Positions 1 through 49,899 of a stretch of DNA of 49,899 bases are shown here, piece by piece (position 1 is the first letter of the stretch; the number at the start of each line of letters is the position of its first letter). Below the pieces are notes generated by a model. That model made no database searches and was not told the origin of the DNA. It saw nothing but the letters and a program-made list of their open reading frames with translations. The translations under genes were made by a program, and so were the position numbers. This DNA is from an uncultured Alphaproteobacteria bacterium. Lineage in GTDB: Bacteria; Pseudomonadota; Alphaproteobacteria; MPNO01; UBA830. Where the stretch lies: positions 1 to 49,899 of the forward strand of contig CAJWUK010000004.1 in assembly GCA_913047365.1 (NCBI GenBank). The letters are read 5' to 3'.

Positions 1-284
1 TCCTCCTGTTCGTCGAGGAGGGCCTGTCGGTCCTCCGTCGGGATCTGGTAGTAGTCCGGATGGATTTCACTGAAGGCCAGAAACCCGTGCCGGTTGCCGC
101 CGAAATCGACGAAGGCGGCTTGCAGGGAAGGTTCCACCCGCGTGACTTTAGCGAGGTAGATGTTGCCCTTAACCTGCTTCTTGAAAGTGGTTTCGATATC
201 ATATTCATCGAGGCGATTCCCCGATGTGACGACGACCCGTATTTCTTCAGGGTGCGCGCCGTCGATAAGCATGCGCTTCGACAT
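1..284 (-). CDS. rne: Ribonuclease E/G N-terminus (partial, runs off window)
   Basis: Only the first 94 codons are present; the gene continues beyond the left edge. The protein starts MSKRMLIDGAHPEEIRV, the typical alphaproteobacterial RNase E opening, and then enters the S1 RNA-binding domain (about residues 36-75, with motifs KGNIYLAKVTRVEPSLQAAF and FVDFGGNRHGFLAFSEIHPDYYQ split around residue 59). RNase E is the endonuclease that starts mRNA turnover and processes rRNA and tRNA at the inner membrane as part of the degradosome. The ATG at 284 has a good GGAGAA ribosome site about 7 bases upstream on the minus strand. It is divergent from amiC, an arrangement common in alphaproteobacteria. 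The catalytic DNase-I-like domain and C-terminal scaffold cannot be assessed. Confidence 0.95.
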   Translation of the reverse strand, partial: MSKRMLIDGAHPEEIRVVVTSGNRLDEYDIETTFKKQVKGNIYLAKVTRVEPSLQAAFVDFGGNRHGFLAFSEIHPDYYQIPTEDRQALLDEQE

Positions 285-460
285 GATTTTTTCTCCGGCA
301 GGGCGCCGCATCCGTCGTGCGAACGACCGATCGGATGTGTGTCCCGCCTAAAAAGACCATCCGCGCCGCCGTCAACCTGTCGAATGAGGCTGGCGCTATC
401 TGCGCGCCTGCCGTCAGGACTGGGACGTTTTTGCGGCACGAGCGCCCGCTTTCGCGGGTC
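285..460 (-). promoter_or_regulatory. Structured leader region of rne
   Basis: The 455 bases between rne and amiC hold no convincing gene. Reading the minus strand, two stem-loops lie upstream of the rne start: GGCGC/GCGCC with a 7-base loop at 392-408, and CCCGC-GAAA-GCGGG, a GNRA-tetraloop hairpin, at 445-458. E. coli rne mRNA has a long structured 5' UTR through which RNase E controls its own level, so these hairpins may play the same role here. That is inference: neither the promoter nor the transcript start could be fixed. Two TTGACG boxes at 507-512 and 529-534 on the plus strand could belong to the amiC promoter, but no matching -10 is clear. Confidence 0.4.
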
Positions 461-739
461 CGGCCTAAGGTTCATTTACCGCAGCTGCACAGCGCAATGT
501 TCCCGTTTGACGTCGCAGCGGCAAAAAATTGACGCCGTTGCGCTGAAGTCAGGAACACCGCGCGGATATCGGAGTACATCTCCTTTACAGTCGCGGACGT
601 TCGCATGCGCAGGATAGACTTCCTGCTGCGCCGCGACAACCGATATTCACCTAAACTTCAACAACTTCAATCCGTTCTCCATTGTATTGACCACCGGAAC
701 TGGGATATATCTGGGGGGTCGATTACTGCGAAACGCTAT

Positions 740-1954
740 ATGTGTAAAATACCCAAATTCCTGGGCCTGATTGTGATCGGCTTGGCCGTTTCGGGAGTCT
801 CGCTGTCCGTTACTGCTGCGCCTCAGGTAACAGGTGTGCGTCTCGGCATCTATCCCGCGAAAACCAGGGTGGTTCTCGATATTACTGGGGCGGTGAAATT
901 CAATGCTTTTGCGTTACCCAGCCCGTTCCGGGTCGTGGTCGATATGTCCGAAGTGACCTGGTCGCCCCGGATGCGCAATGCACCCAAAGGCGGGTTAATC
1001 ACCGGCATGCGGTTCGGTCTTTTCAAACCGGGAACGTCCAGGGTGGTTTTGGATACAAAGGGACCGGTTCGCGTCGCCAAATGGTTTCTTATATCTCCGT
1101 TCGCGGGCAAGGCCGGGTATCGGTTGGTCCTCGATCTGGAGAAAACGAACCAGGCTTCGTTCATGGCGGCCTATCGCGGCAAAGAGCGAGCGGTTGCCAA
1201 AGCAGCGGTACCCGCCCCCAGGTTGGTGGTTCCGCCGAAGCGAAAACCCAAATCTCGACAGAAGCCTCTGATTATGATTGATCCAGGGCATGGTGGCGTA
1301 GATCCGGGTGCTATTAGCCGGTCAGGTTTGTGGGAAAAACACATCGTGCTGCGGTTTGCCAAGGAACTTCAGCGCCAACTAAGGGCTTCCGGAAAATATC
1401 GTGCTCAACTAACCCGAAATCGGGATGTCTTTATCCGCCTGCGACACCGCATCGCAATTGCCCGCCGCGAAGGCGCAGATTTATTTATCTCGGTTCACGC
1501 GGATTCTATCCGCAATCGCCGTGTTCGTGGCACATCCGTTTATACGTTGTCGGAAAGGGCATCAGATAAAGAAGCCGAGTCGCTCGCCCAGAACGAAAAC
1601 AAATCGGATTTGATTGCCGGTGTAGATCTGCAAGATCAATCTGACGAGGTTGCGAACATCCTTATCGACCTCGCTCAGCGCGAAACCATGAACGATTCTG
1701 CCGTATTTGCGCGAAAATTGGTCGATGAACTGCGAAAAACCCGCAAATTGCTGCGAAATACCCATCGTTTTGCCGGATTTGCAGTGCTGAAGGCGCCGGA
1801 TATCCCTTCAGTGCTCGTCGAATTGGGGTATTTGTCGAATCGGGCGGACGAAAAGATGCTTTCCAACCCGAAACAGCGAAGACGCCTTGCAGGCTCCATG
1901 ACGCGGGCGGTAGATAGCTATTTTCAGCGACAACAGGCTTTAAACGGGCCATAA
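740..1954 (+). CDS. amiC: N-acetylmuramoyl-L-alanine amidase with AMIN domain
   Basis: A 404-residue periplasmic zinc amidase that cuts the stem peptide from peptidoglycan, typically during septum splitting. Residues 1-27 form a signal peptide (hydrophobic core LGLIVIGLAVSGV, then TAA/APQ), which is why I start at ATG 740 rather than the upstream in-frame ATG at 605. Residues about 30-135 are an AMIN domain (septal ring targeting), followed by a basic, proline-rich linker. The Amidase_3 domain starts near residue 178. The expected zinc and catalytic residues are all present: H184 in DPGHGG, E199 in GLWEKH, H253 in SVHADS and E361 in VELGYLSN. It precedes mrcA, so the two wall enzymes form a likely co-transcribed pair. 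The ribosome site before 740 is weak (GGGGGG about 22 bases upstream). Confidence 0.92.
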   Translation: MCKIPKFLGLIVIGLAVSGVSLSVTAAPQVTGVRLGIYPAKTRVVLDITGAVKFNAFALPSPFRVVVDMSEVTWSPRMRNAPKGGLITGMRFGLFKPGTSRVVLDTKGPVRVAKWFLISPFAGKAGYRLVLDLEKTNQASFMAAYRGKERAVAKAAVPAPRLVVPPKRKPKSRQKPLIMIDPGHGGVDPGAISRSGLWEKHIVLRFAKELQRQLRASGKYRAQLTRNRDVFIRLRHRIAIARREGADLFISVHADSIRNRRVRGTSVYTLSERASDKEAESLAQNENKSDLIAGVDLQDQSDEVANILIDLAQRETMNDSAVFARKLVDELRKTRKLLRNTHRFAGFAVLKAPDIPSVLVELGYLSNRADEKMLSNPKQRRRLAGSMTRAVDSYFQRQQALNGP

Positions 1955-2018
1955 AATTGCCACATTGCTATAGTTTCGTACGATCGGGCTAGATGGCGCA
2001 TGCGGGCTGGGTTGGCGC

Positions 2019-4466
2019 ATGGCCCGGAGAGTACGTATGAGAATTCTGTTTGCAATTTTTCTGACATTGGTCGTGCTGGCGGTTGCCGGAGCCGGCGGCG
2101 TTTTATACGGCTTTTATCATTTCGGGAAAGGGCTTCCCGAATACACCCAGCTAGGGGATTACAATCCGCCGGTGGTAACCCGGATACATGCCGGCGATGG
2201 CCGCCTGATGTCCGAGTTCGCACGGGAAAAGCGGGTTTTCATCCCGATCGAAGCCATGCCCAAGAAAATCATCAAGGCGTTTCTGTCGGCGGAAGACAAA
2301 ACTTTCTACACCCATCACGGGATTGACATCCCAGGTATTCTACGGGCCGCTGTCACCAACCTGAAACGGATAAACAGCGACCGGCGCCCAATCGGGGCAT
2401 CGACAATAACCCAGCAGGTCGCTAAGAATTTTCTGCTCACGAACGAAGTGTCGATCACGCGAAAGGCCAAGGAAGTCATTCTCGCCCTTCGTATTGAACG
2501 CGCGTTCTCGAAGGACAAAATTCTCGAACTGTATCTTAACGAAATTTATCTCGGCTTCGGATCCTACGGGGTGGCGGCGGCGGCGCTGAACTATTTCGAC
2601 AAATCCCTCGACGATCTCTCCCTTGCCGAAGCGGCCTTTCTGGCCGGTCTTCCAAAAGCGCCCAACAACTATCACCCAATCAGAAAACCGGAAGCCGCGC
2701 GATCGCGGCGCGACTACGTGCTGAACCGTATGGCTGAAGACGGCTTTGTCGCGTTGACGGAGGCTGCGGCGGAGATGGCCAAACCGTTGGTGATTCGCCC
2801 GCCGTCGGCAATTGAAACGGCTCAGGCCGATTATTTCGTGGAAGAGGTGCGACGGGAACTAAAGCGATCCTATGGTGACAGGGGACTTTATGGTGGTGGA
2901 CTGTCGGTGCGGACGACACTGGATTCCCGGCTGCAACGCATAGCGGACTCCGCGCTGCGGTACGGGTTGTCCGCCTATGACCGTCGGCATGGTTGGCGTG
3001 GACCGCTGGGCCAGGTAGAAATATTGAAGAACTGGCAAAAAGCGATTAAAGCCCATGCGCTTCCTGCCGATGTGATGGAGTGGCGGACCGCGGTTGCGCT
3101 TTCCGTTGGAGATCAGGATATCCAAATCGGGTTGGAAGACGGATCGATCGGCAACCTTCCCCTTGCCGAATTGAGCTGGGCGCGCCTTGTGAACGAGGAG
3201 GGAAAACGCGGACCGCGGGTTAAATCGCCCGCCGATGTTCTTGCGCCCGGCGACGTCATCGCCGTCGAGGCGGTCACCCGGAAAAACAAGGATGAAGAAT
3301 GGCCGCCCGGCACCTACGCCTTGCGCCAGATACCGGCTATCAGCGGTGGTCTGGTGGCGCTTGATCCGCATACCGGACGGGTTCTGGCCATGTCCGGCGG
3401 GTTCTCGGCATCCATAAGCGAATTCAACCGTGCGACCCAGGCGCGGCGCCAGCCCGGATCGGCGTTTAAACCTTTCGTCTATCTGGCGGCGCTGGACAAG
3501 GGTTTTACCCCGTCCAGCCAGGTGCTAGATGCACCCTTCGTGATCGACCAGGGACCGGGGCTGGGACGCTGGCGGCCCGCGAACTACACGAAGAAATTCT
3601 ATGGTCCGAGCCCCCTGCGTATGGGAATCGAGAAATCCCGGAACCTGATGACCGTACGGCTCGCCCAGAATATAGGCATGAAAACCGTCGTGGAATACGC
3701 CCAACGGTTCGACGTGGTGGATAATCTGCAACCTCTGCTGTCGATGTCACTGGGGTCTGGTGAGACGACATTGCTGCGGTTGACGACGGCCTATGCCATG
3801 CTTGTGAATGGGGGTAAACGTATCCGGCCGACCCTGATCGATAAAATCCAGGACCGGACCGGCGCCACCATTTTCCGGCATGACGGTCGCGCCTGCGAAT
3901 CTTGCAAGGAAGCGGAATGGGATGCGGAGCAAATACCCCAGCTTCCCGATACGCGCGACCAGATCGCCGATCCCAAAACCGCCTATCAGCTAGTGTCGAT
4001 GCTGGAGGGAGTGGTCAAAAGAGGGACTGGACGCCGCATTTCCACCATCGGGAAGCCGCTGGCCGGCAAAACAGGTACCACCAATGAAAGCCGTGATACC
4101 TGGTTCGTCGGTTTTTCTCCTGATCTGGCGGTCGGCGTTTATATCGGATACGACAGGCCGCGGCCGATGGGACGCCGGGAAACCGGATCGTCTGTTGCCG
4201 CGCCTGTGTTCAAGCGTTTCATGGAAGAGGCGTTGAAGGGCCGCCCCGCGGTGCCGTTCCGCGTACCCGCCGGGTTGCAGCTTGTCCGCGTCAACCCCCA
4301 GACCGGGCGGCCAGCTCGTTCCGGGTCTCGGTCGGTCATACTTGAAGCGTTCCTGCCCGGAACGGTCCCCAGCGCTCGGGGTGTTGTACTCGATGGCAGT
4401 GAAAATATGGCATCTGGCCCCAGCACCCGCAAAGGGGCGGGGCGAAAGCTGCGTGGCCTGTATTGA
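2019..4466 (+). CDS. mrcA: Penicillin-binding protein 1A (bifunctional glycosyltransferase/transpeptidase)
   Basis: An 815-residue class A PBP that polymerises glycan strands and cross-links peptides in the periplasm. It has an N-terminal membrane anchor (about residues 8-30), then a GT51 domain with catalytic E92 in AEDKTFYTHHG and the GASTITQQVAKN and RKAKE motifs. An OB-like insert near residues 320-420 is typical of Gram-negative PBP1A. The transpeptidase domain has SxxK at S481-K484 (GSAFKPF), SxN at S540-N542 (KSRN) and KTG at 684-686 (AGKTGTT). Length is normal for alphaproteobacterial PBP1A. The start could instead be the internal ATG at 2037 (MRILFA). It follows amiC by 64 bases and precedes prfB, a conserved order in the class. 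Confidence 0.95.
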   Translation: MARRVRMRILFAIFLTLVVLAVAGAGGVLYGFYHFGKGLPEYTQLGDYNPPVVTRIHAGDGRLMSEFAREKRVFIPIEAMPKKIIKAFLSAEDKTFYTHHGIDIPGILRAAVTNLKRINSDRRPIGASTITQQVAKNFLLTNEVSITRKAKEVILALRIERAFSKDKILELYLNEIYLGFGSYGVAAAALNYFDKSLDDLSLAEAAFLAGLPKAPNNYHPIRKPEAARSRRDYVLNRMAEDGFVALTEAAAEMAKPLVIRPPSAIETAQADYFVEEVRRELKRSYGDRGLYGGGLSVRTTLDSRLQRIADSALRYGLSAYDRRHGWRGPLGQVEILKNWQKAIKAHALPADVMEWRTAVALSVGDQDIQIGLEDGSIGNLPLAELSWARLVNEEGKRGPRVKSPADVLAPGDVIAVEAVTRKNKDEEWPPGTYALRQIPAISGGLVALDPHTGRVLAMSGGFSASISEFNRATQARRQPGSAFKPFVYLAALDKGFTPSSQVLDAPFVIDQGPGLGRWRPANYTKKFYGPSPLRMGIEKSRNLMTVRLAQNIGMKTVVEYAQRFDVVDNLQPLLSMSLGSGETTLLRLTTAYAMLVNGGKRIRPTLIDKIQDRTGATIFRHDGRACESCKEAEWDAEQIPQLPDTRDQIADPKTAYQLVSMLEGVVKRGTGRRISTIGKPLAGKTGTTNESRDTWFVGFSPDLAVGVYIGYDRPRPMGRRETGSSVAAPVFKRFMEEALKGRPAVPFRVPAGLQLVRVNPQTGRPARSGSRSVILEAFLPGTVPSARGVVLDGSENMASGPSTRKGAGRKLRGLY

Positions 4467-4561
4467 ATCGTTTGCTACGTTAAAAATACAGTAGATAGAT
4501 AACATAATGTCGTGCCGCTTTAATCGCTGGTTGGCGGAAGTTCTAGGGAGAAGGTTTACAA

Positions 4562-5687
4562 ATGCGTGCCGAAAGTCAGGCCCTTGCCGATCAGATTGAG
4601 CAGTCATTGGAACTGCTGAGGAGGCATCTTTGACCCCGGTCAAGCTTCGAAACGCCTGGACGAGCTGAACGCTCAAGCCGAAGACCCGGAACTCTGGACC
4701 AACCAGGAACGCGCCCAACGGGTAATGCGCGAACGTAACCAGATCGAAAAATCGCTAAACGATTTTCAGGATCTCGAAAACGAGCTTCGCGACACCGTCG
4801 ACCTGATCGAACTGGGCGAGGCCGAAGGCGATACCGAAATTGTCGACGAGGGCGAGGCGACGTTGGCGCGGCTCCAGAACACGGCGGCTAGGCAGGAACT
4901 GCTGACGTTGCTGTCCGGCGAAGCGGATGAGAACGATTGCTTCGTCGAGGTCCACGCCGGGGCCGGCGGCACGGAGAGTCAGGACTGGGCGCAGATGCTG
5001 ATGCGGATGTACAGCCGCTGGGCCGAAGCGCATGGATACAAAGTGGAATTGCTAGACGAAAGCGCTGGGGAAGAAGCGGGGCTGAAATCGGCAACTGTTC
5101 GCGTCCAGGGCCATAATGCATACGGCTGGCTGAAAACCGAAAGCGGCGTGCATCGGCTGGTCAGAATTTCACCTTATGATTCAAGTGCCAGACGGCACAC
5201 CAGCTTTGCGTCCGTCTGGGTCTTTCCCGAAATTGATGACGATATCGATATCGAAATCGAGGAAAAGGATTTACGGATCGACACTTACCGGTCCCAGGGC
5301 GCCGGCGGCCAGCATGTGAACACCACCGATAGCGCCATTCGCATCACCCACATTCCTTCAGGCATCGTCGTCGCCTGCCAGAACGACCGGTCCCAGCACC
5401 GCAACCGGGCCGAAGCCATGCGAATGCTTCGCGCCCGTCTGTTTGAAGCTGAGCTACAGCGCCGCGAAGAAGCCGCCCAGGCGGAGCAGGAGGCCAAGAC
5501 CGAGATCGGCTGGGGGCACCAGATACGGTCCTACGTTCTGCATCCCTATCAGATGGTCAAGGATCTGCGGACAGAGGTTGAAACATCCAACACCCAGGGC
5601 GTTCTTGATGGAGAGCTGGACGATTTCATGGCCGCCGCGCTGGCCCAGCGCGTTTCCGTTTCCGCCGGCGAGAAGAAAACGCAATGA
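4562..5687 (+). CDS. prfB: Peptide chain release factor 2, with programmed +1 frameshift
   Basis: RF2 terminates translation at UGA and UAA. The real gene starts at ATG 4562, after GGGAGAAGG. It encodes 23 codons ending ...LRRHL, meets an in-frame TGA at 4631 and continues in the +1 frame from GAC 4632 ([22 protein letters not shown]...), giving 374 residues, the normal RF2 length. A plain open-frame search would start only at 4725 and lose the first 54 residues. The peptidyl-hydrolysis motif GGQ is at 248-250. The stop-codon recognition tripeptide reads SPY at 203-205, where E. coli has SPF. It lies downstream of mrcA with a 95-base gap. Confidence 0.95.
4619..4634 (+). promoter_or_regulatory. 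RF2 autoregulatory frameshift site
   Basis: The elements are all present: an internal Shine-Dalgarno AGGAGG (4619-4624), a 3-base spacer (CAT), the slippery codon CTT (4628-4630) and stop TGA followed by C (4631-4634). In the known mechanism, scarce RF2 makes the ribosome pause on UGAC and slip from CUU to UUU, restoring the full-length frame; abundant RF2 terminates there. RF2 thereby controls its own synthesis. Confidence 0.95.
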
Positions 5688-5792
5688 CCGGCGTTCCGAT
5701 GGCCAGTGGGCATCGCCCGACGGGATTGCTGCAACTTCTTCATCCGGCACTGACGACGGTGCCGAGACCCGACCGTAAAGACTTGTCCCTAG

Positions 5793-6180
5793 GGCTGGGT
5801 TGCGGCCGGCAATATGTTTGTACCGGTTGACGAGCTTCCCCCCATTTTTGATGAACTGGTTAGCACCGGCCGTGGGTCTAGAACGCCCCGCCCCTGGATC
5901 GGCATCCAGGTTACAGAAGCTGAAGGTTGGCTCTACGTTACCGGCGTCACCAATGACGCGTCTGGCCGTCGAGCCCGGTTCGAACCTGGCGGCATCGTTT
6001 TGTCGCTTGACGCCAAGCCGCGGAAATCCCTGGCGAAAATGTAACGAACCCTTTGGGGCACTGGCGAAGCTAACATCGAAATCCGCTACACCGTTCTCCG
6101 TAATGACGATGTGTTGACGATCCGCGCCACTAGCGGCGACGGGTACGCATTTCTAGGTCTGCCCCAGCGGCAAAAATTCA
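5793..6180 (+). pseudogene. Decayed C-terminal PDZ part of an S1C (HtrA-like) serine protease
   Basis: In one frame the sequence reads AAGNMFVPVDELPPIFDEL, then TPRPWIGIQVTEAEG, then GGIVLSLDAKP, then a stop TAA at 6042, and continues in the same frame with RTLWGTGEANIEIRYTVLRN and DDVLTIRATSGDGYAFLGLP. This resembles the end of the protease domain and the PDZ domain of short S1C proteases, whose PDZ part normally reads straight through (a Tyr codon would fit where TAA stands). An in-frame TAG at 5790 and the absence of a protease domain upstream show that the catalytic half is gone. The remnant ends against the 3' end of anmK. Whether decay is real or the TAA is a base error cannot be decided here, but the missing N-terminal half argues for a true remnant. 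Confidence 0.7.
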
Positions 6181-6189
6181 CACTGAAAA

Positions 6190-7275
6190 TTAGGCTGCTT
6201 TGCTTAATCGCCCGCCTGTCGTGGGTTTGGGTACGCCCGTTGTCGACGGCACACTGAGGGGCAGTCCCCGAAGCGACCGTACGGCCAAAAATGCGAAGGC
6301 CTGAGCTTCCATCGCATCGCCATCCCAACCCACGGCTTCAACTGGATCTACCGGCACGCCGACAATTTTTTCCAATGCCGCCATAATAGAAGGGTTTTTA
6401 CGGCCCCCGCCAGTAATCAGTAATCGGGCAGGTACAGACGGCAGTAGCTCCATTTGTGAGGCAATTGCCCGACAGGTAAATGCCACCAGCGTTGCCGCCC
6501 CGTCTTCGCACGCGAGTCCCTGCAATGGCGCCAGGTCGAAATCTAGACGGTCAAGAGATTTCGGCGGCTTTTGGCGGAAGAAGGCGTTCTCCAACAGGGT
6601 GTCCAGCACTTCGGCATCCACACCCCCGGCACTACTGATGGCACCATCCTGGTCGTAGGTAAGATCGCAGTGGCTGTAAACCCAGTCGTCCAGTAGAGCA
6701 TTTCCCGGGCCGGTGTCGAAAGCTATCGGATCGTCTTCGGGCGTGTCTCCGATCCAGGTGATGTTTGAAATACCACCGATATTCACAACGGCGAGCGGTC
6801 CCTTCAGGTCGCCGGCAAGGGCCCGATGATAAAGTGGGGCGAATGGTGCGCCCTGTCCACCCGCCGCAACATCGGCAGTCCGAAAATCGTAAACCACGTC
6901 GCACCCGGTCTTTCGCGCCAGCCGGTCACCGTCGCCGATCTGTAGCGTTTTCCGGTTTTCCGGCGTATGCAGGACCGTATGACCATGAAGCCCGATGATC
7001 GAGATTCGCTCTTTGTAGTCTTGATGCGCTGACATCAGGGCCATCACGGCTTCCGCATGCGCGTCGGTCAGACGTTCAATCAATTCCGCTGACGGCTCCG
7101 ATATACCCAAAGCGGCGGCAATATTGTCACGCATTTCCTGCGGATAGGGCGTGGTCGCCGAAGGCCCGAAACTGAGGACTTTTTCCCCATCTGTCTCAAT
7201 AATTGCTGCGTCGATGCCATCCATCGACGTTCCGCTCATCAGTCCTAGTGCCCAGACTGGGGAATATTCCGACAT
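6190..7275 (-). CDS. anmK: Anhydro-N-acetylmuramic acid kinase
   Basis: A 361-residue cytoplasmic kinase that opens and phosphorylates 1,6-anhydro-MurNAc to MurNAc-6-phosphate in cell-wall recycling. The N-terminal ATP-binding motif LGLMSGTSMDGIDAA, the GLHGHTVLHTP segment, VNIGGISNITW and FDTGPGNALLDDW are all characteristic. I start at ATG 7275 (MSEYSPVWALG), with GGAGAG just upstream; an in-frame ATG at 7335 would add 20 unlikely residues. It begins 2 bases after the stop of the deacetylase-like gene, so translation is probably coupled. It fits with amiC and mrcA nearby as part of wall metabolism. Confidence 0.93.
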   Translation of the reverse strand: MSEYSPVWALGLMSGTSMDGIDAAIIETDGEKVLSFGPSATTPYPQEMRDNIAAALGISEPSAELIERLTDAHAEAVMALMSAHQDYKERISIIGLHGHTVLHTPENRKTLQIGDGDRLARKTGCDVVYDFRTADVAAGGQGAPFAPLYHRALAGDLKGPLAVVNIGGISNITWIGDTPEDDPIAFDTGPGNALLDDWVYSHCDLTYDQDGAISSAGGVDAEVLDTLLENAFFRQKPPKSLDRLDFDLAPLQGLACEDGAATLVAFTCRAIASQMELLPSVPARLLITGGGRKNPSIMAALEKIVGVPVDPVEAVGWDGDAMEAQAFAFLAVRSLRGLPLSVPSTTGVPKPTTGGRLSKAA

Positions 7276-7277
7276 TA

Positions 7278-8147
7278 TCAGAAGGTCTCTCCGGTCAGAT
7301 AGTGATTGATGATTTCGCACCCGGTAGCTTTCCACACGCCGTCATGGCTGCTGATGTATGAAAGTGCGTCGTCCAGCGCACCGATTCTGTGAGGAACACC
7401 GATAATGAAGGGATGCAGGCAGATTGCCATCACCCGCCCCGATCCGGTTTCGACGCTTTCGCGATACAGCGTATCGAACTGACGCCGGATCATTTCGGCG
7501 AATTCCTCCGCCGTCCTGCCCAGACGCATTTGGGGCAGGTCGTTGATTTCACCGGAATAGGGAATTGAACATATTTGGCGCCCGTCGACGTCCATGATGT
7601 ATGGCTGATCGTCGTTGATGAAATCGGCCACATATTTCACCCCGCCATCGATAAGTGCCTCCAGCGTCGTCCAGTTCTGTTGTAGTCCGCTGGAGAGCCA
7701 GCCCTTAGGACGGATGCTTACCGCGGCTTCGATACGGTCGAGGGTCGCCGCAACCAATTCTCTTCCGGGACCGTCTTCCATCGTGTGCAGATAGCGGCTG
7801 TTCGACTGGTTGTGGCCCATGAACTCCCAGTTCAGGCCTATCGCGTCTTCAATGATTTCGGGGTGATCGTCACAGACCTCGCTGTTTAGGGCGACGGTGC
7901 CCCGAACGCCGTGTTTTTCCAGCACATCCATGATGCGAAATACGCCGATCCGGGCGCCGTAATCGCGGGGCGCCCAGTTGATAACATCGGGGACAACGCC
8001 CGTACCGCCGGGCACCGGTTCGTTCAGGGGAAAGGTTTCGATATTCGGTATGACCCACAAGGCAAGATGATTGCCATCCGGCCAGGTAATCTTCGGGCGG
8101 CGGTTGATCGGGGTATAGGCAAAGGGTCCGTATCGGCGTGATTCCAT
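7278..8147 (-). CDS. Polysaccharide deacetylase family protein (PuuE/NodB-like)
   Basis: A 289-residue cytoplasmic-looking protein without a signal peptide. The fold is suggested by the NodB-homology features: [20 protein letters not shown], then [17 protein letters not shown], the conserved [11 protein letters not shown] segment and a late [12 protein letters not shown]. This pattern matches the subgroup that includes putative allantoinase PuuE rather than chitin or peptidoglycan deacetylases. It acts on an unknown amide or hydantoin-like substrate. ATG 8147 follows GGGAGAAAAGAA; an upstream ATG at 8318 would run into the tyrS promoter region. The gene is directly followed by anmK. The exact substrate cannot be read from the sequence. 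Confidence 0.8.
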
Positions 8148-8265
8148 TTCTTTTCTCCCTGTCTTTGCCGTTACAGTGTCTGGCGGCGGCGGGGCGTTCG
8201 TCAATGGATTTCCGGCGATAGCTGTGATACCACCCGCGCCATCGAACGATCCTGGAACCAGCAAA

Positions 8266-9522
8266 ATGTCTGAGCCCAAATCGGCCTTCCTGCAAACCGT
8301 TACCGACCGTGGCTTCATTCATCAGTGCACCGACACTGATGAACTGGACGCGCTTTTGAACGAAGGTGCGCCACAGACATGCTATATCGGTTTCGATTGT
8401 ACCGCAGACTCTCTGCACGTGGGTTCGCTACTGCCGATTATGCTGCTTCGCTGGTACCAAAAATGCGGGCACAAGCCGATCGTCCTGATGGGCGGAGGTA
8501 CCACCAAGGTGGGCGACCCGTCCGGAAAGGATGAATCCCGCCAGCTTATCAGCGTCGAACAGATTGCCGAAAACAAGGCCGGCATTCAGGGCATTTTCGA
8601 AAAATTCCTGACCTTTGGCGACGGCCCCACAGATGCGGTGATGGTCGATAACGCGGACTGGCTGGACGACCTGTCTTACATACCATTTCTGCGGGATTAC
8701 GGACGCCATTTCTCCGTCAACCGGATGTTGAGTTTTGAATCGGTCAAGCTGCGGCTGGGCAGGGAACAGCCGCTTTCGTTTCTCGAATTCAATTACATGA
8801 TCCTTCAGGCATACGATTTCTTGGAGCTGTACCGCCGCCACCGATGCGTCCTTCAGATGGGCGGCTCGGACCAGTGGGGAAATATTGTCAACGGCGTTGA
8901 GTTGGGTCGCCGCGTGGATGGTGCCCAGTTGTTTGGGCTTACATCCCCCCTGATCACCACGGCGTCGGGCGCAAAGATGGGCAAGACCGCCGATGGCGCT
9001 GTCTGGCTGAATGCTGACCGGGTCAGTCCCTACGATTACTGGCAGTTTTGGCGAAACACCGCGGATGCGGATGTCGGGCGATTCTTTCGCCTGTTTACCG
9101 AACTACCTCTGGATCAGATCGCGCAAATAGAATCTCTCGAGGGGGCGGAAATCAACGAAGCCAAGAAAGAGCTAGCCAATGCCGCAACGTCGTTGTGCCA
9201 CGGCGCAGATGCGGCGGCAGAAGCGGAACGTACGGCGGCGGAAACCTTCGAACAGGGACAAAGTTCGACGGGTCTGCCGACGGTCGAAATTTCAGCAACC
9301 GAGCTAGAGGAAGGCATTGCCGCCTTCGTGCTTTTTGCCCGCGCGGGGCTTGCCGGCTCCAATGGCGAAGCACGGCGTTTGATCAGGGGCGGCGGCGCAC
9401 GATTGAACGATAGGAAAATCGGCGATGAAAACGAGGCCGTCAGCACGGCCGATGCCGATTTCGATGGTGTGATCAAACTGTCGGCCGGGAAAAAGCGGCA
9501 CGTTATTGTCAGACTTGGGTAA
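8266..9522 (+). CDS. tyrS: Tyrosyl-tRNA synthetase
   Basis: A 418-residue class I aminoacyl-tRNA synthetase charging tRNA-Tyr. The HIGH signature appears as HVGS at residues 51-54, and the KMSKS loop as KMGKT at 237-241, both normal TyrRS variants. The tyrosine pocket motifs [17 protein letters not shown] and [11 protein letters not shown] are present. The last about 65 residues form an S4-like RNA-binding domain ([13 protein letters not shown]). I choose ATG 8266 ([10 protein letters not shown]); the in-frame ATG at 8176 adds a low-complexity leader. It is divergent from the deacetylase-like gene, so 8148-8265 must carry both promoters. Confidence 0.96.
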
Positions 9523-9540
9523 TGGTTTGAAACCCGAGCG

Positions 9541-10179
9541 ATGAAACTCTATGTCACCCCTACTTCTCCTTATGCACGCTTGATGCTGATTGTGCGCCGG
9601 GAAAAGGGTTTGGAAGACCGTGTGGAGGTCGTTCATACACGCACCCGGAATCCCGATGACCCGTTGTTAGCCGTCAACCCGTCCGGCCGCATTCCGTTTT
9701 TACTTTTGCCGGACGGCAGCGGTTTTGAGGATACCGAGGTGCTGGTCGATTATTTCGACGCATTGTCGCCACCCAGGCAGTTTGCTGTTCCTACCGGGGC
9801 GGAATACTGGCCGTTTCGGAGGATCCTGGCGATGGCGCGGAGCTTTATCGATGGTGGCTCGGTTTGGGGGCGGGAGATCATCCGGCCTGAAATCGAGCAG
9901 TCGCCCATGATCATCGATCATGAGAAACGTCGGGCGGAGCGGTTGGCCGCGTTTTTCGAATCTTCTGTGGTTGACCCACCGCTGACAGAACCAGGGCCCG
10001 ACCAACCACTGAACATGCCGCAGTTACTGCTTTTCTGCGCCCTGGACCTGGAACGGCGAGTTCCGGAATTTCATTGGCGCGACAGCTGCGTTCAGCTGGT
10101 AACCTGGTTCGATCGAATCCGTTCCCGGCCTAGTGTTCAGCAGGCTTTTGCAGATGCAGAGTCACCCCGGCAAATATAG
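9541..10179 (+). CDS. Glutathione S-transferase family protein
   Basis: A 212-residue two-domain GST. The N-terminal thioredoxin-fold half (residues 1-80) begins MKLYVTPTSPYARLMLIVRR; the SPYAR turn supplies the likely catalytic Ser. The cis-Pro segment NPSGRIPFLLL and the glutathione-binding FEDTEVLVDYFD follow. The C-terminal half is helical. Such proteins conjugate or reduce electrophiles with glutathione, or take part in aromatic catabolism; the exact role is not visible. It starts 18 bases after tyrS on the same strand and may be transcribed with it. Confidence 0.85.
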   Translation: MKLYVTPTSPYARLMLIVRREKGLEDRVEVVHTRTRNPDDPLLAVNPSGRIPFLLLPDGSGFEDTEVLVDYFDALSPPRQFAVPTGAEYWPFRRILAMARSFIDGGSVWGREIIRPEIEQSPMIIDHEKRRAERLAAFFESSVVDPPLTEPGPDQPLNMPQLLLFCALDLERRVPEFHWRDSCVQLVTWFDRIRSRPSVQQAFADAESPRQI

Positions 10180-10544
10180 GAACCTTATTATCTAGGGATC
10201 GTTCGAAACAAAAATAAGTAAGGAATACCAGTAAAATTATTGCCATTCCCTATCGAATTGACCAGCTTGCCGGCAAATCGAATGCCGCCGCGTTAAAGCG
10301 ATGTCGGGGTAGAGCAAAAATATTCGGAAGTCTTTGGTGTTACCAAGACAGTGAACGGCGCCGGCTAAGCCGGGTGGGGATCTGATACAATCATAGAATC
10401 TCCGAAAAGCCGGTTGGGCCGGTGCGGAAAATTCGCTTCCGTCTGAATCGGTTCGCATGGGGTCGGCATGGGTGGCGGATAGGATTTTCGTTTCGATTTG
10501 GCTGCCTTTTTGCAACTCAGTGGGATTGATAGGATGCTGATGTA
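10180..10544 (+). other. Gene-free region with two adjacent hairpins
   Basis: This 365-base gap between the GST and cupin genes has no supported coding sequence. It contains a strong stem at 10330-10349 (GTCTTTGGT / ACCAAGAC with one bulged T and a GTT loop). About 11 bases later comes a second one at 10361-10373 (CCGGC-TAA-GCCGG). Neither is followed by a T run, so they are not textbook rho-independent terminators. They could be a GST terminator, part of a long cupin-gene leader, or a small RNA. Confidence 0.4.
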
Positions 10545-11081
10545 ATGCCCTATTCACTCGAGCAATTTTGCGAAGATGCCCGTGCTTCGCTCCGCAAGGA
10601 AACAGGGCCCGCGGGACTGGAATCCCTGGCACGGTATCTGGAAAAACTGATAGTAGATGCCGATTTCGTTGCGGAATATCTGGGACCTGACAAACGGTCC
10701 GGTGCGGAGACGATTTACATCGATCCCGAGTTCGATTTCCGGGTGATGGCGCATACCAATCGTGGCGCGTCAAAGAACTCTCCGCATTGCCATGGACCGT
10801 CTTGGGTCGTGTACGGCATGGCGATTAACTTCGTTGAAATGACGGAATGGGAACGACATGACGACGGCAATGTCGAAGGGGCGGCCGCTCTGGTTCCAAC
10901 AAAAAAGTACACTCTTCGGGAAGGCGAGGCGCACGTATACAACGAGGGTGTGATTCATTCGCTGAACCGACCTCTTGAAACAAGGTTGGTCAGGGTAACA
11001 GGGTGCGATCTGGATCGGACTCTGCGCTATCGCTACGATCCGGAGAAAGGGACCGTTAAGGTCCTGGAGCCGGCGTCCTGA
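10545..11081 (+). CDS. Cupin-fold protein, cysteine dioxygenase-like
   Basis: A 178-residue single-domain protein. The metal-binding cupin motif 1 is visible as SPHCHGPSWVVYG (two His spaced H-x-H), followed by NFVEMTEWER. Motif 2 is GEAHVYNEGVIHSLNRP, with its His near residue 145. The order resembles small thiol dioxygenase-type cupins (cysteine dioxygenase / 3-mercaptopropionate dioxygenase relatives). A non-haem iron dioxygenase role is therefore plausible but unproven. It stands alone between the GST gene and a convergent substrate-binding-like gene. The start ATG 10545 lacks a strong ribosome site. Confidence 0.7.
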   Translation: MPYSLEQFCEDARASLRKETGPAGLESLARYLEKLIVDADFVAEYLGPDKRSGAETIYIDPEFDFRVMAHTNRGASKNSPHCHGPSWVVYGMAINFVEMTEWERHDDGNVEGAAALVPTKKYTLREGEAHVYNEGVIHSLNRPLETRLVRVTGCDLDRTLRYRYDPEKGTVKVLEPAS

Positions 11082-11101
11082 AGCAACCGGGGTCGGCTAT
11101 C

Positions 11102-12070
11102 TCAGCTTTCGAGAGTGCTTGGATGAAATAATTCGGCCGGGGTCATCGGGTGATCGATGAGACCCTGCTGTAACGCGTAATCTGCAAATCGTTCAAGGTT
11201 AGGAGCGTTAGCGCGTATACCGGTGGTCCAAAGATCGTCGGCGAAGGCCGCACACTCCGCGTCATATGCATATTTTGCCCATACTATCCGCGACCAGTTC
11301 GGGTCGGCATAATATTCGGATGACTGCCGGTACGCGGCTTCAAACAACGCCATCAGACGAACGGGCAGGTCCAGGTGTTTGTCGGCAGTTTCCGTTTTCA
11401 ACGCCAGCACATGCATGATCGGCCAGTAGCCGTGTTCCTGTATGAAACGCAATTCCTCGGTCTCCGGCGATGAAAAAAGGCGACGTATGACCCCTTTCTT
11501 TCCGCCTTGCGGGTCAGGGGTTCGGGAAAAGAAGAGCCCGTCGATATCACCCCGTGACAGCATCTCCGACAGGTTCGATCCTGCCGGAGCCTTACGGATA
11601 TCAATATCGCTAGGGTAGTCAATTTGTATGGCGTCGTCATGGATAACGACCCAGTGAATTTTCTCCAATGAGACGCCGTAAAGCGAAGAGAGATCGCCCT
11701 TGGCAAGGACGGCCAAAGTTGTCTGAAAAGATTGCAGGCCAACCGTTTTACCCTCCAGGTCCTTCGGCGATTCAATTCCCGCACTAGCGTTTACAAATAT
11801 CTGTCCTTGGCTGAACAAGCGTCGCGGAAAAACCGGAATGGCGGTATACGGCAGCCCACGCGACTTCGCGGCGAAATACGACGCCAGCGAGGTCTCGGCA
11901 GCATCGAACTCGCCGTTCTGAAGCATTCGTTCATGACGGGCGGTGCCGTCTCTCAGATGACCTGTTTGTCCGACTTGAAGAACACGTATTTCCGGATCGC
12001 CCGTCATGTCCAGGGTGCCGTCGAAAAACGGTAGATGTCTGTCGTAGCAATCAATGGCGAGAGTGATCAT
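11102..12070 (-). CDS. Periplasmic-binding-fold protein resembling 4,5-dihydroxyphthalate decarboxylase
   Basis: A 322-residue protein with the type-2 periplasmic-binding fold: EFDAAETSLASYFAAKSRG, then AIPVFPRRLFSQGQIFVN, then SPKDLEGKTVGLQSFQTT. This signature is shared by 4,5-dihydroxyphthalate decarboxylase (Pht5-type) and by proteins annotated as ABC transporter substrate-binding. No signal peptide is visible (it begins MITLAIDCYDRHLPFF), which favours a cytoplasmic enzyme over a transport receptor. No permease or ATPase gene is adjacent. It lies 35 bases downstream of the large AsmA-like gene on the same strand. The decarboxylase activity is inference. Confidence 0.7.
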   Translation of the reverse strand: MITLAIDCYDRHLPFFDGTLDMTGDPEIRVLQVGQTGHLRDGTARHERMLQNGEFDAAETSLASYFAAKSRGLPYTAIPVFPRRLFSQGQIFVNASAGIESPKDLEGKTVGLQSFQTTLAVLAKGDLSSLYGVSLEKIHWVVIHDDAIQIDYPSDIDIRKAPAGSNLSEMLSRGDIDGLFFSRTPDPQGGKKGVIRRLFSSPETEELRFIQEHGYWPIMHVLALKTETADKHLDLPVRLMALFEAAYRQSSEYYADPNWSRIVWAKYAYDAECAAFADDLWTTGIRANAPNLERFADYALQQGLIDHPMTPAELFHPSTLES

Positions 12071-12105
12071 GGTTTTCTGGGTGGTGCTTTCTATTTTTGG
12101 TCTCG

Positions 12106-15100
12106 CTATCTTTCTTCTTCGTCCGGGGTTTTCCCTTCGTTCACGCCGGTTCCCCCGGCGCCCAATAGCTTTCTCAGAAAACCGGGGGCGAGGGCGGAAA
12201 GGGGGTTCGCGGTCATCTCCGGTTTGTCGATCGGCCCTTTGACTTTGTATGACGCCGCGAAAATCCCACTGCCCTTCTCGCCTGTTAGCAAAGGGCCGAG
12301 AACCGGCACCTTTCCGATTAGGCTATTGATGGTATAGGCAGGCACGATTGTACCGTTGAGATCGACGGCGTCTTTGCCCAAATCAATCGACCCAGATGCA
12401 GTTATGCCGAGCTCCGAACCGACGGCGCGAGCCTCCGAGATTTTTACTGTCTCGTTGTCGAACACATAGGGAAATTTGAGCCGGTCGAAAAAGATACCCT
12501 TGCCGCTGATGGCGTCGGTGATACCAGTCAGAGATGCAAGCGCAAGCAGGCGAGCAAGGCCCGGCGCATCCGCTACCCGAAACCGCTTCATTTCCGCCAA
12601 GCCGTTCCATTGCGCTTCCCGTCCTCCGACACGCGTGCCGGATATTTCAATCGATCCTCCCCGGATGGTTTCGGTAACGTCGAGCGCTTTTAACAACACA
12701 CCGGCGTCCGCAGCATAAATCGACAGCTTGTGCCCGGTATCCGTGGGCCTCATTTTTATCCCAATCGCCTTGCCACCATCTGGCAGTTCAGCATCCGCTT
12801 CGATGCGCTTCCATCTTTTGCCATCGTGCCGTAGATTGATTTTTGCCTTGTTGGCGGGCGTGCCTGGGCCGATCCAGAATTTTTGGAAATTTCCTTTCAG
12901 GGAGAATGCCGGAAGGTACAGCGTTTCCGCCCCACCCAAATTCTTCCCGACAAACGGCGCGGCATCGAACCCCTGCCCCGTGATATTGACCAAATAGGCG
13001 CCTTCTGCATTCAATTCTGCGCGTGCAGTGAAATCCGTTGCGCCGAGCTTGAAATGTTTCAGGTTAAGCGTTTTTACTGAGGGACCCGGGTCGTCCGGCG
13101 GGTAATGAAAGGTGAGATCGCCAACGGTCGAAAATATACCGGCATCGATGTCGAAATTGGGAATCACGACCGGTTTGCCTTCGTTCAATAAAACGGTAAC
13201 GCTGGCTTTGCCTTCCTGACCAGCAGGTTTCGTCCAGTTGAAACCGGGAACCGAAATTTTGGTATCTTTCAGGTTAAGGTCGGCTTTAACCGACTTGCCG
13301 TTGGTCCTGTCTTCCTTGTAGACGGCATTCAGCGAGACAGGACCTTCGAGAATATCGGGATAATCGGTGTCGAATATTTCCCGGATTTTCTTATCGGCAG
13401 CTAGATTTACCTCCACGCGTCGGATGGTCTCGGCTTTTCCGCTGAAATCTTCCGACCATGAGAATCGCGTTCGGGCATCTGCGAACAGGGTGGAGCCGGA
13501 AGCGTGTAACCAGTCATTCGATAGTTCCAGTGACATGTCTGTTTCTTTGATGCCTTGTCCCTGGATGAAGTCATTTAACGCTAATCCTTCGACATTCGAC
13601 GTGGCACTGATCTGCACATCCTTGGTTCTCAAATCGTCCAGAAGTGGAAAAGAAATCTGCAGACGGGTGGCATGACTTCCCTGCGCTTTGCCGGTCTGAA
13701 GACCAACCCGGGTTAGCAGGTCCAATCGGGGGTGGTTAAGAATGGCCAGCGCGTCTTTAACCGGTCCGGTCACCAGCGTGCTGACAGACAGGTCTACCTG
13801 CGGGGTACCGATATTGAGGATGTTTACTGTGCCGTCTGCTACCGAAAGCGCGCCGACACTTCCTTTTTGCACGGCGAAATCAAACCGCGTTTCGCTGAAT
13901 GTGGCGGTCGCCGCGGCATCGGTGATCGGAGGCAGCGGGGCCAAGTAATCCACTTCGAACCCTTCGACCGAAAAACGGCCATTCACCGAATCAAGTTCGA
14001 AATCGCCCGCTTTAGGCCCGAAAATCTGAAGGCGCGCTGTCAAATCAGCGGTTGCAGACGAGATCGTGCCCTCGCGTAGGTTGGTCGTTACCCAAGCGCG
14101 GGCGCCTCCGCCCTGACCGAGCGGCCAGTATTTTTTCAGATCGTTTACCGGCAATGTCGGAACATCCAACGTAGCACTTATTGCCCCGATGTCCCCCACC
14201 CGTGTCATGATACCCTTGGCGGTCGCGGTTCCGTTGGGAAGCGCAATTTCAAAGTTACCGATTGTTATCTGGTCCGGATTTCGACGGATCGATGCTTCCA
14301 TCGTGAACTTACGGAAATTAATCGACGACGCATTGGGTCCTGGCAGTGTCAACTTGCCGCCGGTTCCCGAAACCTTAATTTCCGAGGGCGCGACCCGGCC
14401 ATCCGGACCGAAGCGGAGATGGCCTTCACCGGACAGTTTTGTGCTCAGCATGTTTAACGGCGAAAGACCATCCATCTCCTTTGCAAGTTTCGCGGGCTCA
14501 ACCGAGTGAAAAGAGAAAGCAACATCAACGCTTTTATTCTTCTTATCGAAATAGGCTTCGCCTTCAATCTGCGGGCGGGTGCCCTTAAAACCCAGATCAA
14601 GATCGAATGTCGCCCGTAACCCAATCGGCGCGCGTTCCACCGTGATATCGGCGTGACGGGCACCCCACGAAACACCCAACATCCGGTCTTCGACGCGAAG
14701 AGTGGCACCAATGACGCTTGCTCGGGTGAGGTAGCTGAAACTTCCCGAGCCGTCGGATGGGGAGGATAATTCGTCCAGCATCATTCCGACGGCATTCTCG
14801 CTCTTTTCGTCCGCTTCTCTGTCTGCTTCTCCGAAGCCAAGCTGGAACACTCCGGTTTCGGTCCGCGACATGCTGATCAATGGACGTATAAGTTCGATGC
14901 TCGTCAACGCGACCTCCCCTGTAAGGAGGGCGCGAAAACTCAAAGATAGAGATACTTCGCCGCTTCGGATAATCGCGCGTTGGGTGTTTCTGTCGGTCAG
15001 GGTTACCCCGGTGGCGCGCATATCCAGCGCCCGTCCCCAACCCGGCCAGGTAAGAATTAGGTCTTCCATTTCCGCCTGAAACGGGTAGTCCGTGCGTTCG

Positions 15101-15273
15101 GCGATGCTTTTTGCATAAGGCAGCAGAAATCCGACGGACAGCGGTCCCTGGGAGAGCCGCCAGGCGGTGACCGCCCCCAGAATACCCGCCAGAATGACGA
15201 TACCGCACAGCACTTCTAGACATACGATGGTGGTTCTTCTGACCATGCGTGTCGGCGGGCTCCCGGATGTCAT
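12106..15273 (-). CDS. AsmA/YhdP-like envelope protein (DUF3971)
   Basis: A 1055-residue protein with one N-terminal membrane helix (about residues 14-36) and a very long, beta-rich periplasmic part. The C-terminus carries the AsmA-like hallmark: ASGSIDLGKDAVDLNGTIVP, then YTINSLIGKVPVLGPLLTG, then KGSGIFAASYKVKGP. Relatives (YhdP, TamB, YdbH) form long grooved bridges thought to move phospholipid between inner and outer membranes. The start could be ATG 15246 (MVRRTT) instead of 15273. It is divergent from glnE with only 65 bases between the chosen starts, an arrangement seen in other alphaproteobacteria. Confidence 0.85.
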   Translation of the reverse strand: MTSGSPPTRMVRRTTIVCLEVLCGIVILAGILGAVTAWRLSQGPLSVGFLLPYAKSIAERTDYPFQAEMEDLILTWPGWGRALDMRATGVTLTDRNTQRAIIRSGEVSLSLSFRALLTGEVALTSIELIRPLISMSRTETGVFQLGFGEADREADEKSENAVGMMLDELSSPSDGSGSFSYLTRASVIGATLRVEDRMLGVSWGARHADITVERAPIGLRATFDLDLGFKGTRPQIEGEAYFDKKNKSVDVAFSFHSVEPAKLAKEMDGLSPLNMLSTKLSGEGHLRFGPDGRVAPSEIKVSGTGGKLTLPGPNASSINFRKFTMEASIRRNPDQITIGNFEIALPNGTATAKGIMTRVGDIGAISATLDVPTLPVNDLKKYWPLGQGGGARAWVTTNLREGTISSATADLTARLQIFGPKAGDFELDSVNGRFSVEGFEVDYLAPLPPITDAAATATFSETRFDFAVQKGSVGALSVADGTVNILNIGTPQVDLSVSTLVTGPVKDALAILNHPRLDLLTRVGLQTGKAQGSHATRLQISFPLLDDLRTKDVQISATSNVEGLALNDFIQGQGIKETDMSLELSNDWLHASGSTLFADARTRFSWSEDFSGKAETIRRVEVNLAADKKIREIFDTDYPDILEGPVSLNAVYKEDRTNGKSVKADLNLKDTKISVPGFNWTKPAGQEGKASVTVLLNEGKPVVIPNFDIDAGIFSTVGDLTFHYPPDDPGPSVKTLNLKHFKLGATDFTARAELNAEGAYLVNITGQGFDAAPFVGKNLGGAETLYLPAFSLKGNFQKFWIGPGTPANKAKINLRHDGKRWKRIEADAELPDGGKAIGIKMRPTDTGHKLSIYAADAGVLLKALDVTETIRGGSIEISGTRVGGREAQWNGLAEMKRFRVADAPGLARLLALASLTGITDAISGKGIFFDRLKFPYVFDNETVKISEARAVGSELGITASGSIDLGKDAVDLNGTIVPAYTINSLIGKVPVLGPLLTGEKGSGIFAASYKVKGPIDKPEMTANPLSALAPGFLRKLLGAGGTGVNEGKTPDEEER

Positions 15274-15338
15274 CTTGACCTGTTGAATAGCTGTCCGCAG
15301 TGTGCTGGAAACCCGGCCAATTTGGAACGACTCAATTG

Positions 15339-18296
15339 ATGAATTTCGCAGATATCTGGGCGATTGATTCTGATCGCCTGCCCTTTGTCACCGACACCGA
15401 AATGGCTGACGTGCACTGGCAGCGATTCAGGGAGTCTATCGAGCGCCTAGAAGATGAGGCAACGCTCGCCTTTGTACAGAGCCATTATGACAATCGCGAC
15501 GACACCCTGCTTTTGGCGACCATTTTCGGAAATAGCCCGTTTTTGAGCCAATGCATAATTTCCGACCCTGAATTCGCCCAGCTGCTGTTTGTAGAAGGGC
15601 CGGACGCAGGTTATCGAGCGGCATTGGGTGAGGTGATAAACCGTGCCGACCTGGCGTCGGAGACGACTGATCAGTTAAAGGCCCGGCTACGTATTGCCAA
15701 ACGCCGCGCCGCCCTGACTATCGGGAGTGCGGATATCGCCAATGCCTGGTCGCTGGAACAGGTGACTGGCGCGTTATCCGACTTTGCAACAGAGTGCCTC
15801 TGCGCCACGTCCCGTCATCTGCTGCGGCAATTGCACGATAAAGGCGATCTGGCGCTCCCCGATCCCGATAATCCTGAAGCTGATAGCGGGTTGATTGTTC
15901 TCGGGATGGGTAAGCTCGGCGCGAGGGAGCTGAATTATTCTTCCGATATCGATCTAATCATCCTGTTCGATCAGGAAACCGTTCCCTACACGGGCAATGA
16001 CGGGTTACAGCACGTGTTTACTAGGCTAGCCCGCACTCTGGTTTCGATCATGGATGAACGAACCCGGGATGGATACGTATTCCGGACCGATCTGCGTCTT
16101 CGGCCCGATCCGGGGGCAACACCTCCGGCGATTTCCGTCATGGCAGCTGAAAATTATTATGAAAGCTCCGGCCAGAACTGGGAACGTGCTGCCATGGTCA
16201 AGGCGCGCCCAGTTGCGGGCGACGATCAGGCCGGAATGGCCTTTCTCGATTTGCTCAGGCCGTTTATGTGGCGGCGGTCCCTTGATTTTGCGGCCATTCA
16301 GGATATCCAGTCCATCAAGCGCCAGATCAATGCCCATCGCGGCGCCGCCGCGATCGCCGTTGCGGGCCACAATATAAAGCTTGGCCGCGGGGGGATCAGG
16401 GAAATCGAATTTTACGCCCAGACCCAGCAATTGATCTGGGGTGGTCGGGATCCCGATTTGCGGTTGCCCGGAACATTGCAAGCAATCGACAATCTGGTCT
16501 CGGCGGGGCACGTCACCGCCAATGCGGCGGCGGATCTGCGGTCGGCATACGAATTCCTTCGCCGGGTGGAGCACCGACTGCAGATGGTCGATGACCGTCA
16601 AACCCACGAACTACCCGACAATGACGAAGGACTTAGGCGGATAGCCGGGTTCCTGGGATTTAAGGGCGTCAGAGCTTTTTCCGATGAACTTCTGATGCAT
16701 CTACGGGCAGTCGAAACTCATTACGCCGCCCTCTTTGAGGACGAGAGCGACCTGTCCGGGCCCGGCAATCTGGTCTTTACCGGCGCAGATAACGATCCTG
16801 ACACATTGATAACCCTTGCCGAAATGGGCTTCGCGGAACCCGCAACCGTGTCTGCAACGGTGCGAACCTGGCATGCCGGCCGCTACCGCGCCGTGCGCAG
16901 CGCCAGAGCGCGGGAACTGTTGACCGAACTGGTGCCTGCCATTCTCGAAGCCTTCGCGGCATCGCCGAATCCCGATCTCGCGCTACGCCGATTCAACGAA
17001 TTTCTCGCGGGACTGCCGGCCGGCGTGCAACTTTTCTCTCTGTTTACGGCCCATCCCCATCTGTTTGACCTGGTAGCGGAAATCATGGGCGCGGCGCCAA
17101 GACTAGCGGGATGGCTCAGCCGTTATCCAGTCTTACTGGATGGGGTTCTCAACCGGGATTTCTTCGATTTCATTCCCGGGCGTGACGAAATGCGGGGAGA
17201 ACTATCGGAAATTGCCGCAGAAGCACGTGATTTTCAGGAGTTCCTAGACATTGAGCGTCGGTGGGCCAACGACAAGGTGTTTCAGATTGGCGCCCACATG
17301 CTGCGGGGGCGCATGACGCCCGTCGAGGCCTCCGCACCGCTATCCGCCATCGCCGATATCTGTCTCGCAGGCCTTTTGCCCGAGATCGAGAAAGATTTTG
17401 CCGAGCAGCATGGGAAAATTCCTGGCGGCGAGATGGCTGTTGTGGCTTTTGGTAAACTCGGCAGTGAAGAGATGACGATCGACTCTGATCTGGATCTACT
17501 GTTTGTATATGACTGCCGACCTGATGCGGAAGGCTCCGATGGTCCGAAACCTCTGGCGCCCGGCCAGTATTACGGCCGTTTGTGTCAGCGTTTTATTGGG
17601 GCAATCACCGCGCTCACCGGTGAAGGAAAACTTTATGAGGTCGATATGCGTTTGCGCCCGGCCGGAAATTCCGGGCCTATCGCCTCATCGCTCCAAGCGT
17701 TCGAAAAGTATCAGCAAACCGACGCCTGGACCTGGGAACATCAGGCGCTGACCCGGGCGCGGGTTGTTTGTTGCGACGGCGATCTGGGCAACAGGGTGGA
17801 TGCCGTCATCGCCCGTATCCTGAGGGCGGGTCGCGATCGGGAAACGCTTCGGTCTGATGTTTCCGTCATGCGCGAGCGCATGCGCGTCGAGCACGGCACC
17901 GACGACCCGTGGTCGGTGAAGCATATGCGGGGCGGGTTGGTCGATGTGGAATTCTTGGCCCAGTACCTGCAGCTTCTTCACGCCTGCGATCATCCAAATA
18001 TATTGCAACGCGATACCGCCAACGTGCTGTGCGCGATCGGTGAACAGAACCTGATCGAACCGGATCTCGCAGCAGAACTTAAGGATGCCGTTAATCTCTG
18101 GCGGGCGGTTCAGGGTATCTTGAGGTTGACGGTTGATGGCACTTTTTCCGAAAAAACCGCTGCCAGTGGGCTACAGACCGTGATCGCGCGCGCCTGCGGC
18201 GAGGTTGACTTAAAGACGCTGAAGAAAAGAATGCAGGAAACCGCAGAAAGAACGACAACCCACTATCAAAGAATCTTAGGCACCCCCAGCATATAG
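15339..18296 (+). CDS. glnE: Bifunctional glutamine synthetase adenylyltransferase/deadenylylase
   Basis: A protein of about 985 residues that adenylylates glutamine synthetase when nitrogen is plentiful and removes AMP when it is scarce, under PII control. It shows the family's internal duplication. The first nucleotidyltransferase site is GMGKLGARELNYSSDID near residue 189 (deadenylylation half); the second is AFGKLGSEEMTIDSDLD near residue 704 (adenylylation half). Conserved GGIREIEFYAQTQQL and GGLVDVEFLAQYLQL blocks follow each. I favour ATG 15339 (MNFADIW), which has GGAACGA about 11 bases upstream; a GTG at 15300 is also in frame. Length is slightly above E. coli GlnE (946). Confidence 0.95.
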   Translation: MNFADIWAIDSDRLPFVTDTEMADVHWQRFRESIERLEDEATLAFVQSHYDNRDDTLLLATIFGNSPFLSQCIISDPEFAQLLFVEGPDAGYRAALGEVINRADLASETTDQLKARLRIAKRRAALTIGSADIANAWSLEQVTGALSDFATECLCATSRHLLRQLHDKGDLALPDPDNPEADSGLIVLGMGKLGARELNYSSDIDLIILFDQETVPYTGNDGLQHVFTRLARTLVSIMDERTRDGYVFRTDLRLRPDPGATPPAISVMAAENYYESSGQNWERAAMVKARPVAGDDQAGMAFLDLLRPFMWRRSLDFAAIQDIQSIKRQINAHRGAAAIAVAGHNIKLGRGGIREIEFYAQTQQLIWGGRDPDLRLPGTLQAIDNLVSAGHVTANAAADLRSAYEFLRRVEHRLQMVDDRQTHELPDNDEGLRRIAGFLGFKGVRAFSDELLMHLRAVETHYAALFEDESDLSGPGNLVFTGADNDPDTLITLAEMGFAEPATVSATVRTWHAGRYRAVRSARARELLTELVPAILEAFAASPNPDLALRRFNEFLAGLPAGVQLFSLFTAHPHLFDLVAEIMGAAPRLAGWLSRYPVLLDGVLNRDFFDFIPGRDEMRGELSEIAAEARDFQEFLDIERRWANDKVFQIGAHMLRGRMTPVEASAPLSAIADICLAGLLPEIEKDFAEQHGKIPGGEMAVVAFGKLGSEEMTIDSDLDLLFVYDCRPDAEGSDGPKPLAPGQYYGRLCQRFIGAITALTGEGKLYEVDMRLRPAGNSGPIASSLQAFEKYQQTDAWTWEHQALTRARVVCCDGDLGNRVDAVIARILRAGRDRETLRSDVSVMRERMRVEHGTDDPWSVKHMRGGLVDVEFLAQYLQLLHACDHPNILQRDTANVLCAIGEQNLIEPDLAAELKDAVNLWRAVQGILRLTVDGTFSEKTAASGLQTVIARACGEVDLKTLKKRMQETAERTTTHYQRILGTPSI

Positions 18297-18315
18297 GCGG
18301 CACAGGGAGAATTCG

Positions 18316-18999
18316 ATGCCAGGACGGGATATCACCTACACTACGCGCGATGGCGAAAACTTCACAGGCTATATGGCCGAACCGGAAGGCGGCGGCAAAG
18401 TGCCCGGCATCGTTCTAATTACCGCGATCTTTGGGATCGATGACGAGATGAAGGAACTGACTGACGCCTGGGCGGAGGACGGGTTCATCGTTTCGGTGCC
18501 GGATATCTTCTGGCGTGTCATGCCAGGTCCGACGGCTGACATGGACAAGGCCTTCGCCCGCTACGAAGCGTTCGATGCGGAACAGGGCTACAAGGATGTA
18601 GAAGATCTGATGGGCGATCTACGCGCCCATCCCCGCTGTAACGGTAGGATCGGCGTGCTCGGTTTTTGCTTCGGCGGCCGCTATGCGCAATATGCCGCCG
18701 CCCTCCTTGGCGCGGATGCAGCGGGAGCCTTTCACGGCACACTGATCGACCGGGAACTGAGCCCGATGCCGCCGGCGGATTGCCGGGTCAGCTTTCATTT
18801 CGGGGCGGAAGACCCGGTGGTGCCGATGGACGTCGTCGACCAGATCGGCGCGGCCTATGCCAATCATTCCAACGCGCAGATAGTCGCTCACGAAGGGTGC
18901 GGGCACAATTTCTCTATGCCCTACAAGGATGGCTATCATGCCGGCGTCGCAGCGACGTCGCGCCAGGCTGTGCTCGAAACCTTCAACACGATGAAATGA
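18316..18999 (+). CDS. Dienelactone hydrolase family protein
   Basis: A 227-residue alpha/beta hydrolase. The catalytic triad of dienelactone hydrolases is visible: Cys118 in GFCFGGR, Asp166 in GAEDPVVP and His197 in GCGHNF. A Cys nucleophile is typical of carboxymethylenebutenolidase, which opens dienelactones in chlorocatechol-type pathways, although most homologues act on other esters or lactones. It starts after AGGGAGAA, 19 bases downstream of glnE. Its TGA overlaps the ATG of the peroxiredoxin gene (ATGA), so the two are probably translated together. Confidence 0.88.
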   Translation: MPGRDITYTTRDGENFTGYMAEPEGGGKVPGIVLITAIFGIDDEMKELTDAWAEDGFIVSVPDIFWRVMPGPTADMDKAFARYEAFDAEQGYKDVEDLMGDLRAHPRCNGRIGVLGFCFGGRYAQYAAALLGADAAGAFHGTLIDRELSPMPPADCRVSFHFGAEDPVVPMDVVDQIGAAYANHSNAQIVAHEGCGHNFSMPYKDGYHAGVAATSRQAVLETFNTMK

Positions 19000-19463
19000 C
19001 CATGGTCGAAGCTGGAAATACCGCTCCCGCCTTCAAAGGGACAACCGATGGCGACGGAACCATCACGCTGAAAGACCTGAAGGGCAAAAAGATCGTTCTG
19101 TACTTTTATCCGAAGGACATGACCCCCGGCTGCACGACCGAGGCGGAAGGATTCCGTGACGCAATAAAGGAATTCAAAAAAGCAAACGTGGTCGTGATCG
19201 GCGTCTCGAAGGACAGTGTGAAGCGACATGAAAACTTCAAGGCCAAGTACGACCTGCCGTTTGCACTGATCAGTGATGAAGACGGAAAAATCTGTGAAGC
19301 CTATGGAGTGTGGCAAAAGAAAAAGAACTATGGCCGCGAATACATGGGTATCGTGCGATCCACGTTTCTGATCGACGAAAAAGGTAAAATCGCCGAAGTG
19401 TGGGAAAACGTTCGGGTAAAAGGCCACGTGGACAAGGTGCTGACGGCAGCCCGGGCGTTGTGA
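18996..19463 (+). CDS. bcp: Thioredoxin-dependent peroxiredoxin (Bcp/PrxQ type)
   Basis: A 155-residue peroxiredoxin that reduces hydroperoxides. The peroxidatic cysteine is C46 in PKDMTPGCT. In E. coli Bcp the resolving cysteine lies five residues later; here that position is Glu51 (TTEAEGF), so this is not the atypical 2-Cys form with a helix-2 resolving Cys. C100 in KICEAYG may substitute, or the enzyme may be 1-Cys. ATG 18996 overlaps the upstream stop; ATG 19002 (MVEAGNTAPAF) is an equally plausible start. Longer upstream starts would overlap the dienelactone hydrolase gene and are rejected. Confidence 0.93.
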   Translation: MTMVEAGNTAPAFKGTTDGDGTITLKDLKGKKIVLYFYPKDMTPGCTTEAEGFRDAIKEFKKANVVVIGVSKDSVKRHENFKAKYDLPFALISDEDGKICEAYGVWQKKKNYGREYMGIVRSTFLIDEKGKIAEVWENVRVKGHVDKVLTAARAL

Positions 19464-19473
19464 GCGCCGCCCG

Positions 19474-20256
19474 GTGACGCAGACATTGGCCGACCGCATC
19501 GTCGGCGTACTCGGCACAGCTGATGCAACGGCCAAAGCAAAGGCTGCCCGCGCGGCATTTGCAGACTGGCGCGCGGGCTTGATCCCCGATATCGGGCGCG
19601 CTGTCCCTCCCGACCGCCCCAAACGCCCCATGAAGCCCCTTCTGCTGATGCCCCGTGACATGCCTAAGCGGGGAAGGGCACAAACCGAACGCGGGCGGAT
19701 CGCCCTGTTGCATGCAATTGCCCATATCGAGCTGAACGCTGTCGATCTGGCCGCGGATATTCTGGTAAGGTTTCCCAATGCCAAACCGCCGCTGCCCTTT
19801 TTCAACGACTGGCTCAGCGTGCTGGATGACGAAGCCCGGCATTTTCTGATGTTGTCCGACCGGCTGGCCACGTTGGGAGCGGCCTATGGCGATTTGCCCG
19901 CCCACGATGGTCTGTGGCAGGCGGCCCAGGATACGGCCGACAATGTGCTGGCCCGGCTTGCGGTGGTGCCGCTGGTGCTGGAAGCCCGCGGACTGGACGT
20001 GACGCCCGCGATGATCGATAGCCTGAAGAAGGCGGGAGACAAAGATTCAGTCGCCCTGCTGAACGTCATTTACCGGGATGAAATCCGCCACGTTGCGGTG
20101 GGGCGCAAATGGTTCGAACATTTCTGCATTGGCGAACCTGAAACAACGTGGCGCGATCTCGTCGCACAGCATTTCCGAGGCGCGCTGAAACCCCCATTCA
20201 ACGATAAAGCCCGATCAGAGGCAGGGTTTGGCATGGGGTACTACGGAGAGGCTTAG
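19474..20256 (+). CDS. DUF455 ferritin-like protein
   Basis: A 260-residue helical protein of the DUF455 ferritin-like family. Possible di-iron ligands appear in the expected order: HAIAHIELNAVD (about residues 85-96), then LDDEARHF, then LEARGLD and RDEIRHVAVG. The biochemical role of the family is not established, though the fold suggests a di-iron oxidase or hydroxylase. It begins at GTG 19474, 10 bases after the peroxiredoxin gene, so it may belong to the glnE-downstream transcript. Its TAG stop overlaps the stop of the convergent hydrolase gene (20253-20256). Confidence 0.85.
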   Translation: MTQTLADRIVGVLGTADATAKAKAARAAFADWRAGLIPDIGRAVPPDRPKRPMKPLLLMPRDMPKRGRAQTERGRIALLHAIAHIELNAVDLAADILVRFPNAKPPLPFFNDWLSVLDDEARHFLMLSDRLATLGAAYGDLPAHDGLWQAAQDTADNVLARLAVVPLVLEARGLDVTPAMIDSLKKAGDKDSVALLNVIYRDEIRHVAVGRKWFEHFCIGEPETTWRDLVAQHFRGALKPPFNDKARSEAGFGMGYYGEA

Positions 20257-20963
20257 GCCAGCTCCTGAAATATCTCCGCCAACAGTTCCGGCGTGTCGAT
20301 CATCACGTCATGGCCTGCCGCCACCGTCCGAACATCCCAGTCGGGCTTTTCGCTGAGTGGGACGGAAAACCGGTCAAAACTGCTGTTCGGGTGGTGTTCG
20401 GCCAGCAGGTATATCTTCGTCGGCACGGACTCCCACGTTCCGGTCAGGTGAACGGCCTGCGAAAACGTCTTGATCGGCTGCGGCACACAGCGGCGGGTGA
20501 CCCACTTCGCGTCTTCGTCGCGCATCACGCCGAAGTACTCCGGCGGCATGGGATCGACCTTCCAGCCGTCGCCGGTGGTGGCTACCTGTTCTCGAATATG
20601 CTGTGCCCGTTCCGGCGGCCATCCGTCCATCAGGGATCGGCCTTCCGTCGGCACGAACGCGTCAAGCCAGACGGCGGCGCGGAACCTGTCGATCCGTTGA
20701 TCGAGAACCGGAGTGATCACCTGGCCGCCATAGGAGTGGCCGCAGAGTATAATATCGGTCAATTCCTCGGCATCGATGACGCCGAGGACATCGGCGATGT
20801 GACAGTCCAGGTCGATTTCCGGCCCCGCCAGATGTGCGCGCTCGCCCAGGCCGGTCAGCGTCGGCGTAAAGACGGTGTGCCCCGCATCGCGCAGAATGCG
20901 GGAGACACGTGTCCAGCACCATCCGCCATGCCAGGCACCGTGAACCAGCAAATAGGTCGCCAT
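20253..20963 (-). CDS. Alpha/beta hydrolase, EstC-like esterase
   Basis: A 236-residue hydrolase of the small plant-type/EstC group. It opens MATYLLVHGAWHGGWCWTRV (oxyanion region HGAWHGGW), has the nucleophile elbow CGHSYGGQV and ends with the catalytic His in AAGHDVMIDTPELLAEIF. Substrates of this group are small esters such as salicylate or methyl esters, and the specific one is unknown. ATG 20963 follows GGGAGGGGACGA, a strong ribosome site; the ATG at 20993 is less likely. It converges on DUF455 with overlapping stop codons and is divergent from the amidohydrolase. Confidence 0.85.
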   Translation of the reverse strand: MATYLLVHGAWHGGWCWTRVSRILRDAGHTVFTPTLTGLGERAHLAGPEIDLDCHIADVLGVIDAEELTDIILCGHSYGGQVITPVLDQRIDRFRAAVWLDAFVPTEGRSLMDGWPPERAQHIREQVATTGDGWKVDPMPPEYFGVMRDEDAKWVTRRCVPQPIKTFSQAVHLTGTWESVPTKIYLLAEHHPNSSFDRFSVPLSEKPDWDVRTVAAGHDVMIDTPELLAEIFQELA

Positions 20964-21046
20964 TCGTCCCCTCCCACCATGAGATGCAAACATCGGTCAG
21001 ACGCGGGAAAAAAGGAAGGGGCAAATAATACGTATATCGTTGGGTT

Positions 21047-21066
21047 GTGAACGAATTCTCGTTGAC
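21047..21066. promoter_or_regulatory. Imperfect palindrome upstream of amidohydrolase gene
   Basis: GTGAACGA-ATTC-TCGTTGAC is a 20-base inverted repeat with 8-base arms and one mismatched pair. It lies in the 175-base gap between the divergent esterase and amidohydrolase genes, about 73 bases before the latter. Size and symmetry fit a dimeric repressor site. No regulator gene is adjacent. Confidence 0.4.
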
Positions 21067-21138
21067 GAGTGTTTCCCCGCGTCCTAGCGTTTCAGCCCTG
21101 ATCGATGCGAAAGACATCGAGGGAAAAGGGAGCAAAAA

Positions 21139-22281
21139 ATGGCCTATATCGACGCGGATTCGCACGTCTACGAAGTCGAGGAAACCTGGGATTACCTGCC
21201 GAAAAAATACAGGGACAGACGCCCCGTCGCGGTAACGATATCGCCAAAGGATGCGCCCTACATGGGGGTCGACAACTCCTTCTGGCTGGTTGACGGCAAG
21301 GCGATGCAGTGGACTTGGGGTCCCGGAACCATCCAGATCGGTTGCCCGCTGACATCGGTTCATGCCGGCATGAAGGAATTTTCGGTTGGTAACCAGTCGC
21401 TGATGGACGTGCCAGCCCGACTGGCGGACATGGACCGCGCCGGGGTGGACGTGCAGGTGATTTATCCGACACTGCTTTTCGCGCCCATGACCGATGACGA
21501 CGATTTTCAGGCGGCGCTGGAAATCAGCTACAACAAATGGATTGAGGAACGCTGTTCCGAAGCGCCCGGCCGCCTGAAATGGTCGGCATCGCTGCCGCTG
21601 CGCAATCCGAAAATGGCGGAAAAAGAAGTCTTCCGCGTTAAGGATGCTGGGGCGGTCAGCCTGATGTGTTACGGGACCGTGAACGACACCATGCTGCACC
21701 ACCCCAAATTCGATCGCGTCTGGGCGGCTGCCGCGGAATGCAACCTGCCGATTGCCATCCATGTCGGCTGGCCGGGACCCTTGCGCCAGATGTGCGACGA
21801 GCATTCGTCCTCTCTGAACGTATCCTTTACGCTGCCGTTGCTGATCGGTTTCTATTCCTTCGTCGGCGGCGGCGTCCTCGACCGGCACCCCAAGCTTCGG
21901 TCCATTTTTCTGGAAGGCGGGGCAGGATGGATCCCTTGGTATCTGGAACGGATGGATCACTATTACCCGGTGGCTGAATTCTTTCGGGGATCCTTCGGCT
22001 TAGAACCGATCACGTCGAAAAATCCGGAAAGCTATATGGATCGCATATTCACGACCTGCGAAGCGGGCGAACGCCTGTTGCCGCAGGTGATCGATTATCT
22101 GGGCGAAGACAACATCATGGTGTCGGAGGACATGCCACATCTGGAGGCGCGCGAGGGCTCGGGCGATGACCTGTCCGCCCGCCGCGATATATCCAAGCGC
22201 CAGAGGGAGAAGATCCTGTTCGACAACCCGTCTAAATTCTATGGCATCAAGGTCAAAAAGAAGAAGGTGAAAAAGAAGTGA
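21139..22281 (+). CDS. Amidohydrolase family protein (amidohydrolase_2 / ACMSD-like)
   Basis: A 380-residue TIM-barrel metal enzyme. The first metal site reads YIDADSHVYE; a His ligand follows in AIHVGWPG, then a conserved LEGGAGWIPWYLERMD. The late acidic site is SEDMPHLE, matching the usual S-D-x-P-H motif. This branch includes 2-amino-3-carboxymuconate semialdehyde decarboxylase and other non-hydrolytic decarboxylases or hydrolases of aromatic breakdown products. The C-terminus ends in a Lys-rich tail (KKKKVKKK). It is followed after 13 bases by an SDR gene on the same strand, so the two are probably one operon. The substrate is unknown. Confidence 0.87.
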   Translation: MAYIDADSHVYEVEETWDYLPKKYRDRRPVAVTISPKDAPYMGVDNSFWLVDGKAMQWTWGPGTIQIGCPLTSVHAGMKEFSVGNQSLMDVPARLADMDRAGVDVQVIYPTLLFAPMTDDDDFQAALEISYNKWIEERCSEAPGRLKWSASLPLRNPKMAEKEVFRVKDAGAVSLMCYGTVNDTMLHHPKFDRVWAAAAECNLPIAIHVGWPGPLRQMCDEHSSSLNVSFTLPLLIGFYSFVGGGVLDRHPKLRSIFLEGGAGWIPWYLERMDHYYPVAEFFRGSFGLEPITSKNPESYMDRIFTTCEAGERLLPQVIDYLGEDNIMVSEDMPHLEAREGSGDDLSARRDISKRQREKILFDNPSKFYGIKVKKKKVKKK

Positions 22282-22294
22282 CTGGCGGGCGGTC

Positions 22295-23062
22295 ATGACA
22301 CCGAACCATCCGACAACGGGCGTCGCTTTTATCACCGGCGCCGGCGGCGGTATCGGCGGGGCGACGGCGGAGCGGTTGGCCGCGGGCGGCGTGTCGGTGG
22401 CGGTCACCGATTATCGCCAGGATTTGGCTGACGAAGTAGTGGCCCGCATTCGGGAAAACGGGGGAACGGCCAAGGCGTATGCCCTTGATGTTACCGAAGC
22501 CGCTGAGGTGAAAAATATCATCAGTGTGGTGGAAGAGACACTGGGGCCCATTGATCAACTGGTCAACACCGCTGGTATATTCCAGTGGGCGCCCGCTGAA
22601 GACATCACCGATCAGGACTTCGAGGCCATGTTCCGGGTGCACGTATTCGGCATGCATACCGTCTGCCGGAATATCCTCACCGGAATGCAGCAGCGGGGTG
22701 CCGGCGCAATCGCCAACGTGACGTCTATCCACGCCATACGCGGCCAATCTCTCACGGCGCACTACTCTGCTGCGAAGGGGGCAATACTGGCCTATACGAA
22801 GTCGCTGGCGCGGGAAAAATCGCCACTGGGAATCCGGGTCAATGCGGTCGCACCGGGGCCCATCGATACACCGCTCTGGCGCGGTGGCATGGCGCAGGAA
22901 GACCTGGAACAGAAGATGACGGAGCGGTCCAAGGTGATCCCGCTGGACCGTCTGGGTACGGCGGATGAGGTGGCTGCCGGGATCGTCTTCCTGTTATCGC
23001 CCGCCGCCAGCTATCTGACCGGCCACATTATGACCATCGACGGCGGAGAAGTGATGAATTGA
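22295..23062 (+). CDS. Short-chain dehydrogenase/reductase
   Basis: A 255-residue classical SDR. It has the Rossmann motif TGAGGGIG (about residues 14-21), NTAG in place of the common NNAG, the catalytic Ser in NVTSIHA, and YSAAKGA with Tyr and Lys. Asp after the second strand (VAVTD) hints at NAD preference. It probably oxidises an alcohol or reduces a ketone in the same pathway as the amidohydrolase upstream. Its end lies 4 bases from the convergent SDR gene. Confidence 0.9.
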   Translation: MTPNHPTTGVAFITGAGGGIGGATAERLAAGGVSVAVTDYRQDLADEVVARIRENGGTAKAYALDVTEAAEVKNIISVVEETLGPIDQLVNTAGIFQWAPAEDITDQDFEAMFRVHVFGMHTVCRNILTGMQQRGAGAIANVTSIHAIRGQSLTAHYSAAKGAILAYTKSLAREKSPLGIRVNAVAPGPIDTPLWRGGMAQEDLEQKMTERSKVIPLDRLGTADEVAAGIVFLLSPAASYLTGHIMTIDGGEVMN

Positions 23063-23066
23063 CGGT

Positions 23067-23834
23067 CTAATGCACCGTCTGCCCCCCGTCGACGACAATC
23101 GAAGCGCCGTGGACGTAGGACGCAGCGTCGGACGCCAGAAAGGCGATAACGTTGGCAATCTCGTCGCACTCAGCAAGACGGCCCAGCAGTGCAAGCTCTT
23201 CGACGATGCTGCCGTCGACCATGCCTGAATCGATATAGTTCTTAACCCGGGGTGAGAGCGTCGCGCCGGGGCAGACGCCGTTGACGCGAATGTTCTCACG
23301 GCCGTAATCGACCGCTAGTTGCCGGGTCAGAGACAGCACACCGCCCTTGGCTGCACAGTAAACCGGCATTTCCGGGTGACCGATGATCCCGAAAGTGGAC
23401 GCGACATTGACGATGGATCCGCCCCCGTCTGCTTTGCGCAGCATAGGCAGGAACGCCTTGCACATGTAGTAAACGCTGGACAGATCGATCCCGATGATCC
23501 GGTGCCAGTCGTCTTCCTCCAGTTCTTCCAGTTTTTTGACGAAATTGGTGCCCGCATTGTTCACAACCGCTTTGACGCGATCGTGTTTTGCGCCAACCGC
23601 CGCCGCCAATGCGTCCACTTGCGATTTGTCCGATACGTCGGTGACGTGGCCTTCGCAGGAAGCACCCATGTTGCCCAAAATCTTTTCGGTTTCGCGGACG
23701 TTTTCTTCGGTCTTGCTAACCACGATGACGTGGGCGCCCAGCTCGGCGAGCGCCTCGCAAGTTGATCGTCCGATACCCTGGCCGCCACCGGTCACCACAA
23801 CCGGGGCGCTCTCGAATTTCAGTTGGTTCAGCAT
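23067..23834 (-). CDS. Short-chain dehydrogenase/reductase, last gene of LLM operon
   Basis: A 255-residue classical SDR with TGGGQGIG at the N-terminus, VNNAGTNF, catalytic Ser in NVASTFG, and YCAAKGG. It is preceded by AGGAAA and starts 9 bases after LLM gene A, so it is almost certainly co-transcribed with the two monooxygenases, the alpha/beta hydrolase and the crotonase. A dehydrogenase at this point suits oxidation of an alcohol released by monooxygenation or hydrolysis. It is not a close copy of the convergent SDR at 22295, judging by the different motif surroundings. Confidence 0.9.
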   Translation of the reverse strand: MLNQLKFESAPVVVTGGGQGIGRSTCEALAELGAHVIVVSKTEENVRETEKILGNMGASCEGHVTDVSDKSQVDALAAAVGAKHDRVKAVVNNAGTNFVKKLEELEEDDWHRIIGIDLSSVYYMCKAFLPMLRKADGGGSIVNVASTFGIIGHPEMPVYCAAKGGVLSLTRQLAVDYGRENIRVNGVCPGATLSPRVKNYIDSGMVDGSIVEELALLGRLAECDEIANVIAFLASDAASYVHGASIVVDGGQTVH

Positions 23835-23843
23835 CTGGTTTTC

Positions 23844-25037
23844 CTATTCGGCAGCGGCAGCGGACAGTTCGAAGCCCGCGTAATGATTTTCGTCGAGCGC
23901 CTGCAGGGCTGGCACCACTTCCGCGCCTAGCAGGCGCAGGTTCTTCTCTGTCAAATCGGCGGGCAGGGTGCCGAATTGAGGCATTATCAACACGTGTTCG
24001 AACCCGGCCTGACGGTGACGTTCGATCAGGGTGTCGCGTACCGTATCCGGGCTGCCCACGACGATAACGCCACGCTGCATCAGATCTTCCACCTTCTGGC
24101 CGCCTCGCAGCGTCGCCTTGTGGGCGAATATCTTTTTCATGGATGACGCCGTCATGTAGCCCGGCGGTACGAACATCGACTGCGATATTTTGGGCAGGAA
24201 GGTGTTGAACAGGGATTCGATATGCGGCCGCACTTCCTCCATCGCCTGCTCGTCCGTTTCCGCACAGTACACCGGCACGCTCCAGGCTATCTGGCCAGAA
24301 GATGCCGTATAGCCGTAGTTCTGCTCCGCCACCGACCGATACATGTTCAGATAGCGCAACACGCTTTCGAAGGCTGAATACGCCTGCAGGTAAACGTATT
24401 TCCGGTCCGGATGCGCGGCCCATTCAATGGTTTCGGTCGATCCCTGGGATGGGCACCAGATCGGCGGGTGCGGATCCTGATAGGGCCGCGGCCACATATT
24501 CACGTACTCGAAGTGATAGTGCTTGCCTTCAAACGCAAACGGACCCGTCTCGGTCCAGGCGCGGACCACCAGATCGTGCGCCTCGATATGGCGTTCCAGG
24601 GAATAGGCCGGGTTCACCCCCATGGAGAAATATTCGCAGCCCACGCCACGTACCATGCCGGTAATCAGCCGACCGCCGGTGATGTTGTCGATCATCGCGT
24701 GTTCTTCCGCGAGCGTCAGCGGGTGTTCGCGGAGCGCAAAGGCGTTGCCCAGGATCGCGATCTTGCATTTCTCGGTGTTGCGGGCCAACGCCGCCGCCAT
24801 CACCACGGGCGACGGCATCAGCCCATAGGCATTCTGGTGATGTTCGTTGACGCTGATCCCGTCAAAGCCTACTTCAGCGGCCAGTTCCAGTTCATCCAGG
24901 TAGCGGTTGTACAATTCGTGCCCGATTTTGGGATCGAAATAGCTGTTGGGCAGCTTCAGCCACACTGAGTTGTGCTCTTCCGCATAGCTCATATCGAGAG
25001 CCCCGTAGGGCATTAGGTGAAACGCGAAAACTTTCAT
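23844..25037 (-). CDS. LLM-class flavin-dependent monooxygenase A
   Basis: A 397-residue bacterial-luciferase-like protein. It opens MKVFAFHLMPYGALDM, with VNEHHQNAYG, then AILGNAFALREHPLTLAEE, GRLITGMVRG and IWCPSQGSTETIEWAA, all hallmarks of the luciferase fold that binds reduced FMN or F420. Members hydroxylate, desulfonate or perform Baeyer-Villiger oxidations with reduced flavin from a partner reductase. It is a clear paralogue of the adjacent LLM gene B, nearly identical in the central block. No flavin reductase gene was seen in the window. AGGAAG precedes the ATG. Confidence 0.92.
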   Translation of the reverse strand: MKVFAFHLMPYGALDMSYAEEHNSVWLKLPNSYFDPKIGHELYNRYLDELELAAEVGFDGISVNEHHQNAYGLMPSPVVMAAALARNTEKCKIAILGNAFALREHPLTLAEEHAMIDNITGGRLITGMVRGVGCEYFSMGVNPAYSLERHIEAHDLVVRAWTETGPFAFEGKHYHFEYVNMWPRPYQDPHPPIWCPSQGSTETIEWAAHPDRKYVYLQAYSAFESVLRYLNMYRSVAEQNYGYTASSGQIAWSVPVYCAETDEQAMEEVRPHIESLFNTFLPKISQSMFVPPGYMTASSMKKIFAHKATLRGGQKVEDLMQRGVIVVGSPDTVRDTLIERHRQAGFEHVLIMPQFGTLPADLTEKNLRLLGAEVVPALQALDENHYAGFELSAAAAE

Positions 25038-25118
25038 GAAACGGCTTCCTGTGGAACGGGCGGTGCGGCGACGAAAGACATGTCGTCATCCACCGTTATG
25101 CAGCGCAAGCGGTGCACC

Positions 25119-26309
25119 TTATTCGGCGGCCGCCTGCGCCGGCTCGAACCCGCGATATTCGTTGTCGCTCAGTGGCTGAATCGCGGGGAGAACTTCTTCC
25201 GCGAACAGGCGGATATTTCGTTCGGTCTTATCGGCGGGCAGGGTCCCGAAATGGAGCAGGGCAACGAAGGTACCGAAGCCCAGCACTTGATGGCATTCGA
25301 TGAGCTTTTTGCGGACGGTTTCAGGGCTGCCAACAAGGACGACTCCGTTTTCCATCAGGGTCTCCATCTTCGCCCCGCCCGTGATGTTGCGTTTGTGGGC
25401 GGCGACCCGCTTGTAGGATTGCATCGACATGTATCCCGGCGGGAACAGCTGTTCGAACGGCAGGTACAGGAACTTGTTGAACAGCGCCTCCATATGTTCG
25501 GTCGCTTCTTCAACGGCTTGTTCGTCGGTGTCGGCGATATAGACCGGCGCTGTCCAGCCGATCTGGTCGGACGATGCATCGTAACCGTATTGCGATGCAG
25601 CTACTTCGCGGTACTGGTCAAGGAATTTGCAGACATTGGTGAATGGGCTGTAATTCTGGGCATAGACGTATTTTCGGTCCGGATGTGCCGCCCATTCAAT
25701 GGTTTCGGTCGACCCTAGCGAGGGACACCAGATCGGCGGGTGTGGGTCCTGATAGGGGCGTGGCCACAAATTCACGTATTCGAAGTGGTAGTGTTTGCCT
25801 TCGAAGGCGAATGGCCCTGTTTCGGTCCAAGCCCGAACGACCAGATCGTGCGCCTCCATGTGCCGTTCGTGGCTGAGCGTCGGGTTGGCCGCAAGCGAAT
25901 AGAATTCCGCGCCGATACCGCGCACGAAACCCGTGATCAGCCGCCCTGCGGTGATGCAGTCGATCATCGCGTGCTCCTCGGCGAGCGTCAGTGGGTGTTC
26001 ACGCAAGGCAAAAGCATTGCCCAGGATGGCAAGCTTGCATTTCTCGGTCCGCCGGGCGAGCGACGACGCCATTACCACCGGTGACGGCATCAGACCGTAT
26101 GCGTTCTGATGATGTTCGTTCACGGCCACCCCATCGAAACCGACTTCCGCCGCCAGTTCCAGCTCGTCCAGGTACCGATTGTACAGCTCGTGGCCGATTT
26201 TCGGGTCGTATAGCGAGTTAGGCAGTGTAATCCATGCGGAGGGGTGCTTGTCACGCTCCGACATGTCGAGCGATGCGTAAGGCATCAGGTGGAACATAAA
26301 GGCTTTCAT
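25119..26309 (-). CDS. LLM-class flavin-dependent monooxygenase B
   Basis: A 396-residue paralogue of the next gene downstream, sharing HELYNRYLDELELAAEVGFD, AYGLMPSPVVMA, REHPLTLAEEHAMID and EGKHYHFEYV word for word. The ends and the region around residues 230-330 differ. ATG 26309 (MKAFMFHLMPYASLDM) matches the paralogue's start; the ATG at 26387 is rejected because it would overlap the upstream hydrolase gene. Two adjacent, equally long LLM paralogues recall the LuxA/LuxB heterodimer. Whether these pair, or act on successive substrates, is unknown. Confidence 0.92.
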   Translation of the reverse strand: MKAFMFHLMPYASLDMSERDKHPSAWITLPNSLYDPKIGHELYNRYLDELELAAEVGFDGVAVNEHHQNAYGLMPSPVVMASSLARRTEKCKLAILGNAFALREHPLTLAEEHAMIDCITAGRLITGFVRGIGAEFYSLAANPTLSHERHMEAHDLVVRAWTETGPFAFEGKHYHFEYVNLWPRPYQDPHPPIWCPSLGSTETIEWAAHPDRKYVYAQNYSPFTNVCKFLDQYREVAASQYGYDASSDQIGWTAPVYIADTDEQAVEEATEHMEALFNKFLYLPFEQLFPPGYMSMQSYKRVAAHKRNITGGAKMETLMENGVVLVGSPETVRKKLIECHQVLGFGTFVALLHFGTLPADKTERNIRLFAEEVLPAIQPLSDNEYRGFEPAQAAAE

Positions 26310-26343
26310 CGCGTCCCTCCCGTCATAGAACGGCGTCTGCCGG

Positions 26344-27129
26344 TCAGGCGGCTTTTGACTGCAGGAACCCCGAAACGGCTTCGACAAAGGGTTCCGACTG
26401 TTCGATGTGTGGCAGGTGCCCCGCCTTTTCGATCATGGTCACTTCAGAACCTGCAATTATTTTGCCGAATTCCGCAGCGTAGGCCGGATCGACGATCTTG
26501 TCGGTGTCACCCCAGATCACGTGGGTTGGTACTGTGATGCGGTGCAGCCATTTGCGTAGGTTTGGATTGAAAAGACGCGGTTGCCAGCCGAGGCGCGCCG
26601 TCGCTACCCGGTTACGAATTTGTATATCCAACTGCTCTTCGGTCAGCTCCATATTCAAGATGTTGTCTGCGTATGATTGGTCAACGAAAATCTCACGCAC
26701 CAGATCGTCGGGATCCATCATGAAGATATCGGCGATGGGCTTTCCCGCGATGCGAATACCTGCCGCACCGACAAGTGTCAGGCTTTTCAGCCGTGTGCAG
26801 TTCCGCACCGCGATTTCCATCGCCAGCCAGCCGCCAAGCGAATTGCCTACCAGATGGACGCCTTCCAGATTCATCTGATCGAGGAAATCCAGATAGAACA
26901 TGGCGAGATCTTCCATCCCGTCTAGCCACTCCGGTTCGTCAGACAGACCATAGGTCGGATGGTCCGGCACCATCAGGTCATGTGTTTCGGACAGGGCCTG
27001 GAAAGTCGGTATCCAGCCGGCGACGCCGCTGGCACCGTGCAGGAATAACATCGGTTCGCCCGACCCGCCCCGGCGCAGATACATGCCCGTTCCCCTAATG
27101 TCGATTTTGCTTTCGGTGCAGTCAGCCAT
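26344..27129 (-). CDS. Alpha/beta hydrolase (meta-cleavage-product hydrolase-like)
   Basis: A 261-residue hydrolase. The oxyanion motif is LFLHGASG, the nucleophile elbow LVGNSLGGWLAM, an acid lies in VIWGDTDKIV, and the catalytic His is in EKAGHLPHIEQ. The layout matches carbon-carbon hydrolases and lactonases of aromatic catabolism (MhpC/BphD group) and general esterases. ATG 27129 follows GGAGAAAACGG and starts 13 bases after the crotonase stop. In this operon it could open a lactone made by a Baeyer-Villiger LLM enzyme or cleave a C-C bond; both are inference. Confidence 0.88.
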   Translation of the reverse strand: MADCTESKIDIRGTGMYLRRGGSGEPMLFLHGASGVAGWIPTFQALSETHDLMVPDHPTYGLSDEPEWLDGMEDLAMFYLDFLDQMNLEGVHLVGNSLGGWLAMEIAVRNCTRLKSLTLVGAAGIRIAGKPIADIFMMDPDDLVREIFVDQSYADNILNMELTEEQLDIQIRNRVATARLGWQPRLFNPNLRKWLHRITVPTHVIWGDTDKIVDPAYAAEFGKIIAGSEVTMIEKAGHLPHIEQSEPFVEAVSGFLQSKAA

Positions 27130-27142
27130 CCCGTTTTCTCCG

Positions 27143-27979
27143 TTACTTCTTTGCGTTTTCATGCCCGCCGAGGCCGGGCTTGTATTTCTTGTCGAGGAAA
27201 TCGCCGATTCCTTCTTCCCGGAATGCATTGGCCTGCCGCGCCGTGTGCTGCGATTGCAATGACGAGGCATAATCCATGGCAACATCCCATTCCATGTCCA
27301 TGGAATTGCGGTAAATCTCCCGTGTAGCCTGAAGGGCGGACGGATCCTTGTCGGCGATTTCACGCGCGAGCGCCATCACGTCATCGCGCAGCTTATCCCT
27401 AGGAATGGCGTAATTCACGAGCCCGATATCGGCGGCGATCTGTCCGGTCATCGGCCGGCCGGTCAGGGAATACAGCATGTAGTCCCGCGGGCGCAGCAGG
27501 TTACCCATGGATTTGCCGACGCTGCCGCCGGGGAACATTTTGAAATTGATCTCGCTGAGCCCCATCTTGGCGTCTTCTGCAGCGACCGCCAAGTCGCATC
27601 CTTCAACGATGGTGAATGCGCCGCCAAAACAATGGCCGTTGACCATGGCGATGGTGGGTTTGGGAAACAGTCGCAAGGTCCGGCCACGCCATTCTACGGC
27701 GACGCGATGGGCACGGTCGTATTCAGCCGGCTTGTCCTGCAGTTCAATGAAGAATTCTTTCAAATCCATGCCGGCACAGAAGGATTCCCCGGCCCCTGTA
27801 ATAACCAGAACCCGGCATCGATCTTCGTTTCGCAGACGTTCAAGCGCGTCGGTGATTTCCTCACCCAATGTCGGGTTCATCGCGTTGCGTTTTTCCGGTC
27901 GGTTCAGTGTCAGAAGGCATACGCCATCGTCGAATTCGACAAGCAGCGTTTCGTAGTCATATCTCTCTGAGTCGCCCAC
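27143..27979 (-). CDS. Crotonase, hydroxycinnamoyl-CoA hydratase/lyase-like with altered active site
   Basis: A 278-residue enoyl-CoA hydratase superfamily protein. NRPEKRNAMNPTL, ITGAGESFCAGMDLKEFF, PTIAMVNGHCFGGAF, GLSEINF and the tail FLDKKYKPGL align by eye with p-hydroxycinnamoyl-CoA hydratase/lyase (HCHL, vanillin- or 4-hydroxybenzaldehyde-forming). The catalytic Glu is kept (E143). From memory of the Pseudomonas enzyme, however, Ser123 is Thr, Tyr75 aligns with Phe, and Tyr239 aligns with Ser. The Tyr pair holds the substrate's para-hydroxyl, so the substrate probably lacks one. It starts at GTG 27979 and is the first gene of the minus-strand operon, divergent from marR. Confidence 0.85.
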   Translation of the reverse strand: MGDSERYDYETLLVEFDDGVCLLTLNRPEKRNAMNPTLGEEITDALERLRNEDRCRVLVITGAGESFCAGMDLKEFFIELQDKPAEYDRAHRVAVEWRGRTLRLFPKPTIAMVNGHCFGGAFTIVEGCDLAVAAEDAKMGLSEINFKMFPGGSVGKSMGNLLRPRDYMLYSLTGRPMTGQIAADIGLVNYAIPRDKLRDDVMALAREIADKDPSALQATREIYRNSMDMEWDVAMDYASSLQSQHTARQANAFREEGIGDFLDKKYKPGLGGHENAKK

Positions 27980-28000
27980 TGATTGGCCCCTGTCATTTTT

Positions 28001-28014
28001 GTTAGCTTGCTAAC
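28001..28014. promoter_or_regulatory. Candidate MarR operator
   Basis: GTTAGC-TT-GCTAAC is a perfect inverted repeat of 6-base arms; the flanks extend the symmetry to 9-base arms with one mismatch (27998-28017). It sits 21 bases upstream of the crotonase GTG, in the 112-base gap shared with marR. The form TTAGC-N2-GCTAA is the kind of compact AT-edged palindrome bound by MarR dimers, and the location lets one dimer control both directions. Binding itself is inferred. Confidence 0.65.
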
Positions 28015-28091
28015 GAAGTGTCCCGCCCCACCGGACCGGAGTCAAGCGCAAGGCGCTTGCCCGAAGCATCCCGGGCGTGTAAATCCGGCGC

Positions 28092-28535
28092 ATGAACAAC
28101 AACGATTATTTCGATCCCGAAGACACGATCGGCTTTCTGCTCTGGGACGCAAACCGGGCAATGAACCGGGAATTTTCCGATCGTATCGCCCGGCAAGGTG
28201 TGTCGCTTGGTCTGTGGCCGTTTCTTCGTGCCCTTTGGGATGGCGATGGGATCACCCAGCGGGAATTGTCGGAGAAAGTTCGCATGAAGGGTCCGACCAC
28301 GGTAGCCGCACTGAACAAGCTGGAGGACCGGGGGCTGGTCCGTCGTGAAGGCGATAAAAAGGATGCGCGTAAGATCAACGTTTTCCTGACGCCTGATGGC
28401 CGCAAGGTTTACCGTAAGGTCATCCCGGAGGTTGAGGCCGTCAATACCCAGTGCCTAACCGACCTTTCTGCGGAAGAGCAGGCGGAATTCAAAAACATGA
28501 TCCGGCGGATCCGCAACAACATCACCGCCGCATAG
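28092..28535 (+). CDS. MarR family transcriptional regulator
   Basis: A 147-residue winged-helix protein. The recognition region reads GITQRELSEKVRMKGPTTVAALNKLEDRGLV, presented in two parts: helix-turn-helix about residues 55-85, then the wing RREGDKKDARKINVFLT with the family's D-x-R tip. MarR proteins of this kind repress catabolic genes and release DNA on binding a phenolic or its CoA thioester, as CouR does in hydroxycinnamate pathways. The gene is divergent from the crotonase operon, shares a palindromic operator with it and is followed by two exporters. The inducer is unknown. Confidence 0.9.
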   Translation: MNNNDYFDPEDTIGFLLWDANRAMNREFSDRIARQGVSLGLWPFLRALWDGDGITQRELSEKVRMKGPTTVAALNKLEDRGLVRREGDKKDARKINVFLTPDGRKVYRKVIPEVEAVNTQCLTDLSAEEQAEFKNMIRRIRNNITAA

Positions 28536-28581
28536 AAGGGAACCAGATGGATGGGTCTGGATTTCCCGGCAGGAGTTCTAA

Positions 28582-29787
28582 GTGAGCCGCGGCCGATACT
28601 TATTCCTGGCCGGCCTGCTTGGGCTGCTGCCCATGTTGCTGCCGTTGTCGGTCGATGGCTCGCTGGCCCTGGTACCCGATATCGCTGCTTATTTCGCCAC
28701 CGATATCGGATCGGTCCAGTTGACGTTGACGGCTGTTGTGCTGGGTATCGCGGTCGGTCAATTGTTTTATGGGCCAGTTTCTGACCGTTTCGGGCGAAAG
28801 CCGGTAATCATTTTTGGGGTTGCCTGCTACGCGTTGGCTGGGACCGGCTGTGCTAACGCGCCTTCGATTGAGTGGTTAATATTTTTCCGGTTTTTGCAGG
28901 GATTTTTCGCCTGTTCCGGTATCATCGTCGCCCGTGCCGTTATTCGAGATATGTTCGATCGCGAAGCAGGCGCACGTTTGTTCGCTCTGATGATGGGCAT
29001 TCACGGCATCATGCCTACGCTGGCCCCGGGGGTCAGCGGTTGGATGACCCAGACCTTCGGCTGGCAGTCCGTATTCTGGGTAATGGTCGGGTTTGGTGTC
29101 TTTACCGGAATTTCGGTCTGGCTTGGATTACCCGAAACTAGCAAGTCTCGGATAGTCAGCGCCACCCGACCGGCCGAATTGCTGGCCAACTATCGCACGA
29201 TATTTCGAAACCGGGCATTCTTATCCTATGCCACCTGCGCATGCTTCATGTATGGGGCACTGATGGCATATTTCGCGGGCGCGCCGGTGGGTTTCATCAA
29301 ATATCTCGGGCTGGTACCGATTGAATTTGGCATTGCCATGGCGGTGCCCATGGTGACCTATGTCGTCACACAGATCGCTGTCGCGCGCCTAGCGCCCAGG
29401 ATCGGTCTGGATCTGATGATCCGGATCGGTGTCTTTTTCGCCGCCATCGCAGGAATCGGAATGTTGGCATTCGTGCAACTGGATATGATCAATATTTACA
29501 CCTTGATCGGACCGGTTGTTCTGGTGCTCGGATCGCTTGCGTTCATTACCCCGAGTACGACGGCCGGCGCTTTGTCGCCGTTCGCGGAAATGGCAGGCGC
29601 CGCGTCTTCGCTTCTCGGCTTCATTCAATTTCTGGCCGCCGCTGCGGCGACAGCCCTGGTCGGACTGCTGAATGACGGCACCCCGGGGCCTATGGCCGCG
29701 GTCATTTGCGTCTGCTGTCTGGGTTCGCTGATCGCCTATCTGGTTCTGGTTTTGCCACTCCGGCGCGTTGATCAGGCCGATCACTGA
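28582..29787 (+). CDS. MFS exporter, Bcr/CflA type (first of tandem pair)
   Basis: A 401-residue inner-membrane protein with about 12 hydrophobic helices. The Bcr/CflA pattern is clear: VDGSLALVPDIAAYF in helix 1, then GQLFYGPVSDRFGRKPVII (the MFS loop 2-3 motif with D-R-x-G-R-K-P). The drug:H+ antiporter-1 motif C follows near LAPGVSGWM. It starts at GTG 28582, 9 bases after AGGAG. It likely exports a toxic acid, aldehyde or drug. It lies 46 bases after marR and 9 bases before a second similar exporter, so marR and both exporters probably form one unit. Confidence 0.9.
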   Translation: MSRGRYLFLAGLLGLLPMLLPLSVDGSLALVPDIAAYFATDIGSVQLTLTAVVLGIAVGQLFYGPVSDRFGRKPVIIFGVACYALAGTGCANAPSIEWLIFFRFLQGFFACSGIIVARAVIRDMFDREAGARLFALMMGIHGIMPTLAPGVSGWMTQTFGWQSVFWVMVGFGVFTGISVWLGLPETSKSRIVSATRPAELLANYRTIFRNRAFLSYATCACFMYGALMAYFAGAPVGFIKYLGLVPIEFGIAMAVPMVTYVVTQIAVARLAPRIGLDLMIRIGVFFAAIAGIGMLAFVQLDMINIYTLIGPVVLVLGSLAFITPSTTAGALSPFAEMAGAASSLLGFIQFLAAAAATALVGLLNDGTPGPMAAVICVCCLGSLIAYLVLVLPLRRVDQADH

Positions 29788-29796
29788 TCAGAAACG

Positions 29797-30987
29797 ATGA
29801 AGACATTCGACAATTCCGGGTTCGCCGCGCTCCTTGCACTAACCACCGTGATGAGCGCTGCCGGAATCGACGGGGTTCTTCCTCTGATGCCGGCCATCGG
29901 TGCTGCGTTCTCAGCCGAACGGGAGGCGGTTCAATTGACACTAACCATGTTCATGCTCGGCATCGCGGTGGGACAGCTTGTGCACGGACCAATTTCCGAC
30001 AGGTTCGGCCGCAAACCGGCGATCATAAGCGGCCTGTTGGTGACGTCTGTCGCCACGGCGGGGTGCGCGCTGTCGACGTCGATAGAGACGCTGTCTGTTT
30101 TCCGCTTCGTACACGGGTTTGCGGCATCAAGCGGCTGGCTGCTCGCCCGCGCCGTCATTCGAGACCGGCACGAACGGGACGATGCCGCCCGCGTCATGTC
30201 GCTCATGATGATTTTTCACAGCGCCGCACCCCTTCTTGCGCCCATCATCGGCGCGGCGTTGACGGTTGCCTACGGGTGGGAAGCGATGTTCGTTTTCCTG
30301 TCGGTGTATTCGGTATCCGTCGCAATTTTCTTTGCCGTAGTCTTTAAAGAAACAATCGCCGCGAAAGCGTGCGATGCATTGAGCCCGGGTCCCATCCTCC
30401 GGAATTTTGCGGAGATTGCCCGGGGGCGGTCATTCTGGGCGTATACCGCCTGCGCAACCGCGTCCTATGGCATCCTTTTCGCGTTTCTCAGCGCGTCCGC
30501 CGATATTGTCATTGTTCATCTGGGTCAGTCGGAACTTCAATACAGCTATATGTTTTCTGGCGTGATGGTCGGATCGGTCTCCGGAATGCTGATGAGCGCG
30601 CGTCTTGTCGAGAAGTTCGGAGGCGACCGGCTACTGCGGTGGGGCGTTATATTGGCCGCGGTGTTCGGAGCCATTCTCGCCGCGCTCGCCTGGGTGCGGG
30701 TGGATCACTGGTTCGCCGTCATTGGACCGATGGCGTTATGCATGGTCGCTTTCGCGCTGATTTTCCCGCAATCCATTGCCGGTGTGCTGCAGCCGTTCCC
30801 CCACGTCGCCGGTGCCGCGTCGTCACTGGTCGGGTTTATCCAGCAGCTTGTCGGAGCTCTGACCGGTATTGCAGTCGCGGCATTGTCGGACGGATCGCAA
30901 ACTTCGATGGCCACGGGCGTGTTGCTGTGGTCGCTGTTCGGACTTGTCGCCTATTTTCTGGCTGTCCGGAATAACCGGACCATTTAG
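29797..30987 (+). CDS. MFS exporter, Bcr/CflA type (second of tandem pair)
   Basis: A 396-residue 12-helix transporter in the same subfamily as the gene before it. It has IDGVLPLMPAIGAAF in helix 1 and GQLVHGPISDRFGRKPAII in loop 2-3. The two proteins are clearly paralogous but distant, with most identity in the motifs. Tandem retention suggests different substrates or, less likely for MFS, a working pair. It begins 9 bases after the first exporter's stop and is followed by purB after 45 bases. Confidence 0.9.
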   Translation: MKTFDNSGFAALLALTTVMSAAGIDGVLPLMPAIGAAFSAEREAVQLTLTMFMLGIAVGQLVHGPISDRFGRKPAIISGLLVTSVATAGCALSTSIETLSVFRFVHGFAASSGWLLARAVIRDRHERDDAARVMSLMMIFHSAAPLLAPIIGAALTVAYGWEAMFVFLSVYSVSVAIFFAVVFKETIAAKACDALSPGPILRNFAEIARGRSFWAYTACATASYGILFAFLSASADIVIVHLGQSELQYSYMFSGVMVGSVSGMLMSARLVEKFGGDRLLRWGVILAAVFGAILAALAWVRVDHWFAVIGPMALCMVAFALIFPQSIAGVLQPFPHVAGAASSLVGFIQQLVGALTGIAVAALSDGSQTSMATGVLLWSLFGLVAYFLAVRNNRTI

Positions 30988-31032
30988 TCCTCCCGTCTTC
31001 CCGGATTTCGCCGATTCTGATAAACCCGGACT

Positions 31033-32328
31033 ATGGCCATTCCAAGATATTCCCGCGCGCCCATGACCAAAATCTGGGAGCCGGAAAACAAGTTCCGCAT
31101 CTGGTTCGAGATCGAAGCCCATGCCTGCGACGCGCAGGCCGAACTGGGTGTTATTCCGAAGGAAGCCGCCAAGGCTGTCTGGGATCGGGGCGACTTCGAA
31201 ATAGACCGTATCGATGAGATCGAACGCGAGACCAAGCACGATGTAATCGCCTTCCTGACCAACCTTGCTGAACATGTCGGTGACGAAGCCCGCTTTGTGC
31301 ATCAGGGGATGACGTCTTCGGACGTGCTGGACACCTGTCTGGCGGTCCAGTTGACCCAGGCGGCCGATATTCTTCTTGAGGATATCGACGGGTTGCTGGC
31401 GGCGCTAAAAAAACGGGCCGAAGAGCACAAGCTGACCCCCACAATAGGGCGAAGCCACGGCATCCATGCGGAGCCGACGACGTTCGGGGTCAAGCTGGCC
31501 GGCCACTACGCAGAATTCGCGCGGTGCCGGGAACGCCTGCAGGCTGCCAGGACAGAGATCGCCACCTGTGCCATTTCGGGTGCGGTCGGCACCTTTGCGA
31601 ACATCGATCCGGCAGTGGAAGAACATGTCGCCCTTAAGATGGGATTGGTGCCGGAAACGGTTTCCACCCAGGTGATTCCGAGGGACCGACACGCGATGTA
31701 TTTCGCGGTGCTCGCCGTAATCGCCTCGTCGGCGGAACGGCTGGCCGTTGAAATCCGCCATCTGCAGCGCACCGAGCTGCGCGAAGCCGAAGAATATTTC
31801 TCGCCCGGGCAGAAGGGCTCGTCGGCGATGCCGCACAAGCGTAACCCGGTCCTGACCGAAAACATCACCGGCCTCGCCCGGCTTGTCCGGTCGCACTGCG
31901 TGCCGGCGATGGAAAACGTGGCGCTCTGGCACGAACGCGATATTTCCCATTCATCGGTGGAACGAATGATCGGGCCGGATGCCACAATCACGCTCGATTT
32001 CCTGCTAGCGCGCATGACCGGGGTAATCGAAAAACTGGTCGTCTATCCCGAACAGATGCAGGAAAATCTGGACGCCTTGGGCGGACTAGTCTTTTCGCAG
32101 CGTGTTTTGCTGGCATTGACCCAGGCAGGGATGAGTCGCGAAGATTCCTATGCAGCGGTTCAGCGCAACGCGATGGAATCCTGGTCTGAAGGAAAGTCGT
32201 TTCTGGACCTGCTAAAGGCTGATCCGGATGTGTCGTCTCTGGTGGGCGATGCAACCCTCGAAGAGATGTTCGATCTTGGCTATCACACCAAAAACGTCGA
32301 TACGATTTTTAGGCGGGTATTCGGCTAA
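31033..32328 (+). CDS. purB: Adenylosuccinate lyase
   Basis: A 431-residue member of the fumarase/aspartase superfamily. It catalyses two purine-synthesis steps: SAICAR to AICAR plus fumarate, and adenylosuccinate to AMP plus fumarate. MTSSDVLDTCLAVQL and TIGRSHGIHAEPT (catalytic His) match the family, as does the signature loop PGQKGSSAMPHKRNPVLTE (catalytic Ser in the SSAMPHKRNP segment). The N-terminal MAIPRYSRAPMTKIWEPENK-type opening is typical of the shorter bacterial form. Its stop abuts that of the convergent DUF1476 gene. purC lies 1.3 kb further on. Confidence 0.97.
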   Translation: MAIPRYSRAPMTKIWEPENKFRIWFEIEAHACDAQAELGVIPKEAAKAVWDRGDFEIDRIDEIERETKHDVIAFLTNLAEHVGDEARFVHQGMTSSDVLDTCLAVQLTQAADILLEDIDGLLAALKKRAEEHKLTPTIGRSHGIHAEPTTFGVKLAGHYAEFARCRERLQAARTEIATCAISGAVGTFANIDPAVEEHVALKMGLVPETVSTQVIPRDRHAMYFAVLAVIASSAERLAVEIRHLQRTELREAEEYFSPGQKGSSAMPHKRNPVLTENITGLARLVRSHCVPAMENVALWHERDISHSSVERMIGPDATITLDFLLARMTGVIEKLVVYPEQMQENLDALGGLVFSQRVLLALTQAGMSREDSYAAVQRNAMESWSEGKSFLDLLKADPDVSSLVGDATLEEMFDLGYHTKNVDTIFRRVFG

Positions 32329-32655
32329 TCAGCTGTTTTCGGATTCGATCTGACGCCCGGCTTCATCCATAAGCCGGACCATCTCCTTCCGCAATCGCGG
32401 TTCATCCATGTCGATTCCGCGGTCATCGAAGTCCTTGAGGACCTTGCGGACGACATCGTCGTCGCCCGGCTCTTCGAAATCCGAAAGCACCACTTCCTTG
32501 GCGTAATCCAGCGCCTGGTTGTCGGGCATGCCGAGTTGTTCGGCGACCCATAGGCCAAGCAGCCGGTTTCGACGCGATGTTATTCTGAAAAGGGTTTCCT
32601 GATCGCGCTTGTACTTCGCTTCGAAACTTTTTTCGCGGTCGTCGAATCCCGACAT
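32329..32655 (-). CDS. DUF1476 protein (F1-ATPase zeta-subunit type inhibitor)
   Basis: A 108-residue, highly charged helical protein that opens MSGFDDREKSFEAKYKRDQE. This matches the alphaproteobacterial DUF1476 family, whose Paracoccus member is the zeta inhibitor of F1F0-ATP synthase and acts through its N-terminal segment. The lineage-restricted family supports an alphaproteobacterial host. ATG 32655 is preceded by GGGAAAA. It is convergent with purB with no spacer between stops. Whether this member truly inhibits the ATPase is inferred from the family. Confidence 0.92.
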   Translation of the reverse strand: MSGFDDREKSFEAKYKRDQETLFRITSRRNRLLGLWVAEQLGMPDNQALDYAKEVVLSDFEEPGDDDVVRKVLKDFDDRGIDMDEPRLRKEMVRLMDEAGRQIESENS

Positions 32656-32775
32656 CGTTTTTCCCGTCTGGCAGTGGTGAAGTTTATAGCCTCTAGATCG
32701 GCATCCCGGACCCTTATGTCAAGCCGGATTGGCGGACATATGGCCGCAACGGGTCGAAACTGCTATCGAAGCGCC

Positions 32776-33534
32776 ATGTGTACTGTCGTCATTTTGCGCC
32801 GCCCCGGACACAACTGGCCAATATTGATCGGCGCCAACCGGGATGAAATGGCCGGCCGATCTTGGGAAAGGCCCGGGCGCCACTGGCCAGAGCGGGAAAA
32901 CGTGGTGGCCGGGATCGATCTGTTGGCCGGCGGCACCTGGATGGGGCTGAACGACGAAGGCGTGGTTGCCTGCATCCTGAACCGCCGGGATTCGCTGGGA
33001 CCCGATCCCGACCTGCGATCCCGGGGTGAAATCGTTCTCGAAGCGCTGGATCATGCGGACGCAGATGATGCCGCCCAGGCGTTGTCGGGACTGGACGGGC
33101 GCAGCTACCGGTCGTTCAACCTGATAGTTGCCGATAACCGGGATGCCTTCTGGCTGAGCAGTCGCGGACCCGTTGATGAAGGGCGTGTAAAGGTGACAGA
33201 AGTCCCGGAAGGGCTGTCCATGGTGACCGCTTTCGACATGAATGACATCGCTTCGGCCAGAACCCGGCATTTTCGCCCGTTATTTGAGGGGGCGGTGGCG
33301 CCTGATCCGGAAGCTGGCGACTGGGCAGCCTGGCAGGCGCTGCTTGCCTCCACTGATTATGCGACTGACACGGATGCCCGGGATGCCATGCAGATCGAAA
33401 CGGATATTGGTTTCGGCACGTTGTCTAGCTCGTTGGTTGCGCTGCCATCAATCAATAAGAATGATACCAAACCGGTCTGGTTATTTGCGAACGGCGCGCC
33501 GGGAGAGGCGTCATTTGAGCCGGTAGCAGTGTGA
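32776..33534 (+). CDS. NRDE (TANGO2-like) family protein
   Basis: A 252-residue protein starting MCTVVILRRPGHNWP and containing the family's name motif in GANRDEMAGRSW, followed by LAGGTWMGLNDEGVVACILN. The N-terminal Met-Cys dipeptide is typical and may expose a catalytic Cys as in Ntn hydrolases, although activity for the family is not settled; eukaryotic TANGO2 is linked to lipid or haem handling. ATG 32776 is chosen over an in-frame ATG at 32674. It lies between DUF1476 (divergent) and purC and could be transcribed on its own. Confidence 0.87.
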   Translation: MCTVVILRRPGHNWPILIGANRDEMAGRSWERPGRHWPERENVVAGIDLLAGGTWMGLNDEGVVACILNRRDSLGPDPDLRSRGEIVLEALDHADADDAAQALSGLDGRSYRSFNLIVADNRDAFWLSSRGPVDEGRVKVTEVPEGLSMVTAFDMNDIASARTRHFRPLFEGAVAPDPEAGDWAAWQALLASTDYATDTDARDAMQIETDIGFGTLSSSLVALPSINKNDTKPVWLFANGAPGEASFEPVAV

Positions 33535-33556
33535 AACAAGGTAATCGCCCACGCCA

Positions 33557-33584
33557 TTGACCGTTTGCCTGAATTCGCTATATC
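33557..33584 (+). promoter_or_regulatory. Candidate sigma-70 promoter for purC
   Basis: TTGACC (33557-33562) and TATATC (33579-33584) are separated by 16 bases and lie 55 bases before the purC start. Both boxes match five or four of six consensus positions. No purine-repressor box was recognised. Confidence 0.45.
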
Positions 33585-33639
33585 TGACCGGTGAGCGTCT
33601 GTAGGAACGGGCGCAGATTTCCGATAGCCGAGGCATCCC

Positions 33640-34407
33640 ATGGCCCGCCGCAGACGCATCTACGAGGGCAAGGCGAAGATCCTTTTTGAAGGACCTGAGC
33701 CGGGCACTCTTGTTCAGTATTTCAAGGATGACGCGACTGCTTTCAACAACAAGAAGCAGGGCGTGATTACCGGAAAAGGTGTATTGAATAACCGAATATC
33801 AGAATACCTGATGGTTCGGCTCAGCGAGATCGGCATTCCGACCCATTTCGTCCGCCGGCTGAACATGCGCGAACAGCTTGTCCGGGAAGTCGAAATTATC
33901 CCCGTGGAAGTCGTCGTCCGCAACGTAGCCGCGGGATCGCTGACCAAGCGGTTCGGCATGGAAGAGGGCTCACCCCTGCCGAGATCCATCGTCGAGTACT
34001 ATTACAAGTCTGACGAACTGGATGATCCGATCGTATCGGAAGAACATATCACGGCCTTCGGGTGGGCTACCCCACCGGAAATGGACGAGATCATGCACAT
34101 GTCGCTGCGGGTGAACGATTTCCTCAGCGGGTTGTTCCTCGCCATCGGTATCCGTCTGGTCGACTTCAAGCTCGAATTCGGCCGCTGGTGGAACAATGAC
34201 GAGGTTCGTATCGTCCTTGCCGATGAAATCAGCCCCGACAACTGCCGTCTGTGGGATGTTTCCACCAACGAGATCATGGACAAGGACCGGTTCCGTCGCG
34301 ATCTCGGCGATGTGGAAGAAGCCTATCAGGAAGTCGCCCGCCGGCTTGGTATTCTGCCCGAAAGCGGCACAGCGGGAGACACGCCCGGTCCCGCGGTGAT
34401 GCAGTAA
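33640..34407 (+). CDS. purC: Phosphoribosylaminoimidazole-succinocarboxamide (SAICAR) synthase
   Basis: A 255-residue ATP-dependent ligase that joins aspartate to CAIR in purine synthesis, the step just before PurB. Signature segments are [15 protein letters not shown] (ATP-grasp-like P-loop region), [32 protein letters not shown], and the SAICAR signature [13 protein letters not shown] with [12 protein letters not shown]. In many alphaproteobacteria purC is followed by purS-purQ-purL; here an MFS exporter follows, so that synteny is broken. Confidence 0.97.
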
Positions 34408-34518
34408 CGTGCCGGTAGAGTTCGGTCGTAGCAAATTTCACAAAATTCTGAGAGTTCACCAACGAGAGAGCGCGTCGGTCCGCTGTTCCTGATCGTCCTG
34501 GCGACGATTACGGCGTTT

Positions 34519-35649
34519 TTGCCGATGGCGCTGCACCTCTTTTTTCCTGCCTTGCCATCCGTTAGGACGGAAATGATGACTACAGAGGCGCTGGTCAATC
34601 TGACAGTCAGCGTGCCGCTGTTCGTCATGGCGTTTGCATCGTTGGTTTATGGCTCGTTATCGGACCGGTACGGCCGCCGCCCCGTATTGTTGGGTTCGAT
34701 CGCCCTCTTTGTGCTGGGCTCGGTCCTGTCGGCTTTTGCTGACAATATCTGGCTACTGATCGTAGGGCGCATCATCCAGTCCGCTGGCGGCGGTGGCGGG
34801 CTGGGTCTTGCCCGAACCATTGCAAAAGATGTGTTCGGCGCCGCCCGGCTTGTGAAGGTTATTTCCTATCTCACCATGGCCTATGCTCTGGGGCCAATGA
34901 TTTCCGCACCTGTCGGTGGCGCGCTGGTTGACTGGGCCGGCTGGCGGGCGGTGTTGGCGGCGGCAGCGATATTTGGCGCTATCATCGGCACGACCTGTTT
35001 CTTCATCATGTTCGAAACCCATCCCAACAGTGGCGGCAGTCGCGTTACTTTAAATCCGCTGCGCGATTTCGGGGTGCTGTTCCGTAATATCCGATTTTCG
35101 GCCTATGTCTTCCAATCAGGGTGTAATTCGGCGGCCTTTTTTACCATGGCATCTGCCAGTTCGTACCTAATGATTGATTATCTGGGCAGGCCCGCCGGGG
35201 AATACGGCCTTTACTTCATATGTTTTCCCCTAGGTTTTCTGGCGGGATCGTTGATTTCCAGCCGCCTCGCCGGTCGCATCCGCATCGAGACCATGGTGTT
35301 TGTCGGAAGCGTAGTTATGGCGACCGGGGCGTTGACGCAGTCCGGCTTTCTGTTTGCCGGAATCGTCACACCCCTGACGATCTTTTTACCCGGGTTCTTT
35401 ACCATCATTGCCCAGGGGCTTTCCCTGCCCAGCGCCCAGGCGGGCGCGATCAATGTAGCGGGCCCGCTCGCGGGAACGGCGGCAGGGGTCGGCGTGTTTA
35501 TCCAGTTGCTGGCTGCTGGCCTCGCAACGCAGATTTACGGTGTGGTTGCGGACGGCACTCCGTTGCCGATGGCGTTTGTTGTGTCGACTTTCGCCGCGCT
35601 GGCGGTGATTGTTGGCTGTATTCCGTTTGCACTGCGGCACCGGGAATAA
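34519..35649 (+). CDS. MFS exporter, Bcr/CflA type, with no canonical start upstream of helix 1
   Basis: A third multidrug-type exporter: helix 1 FLPMALHLFFPALPSV, loop 2-3 YGSLSDRYGRRPVLLG and LGLARTIAKDVFGAARL. The first usual start codon in frame is TTG 34519, which falls inside helix 1. Upstream, the frame stays open back to a TAG at 34429 and reads SQNSESSPTRERVGPLFLI, just what a normal N-terminus would look like, but preceded by ATT (34435) instead of ATG. The true start is therefore probably the ATT (379 or more residues in total would be 404), or an ATG lost by mutation or base error. Its stop is 1 base from the convergent ferredoxin gene. Confidence 0.82.
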   Translation: MPMALHLFFPALPSVRTEMMTTEALVNLTVSVPLFVMAFASLVYGSLSDRYGRRPVLLGSIALFVLGSVLSAFADNIWLLIVGRIIQSAGGGGGLGLARTIAKDVFGAARLVKVISYLTMAYALGPMISAPVGGALVDWAGWRAVLAAAAIFGAIIGTTCFFIMFETHPNSGGSRVTLNPLRDFGVLFRNIRFSAYVFQSGCNSAAFFTMASASSYLMIDYLGRPAGEYGLYFICFPLGFLAGSLISSRLAGRIRIETMVFVGSVVMATGALTQSGFLFAGIVTPLTIFLPGFFTIIAQGLSLPSAQAGAINVAGPLAGTAAGVGVFIQLLAAGLATQIYGVVADGTPLPMAFVVSTFAALAVIVGCIPFALRHRE

Positions 35650-35650
35650 G

Positions 35651-35977
35651 CTACATCTGGTTATTGGTCGTTGCCGGTAGAGTGAGAACGATCCCGTCCA
35701 GGTCGGCGGTAATCGTTATCTGGCAGCCCAGCCGTGACGTCGGCCGTACGCCCCAGGCAAGGTCCAGAAGATCGTCTTCTTCCTCGGTGGGTTCCGGTAA
35801 CTGGTCGAAGGCCCTCTCTTCGAGATAAACATGGCAGGTCGAACAGGCCATGGCGCCTTCACAGGCTCCTTCAATGTCGATGTTGTTGTCCCAGGCTGCC
35901 TGAAGCACGGAAGCTCCCTCAACGACCTCGACCGCCCTTTCCCGGCCATCCGGCAATTTGAAGATGATCGTCGGCAT
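35651..35977 (-). CDS. fdx: [2Fe-2S] ferredoxin, ISC/adrenodoxin type
   Basis: A 108-residue ferredoxin. The four cluster cysteines are C39, C45, C48 and C85, in the C-x5-C-x2-C...C spacing of adrenodoxin/Fdx-type proteins (GACEGAMACSTCHVYL and SRLGCQI). The acidic stretch EPTEEEDDLLDLA is the usual partner-binding region. It donates electrons in Fe-S assembly or to monooxygenases. ATG 35977 lies 5 bases after the cysteine desulfurase stop, which strongly suggests an Fe-S assembly role together with that gene. Confidence 0.93.
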   Translation of the reverse strand: MPTIIFKLPDGRERAVEVVEGASVLQAAWDNNIDIEGACEGAMACSTCHVYLEERAFDQLPEPTEEEDDLLDLAWGVRPTSRLGCQITITADLDGIVLTLPATTNNQM

Positions 35978-35982
35978 TCTGT

Positions 35983-37086
35983 CTATCCGACCGAGCGGTC
36001 GTAAATCGCTGACCACTCGGCGACCAGCCTGTCGATATCGGCCTCTGTCGTACCCCATCCCAGGCTGATGCGAAGGGCGCAAAGCGCATCCGAATCCGGG
36101 ACGCCCATGGCAGTCAGTACATAGGGCGGTTCAATCCGCCCGGCAGAACAGGCCGAACCGGCGCTGACCTCGATGCCCGCAAGATCGAACGACATGACCT
36201 GTGTTTCGGAACTGACCCCCGGCATCATCAATTTGGAAGTATTGGGCAGGCGTGGCGCATCGCCGCCGAATATCTGCATGCCCGGCGTAATCTGGATCAG
36301 CCGCGCTTCCATCTGGTCGCGCAGGGTTTCCAGCCGGTCATATTCCACCATACGGTCCAGGGCGATTCCGGCGGCTGTTCCCAGGGCGGCTATCAAGGCA
36401 ACGCTTTCCGTGCCGCCGCGCAACCCGTTCTCCTGCCCACCACCTCGCATCAGGCAGTCGACGGTATCCCTGTCGCGAACGATCAGGGCGCCAATTCCCT
36501 GCGGTCCTCCAAACTTGTGGCCGGTCATCGCCATTGTGTCGGTCCCAAGGGCCTGAAAATCGACCGGAATTTTGGCGACCGCCTGGACAGCGTCGCAGTG
36601 AAGCCGTGCCCCGTATTTATGGACGATTTTCGCGGCTTCGCGCACCGGCTGCAGAACGCCGGTTTCGTTGTTTGCTAGCATCAGAGCGACAAGTTGTGGT
36701 TCCGGCGTCTCTGAGAGTAGCCGTTCCAGCGCAGCCAGATCGGCCACTCCGGAGGCATCTACAGGGAAACGCATCGCCGTGGGACTCGCATCCAGAACGG
36801 CCGGGTGTTCGATAGCACAGACTAAGGTACGTTCAGGATCGGTACCGGCCATGGCCTGGTTATCGGCTTCGGTGCCGCCACTGGTGAAAATCACCTGATC
36901 GGGCGTTGCACCGGTAAGGTCGGCAACTTGCTTTCGGGCAGTTTCCACCGTCTTTCGTGCGTCCCGACCGGCACCGTGAACCGATGACGCATTGCCCACC
37001 GACGCCATGGTTTCTGCCATGGTTTCGATCACTTCCGGGCGGATCCGGGCAGTGGCGTTGTAGTCCAGGTAGATGCGTTCGGTCAT
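35983..37086 (-). CDS. Cysteine desulfurase (NifS/IscS family)
   Basis: A 367-residue PLP enzyme that takes sulfur from cysteine for Fe-S clusters or thio-modification. It opens IYLDYNATARIRPEVIETM, the typical NifS-like start. The PLP lysine is K191 in MTGHKFGGPQG, and the persulfide cysteine is C313 in EVSAGSACSAGRIEPPYVL. It is shorter than E. coli IscS (404) and lacks an IscU-type scaffold gene next door, so I leave the symbol open. The ATG at 37086 has no clear ribosome site. It is followed by fdx after 5 bases. Confidence 0.93.
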   Translation of the reverse strand: MTERIYLDYNATARIRPEVIETMAETMASVGNASSVHGAGRDARKTVETARKQVADLTGATPDQVIFTSGGTEADNQAMAGTDPERTLVCAIEHPAVLDASPTAMRFPVDASGVADLAALERLLSETPEPQLVALMLANNETGVLQPVREAAKIVHKYGARLHCDAVQAVAKIPVDFQALGTDTMAMTGHKFGGPQGIGALIVRDRDTVDCLMRGGGQENGLRGGTESVALIAALGTAAGIALDRMVEYDRLETLRDQMEARLIQITPGMQIFGGDAPRLPNTSKLMMPGVSSETQVMSFDLAGIEVSAGSACSAGRIEPPYVLTAMGVPDSDALCALRISLGWGTTEADIDRLVAEWSAIYDRSVG

Positions 37087-37140
37087 AATTGCGCGTCTAT
37101 GGTTGGGTACAAAGATCTGCGGACAAAGTGTCCGTAATGC

Positions 37141-37194
37141 TTGAAATCGGCACCCGCGATTGTGCTATATTCCGCCGGCCCGAAATCCGGCCCG
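37141..37194 (+). promoter_or_regulatory. Candidate promoter with tandem repeat downstream
   Basis: In the 248-base divergent gap between the desulfurase and a hydrolase, TTGAAA (37141-37146) and an extended -10, TGCTATATT (-10 at 37166-37171), are 19 bases apart. Immediately downstream the octamer CCGGCCCG occurs twice (37175-37182 and 37187-37194), separated by AAAT, giving a 12-base period. The repeat at the expected transcript start could bind a regulator. No known Fe-S regulator motif was recognised. The rest of the gap shows no gene. Confidence 0.35.
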
Positions 37195-37334
37195 TTATAA
37201 TTCCATACCGGCAATCGACTTTCAGCCGTTGCCGCGAGGGAATTTACGTTTCGGGGTGGTTTAGTCAACCGGCGTTGTGGCGGGATGGGTAGACGACAAC
37301 GCGGGCAGGTTCAGGAAAGGTCAGGATTAGACGG

Positions 37335-38021
37335 ATGCCGGAAATTATTTTCAACGGACCAGAAGGCAGGCTGGAAGGCCGCTATCATCACAGCAAGCAG
37401 GAAAATCCGTCGATAGCCTTGATGCTTCACCCGCATCCGGTTTACGGCGGGTCGATGAATAATCGCGTCATCTACCACATGTACCACTGCTTCGTGCGGC
37501 GAGGATTTTCCGTCTTGCGCTTCAATTTTCGGGGTGTTGGCCGGTCGCAGGGGGAATACGACGAAGGCGTGGGCGAATTGTCAGATGCTGCAGCGGCGCT
37601 GGACTGGCTGCAGATTGCTAACCCGGACGCACCCCAGTGTTGGATCGGCGGATTTTCCTTCGGAGCGTGGATCGGCATGCAGTTGCTGATGCGCCGCCCC
37701 GAAATCACCGGTTTCATCTCCGTCGCGCCGCCGGCCAGCCTGTATGATTTCTCGTTCCTGGCGCCGTGTCCGTCGTCTGGTCTGTTCCTTCATGGCAGCG
37801 AAGACAAGGTCGTGCCGCCGGAATCCGTGGAAGCACTGGCCGAAAAACTGGCGCATCAGCGGGAAATCACGATCGATTACCGCCTCGTCGAAGGCGCCGA
37901 CCACTTCTTCAACACCAAGGCCGACGAAATGACCGAACAGGTCGAGGATTACCTGAACCAGGTCATCATCGGGGTAAACCCAGTTCAGGCAGACATTCCG
38001 GCGGAAGAAGAGCTTGGGTAA
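37335..38021 (+). CDS. Alpha/beta hydrolase (COG2945-like)
   Basis: A 228-residue cytoplasmic alpha/beta-fold protein. MLHPHPVYGGSMNN is the distinctive oxyanion segment of this conserved family, followed by RFNFRGVGRSQGEYDEG, the nucleophile elbow IGGFSFGAWIG, an acid in HGSEDKVVP and His in EGADHFFN. Substrates of the family are unknown; members are widespread in proteobacteria. It is preceded by AGGAAAGGTCAGGA and ends at a strong hairpin. Confidence 0.87.
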   Translation: MPEIIFNGPEGRLEGRYHHSKQENPSIALMLHPHPVYGGSMNNRVIYHMYHCFVRRGFSVLRFNFRGVGRSQGEYDEGVGELSDAAAALDWLQIANPDAPQCWIGGFSFGAWIGMQLLMRRPEITGFISVAPPASLYDFSFLAPCPSSGLFLHGSEDKVVPPESVEALAEKLAHQREITIDYRLVEGADHFFNTKADEMTEQVEDYLNQVIIGVNPVQADIPAEEELG

Positions 38022-38046
38022 ACCGGGCCGGGCCGCTGGCCCGGTT
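38021..38046 (+). terminator. Strong hairpin at end of hydrolase gene
   Basis: AACCGGGCC (38021-38029) and GGCCCGGTT (38038-38046) form a perfect 9-base-pair stem with an 8-base loop, beginning on the last base of the hydrolase stop codon. No T run follows, so it may act as a weak or rho-assisted terminator or as an mRNA 3'-end protector. Confidence 0.5.
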
Positions 38047-38090
38047 CTGCGCGATTGACCACCGCTTTTCGCCGGTCCTATAAATATTGC

Positions 38091-38936
38091 ATGGCCGGTT
38101 TTACGCTTCACAAGCTGCACGATTCCTTCGGCGCCGAAATTCGCGGGCTGGATTTGTCTGCGCCCATGGATCCGGAAACCTGCGAGGCCGTTACCCAGGC
38201 CTGGCTCGATCATCTTATCCTTCTGTTTCGAGATCAGGATCTAACGCCCGAAGCCCAGCGGAAATTCTGCGAACAGTTCGGCCCCCTTGGCGGAAGGCTG
38301 CGCAAGGCGGAAGACAGACCGGAAGGCCGTGACGCCGAAAACATCATGCTGGTGACGAATGTTCGGAAAAACGGCGTGCCCATCGGCTCATTGCCGGACG
38401 GGGAAATGTTCTTCCATCACGATAAATGCTACGCACCCGAACCCGATTGGGGGACGATGCTGTATGCGATGGAGGTTACGCGCGTTGGCGGCCACACGCT
38501 GTTCGCTAATATGTACGATGCCTGGGAGACCCTGCCAAATGATCTGAAAGACCGGATCGAGGGCCGGCAGGTACTGCACATCTATAAATATTTGCCCACC
38601 GAACGTGTCGACCTGAAAGAAGATATCGACAAATACGATCACCAGTGGCAGCCGATCGTCATCACGCACCCGAAGACGGGCCGCCGCGCGTTGTATGTGA
38701 ACGAACTGATGTCTGCGATGATCGAAGGGTATGAAGAAGACGAGAGTCGGGAAATCATCGACCGGCTTGTCGAGAACGTAAAATCCGCCGACGTAATCTA
38801 TGACCACAAATGGCAGCGCGGCGATCTGGTGATGTGGGACAACTGGTGCACAATGCATGCCCGGACCGATTTCCCGCGCGACCAGACCCGTATGCTTCGC
38901 CGATACACCATATCAGGGCAGGCGCTAAGCGCCTGA
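38091..38936 (+). CDS. TauD/TfdA-family Fe(II)/2-oxoglutarate dioxygenase
   Basis: A 281-residue non-haem iron dioxygenase. It opens FTLHKLHDSFGAEIRGLDLS, typical of TauD relatives. The iron site is H-x-D in FFHHDKCY plus a distal His in CTMHARTDF, and the 2-oxoglutarate Arg is in RTDFPRDQTRMLRRY. The family hydroxylates taurine, 2,4-D, sulfate esters and other acids, releasing the product after decarboxylating 2-oxoglutarate. ATG 38091 is preferred over TTG 38055. The substrate cannot be inferred; no transporter of the taurine type is adjacent. Confidence 0.9.
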   Translation: MAGFTLHKLHDSFGAEIRGLDLSAPMDPETCEAVTQAWLDHLILLFRDQDLTPEAQRKFCEQFGPLGGRLRKAEDRPEGRDAENIMLVTNVRKNGVPIGSLPDGEMFFHHDKCYAPEPDWGTMLYAMEVTRVGGHTLFANMYDAWETLPNDLKDRIEGRQVLHIYKYLPTERVDLKEDIDKYDHQWQPIVITHPKTGRRALYVNELMSAMIEGYEEDESREIIDRLVENVKSADVIYDHKWQRGDLVMWDNWCTMHARTDFPRDQTRMLRRYTISGQALSA

Positions 38937-38980
38937 CCCACATAGGGTTTCACGATTTATTTAAGCCGGAAACTCGCTTT

Positions 38981-39901
38981 ATGAACGGGCGAAGCGCGAT
39001 TGAGTCCCGTCTGTCCGGACCGGTCCGGGGCATCTTGTGGATGACCCTCGGCTGTATTTTCTACGCGCTGATCTATCTAGTTGTCCGGGGCCTGTCGGAG
39101 ACGTTTCCAGTCAATCAGATCGTGTTCTTCCGGGCGGTCCTGGGGTCGCTGTTCATGCTGCCATGGCTGTTTTCAACCGGTCTTGGCGCTTTAAGGACTA
39201 GCCGCATGCCGCTGTATCTCTGGCGAATGCTGTTCAGCTATCTGGGCGCGGTGGCCTGGATGTACGGTATCGCCGGTATGCCGCTAGCAGATGCTAACGC
39301 ACTGATGTTCACCATGCCGCTTTTCACCGTCATCATGGCTGCCTTCTGGCTGGCGGAGCGTCCAGGTCTCCATCGCTGGGCGGCGACCGTGGCGGGGTTT
39401 GCTGGGGCGCTGATCATTCTGCGGCCTGGCATGATAGAGATTTCGATGGCAGCAATTGCCACGCTGATCGCAGCGGCACTTTTTTCCGCGGCCCTGATCG
39501 GCAGCAAGATGCTGACGGATACCGAAAACCCCAACGCAATGGTGTTCTATCTCTACACGCTGATGATACCGCCTGCTGCGATCGGCGCATTGTTCGGTTG
39601 GGTCAATCCCGGTCTGGGCGATATATGGCTATTGATCGCACTTGGCATATGTACCGTGGGTGCACAACAATCGCAGACGCGCGCGTTCAGGGTCGCGCCC
39701 GCCAGCCTGGTCGTTATCGTCAACTATGTGCAGCTTCCCCTGATCGCATTGGCAGCATGGTGGGTTTTCGGGCAGTCGACCGATCTTTGGACCTGGATTG
39801 GCGCTGCAGTAATCTGTGCCAGTACCTACTATGTCAGCTACCGAGAGGGACGGCATGCCCGCCAGTCGGCGGCCCAGCCGGGGAAAGGAGACCGATCATG
39901 A
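38981..39901 (+). CDS. EamA/DMT-family transporter
   Basis: A 306-residue inner-membrane protein with about 10 helices in two EamA repeats: GILWMTLGCIFYALIYLVVRG starts the first (split here at residue 20), and MAAIATLIAAALFSAALIG the second. The signature FFRAVLGSLFMLPWL and ADANALMFTMPLF are typical of drug/metabolite exporters. ATG 38981 is chosen; upstream in-frame starts would overlap the dioxygenase gene. Its stop overlaps the glyoxalase start (ATGA at 39898-39901), so both are translationally coupled. Confidence 0.9.
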   Translation: MNGRSAIESRLSGPVRGILWMTLGCIFYALIYLVVRGLSETFPVNQIVFFRAVLGSLFMLPWLFSTGLGALRTSRMPLYLWRMLFSYLGAVAWMYGIAGMPLADANALMFTMPLFTVIMAAFWLAERPGLHRWAATVAGFAGALIILRPGMIEISMAAIATLIAAALFSAALIGSKMLTDTENPNAMVFYLYTLMIPPAAIGALFGWVNPGLGDIWLLIALGICTVGAQQSQTRAFRVAPASLVVIVNYVQLPLIALAAWWVFGQSTDLWTWIGAAVICASTYYVSYREGRHARQSAAQPGKGDRS

Positions 39902-40344
39902 ACGAGCAAACACGCGCCGGCGACTGGGAGGTCGTCAAGAATACCAAACCGCGAATCCGGCATACGATGCTGCGTGTGAAAAATCTCGATAAATCGCTCG
40001 ATTTTTACACCCGACTGTTCGGGATGACGCTGTTCCGCCGAAAGGACAACGAGGGCGGTAAATATACTGTTGCGTTCGTAGGGTACGGCGATGAGAACGC
40101 GGAACCCGCGATCGAATTGACCTATAACTGGGGCAGGGACGGCGATTATGACAAGGGTGAAGGCTTTGGGCACATCGCTATCGGCGTACCCGACATTCAC
40201 GGTCTCTGCGAAAAACTGGAAGCCGAGGGAGTGGAAATACCGCGGCCACCGGGGCCGTTGAAACATGGCGGGCCCAACGCATCGATCATTGCCTTCGTCC
40301 GTGACCCCGACGGCTACACGATCGAGCTGGGAGAACGTGCCTAG
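39898..40344 (+). CDS. gloA: Lactoylglutathione lyase (glyoxalase I)
   Basis: A 148-residue VOC-fold enzyme converting the methylglyoxal-glutathione hemithioacetal to S-lactoylglutathione. The four metal ligands of glyoxalase I are in place: H22 (RHTMLRV), E73 (AIELTYNWG), H92 (GFGHIAIGV) and E143 (YTIELGER). It is preceded by GGAAAGGAG and overlaps the stop of the EamA gene by four bases. The length suits the Ni-dependent bacterial class, slightly extended at the N-terminus. Confidence 0.94.
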   Translation: MNEQTRAGDWEVVKNTKPRIRHTMLRVKNLDKSLDFYTRLFGMTLFRRKDNEGGKYTVAFVGYGDENAEPAIELTYNWGRDGDYDKGEGFGHIAIGVPDIHGLCEKLEAEGVEIPRPPGPLKHGGPNASIIAFVRDPDGYTIELGERA

Positions 40345-40365
40345 AGCCCTATAATATGATCCCGC

Positions 40366-40983
40366 TTAATCCTTCGCGGGAATGCCGCGATAGGCGTTAT
40401 CGCCCCAGAGTTCGTTCACGCGCTGATTGCGCCCGCAGTTCCAGCGGTAGAACCGGTAACGCGTCGGACTCTTCTTGTAATAATCCTGGTGATATCCCTC
40501 TGCCGGATAGAACCTGGCGGCTTTCTCGATGGGGGTGAAAATTTTCTGTCCCAGCTCTTTCATGGCGGCTTCTTTGGATGCCGCCGCGAGCTTTTGCTGT
40601 TCGTCGTTGTGCACGAACACGGCGGTCTGGTAGGGCACGCCCCGGTCGCAGAACTGCCCGCCCATATCCACCGGATCGACCGAATGCCAGAATACGTCCA
40701 ATAACTGCGCGTAGGTCACCTTCTTGGGATCGTAGGTGATCTGCAGGGCTTCGCGATGGCCGGTATTGCCGCGGGCCACCTGCTGGTAGGTCGGGTTCAG
40801 GGTCCTGCCGCCGGTGTAACCGGAAATGGTTTTCAGGACACCCGGTACCTTGTCGAAATCGGATTCGATGCACCAGAAACAGCCGCCCGCAAATGTCGCG
40901 ATCCGGGTTTCCTGGGCAACCACTGACGATGTCACGTTAAGAACAAAGGCGGCAGTGGCAAGAAGTGTTGAAAGAGGTTTCAT
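40366..40983 (-). CDS. msrA: Exported peptide methionine-S-sulfoxide reductase
   Basis: A 205-residue MsrA that repairs oxidised methionine. The catalytic motif GGCFWC has its nucleophile at C35. The body shows GYTGGRTLNPTYQQVARGNTG, with downstream GHREALQITYDP and VDPVDMGGQFCDRG. Late Cys residues (NCGRNQR) may act as resolving residues. Residues 1-23 (MKPLSTLLATAAFVLNVTSS VVAQ) form a signal peptide, so this copy should work in the periplasm. It is convergent with gloA, with 21 bases between stops, and divergent from an SDR gene. Confidence 0.94.
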   Translation of the reverse strand: MKPLSTLLATAAFVLNVTSSVVAQETRIATFAGGCFWCIESDFDKVPGVLKTISGYTGGRTLNPTYQQVARGNTGHREALQITYDPKKVTYAQLLDVFWHSVDPVDMGGQFCDRGVPYQTAVFVHNDEQQKLAAASKEAAMKELGQKIFTPIEKAARFYPAEGYHQDYYKKSPTRYRFYRWNCGRNQRVNELWGDNAYRGIPAKD

Positions 40984-41048
40984 TGGGCGATCCCCGACTA
41001 TTTTGTCTGGAATATGGGCGTATTTGCGAGGCGCTGCAGTAACATTGA

Positions 41049-41064
41049 TGTTATCCGTATAACA
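41049..41064. promoter_or_regulatory. Palindrome upstream of SDR gene
   Basis: TGTTAT-CCGT-ATAACA is a perfect inverted repeat with 6-base arms, 24 bases before the SDR start and in the gap shared with msrA. It could be an operator or the core of a promoter. AAGGGAGC serves as the ribosome site downstream. Confidence 0.4.
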
Positions 41065-41087
41065 AAACCAAATAAGGGAGCTTTTAG

Positions 41088-41840
41088 ATGGGGAAAGGTC
41101 ACCAGGACAAGATAGCCGTCATCACCGGTGCCGCCACTGGCATAGGGCAGCGATACGCTGTTCGACTGGCGGAAGAGGGGGTGGATATTGCGGTCGCCGA
41201 TATCGGTGATGCGGCGGAAACCGTTTCGCTTGTCGAAAAAGCCGGTCGGACCGCCCGCGGCTATCTCTGCGATGTGACGTCACCGGAAAGTGTTGCGGCC
41301 ATGGCTGAATCGGCGATGTCGGATTTCGGGCGTTGCGACATCCTGATCAACAATGCGGGCATCTATCCTAATGTGCCGTTCGAGGATATCTCGTTCGACG
41401 ACTGGCGGCGAGTTATGTCGATCAATCTCGACTCCCTGTTTCTGACGGCGAAGCAGTTCGTGCCCGGCATGAAGGAACGGGGCTGGGGTCGCATGGTGAA
41501 CGTATCTTCAAGTACGTTGGCCACACCGGTGACCGGTTACGTGCATTATGTTTCCAGCAAAGGCGGCGTCGTCGGCTTCACGCGTGCTCTTGCAAGCGAC
41601 TTGGCGCCGCACGGTATTACCGTCAACGCAGTATCACCTAGCCTGGTTCCCACCACGGGCACGATGTTAACGGAGCCACGCACGGAAGAGAGGTTCCAAA
41701 TGATTGCGAACTTTCAGGCGATCAAGCAGGTGCAGCAAGCGGACGATGTCGTCGGCACGGTCGCGTTCCTGACCAGCGACGACGCAACGTTCGTGACCGG
41801 GCAGACGATTTATGTGGATGGCGGCTGGGTGCGCGCCTGA
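41088..41840 (+). CDS. Short-chain dehydrogenase/reductase
   Basis: A 250-residue classical SDR with TGAATGIG at the cofactor site, INNAGIYPN, catalytic Ser in NVSSSTLAT, and YVSSKGG (Tyr, Lys). The Asp in IAVADIGD after strand 2 suggests NAD. Homologues act on sugars, steroids or small alcohols; the role here is unknown. It stands alone between msrA (divergent) and a convergent small open frame, with its own palindrome-bearing promoter region. Confidence 0.9.
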   Translation: MGKGHQDKIAVITGAATGIGQRYAVRLAEEGVDIAVADIGDAAETVSLVEKAGRTARGYLCDVTSPESVAAMAESAMSDFGRCDILINNAGIYPNVPFEDISFDDWRRVMSINLDSLFLTAKQFVPGMKERGWGRMVNVSSSTLATPVTGYVHYVSSKGGVVGFTRALASDLAPHGITVNAVSPSLVPTTGTMLTEPRTEERFQMIANFQAIKQVQQADDVVGTVAFLTSDDATFVTGQTIYVDGGWVRA

Positions 41841-41847
41841 TCAGGAT

Positions 41848-42060
41848 CTATTCCAGGGGAAGGATGGCGATCGAAATCGGTTCGGTCGGTGTAATAGTGT
41901 TCTGCTGTCCACCCTGAGCGCTCTGCAGCGCGGGCACCGGAATCCGGCCTGCCGGATCGGCGATCGCGGGTACTGTCGGAACGGTCGTCGGTTTGATGAA
42001 GGCAGCGACGCCTATCGCGATTGTGAGTATGGCGGTTACGACTGCGACAGCGCTCAGCAA
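41848..42060 (-). CDS. Small membrane protein, start uncertain
   Basis: A 70-residue frame from TTG 42060. It reads one membrane helix (SAVAVVTAILTIAIGVAAFI), then a Pro/Thr-rich tail ending PISIAILPLE. The frame stays open upstream to a TAG near 42153, with a natural-looking cytoplasmic stretch (DGEAPALLRTISNWKWEQ), yet has no ATG, GTG or TTG there. The real start may thus be non-standard, lost or miscalled. The family is not recognised. A topology with an N-terminal cytoplasmic segment of about 30 residues and a periplasmic tail is plausible. Confidence 0.4.
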   Translation of the reverse strand: MLSAVAVVTAILTIAIGVAAFIKPTTVPTVPAIADPAGRIPVPALQSAQGGQQNTITPTEPISIAILPLE

Positions 42061-42184
42061 ATGGGTGACGGGATGCGAAGAGGAGGACTGTTCCCATTTC
42101 CAATTTGAGATGGTTCGAAGAAGCGCCGGTGCTTCTCCATCCGTAAATTTCCCCTATACAGGCGTCCAGTAACCCCATCGGCTT

Positions 42185-42239
42185 GTAACGTCGCGCTAAT
42201 TCGCGTTACCTGCCTGCAACAAACGGGCAGGAGAAATCG
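42185..42239 (+). promoter_or_regulatory. Leader of ubiD-like gene with two inverted repeats, one covering the ribosome site
   Basis: The first repeat pairs GTAACG (42185-42190) with CGTTAC (42204-42209), with inner CGCG/CGCG symmetry around CTAATT. The second pairs CCTGCC (42209-42214) with GGCAGG (42226-42231), whose last bases are part of the ribosome site AGGAG (42229-42233). The first could be an operator; the second could hide the ribosome site in RNA. Confidence 0.4.
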
Positions 42240-43688
42240 ATGGCGTATGAATCCCTCCGTCCCTGGCTTCAGGTGTTGGAGCAGCAGGGCATGTTTAAAT
42301 GGGTCGACAAAGAGGTCGACAAGGACTGGGAGATCGGCTCCGTCTTCCGCATGATCTTCCGTGCAATGGACGAGGAAAACCGATACGGCATTGGATTCCG
42401 GAACATCAAGGGGCATGAAGGCGGCCGGGTTGTCGGCGGGGTGGTGGCATCGTCCCGGAAAATGATTGCGGCGGCGCTTGGCTGCGACCCGTCACTGGAA
42501 GCCATCCACGAACGGGTAACCGGCGGTATGCAAAAACCGATCGAACCGGTGATAGTCGATACCGGACCCTGCAAGGAAGTTATCATCAAGGGCGACAACG
42601 TCGACCTGACCAAGTTTCCGGTTCCGATCTGGACGCCAGAAAAAGACGCCGGGCCGTATCTGACGCCGCTATGGGTGACCAAGGATCCGGATACTGGGCG
42701 ACGCAACATCGGTATTCGCCGCTGTCAGATTAAAGGCAAGGATAGGACCGGTATACTTTTCGGGGCGCCGGACCGGGGTGGGGCGATCCATCACGAAAAG
42801 TACAAGCAGCGCGGCGAACACATGCCTGCCGCGATCTTTGTCGGCGGCGATCCCATCCAGTACCTAGTGGCGCCGGCAAGATACGGCGCGGATGAGCTTG
42901 CCGTCGCCGGCGGCATCCGGGGCGAGGCCATCGAACTGGTAAAGTGCGAGACCGTCGACCTGGAAGTGCCGGCCCACGCTGAGATCATCATTGAGGGCGA
43001 GGTGCTGATGGATCACACCGAACCAGAAGGACCGTTTGGCGAATTCACTGGGTATATGGCGGGCGGCCGGGAGGGCCCGGTGTTCAAGGTGAAATGCATC
43101 ACCCACCGCAAGGACCCCATCGTCATGGGGGTGATCAGTCAGTTCCCGCCGTCGGAATCCTCCATGATCAAGCGGGCGCTGCTGGAAGCGGGGCTGAAGA
43201 AACATCTGACCGAAGATCTCAACTTGCCCGGTATCCACGATGTGCACGCGCTAGAGGCCGGCGGCGGCACGGCGACGCTCTGGATTAGCATAAAAAAGAT
43301 GTATTCTGGCCATGTGGACCAGACTGCGTTCGGTACACTGGGCCATTTCGGGATGAGCTATTTTAAATGGATCGTGATCTGCGACGACGATATCGATATC
43401 AACGATTCATTCATGCGCGACTGGGTAATGGCGTGGAGGGTGCGCCCCGATAAGGACATCAAGACCATACCCGATACCGCCTCGGTCGAGCTGGACCCGT
43501 CATCCTTCGAACCCGGCCTGACCCAGGCTGATATCGGCGGTACCAAGATGGTGATAGATGCGACACGGAAATGGGATTATCCGGCGGTTTCCCTGCCGCC
43601 GCTCGATAAAATGCGGGATGTGGCGGACAACTGGGATGAGTACGGCTTGCCGCCGCTGGATGAGCTGAAACTCCCGCGCGAGGAGTAG
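42240..43688 (+). CDS. UbiD family (prenylated-FMN) decarboxylase
   Basis: A 482-residue reversible decarboxylase of aromatic or alpha,beta-unsaturated acids that needs prenylated FMN. Family marks include GFRNIKGHEGGRVVGGVV, DLTKFPVPIWTPEKDAGPY, a conserved YLTPLWVTKDPDTG, NIGIRRCQ (cofactor and catalytic Arg region) and the acidic active-site loop EPEGPFGEFTGYM. No UbiX gene for the cofactor is visible. It differs from housekeeping UbiD in context: neighbours are hydrolases and catabolic genes. It has a good AGGAG site. It converges on an alpha/beta hydrolase with a 3-base gap. Confidence 0.92.
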   Translation: MAYESLRPWLQVLEQQGMFKWVDKEVDKDWEIGSVFRMIFRAMDEENRYGIGFRNIKGHEGGRVVGGVVASSRKMIAAALGCDPSLEAIHERVTGGMQKPIEPVIVDTGPCKEVIIKGDNVDLTKFPVPIWTPEKDAGPYLTPLWVTKDPDTGRRNIGIRRCQIKGKDRTGILFGAPDRGGAIHHEKYKQRGEHMPAAIFVGGDPIQYLVAPARYGADELAVAGGIRGEAIELVKCETVDLEVPAHAEIIIEGEVLMDHTEPEGPFGEFTGYMAGGREGPVFKVKCITHRKDPIVMGVISQFPPSESSMIKRALLEAGLKKHLTEDLNLPGIHDVHALEAGGGTATLWISIKKMYSGHVDQTAFGTLGHFGMSYFKWIVICDDDIDINDSFMRDWVMAWRVRPDKDIKTIPDTASVELDPSSFEPGLTQADIGGTKMVIDATRKWDYPAVSLPPLDKMRDVADNWDEYGLPPLDELKLPREE

Positions 43689-43691
43689 GGC

Positions 43692-44468
43692 CTATCCCAC
43701 AGCCCCCAGAAACGCCTTAACCGTTTCCACGAATGCATCTGGCTTGTCTACATGCACCCAGTGGGCGGCATCCTTGATGGTGACGGTGCGGGCATTCGGG
43801 AAAAGTTCTGAAATTCGGTCGTGGTGGTCGGCGCGGATATAGGCTGAATTTTCCCCCGCGATGAACAGTGCCGGCCCGTCATAGGAACCACCGTTTGGAA
43901 CCGGAAACGCGCCTATCGCGCTCATCCCGGCGGAAATCGCCTGCAGGTTTATTCGCCACTGAAATCCGCCATTCGCTCGTTCCAGGTTGGTCATCAGGAA
44001 CGCTGCAACGCCCGGGTCGTCGAACTCGCCGCGTAGTTCTTCTTCCAATTCGCTACGCCGCTGTTCGCCGGATAAATCCATCAACTGCATAGCGGTGATG
44101 TAATCCAGCATGTCGTGGCCATAGGTGACCGGGGCGATATCGACGACAATAAGACCCTTCATCAAATCCGGTTTTTCCAACGCCAGGCGCATGGCTACTT
44201 TACCGCCCATGGAATGCCCCATGACCACGGCGCCCGATAGGTCCTGTGCTGCGATGAAATCGGCAGCATCGCCCGCCATTTCTTCATACGTCATCGATGG
44301 CATCCACGGCGATCCGCCATGATTGCGCATATCGAGTGAGTAGATGCGACAATCATCGGAAAGGGTGCGCGCGATGCTGGCCCAGTTGCGGGCCGATCCG
44401 AAGAGACCGTGCATGACGATCAGGGGGGGGCCATCGGATCCGTATTCGTTGAATGCAAGTTTAGCCAT
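43692..44468 (-). CDS. Alpha/beta hydrolase (YbfF-like)
   Basis: A 258-residue esterase-like protein. MHGLFGSARNWASIA gives the oxyanion region, followed by SLDMRNHGGSPWM, the nucleophile elbow VMGHSMGGKVAMR, FIAGENSAYI and the catalytic His in DAAHWVHVDKPDAF. The pattern fits YbfF-type acyl-CoA or short-chain esterases. The 238 bases upstream (44469-44706) hold no gene; they contain only a weak hairpin near the neighbouring methyltransferase stop. Confidence 0.88.
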   Translation of the reverse strand: MAKLAFNEYGSDGPPLIVMHGLFGSARNWASIARTLSDDCRIYSLDMRNHGGSPWMPSMTYEEMAGDAADFIAAQDLSGAVVMGHSMGGKVAMRLALEKPDLMKGLIVVDIAPVTYGHDMLDYITAMQLMDLSGEQRRSELEEELRGEFDDPGVAAFLMTNLERANGGFQWRINLQAISAGMSAIGAFPVPNGGSYDGPALFIAGENSAYIRADHHDRISELFPNARTVTIKDAAHWVHVDKPDAFVETVKAFLGAVG

Positions 44469-44681
44469 GTGCGGGGAGGTATCATGCCCCCGGAGCTATG
44501 TCACCGCGTTCTGAGCAGTGTCTGTATAGAACCGCATCGATACCACTGTGGAACTTTCGTGCAACTCCCTTTTATGCGCTATGTTTCAACATTATCCGCC
44601 ACTTTCCATATAGATCTATGACGTAACTAAATGCCAGTTTGACGGCGCAAAATGGACATTGGGATCGTAAGTTATTGAGAC

Positions 44682-44697
44682 CCCGGTTCAAGCCGGG
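44682..44697 (-). terminator. Weak terminator-like hairpin after methyltransferase gene
   Basis: CCCGG and CCGGG form a 5-base-pair stem with a 6-base loop, 10-25 bases beyond the methyltransferase stop on the minus strand. There is no clear T run, so it is a low-confidence terminator. Confidence 0.3.
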
Positions 44698-44706
44698 ACG
44701 GCGCCA

Positions 44707-45537
44707 TCACACCTTCTCCGCTACCATCATCACGTTGGTCAATCGCCCTTCCTTCGCGCTCCGGCCTGAATTGGCTCGGCGTTCCGGGTAATCATCGCCT
44801 CGGGTGATTTCGATCGTCAGCGGCGTATCGACCTCGGGCGTAGGCGGCGGCGGGTATTTTTCGGCCGCCTGCCGGCGGGCAGCCTCGTCTACCCATTCGA
44901 GAACACGAAATCCGCCGTTCTCCAGCATGCCGCGCATCTCATCCGGTGGTAGTAAAAAGCTGTAGGAAGCATCCCGCGCCCAGGGCAGGGGATAATAGGG
45001 ATCGCCTCGAGGCCCCTGGCCCAGCTCGCTAATGGCCACCCTGCCGCCGTCTTTCAGCACACGCCACATCTCCGAATATAATTTTTGGCGGTCGCGGATA
45101 TTCATGGTCACGTTTAGCGCCCAGACCATGTCGAACGAGACGTCGTCATAGGGCAGGTCGGTCGCATCGCCGCAATCGAAAGCGACGCGATCCGATAAAC
45201 CAACTTTCCCGGTAAGGATACGGGCGGTGTCGATATATTCCGGGGTGAGGTCGATACCGGTTACGATACAACCGAATTCCGTTGCGAAATAGCGAGCTGG
45301 GCCGCCGATGCCGCAGCCGATATCGAGTAGATGCATGTCTTTCGTGATGGTGGTCAGTGCGGCATGCAACTGGGTCTGTAGCAGGCCACCGCCGTGGATC
45401 TGATCAGCCGGCCCCAGTATTTCGGGTGTCCAGTTTTCCTCAGGGATTCCGGCGGCTTCCAGTACCGCAATAATGCGTCCCGCCAGATCCGGCGTCGCGT
45501 TGTTGTCGTCGTTTATTGCTTTGACTGTCCCGTCCAA
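44707..45537 (-). CDS. Class I SAM-dependent methyltransferase
   Basis: A 276-residue methyltransferase. Motif I is LLDIGCGIGGPARYFA (SAM binding, about residues 71-86), the acidic end of strand 2 is in VTGIDLTPEYI, and a DATDLPYDD motif precedes VWALNVTMNI. The overall look (QIHGGGLLQTQ upstream of motif I) resembles small-molecule methyltransferases such as the glycine/sarcosine or ubiquinone types; the acceptor is unknown. The only plausible start is TTG 45537, which has AGGAAG about 7 bases upstream. It could be co-transcribed with the aldolase gene 89 bases upstream. Confidence 0.87.
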   Translation of the reverse strand: MDGTVKAINDDNNATPDLAGRIIAVLEAAGIPEENWTPEILGPADQIHGGGLLQTQLHAALTTITKDMHLLDIGCGIGGPARYFATEFGCIVTGIDLTPEYIDTARILTGKVGLSDRVAFDCGDATDLPYDDVSFDMVWALNVTMNIRDRQKLYSEMWRVLKDGGRVAISELGQGPRGDPYYPLPWARDASYSFLLPPDEMRGMLENGGFRVLEWVDEAARRQAAEKYPPPPTPEVDTPLTIEITRGDDYPERRANSGRSAKEGRLTNVMMVAEKV

Positions 45538-45626
45538 GAGTTTCTTCCTGAAGTTTTAGTTGTTTTTAAGAGGATCGCCTTTTGCGAGTAGAATAGTTCT
45601 CTCAACCAAATTCTATGCTGCGCCAG

Positions 45627-46322
45627 CTACCTATCCATTTCTGCGGCTTCCATCTCCGCCAGCGCCCAGACTCGGCCTATCGGCCCGCGGGTCCGCAAAA
45701 GTTCCTGCGCTATCTCTTCAATTTCCGCCTCACCGAGAACTTCGTAATCGCCCATCGAAGCAGCGATGGCCGTGCGCCGGGCGTTGTCTTCCATAAAGAA
45801 AACACAGGTCGTCATTTCCTCGATATCGGGTCCGGTGACCACGATGCCATGAGCGCGAAGCAGCATAGCTTTGTGAGGGCCCAGTGTTTCCGCCATGGCG
45901 CGGCCCCGGTCCTCGTCCATGATCAGCCGTGAATCTGGGTGAATAGGAATATGGCTGCCCAATAGTGAGGCCATGAAATAGGTCGGTTTCAGATCGTGTT
46001 CCGACATCGAAAAACTGGTGGCGTTGTGGGTATGAAAATGTGCCACAGCATTTACATCGGGGCGAACCTTGAAGACTTCCAGATGGATGGGCAGTTCGCC
46101 CGGCAGTTTTTCATCGGTGCCGATCTGGTTGCCATCCAGGTCGCATAGCAGGAAATCTTCGGGGTTTGACAATTTGCCAAGCTCATGGGGCGTCATTAAC
46201 ACGACATTGGGATCTTCCGTTCGGGCGCTAATATGGCCGAAACCGTCTACGAACCCGCGGCCATAGAAGAACCGCCAAGCGGTGCTCAGTTTCTGACGTA
46301 AGGCGACTTCTGAATCGGCCAT
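45627..46322 (-). CDS. Class II aldolase/adducin family protein
   Basis: A 231-residue zinc enzyme of the fuculose-phosphate aldolase/RhaD/adducin fold. The metal ligands are the two His of VAHFHTHNATS and a third in LLRAHGIVV. FGHISARTEDPNVVLMTPH is the substrate-phosphate-like region. Members cleave sugar phosphates or decarboxylate/epimerise small hydroxy acids, and many take part in aromatic or C1 metabolism. The start ATG 46322 has GGAGAA about 11 bases upstream. The partner pathway is not evident. Confidence 0.87.
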   Translation of the reverse strand: MADSEVALRQKLSTAWRFFYGRGFVDGFGHISARTEDPNVVLMTPHELGKLSNPEDFLLCDLDGNQIGTDEKLPGELPIHLEVFKVRPDVNAVAHFHTHNATSFSMSEHDLKPTYFMASLLGSHIPIHPDSRLIMDEDRGRAMAETLGPHKAMLLRAHGIVVTGPDIEEMTTCVFFMEDNARRTAIAASMGDYEVLGEAEIEEIAQELLRTRGPIGRVWALAEMEAAEMDR

Positions 46323-46423
46323 GTTTCAGGATTCTCCGTTGCGGCGTGGGTGTCTCGGAATTTTACCGCAACCTATGCAGCCGCTACAGTCACCCCGACG
46401 ATAATACATATGGGGAGGGAACG

Positions 46424-46623
46424 ATGACTACCGATCTGTTTTATCTCGCGCTGCCTGTAGGTCTTTCAGTAATTTTCTGGATACCGAGCGATGCTGCTAT
46501 TCTGTACTAGCAACGGTGGTACTTGCGCTGGTATTTTATAGCGGTATCCCGTTTGTCCCCACAATGGCATTTTCGGTGTGCGTGATCACCGAAACTGTGC
46601 TCTTCCTGCAAATCTTCACCTGA
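46424..46623 (+). pseudogene. Small membrane-protein frame broken by a -1 frame change
   Basis: The 329-base gap before the LLM gene is not empty. ATG 46424, behind a strong GGGGAGGGAACG site, reads MTTDLFYLALPVGLSVIFWI and stops at TAG 46508 after 28 codons. In the -1 frame the sequence continues hydrophobically (SVLATVVLALVFYSGIPFVP, then SVCVITETVLFLQIF) to TGA 46621. Together they would make a protein of about 66 residues with two to three helices. This looks like one small membrane gene with an indel or sequencing error, not two genes. The family is not recognised. Confidence 0.45.
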
Positions 46624-46651
46624 ATTCAAAGCGTACCCGGGAAAATCTTCC

Positions 46652-47710
46652 ATGAAATACGGCCTGTTTTATCTGCCCACTTATCTTCCTGATCAGCGAG
46701 ATGTACATACGCATATCCACAACATCGTGGAACAGGTTGAGTACGCAGACAGTATCGGCATCGATTACGCTTGGATGGTAGAACATCATTTCGTTCGCCA
46801 TGGCGGGTTCCTGCCCGCGAATTATGCGGTCCTCAGTTACCTCGCCGCGCGAACGAAAAATATCCGGCTGGGCACCGGGGCGACGGTTTTGCCGTTGAAC
46901 GACCCGGTGCGGGTGGCCGAACAGGCTGCGACGCTGGACCAGCTTTCCGATGGTCGCCTTGAATTTGGTGTCGGGCGCGGATTTATCCGCGACGAATTCG
47001 ATGCGTTCGGGGTGCCTATGAAGGAAAGCCGCGAACGGGTCGAGGAAGGTGTTGATCTGATCATGAAGGCCTGGGGTGATACGCCGCTGGAATACGAAAG
47101 CAGTTTTCGCCCCAAGATGCCCGGATTGAACGTCCTGCCTAAACCCCGTCAAACTCCGCATCCGCCGATCTGGAATGCGTGTCTGATGTCGCCGGAAAGC
47201 TTCGACTGGACGGCGAAGGAAGGGCATAACCTGCTTTATGTTGCCTACCACGTGGATCACCCCGTCGCGACCGAACGTATCGGCTGGTATCGCGACGCGT
47301 TGCCCAAGTACGGCCGCAAGGTCGAAGATCACGAGGTCTGCTGCGTCTATCATGCCTATTTTATGGAAGATGGTGACGATGCAAAGCTGAAAAGGATCGT
47401 CGATGGGCCGATGTCCGACTACGCAGCCGCGGGAATTGAAGCCGCTAGCAAGCCACCGGACCCCGAGGCCTATAAAGGATACGATCGTCGTGAAGCAGGT
47501 CAGCAACAACTTACCTTCGAGCGATATTTTCCCGGTCGTGTCGTCATGGGCGGGCCGGAGCAGGTTGAAGAACGTATCCGCGAGCTGAAACGCATCGGTA
47601 TCACTCAGGTGTCGTTCCTGGTCGACTTTGGATCTCTGGCCCAGGACGAAATCATGAAATCTCTGCGGATTTTCGGTGAGAAGATCCTGCCGCGCGTTAG
47701 GGATATCTGA
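46652..47710 (+). CDS. LLM-class flavin-dependent oxidoreductase C
   Basis: A 352-residue luciferase-like protein, different in length and motifs from the pair at 23.8-26.3 kb. It opens MKYGLFYLPTYLPDQRD, has AWMVEHHFVRHGG, TGATVLPLNDPVRVAEQAAT, GRLEFGVGRGFIRDEFDAFG and NVLPKPRQTPHPPIWNA. These are hallmarks of the alkanal-monooxygenase-like group using FMNH2 or F420H2. It lies in the same direction as the CoA-transferase and MaoC genes that follow, with a 160-base gap that carries no gene. Confidence 0.92.
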   Translation: MKYGLFYLPTYLPDQRDVHTHIHNIVEQVEYADSIGIDYAWMVEHHFVRHGGFLPANYAVLSYLAARTKNIRLGTGATVLPLNDPVRVAEQAATLDQLSDGRLEFGVGRGFIRDEFDAFGVPMKESRERVEEGVDLIMKAWGDTPLEYESSFRPKMPGLNVLPKPRQTPHPPIWNACLMSPESFDWTAKEGHNLLYVAYHVDHPVATERIGWYRDALPKYGRKVEDHEVCCVYHAYFMEDGDDAKLKRIVDGPMSDYAAAGIEAASKPPDPEAYKGYDRREAGQQQLTFERYFPGRVVMGGPEQVEERIRELKRIGITQVSFLVDFGSLAQDEIMKSLRIFGEKILPRVRDI

Positions 47711-47870
47711 TGCAGAAAATGCAATCCGCCGGGTCTTCGCGAAATGCAGGGGTATTGGTATAACGGGAAGTGATGAGGGTGGGGTCGCATAAGATGTGGA
47801 AGTTTCTTCCGTGGATGTTTCTGGCTTTTCTGATTTCGCCACCAATCCTGATACACCCCGCTAAAGTGTG

Positions 47871-49058
47871 ATGACCGCCCCACTCGATGGTCTTCGCGTT
47901 CTGGACCTGACCTCCGTTGTCCTTGGCCCGTTGGCCACACAGACACTGGGAGACATGGGCGCGGATATTGTGAAGATTGAAGGGCCCGCGGGCGATACCA
48001 CGCGATATACGGGCCCTAAACGGTCGAAGGACATGTCGGCGCTGTTCATGGGGCTGAACAGGAACAAGCGGTCCATCGTTCTCGATCTTAAGCAACAGGC
48101 GGCAAAGGACGTTCTGTGGCGTTTGATCGACACTGCAGACGTTTTCCTGCATTCGATCCGACCTCAGGCCATAGATCGGCTGGGCTTCGGGCACGAAGCT
48201 GTGCTCGCCCGGAATGAGCGGGTTGTTTACGCTGGCGTTCACGGGTTTCGCATGGATGGGCCCTATTCCGGCCGGCCCGCTTATGACGATGTCATCCAGG
48301 GTCTAAGTGGCAGCGCCGATCTGATGGCCCGACTGGTCGGTGAGCCGCGCTATATGCCGACCATCATGGCGGACAAGACCACCGGCCTTGTGACGGTAAA
48401 TGCAATACTCGCCGCATTGCTGGAGCGCGAAAAATCCGGAAAGGGCCAGTTCGTCGAGATTCCCATGTTCGAGGTCATGACCGCCTTCAACATGGCGGAT
48501 CACATCTTCGGCCATGCGTTCGACCCGCCGGAAGGGCCGATGGGCTATTCCCGCGTGCTGACGCCATCGCGGCGTCCTTACAAAACGCTGGACGGCTATA
48601 TCTGTCTGCTCGCCTATACTGATCCTCAGTGGGAACGGTTCTGGTCAGAGGTGGGTCGGCCGGAACTGAAAGACGACCCCCGCTTCGATTCCCTCGCTAG
48701 CCGGGCAGACAACATCGAAGCGGTCTATAGCCTAGCCGGCGAATTTATCGCTACGCGAACAACCGCCGAATGGCTGGAAGTTTTGCCGCGTTTGGAAATA
48801 CCCTGTGGAGAAATCGTCGAACTGGAAGATATTCCGTCCGATCCGCATATGCAGGCCGTCGGTTTTTTCCGCAACGAAGAACACCCGACCGAGGGTGGCG
48901 TAACCGTGCCTGATATTCCCGTGCAATTCAGCCGCACACCTGGCTCGATCAGCCGGCTGCAGCCCAAGCTAGGGGAACACAGCGTCGAGATCCTGCGGGA
49001 GGCGGGGTACGGGGACGACGAAATTGAAAATTTTCGCGCGAGAGGCGCAACTGGTTGA
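47871..49058 (+). CDS. CaiB/BaiF family III CoA-transferase
   Basis: A 395-residue formyl-CoA/carnitine-type CoA-transferase that moves CoA between organic acids. It opens PLDGLRVLDLTSVVLGPLAT and continues LGDMGADIVKIEGPAGDTTR, then NRNKRSIVLDLK; the catalytic Asp is in YDDVIQGLSG. The acceptor acid is unknown. ATG 47871 is preceded by a possible GTG at 47868. It is followed after 14 bases by the MaoC-like gene, suggesting that an acyl-CoA made here is then hydrated. Confidence 0.92.
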   Translation: MTAPLDGLRVLDLTSVVLGPLATQTLGDMGADIVKIEGPAGDTTRYTGPKRSKDMSALFMGLNRNKRSIVLDLKQQAAKDVLWRLIDTADVFLHSIRPQAIDRLGFGHEAVLARNERVVYAGVHGFRMDGPYSGRPAYDDVIQGLSGSADLMARLVGEPRYMPTIMADKTTGLVTVNAILAALLEREKSGKGQFVEIPMFEVMTAFNMADHIFGHAFDPPEGPMGYSRVLTPSRRPYKTLDGYICLLAYTDPQWERFWSEVGRPELKDDPRFDSLASRADNIEAVYSLAGEFIATRTTAEWLEVLPRLEIPCGEIVELEDIPSDPHMQAVGFFRNEEHPTEGGVTVPDIPVQFSRTPGSISRLQPKLGEHSVEILREAGYGDDEIENFRARGATG

Positions 49059-49072
49059 ATGGAGACCGAAGA

Positions 49073-49543
49073 ATGAAAACCCTCGGCATTGGCCTGTACT
49101 GGGATGATCTGGAAGTTGGCGAACAGTTCAAAACCCTGAACCGCACCGTGACGGAAGCTGACATCGTCAACTTCATCGGGGTGACCGGTATGGTCGAAAC
49201 CCTGTTTACCGACCTCACCTTCGGCGACCATGGCGGCGGACCGATGGGCGGGCGCGTCGCGCCGGCGGCGCTGGTCTACACGATGACCGAGGGCCTGTTG
49301 GTCCAGTCGACGATGCAGACCACGGGTCTAGCTTTGCTGGAAGTTGAAAAAAAGGTTCTGGCCCCTGTGTTCGCGGGCGACACCATTCATGCCGAAGTTG
49401 AAGTAACGGCGGTTCGCGCCACTAGCAAGGGCAATCGGGGTATCGTTACCACATTAAACAACATCCTGAACCAGAAAGGCGACAAGGTCATTGAATACCG
49501 CGCGGTCCGCATGATGGCGGGGCGGCCGAAAGACGAAAACTGA
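49073..49543 (+). CDS. MaoC-like acyl-CoA dehydratase
   Basis: A 156-residue single hot-dog protein. LYWDDLEVGEQFKTLNRTVTE is the standard opening (split beyond residue 20), followed by DIVNFIGVTGMVETLFTD, where the catalytic Asp/His pair of R-hydratases would lie; the His is not evident in the usual place (FTDLTFGDHGGG instead of the common D-x4-H). VAPAALVYTMTEGL and AGDTIHAEVEV are typical. ATG 49073 is preceded by GGAGACCGAAG. It likely acts with the CoA-transferase just upstream. Confidence 0.85.
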   Translation: MKTLGIGLYWDDLEVGEQFKTLNRTVTEADIVNFIGVTGMVETLFTDLTFGDHGGGPMGGRVAPAALVYTMTEGLLVQSTMQTTGLALLEVEKKVLAPVFAGDTIHAEVEVTAVRATSKGNRGIVTTLNNILNQKGDKVIEYRAVRMMAGRPKDEN

Positions 49544-49607
49544 CCGACGGGGCAGTGTTTTACTTGCAAATCTAAGTATTTTTGGGCTACTAAATGGCGG
49601 AATTCCG

Positions 49608-49766
49608 GTGTGCCAAAGGGATGACAAATTCTCGGGTGCGCGGAGGCTTGAACCGGATTTCGCGGCATTCGCGCCGCCGGATGACTTTGCCAATCCGACC
49701 ATATCTCAAGCACTGAGCGGCTTTTCGGGCGGCACACCCGGCGGGCCATTTCCTGCCGCCGATTAA
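49608..49766 (+). CDS. Possible small gene or gene remnant
   Basis: The 289-base gap after the MaoC-like gene contains a 52-codon frame from GTG 49608 ending at TAA 49764. Its composition is protein-like: DDKFSGARRLEPDFAAFAPP, then DDFANPTISQALSGFSGG. The frame is also open some way upstream (NGGIPV), so this may be the C-terminal end of a lost gene. There is no ribosome site at the GTG. Family not recognised. Confidence 0.3.
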   Translation: MCQRDDKFSGARRLEPDFAAFAPPDDFANPTISQALSGFSGGTPGGPFPAAD

Positions 49767-49832
49767 CGCGGCATTTCATTCCGCTTCCCTGCTGACAAAC
49801 GCGGGAACCAAAGCGGGAAAAGGAGAGACCAA

Positions 49833-49899
49833 ATGTGCGCAGCTGAAATGAAGATGCCAGGCATGGCGTCCGACCTGATCATGGACCTTCGGGGCACCC
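49833..49899 (+). CDS. Start of an unidentified gene (partial, runs off window)
   Basis: ATG 49833 follows AAAGGAGAGACCAA, an excellent ribosome site, and reads MCAAEMKMPGMASDLIMDLR before the window ends after 22 codons. The frame has no stop. The visible residues are too few to name a family. Orientation matches the CoA-transferase and MaoC-like genes. Confidence 0.6.
   Translation, partial: MCAAEMKMPGMASDLIMDLRGT

Follow-up and report, generated by a model that had tools for sequence, protein, structure and literature searches.

A conserved alphaproteobacterial operon combining a putative HCHL-type crotonase with a luciferase-like monooxygenase and its hydrolase partner

We analyzed a 49,899-nucleotide stretch of DNA from an uncultured Alphaproteobacteria bacterium (the window, taken as a whole) and found five minus-strand genes that, judged by comparison across genomes, form a real and evolutionarily conserved operon, which probably degrades a natural aromatic or ring-shaped compound. 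The component families and the pairing of an oxygenase with a hydrolase are known; the full combination appears to be new. An earlier note on this DNA had described the five genes, a divergent MarR gene and two exporters, and all eight lie where it placed them (Table 1). Gaps between the minus-strand genes range from 9 to 81 bp (13, 34, 81 and 9 bp, from the crotonase to the SDR), and 112 bp separate the crotonase from MarR. The hydrolase was started at the Met at which its orthologues also begin, and LLM B at an ATG, a longer TTG open reading frame being unnecessary. Gene content confirms that the operon holds neither a CoA ligase nor a flavin reductase, and the literature searched yielded no described pathway with this exact gene set.

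Table 1. Coordinates of the predicted operon, its control region and neighboring genes in the window
Feature	Coordinates	Strand	Description and evidence
HCHL-type crotonase	27143..27979	-	278 aa, GTG start; opens predicted operon; NF006588, PDB matches, residue table, alignment
Alpha/beta hydrolase	26344..27129	-	261 aa, ATG start; PF00561/PF12697, pair statistics
LLM B (luciferase-like monooxygenase)	25119..26309	-	396 aa, ATG start; PF00296, tree, Foldseek
LLM A	23844..25037	-	PF00296, tree
SDR dehydrogenase	23067..23834	-	PF13561/PF00106; closes predicted operon
Predicted promoter/operator of HCHL operon	28001..28045	-	Comparison across genomes
MarR-family regulator	28092..28535	+	PF12802/PF01047; divergent from crotonase
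MFS transporter 1, Bcr/CflA family	28582..29787	+	TIGR00710, 257.5 bits
MFS transporter 2, Bcr/CflA family	29797..30987	+	TIGR00710, 267 bits; synteny
PF04909 amidohydrolase	21139..22281	+	Pfam; synteny in G001 and G009
Second SDR	22295..23062	+	Pfam; convergent with operon; synteny in G001 and G009

The arrangement recurred in relatives with its order kept, most of the carriers being MAGs. In six other genomes of the same GTDB order, HCHL, alpha/beta hydrolase, LLM and SDR genes follow one another as they do here, and five of these six also have the divergent MarR and MFS transporter genes, with purB adjoining; in a Hyphomicrobiales MAG (L112) from another GTDB order, HCHL, MarR, hydrolase, LLM, SDR and CaiB genes lie together. 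Because the gene order recurs in these six genomes and in the Hyphomicrobiales MAG, we do not attribute it to chance. The last-gene SDR, whose PDB relatives are alcohol/diol dehydrogenases, holds the same position in relatives (55-78% identity). MarR orthologues divergent from HCHL within the order match at 58-73%, and MarR matches beside HCHL operons elsewhere at 47-50%. Relatives in family f3 have a single transporter where the window has MFS transporter 2. G004 keeps MarR, MFS and the hydrolase-LLM pair, with no HCHL-clade gene found; G009 has HCHL and SDR at the locus, from which hydrolase and LLM are absent. These two loci suggest that the two enzyme halves can work apart.

The earlier note had proposed CoA-dependent chain cleavage by the crotonase; in place of a generic chain-cleaving enzyme we predict one of HCHL type, with retro-aldol removal of acetyl-CoA. 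The crotonase scored 316.7 bits against the HCHL equivalog model NF006588 of NCBIfam (cut-off, 276), and its best PDB matches are HCHL (6p5u and 2j5i/2vss). It shares with known HCHL (PDB 2j5i, 2vss, 6p5u and 7xwc) its length and the catalytic Glu143, which is conserved in every sequence compared, all clade members included. It differs from them in its partners (hydrolase, LLM and SDR) and belongs to a separate clade, which in P. fluorescens HCHL numbering has F75, T/S123, E126, E143, F146 and F149. F75 is present in all 37 clade members and the window crotonase, and Tyr239 in none; the clade signature F146-[K/R/G]-x-F149 stands where others have W-G-I. Tyr239 is also missing from other HCHL-like proteins, such as 6p5u. 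We take Tyr75 and Tyr239 of HCHL structures to be the residues that contact the phenolic 4-hydroxyl. Claims on the pocket come from alignment, the structure model of the crotonase having a pLDDT of 40. The crotonase thus appears to be of HCHL type, in a separate clade and with an altered pocket; with both tyrosines gone, the retro-aldol step may not hold. Relatives have a class III CoA-transferase or CoA ligase gene adjoining the crotonase, and clade neighbors include CoA ligases (20/37) and CoA-transferases (14/37), which suggests a source of CoA activation. The genome itself encodes many CoA ligases and a CaiB 56% identical to that of L112.

Would ordinary ferulate or p-coumarate catabolism account for the locus? 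A normal HCHL would then yield vanillin or 4-hydroxybenzaldehyde, MarR would be a CouR/FerR-like sensor of hydroxycinnamoyl compounds, and the LLM pair would replace aldehyde dehydrogenase. MarR lies divergent from HCHL in some ferulate/coumarate operons, as it does here, and the NF006588 score, the HCHL matches in the PDB and clade members in Paraburkholderia, which occur with a CoA ligase, a relative of an aromatic-acid transporter and an aldehyde dehydrogenase, fit this reading. We nevertheless consider it unlikely, since the pocket residues count against a plain HCHL (F75 throughout the clade, Tyr239 nowhere, an FKxF-type signature replacing WGI); an Fcs-type ligase and an aldehyde dehydrogenase are also absent from the operon, and two other HCHL-type genes of the genome outscore the window crotonase on NF006588.

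The second half of the operon appears to be a unit of its own. The hydrolase, which has the Ser (GNSLGG), Asp and His motif residues, is encoded next to LLM B in the same direction. Of 30 hydrolase relatives across the class, 29 lie within 1.5 kb of an LLM of this kind, and in this genome the hydrolase is found at five of the six loci of this LLM subfamily and at none of the 30 other LLM genes, as counted with a profile HMM seeded with hydrolases of these same loci; a single-sequence search gave an agreeing result. Most LLM-bearing plasmid records carry both genes, and paralogous pairs adjoin intradiol ring-cleavage dioxygenases. Gene context thus indicates a near-obligate pair, with the hydrolase as the apparent dedicated partner of the LLM. 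The term "undescribed" in the earlier note accordingly holds for the exact full set and not for this pair, a recurrent module with precedent in Sphingobium sp. AntQ-1 (PMC9836352). In that strain, an LLM and a hydrolase (sphantq_4473/4474) are induced on anthraquinone and, according to the available text of the paper, proposed to be a type II BVMO and a lactone hydrolase. The LLM gene is contiguous with the alpha/beta hydrolase gene there as in the window, whereas HCHL, MarR and SDR are not reported in that text, and the likeness is one of gene arrangement (PMC9836352).

Both LLMs lie above the PF00296 gathering score (139.5 and 135.7 versus 27.9 bits), and no curated subfamily cut-off was reached. 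In a Foldseek search with a moderately confident LLM model (pLDDT 75), RslO1 (7bip), luciferase (1luc) and 3,6-diketocamphane monooxygenase (5aec/4uwm) were among the top matches, with alkanesulfonate, DMSO2 and F420 enzymes scoring almost equally well. Identity to the diketocamphane enzyme 4uwm is about 22%, so that the LLM has no close kinship to a proven BVMO. LLM enzymes also perform C-S cleavage, aldehyde oxidation, hydroxylation and ring opening. Analogy with published systems would suggest that the LLM-hydrolase pair first carries out a Baeyer-Villiger oxidation and then hydrolyzes the ester or lactone formed. The LLM EGO55_13860 of Caenibius tardaugens has Baeyer-Villiger activity on progesterone with no dedicated reductase nearby (PMC12239570); type II BVMOs such as this one and 3,6-diketocamphane monooxygenase share with the window LLMs a luciferase-like fold and a flavin reductase encoded elsewhere. 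Unlike in the window, a paired hydrolase is not described for the Caenibius steroid cluster in the available text of that report (PMC12239570). An LLM annotated in the oxybenzone degrader Rhodococcus oxybenzonivorans, at 29% identity, is accompanied by a flavin reductase, with no directly adjacent hydrolase.

The pair could instead be a ring opener of the RutA/DszA kind, acting on amides, heterocycles or organosulfur compounds by flavin-N5 chemistry, with the crotonase and SDR processing the opened chain. RutA, DszA and RcaE belong to the same superfamily, and RutA pathways include an alpha/beta hydrolase. On contig C3, twin LLMs of the same subfamily are divergent from a cluster of GTP cyclohydrolase II-like, DUF1688 and uracil phosphoribosyltransferase genes, but twins of this type have no hydrolase. 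RutA and SsuD profiles also score weakly on the LLMs, a RutB-type gene is absent from the operon, and it is to intradiol dioxygenases that the loci with both genes are linked; we regard a ring opener of this kind as quite improbable.

LLM A and LLM B are 70% identical. In a phylogenetic tree, LLM A pairs with G004 (100/100), and LLM B groups with G001 and family f3 as the orthologue of the single LLM of relatives. The twins thus appear to be old paralogs, and this placement led us to reject a recent tandem duplication. They are not intrinsic to the system, most relatives' operons having one LLM.

Upstream of the crotonase we found a -35 element, TTGACT (28045-28040), a 17-nt spacer and a weak -10, GACACT (28022-28017), adjoined by the palindrome GTTAGCAAGCTAAC at 28014-28001. 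A generic sigma-70 scan did not call this promoter because the -10 is weak; its support is the comparison across genomes, which replaces the scan. The motif TTAG-N4-CTAA is exact at seven of nine MarR-linked loci and has one mismatch at the other two; in relatives its central four bases vary, with TTGACA/T upstream. The combined promoter-operator pattern has a single match in the whole 3.03 Mb genome, which makes MarR look like a switch for this locus, presumably a repressor of the HCHL operon. Its best NCBIfam match is Saro_0803 (58.5 bits against a cut-off of 200); against the PDB, HosA ranks best, with PcaV lower in the list.

Both MFS proteins exceed the TIGR00710 Bcr/CflA cut-off of 200.9 bits. 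MarR and these two drug-type pumps could be the core of a detoxification system for a natural product of plants, algae or sponges, with enzymes that modify and do not mineralise it. G004, with its enzyme set reduced to hydrolase and LLM and its MarR and MFS retained, is consistent with this, and isolate names of several relatives read as sponge metagenome bins. The HCHL, however, implies CoA-dependent carbon recovery, clade members elsewhere occur with uptake transporters and beta-oxidation-like genes, and the Bcr/CflA family also contains importers, the PunC and FslD models scoring here as well. We rate detoxification as improbable as the ring opener, and found no support for two earlier suggestions, an exact reaction order and a role of the exporters against a toxic intermediate. 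A chance gathering of common gene families is barely credible: the genome does have many members of the SDR, LLM and hydrolase families (40 PF00296 matches), but gene order persists in other families and even in a different order, the operator is conserved, and 29 of 30 hydrolase relatives are paired with an LLM.

The model that we favor, and to which we give an even chance as a whole, is a substrate-inducible, MarR-repressed catabolic operon in which a CoA-dependent retro-aldol step is followed by LLM and hydrolase. MarR would bind TTAG-N4-CTAA at the crotonase promoter, and the substrate or an intermediate would release it. The starting compound would be an aromatic or alicyclic carboxylic acid with a propenoyl-like side chain, loaded onto CoA by a class III CoA-transferase or CoA ligase encoded elsewhere and carried, as such or as an intermediate, by the transporters. 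As its family suggests, the crotonase would hydrate the enoyl-CoA and release acetyl-CoA, leaving an aldehyde or ketone. The LLM, with FMNH2 from a general flavin reductase, would insert oxygen beside the carbonyl (Baeyer-Villiger or Dakin-type), and the paired hydrolase would cleave the ester, formate ester or lactone so formed; the SDR may oxidize an alcohol to the ketone needed by the LLM or process the product. More tentatively, the operon may encode an aerobic route that has yet to be described: a divergent retro-aldolase of HCHL type would shorten a phenylpropanoid-like or terpenoid acid by acetyl-CoA and pass the carbonyl to the LLM-hydrolase pair, this oxidative ester step replacing aldehyde dehydrogenase, and the two LLM paralogs might join in a heterodimer like that of luciferase.

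Some uncultured bacteria have massive expansions of LLM genes, whose substrates have long been a gap in knowledge. SAR202 genomes show an expansion of FMNO paralogs, proposed to oxidize recalcitrant organic matter (PMC5395668); like the present genome, they combine many LLM paralogs with SDR and CaiB expansions, but they belong to another phylum, and the available text of that study describes no HCHL-hydrolase-LLM operon (PMC5395668). A hydrolase that accompanies almost all members of one LLM subfamily provides a genetic handle on the chemistry and predicts an ester or lactone product. These two soluble enzymes can also be tested as a unit once a flavin reductase is supplied, and the HCHL-clade crotonase with its single conserved operator narrows a substrate screen to enoyl-CoA-forming acids that release MarR from one site.

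We note that the amidohydrolase, whose PDB relatives are PtmU3 and ACMSD, sits inside the operon in G001 and is accompanied by the second SDR in G001 and G009. Going by this synteny, both genes (21139-23062) are probably accessory members of the system.

We find that the window holds a conserved, apparently locally regulated and probably catabolic operon, in which a luciferase-like monooxygenase (LLM)-hydrolase pair of a published kind is joined to a divergent crotonase of the p-hydroxycinnamoyl-CoA hydratase/lyase (HCHL) type. The earlier note had proposed a candidate undescribed system, which stands for this combination in the literature searched and not for the pair (PMC9836352). Gene calls and profile searches of the window recovered every gene that it had listed, namely the five minus-strand genes (crotonase, alpha/beta hydrolase [ABH], LLM B, LLM A, and SDR) and the divergent MarR-MFS-MFS set. 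With the starts of the hydrolase and LLM B assigned at 27129 and 26309 (minus strand), the intergenic gaps within the operon are 13, 34, 81, and 9 bp, and the divergent gap between crotonase and MarR is 112 bp. The window is one entire contig of an 84%-complete, 3.03 Mb genome in 342 contigs. It also carries a TauD-type dioxygenase, a glyoxalase-family protein, an SDR, and a UbiD-type decarboxylase, all catabolic-looking (38055-43688), and a different-subfamily LLM followed on the same strand by a class III CoA-transferase (46652-49058).

A neighborhood search for the five-gene order, as the earlier note had proposed, showed that HCHL-ABH-LLM-SDR recurs in relatives (alphaproteobacterial MAGs where named, several as Defluviicoccus or UBA7314). 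Five genomes of family f3, in the same GTDB order, carry purB, one MFS, and MarR divergent from HCHL-ABH-LLM-SDR, each with only one LLM; in G001 the arrangement is HCHL-ABH-LLM-amidohydrolase-SDR; and a Hyphomicrobiales MAG locus (L112) has HCHL, MarR, ABH, LLM, and SDR, then a class III CoA-transferase. The order is only partial in three same-order genomes. At the purB locus, G003 keeps MarR/HCHL-ABH followed by a short, probably truncated LLM B-like stretch, with no SDR seen there, and G004 retains MarR and both MFS genes with the enzymes reduced to ABH-LLM A; no HCHL-clade gene was found across its 86%-complete genome. G009 has HCHL-SDR with MarR, an amidohydrolase, and a second SDR, and its ABH-LLM pair is on a separate contig. 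The neighborhood is thus real but modular.

We compared the nine loci within the order that retain the divergent MarR. Seven carry the palindrome TTAG-N4-CTAA exactly and two carry it with one mismatch; its central bases vary, and TTGACA/T lies upstream of it. In the window, the -10 is weak and lies 17 nt from the -35. Taken alone, the palindrome is unremarkable (35 of 100 window shuffles give at least one match with at most one mismatch). Promoter and operator combined have a single match in the genome, at this operon, and we take this as evidence for MarR as a local switch acting at this predicted operator.

The genome has 40 PF00296 hits in 3.03 Mb, resembling the LLM expansion described for SAR202 (PMC5395668). 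Nine of its LLM genes, across six loci, belong to the LLM B-like subfamily; a same-strand hydrolase adjoins the LLM in five of these loci and is next to none of the 30 other LLM genes. A single-sequence search, unseeded by other loci, recovered the same hydrolases. Counted across every locus fetched, a hydrolase neighbors 41 of 66 subfamily LLM genes (exceptions mostly in two clades), and 29 of 30 hydrolase relatives across the class, own-genome and same-order loci included, have a subfamily LLM within 1.5 kb. Annotated plasmids of Neorhizobium, Mycobacterium, Rhodococcus, Bradyrhizobium, and Agrobacterium also carry the pair, frequently together with a flavin reductase; in Rhodococcus rhodochrous, catA follows the pair. 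One own-genome pair (L084, contig C147) adjoins the only intradiol dioxygenase found in the genome, near an isochorismatase-family hydrolase and a ring-hydroxylating dioxygenase beta subunit. The paired-hydrolase nucleophile is mostly Ser, and likely Cys in three.

Candidate operator and likely Cys nucleophiles of paired hydrolases
Feature	Location	Basis
TTAG-N4-CTAA candidate operator	window 28002-28013	cross-genome comparison, nine loci
Likely Cys nucleophile	L112:11617-12387	motif GHCLGG
Likely Cys nucleophile	L115:14580-15395	motif GHCAGG
Likely Cys nucleophile	L036	motif GNCVGG

In Sphingobium AntQ-1, anthraquinone strongly induces an LLM together with the alpha/beta hydrolase contiguous with it, and the authors interpret the two as a type II Baeyer-Villiger monooxygenase and a lactone hydrolase (PMC9836352). 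A Caenibius tardaugens LLM, described with no assigned reductase nearby, converts progesterone to testosterone acetate (PMC12239570). The modeled LLM B structure resembles RslO1, luciferase, and diketocamphane monooxygenase in fold, and desulfurizing and F420 enzymes too. For the pair, the reading with the most support is thus Baeyer-Villiger oxidation and then hydrolysis, though it is not proven.

The tree places LLM A and LLM B in separate, well-supported groups, so the twin is an old arrangement from which one copy or the other was later lost. The two may form a heterodimer. Twin LLM loci occur elsewhere too: L058:8820-15887 (own genome, C3) and L057 (G003, C9) carry same-subfamily twins without a hydrolase, divergent from a GTP cyclohydrolase II-like gene, DUF1688, uracil phosphoribosyltransferase, and an FAD hydroxylase, an arrangement conserved in these two genomes.

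The crotonase scores above the HCHL equivalog cut-off (NF006588), and its closest solved-structure relatives are HCHL. It shares F75, E126, F146, and the conserved E143 (P. fluorescens HCHL numbering) with the nearest 37 loci, and F149 is present in nearly all of this clade; the more distant HCHL-like proteins in the comparison have W146-G147-I148. Tyr239 is absent from the clade; Tyr75 and Tyr239 of HCHL are the residues that we take to hold the phenol. Neighbors in the 37 loci, labeled by similarity to Pfam-checked references, include CoA ligase (20), CoA-transferase (14), LLM (10), and ABH (9). As the earlier note held, the operon has no CoA ligase, nor any CoA-activating gene of the kind adjoining these relatives. 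The genome has 22 CoA-ligase matches. A CaiB on contig C47 (L227), 56% identical to the CaiB of L112 (57% to HCHL-partner CaiB), adjoins genes resembling Rieske oxygenase, CoA ligase, amidohydrolase, and citryl-CoA lyase, making L227 a candidate CoA-activation locus. Another own-genome locus (L080, C126) has ABH-LLM-LLM-ABH convergent with an NDP-forming acyl-CoA ligase subunit and another HCHL-type gene that scores above the HCHL cut-off; HCHL and LLM-hydrolase are thus co-located here independently.

Follow-up and report, generated by a model that had tools for sequence, protein, structure and literature searches.

A Variant Alphaproteobacterial Branch of the Hydroxycinnamoyl-CoA Hydratase/Lyase Family with a Changed Residue Signature in Its Predicted Acyl Pocket

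Introduction

Hydroxycinnamoyl-CoA hydratase/lyase (HCHL) is a bacterial enzyme which cleaves plant hydroxycinnamic acids to vanillin-type aldehydes. A contig of an uncultured Alphaproteobacteria bacterium (CAJWUK010000004.1) encodes a crotonase closely resembling it. The window analysed here is the whole stretch of 49,899 nucleotides, and the question is whether this crotonase is an HCHL in the proper sense or an enzyme for another substrate. The original prediction held that the catalytic Glu was kept and the tyrosine pair Tyr75 and Tyr239, which we take to be contacts to the para-hydroxyl group, was lost, and from this loss it proposed a substrate without that hydroxyl, processed by another kind of cleavage or by hydration alone. 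The features discussed below are collected in Table 1.

Table 1. Positions of the crotonase gene, its key codons and surrounding features in the window.
Feature	Position	Strand	Remarks
HCHL-like single-Glu crotonase	27143..27979	minus	278 aa, intact, GTG start
Phe76 codon TTC	27752..27754	minus	at HCHL Tyr75; alignment
Thr123 codon ACC	27611..27613	minus	at HCHL Ser123; alignment
Glu143 codon GAG	27551..27553	minus	retained catalytic Glu; alignment
Phe146-Lys147 codons TTC AAA	27539..27544	minus	for canonical Trp146-Gly147; alignment
Ser239 codon TCG	27263..27265	minus	at HCHL Tyr239; alignment
Alpha/beta hydrolase, esterase/MCP-hydrolase-like	26344..27129	minus	13 nt downstream of crotonase
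LLM_1, luciferase-like flavin monooxygenase	25119..26309	minus
LLM_2, luciferase-like flavin monooxygenase	23844..25037	minus	70% identical to LLM_1
SDR_B, short-chain dehydrogenase	23067..23834	minus
SDR_A, short-chain dehydrogenase	22295..23062	plus	convergent; near operon orthologues in L010, L022
PF04909 amidohydrolase-superfamily protein	21139..22281	plus	top PDB match PtmU3
Putative MarR operator, inverted repeat GTTAGC-N2-GCTAAC	28001..28014
TTGACT, possible -35 before crotonase operon	28040..28045	minus	consensus only; position hand-counted
MarR-family regulator	28092..28535	plus	divergent
Bcr/CflA-type MFS transporter	28582..29787	plus	adjoining MarR
CaiB-type CoA transferase	47868..49058	plus	candidate CoA supplier; ~5 kb from crotonase in UBA7314 relative (L009)

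Family Assignment and Fold

The sequence AGGGG a few bases 5' of the crotonase start codon fits a ribosome-binding site. Against the NCBIfam profile NF006588 (p-hydroxycinnamoyl CoA hydratase/lyase) the protein scored 316.7 bits, above the equivalog cut-off of 276, and its top PDB sequence matches were 6P5U and the HCHL entries 2J5I/2VSS/2VSU. The AlphaFold2 model had a mean pLDDT of 86.3 and a pTM of 0.86. In Foldseek, the nearest folds were the HCHL structures 6L3O, 2VSS and 2J5I, with rmsd mostly of 1.6-1.7 Å over ~238 columns at 41-46% identity. Foldseek yielded no residue pairs, and the active-site residues were therefore assigned by sequence, with MAFFT alignments to the 2J5I chain. Site numbers are those of HCHL (2J5I).

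Ordinary enoyl-CoA hydratases (crotonase proper) use a second Glu, at the position equivalent to 123. Ordinary crotonases of the window's own genome (L004 and L007) carried Glu at both 123 and 143, against Thr at 123 in P0001. The second hydratase Glu was absent from our crotonase, which has Thr123, and an ordinary two-Glu hydratase is therefore unsupported. Since this Glu is missing, HCHL-type chemistry is still possible. By alignment, the crotonase retains the residues of the CoA-binding and oxyanion sites and has Glu143 as its single catalytic Glu; oxyanion-site Gly120 and Met70 and the catalytic Glu143 were found in 15/15 members of the clade to which the crotonase belongs.

Active-Site Residues

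The four assignments read by eye in the original prediction agreed with the MAFFT alignments. E143 of the query fell on HCHL E143 in separate alignments, T123 on S123, F76 on Y75, and S239 on Y239. When realigned with the solved HCHL 2J5I, the crotonase had Tyr at neither 75 nor 239. An alignment artefact was rejected as the source of these changes, because the separate alignments agreed and no gap lay near any of the four sites. Pseudogene drift was also rejected, as the same residues were fixed in 15 intact orthologues.

The four sites did not prove equally telling. Thr was the commonest residue at position 123 in the canonical branch (17/22 sequences), and FerB of SYK-6 (7XWC) has Gly there. 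Ech of Streptomyces V-1 carries Thr at T132 (PMC10487757), which by our numbering matches HCHL position 123. Tyr239 was missing from solved relatives, being Ile in 7XWC and Ala in 6P5U, and given these two enzymes the Ser at 239 of the crotonase is not a strict mark of difference. Within the clade this position was variable (S, A, G, N, F, M, L). Tyr75, on the other hand, was kept in every reference enzyme compared (2J5I, 6P5U and 7XWC) and in 21/22 canonical-branch sequences, the exception being L053 with Phe. The crotonase does not have it, and Phe75 was present in 15/15 clade members. As solved feruloyl-CoA-type enzymes do without Tyr239, only Tyr75 carries weight, and judged from the alignment its loss is the informative one among the four sites. 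Modelling of Streptomyces Ech gave Y83 (matching Tyr75) as a highly consistent feruloyl-binding residue and showed Y248 (Tyr239) hydrogen-bonded to the phenol (PMC10487757). A literature search found no direct evidence on Y75F or Y239F mutants. In the paper on 2VSS/2VSU, Glu143 is said to be essential and Y239F reportedly raises KM.

Further changes, which the original prediction did not mention, were seen beside the catalytic Glu, where the EINWGI/LPG motif of HCHL reads EINFKMFPGG in the crotonase. On the alignment, Trp146 to Phe and Gly147 to Lys are stronger changes than those noted before. Phe146 and Lys147 were both found in 15/15 clade members, against Trp146 and Gly147 each in 22/22 canonical and 13/13 deltaproteobacterial-type relatives. 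The crotonase also had His for Trp116 and Ile for Pro124. Clade members shared a mean identity of 67% (minimum 55%), and because F75, F146 and K147 were invariant despite this divergence, they are held in place beyond chance. No fixed Tyr appeared at the lost positions among clade members. Beyond residue 75, 13/15 members have gained a Tyr at position 87, and it is possible that Tyr87 could take over the hydroxyl contact. F75 together with EINFK[MLI]FPGG makes an easy short marker for the branch.

Phylogeny and Distribution

A maximum-likelihood tree with 61 rows placed the 15 clade sequences together on one side of a branch, separate from the one that carries 2J5I and 6P5U (SH-aLRT 99 for the latter). 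The crotonase thus did not group with the characterised HCHLs. Variovorax L026 and Eremiobacterota L035 branched just outside the clade. Members were found in 9/27 genomes of the window's order (E <= 1e-100), in several Hyphomicrobiales, in the isolate Roseomonas sp. OT10, where the gene is plasmid-borne, and in 3/385 sampled genomes of the class (E <= 1e-75). The clade is real but uncommon.

Gene Neighbourhood

The crotonase is the first gene of a compact five-gene stretch, in which it is followed by the alpha/beta hydrolase, two luciferase-like monooxygenases (LLMs) and a short-chain dehydrogenase (SDR), with intergenic gaps of 13, 34, 81 and 9 bases. Two MFS transporters and a MarR gene are divergent from it. 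The 112-bp gap between the crotonase and MarR genes holds GTTAGC-TT-GCTAAC, the sole such match in the window. Related palindromes, TTAG-N4-CTAA, preceded the orthologues in L009 and L011-L015, with a degenerate one in L022; upstream of the orthologue in L010, a locus without a MarR gene, there was none. As palindromes were kept in relatives with MarR and absent from L010 without it, there is good sequence evidence for reading the repeat as a putative MarR operator, and the operon is probably MarR-controlled.

The nearest solved relatives of the LLMs include alkanal monooxygenase and bacterial luciferase and, more distantly, diketocamphane monooxygenase. SDR profile matches were unspecific, with 232-237 families each. 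SDR_A matched BadH (2-hydroxycyclohexanecarboxyl-CoA dehydrogenase) with an E value of 5.5e-55, below the BadH cut-off. Neither a CoA ligase nor an aldehyde dehydrogenase was found in the window (tblastn, E 1e-8, single reference queries), so the neighbourhood was not of the HCHL type. A literature search for the crotonase gene cluster found nothing.

The PF04909 protein next to SDR_A shares an N-terminal DSHVxE stretch with PtmU3, which has been grouped with the dinuclear metal monooxygenases of the amidohydrolase superfamily (PMC10811679). By this resemblance it may be an oxygenase and not a decarboxylase. Further along the window (42240-49058) there is a UbiD-family decarboxylase, a class II aldolase-like protein, a third LLM and the CaiB transferase. 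In the UBA7314 relative (L009/L113), the aldolase-like protein, the third LLM and the transferase are encoded near the crotonase operon, which suggests that these genes and the crotonase operon form a shared catabolic region.

Among relatives, the layout of PurB-MFS-MarR facing crotonase-hydrolase-LLM was kept in Defluviicoccus. The other half of the clade had as partners an acyl-CoA ligase, an acyl-CoA dehydrogenase, a citryl-CoA lyase-like protein, a CaiB transferase and TTT transport proteins. Because the two clade branches differ strongly in neighbourhood, a single shared substrate is not assured. A CoA ligase was nearby in 7/16 clade loci, for which reason the substrate is probably a CoA-activated acid. 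An aldehyde dehydrogenase was near 0/16 clade loci and 22/38 canonical loci (Fisher p 3.6e-5, near-duplicate loci counted, one aldehyde dehydrogenase query). With near-duplicates removed the difference was not significant (0/10 vs 4/14, p = 0.11), and the contrast is only a hint.

In the nearest relative, from UBA7314 (L009:9640-10350; contig of L113, genome G005), a shortened LLM_1 is joined, in a different frame, to the end of SDR_B. LLM_2, the remainder of LLM_1 and the greater part of SDR_B are missing, and the crotonase and hydrolase are intact. The junction reflects a true deletion or was created in assembly.

Genome Context

The window's genome is a 3.0 Mb assembly, 84% complete, in which the aromatic-pathway check covered three families. 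No PobA above cut-off was found in this assembly. Intradiol and LigB-type dioxygenases were present, which makes aromatic catabolism of some kind likely. LLM_1 matched at 30 places in the genome, a striking expansion, and pairs of LLM and alpha/beta hydrolase genes recurred on contigs C4, C126, C147, C153 and C172. A third HCHL-like gene (L112, G000:C44:1789-2628) has Phe75, Ala239 and Gln70; an acyl-CoA dehydrogenase and a fragment of a CoA ligase precede it, and TTT transport genes follow.

Proposed Function and Alternatives

The crotonase represents a variant branch within the HCHL family and has an HCHL-like catalytic core. We did not file it as HCHL proper because Tyr75 was lost, the tree placed it apart and its neighbourhood was different. 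Our preferred reading, with a probability of about 0.55, is a CoA-thioester hydratase of this family that belongs to a distinct alphaproteobacterial branch, has a rebuilt acyl pocket, is probably a retro-aldol lyase and acts on a substrate without a gripped para-hydroxyl. In such an enzyme Glu143 would add water to an alpha,beta-unsaturated acyl-CoA and would then probably split the product by a retro-aldol reaction into acetyl-CoA and a carbonyl compound. The substrate would lack the para-hydroxyl gripped by HCHL, and our guess is an acrylyl-CoA bearing an aryl or alicyclic group. Its carbonyl or ring product might then pass to the flavin monooxygenases, hydrolase and SDR for further processing, a step we propose with low confidence. 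The substrate proposed originally is therefore plausible, in view of the F75/W146F/G147K signature, the placement in a branch of its own and the differing gene neighbours, but the argument from a tyrosine pair was overstated, as 7XWC and 6P5U also lack Tyr239. The Tyr gained at position 87, the lack of a CoA ligase among the tblastn matches in the window and the unlike neighbourhoods of the two clade branches also count against our preferred reading.

An ordinary HCHL with drifted residues would convert feruloyl- or p-coumaroyl-CoA to the aldehyde and acetyl-CoA, with the para-hydroxyl ungripped or gripped elsewhere. The score above the HCHL equivalog cut-off and the Tyr gained at position 87 are in its favour, as is the fact that 7XWC and 6P5U are described as lyases without having Tyr239. 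The 6P5U entry is titled 'enoyl-CoA hydratase/aldolase isolated from a lignin-degrading consortium', and FerB_B11, a consortium enzyme of such description, made vanillin (PMC5863372); we infer that the two are the same protein. The MarR gene beside the crotonase also recalls ferulate loci, where the regulator FerC is of the MarR type (PMC5863372). This explanation is nevertheless unlikely, because Y75 and W146-G147 were lost in all clade members and kept in 2J5I, 6P5U and 7XWC, a vanillin-type aldehyde dehydrogenase and a CoA ligase were not found in the window, and no PobA scored above cut-off in the assembly, at the completeness given above.

A simple hydratase without retro-aldol cleavage is a further alternative; the neighbouring SDRs would then oxidise its hydroxyacyl-CoA product, in a route that is alicyclic or resembles beta-oxidation. 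The adjacent SDR_A and SDR_B, the BadH match of the former and the clade loci without an aldehyde dehydrogenase nearby speak for it. This reading has a low probability, as the second Glu of ordinary enoyl-CoA hydratases is Thr, the SDR matches fit very many families, and the aldehyde dehydrogenase contrast lost its significance once near-duplicates were removed. The crotonase superfamily catalyses diverse reactions, and Lys147, which is new, invariant and four residues past Glu143, might be a substrate-binding group, for example for a carboxylate, in some hydrolysis, decarboxylation or isomerisation. We consider such a reaction very improbable, since all characterised enzymes nearest to the crotonase in sequence and fold were hydratase/lyases.

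An extension of the hydratase-lyase reading is that the whole branch serves non-phenolic substrates and that, in the Rhodospirillales operon, the released aldehyde or ketone goes to the LLMs and the alpha/beta hydrolase (a Baeyer-Villiger type oxidation, then ester or lactone hydrolysis) and not, as is usual, to an aldehyde dehydrogenase. This would be an undescribed catabolic route, and we regard it as speculative and rather improbable.

The automatic name of the crotonase is likely misleading. Annotation pipelines name such genes p-hydroxycinnamoyl-CoA hydratase/lyase, as in the Roseomonas plasmid copy, and the capacity for lignin or ferulate degradation may be over-assigned in genomes carrying clade genes. 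The substrate of this branch would reveal the requirements of the HCHL pocket for cleavage and the residues that determine its specificity.

Comparison with Known Systems

The crotonase was like the HCHL structures 2J5I/2VSS/2VSU and the P. putida FCHL 6L3O, with ~43% identity over the fold. It shares with them Glu143, Met70, Gly120, Gly151, Tyr237 and the C-terminal KPGL motif, and differs in Tyr75Phe, Tyr239Ser, Trp116His, Trp146Phe, Gly147Lys and Pro124Ile, as well as in its operon partners. FerB of Sphingomonas paucimobilis SYK-6 (7XWC) and 6P5U belong to the same family and are likewise without Tyr239. Unlike the crotonase, both keep Tyr75, Trp116, Trp146 and Gly147, and 6P5U lies in the branch of characterised HCHLs.

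A closer counterpart was LPC08_RS25060 (WP_230453165.1) on plasmid pOT10-1 of Roseomonas sp. OT10, annotated as a p-hydroxycinnamoyl CoA hydratase/lyase. It is 58.7% identical to the crotonase and has the same F75/F146/K147, with Phe at 239 in place of Ser. Its neighbours (L119) are a CoA ligase, an acyl-CoA dehydrogenase, a citryl-CoA lyase-like protein, a CoA transferase and TTT transport proteins; this block is broken by an IS5-family transposase gene.

The paralogue L002 in the same genome (contig C126; L111, G000:C126:1-8008) is also of the HCHL family and 44% identical to the crotonase. It keeps Tyr75, Trp146 and Gly147 and has Met at 239. Two LLM genes and two alpha/beta hydrolases adjoin it, which recalls the crotonase operon, but unlike the crotonase it also adjoins a FerA-like NDP-forming CoA ligase.
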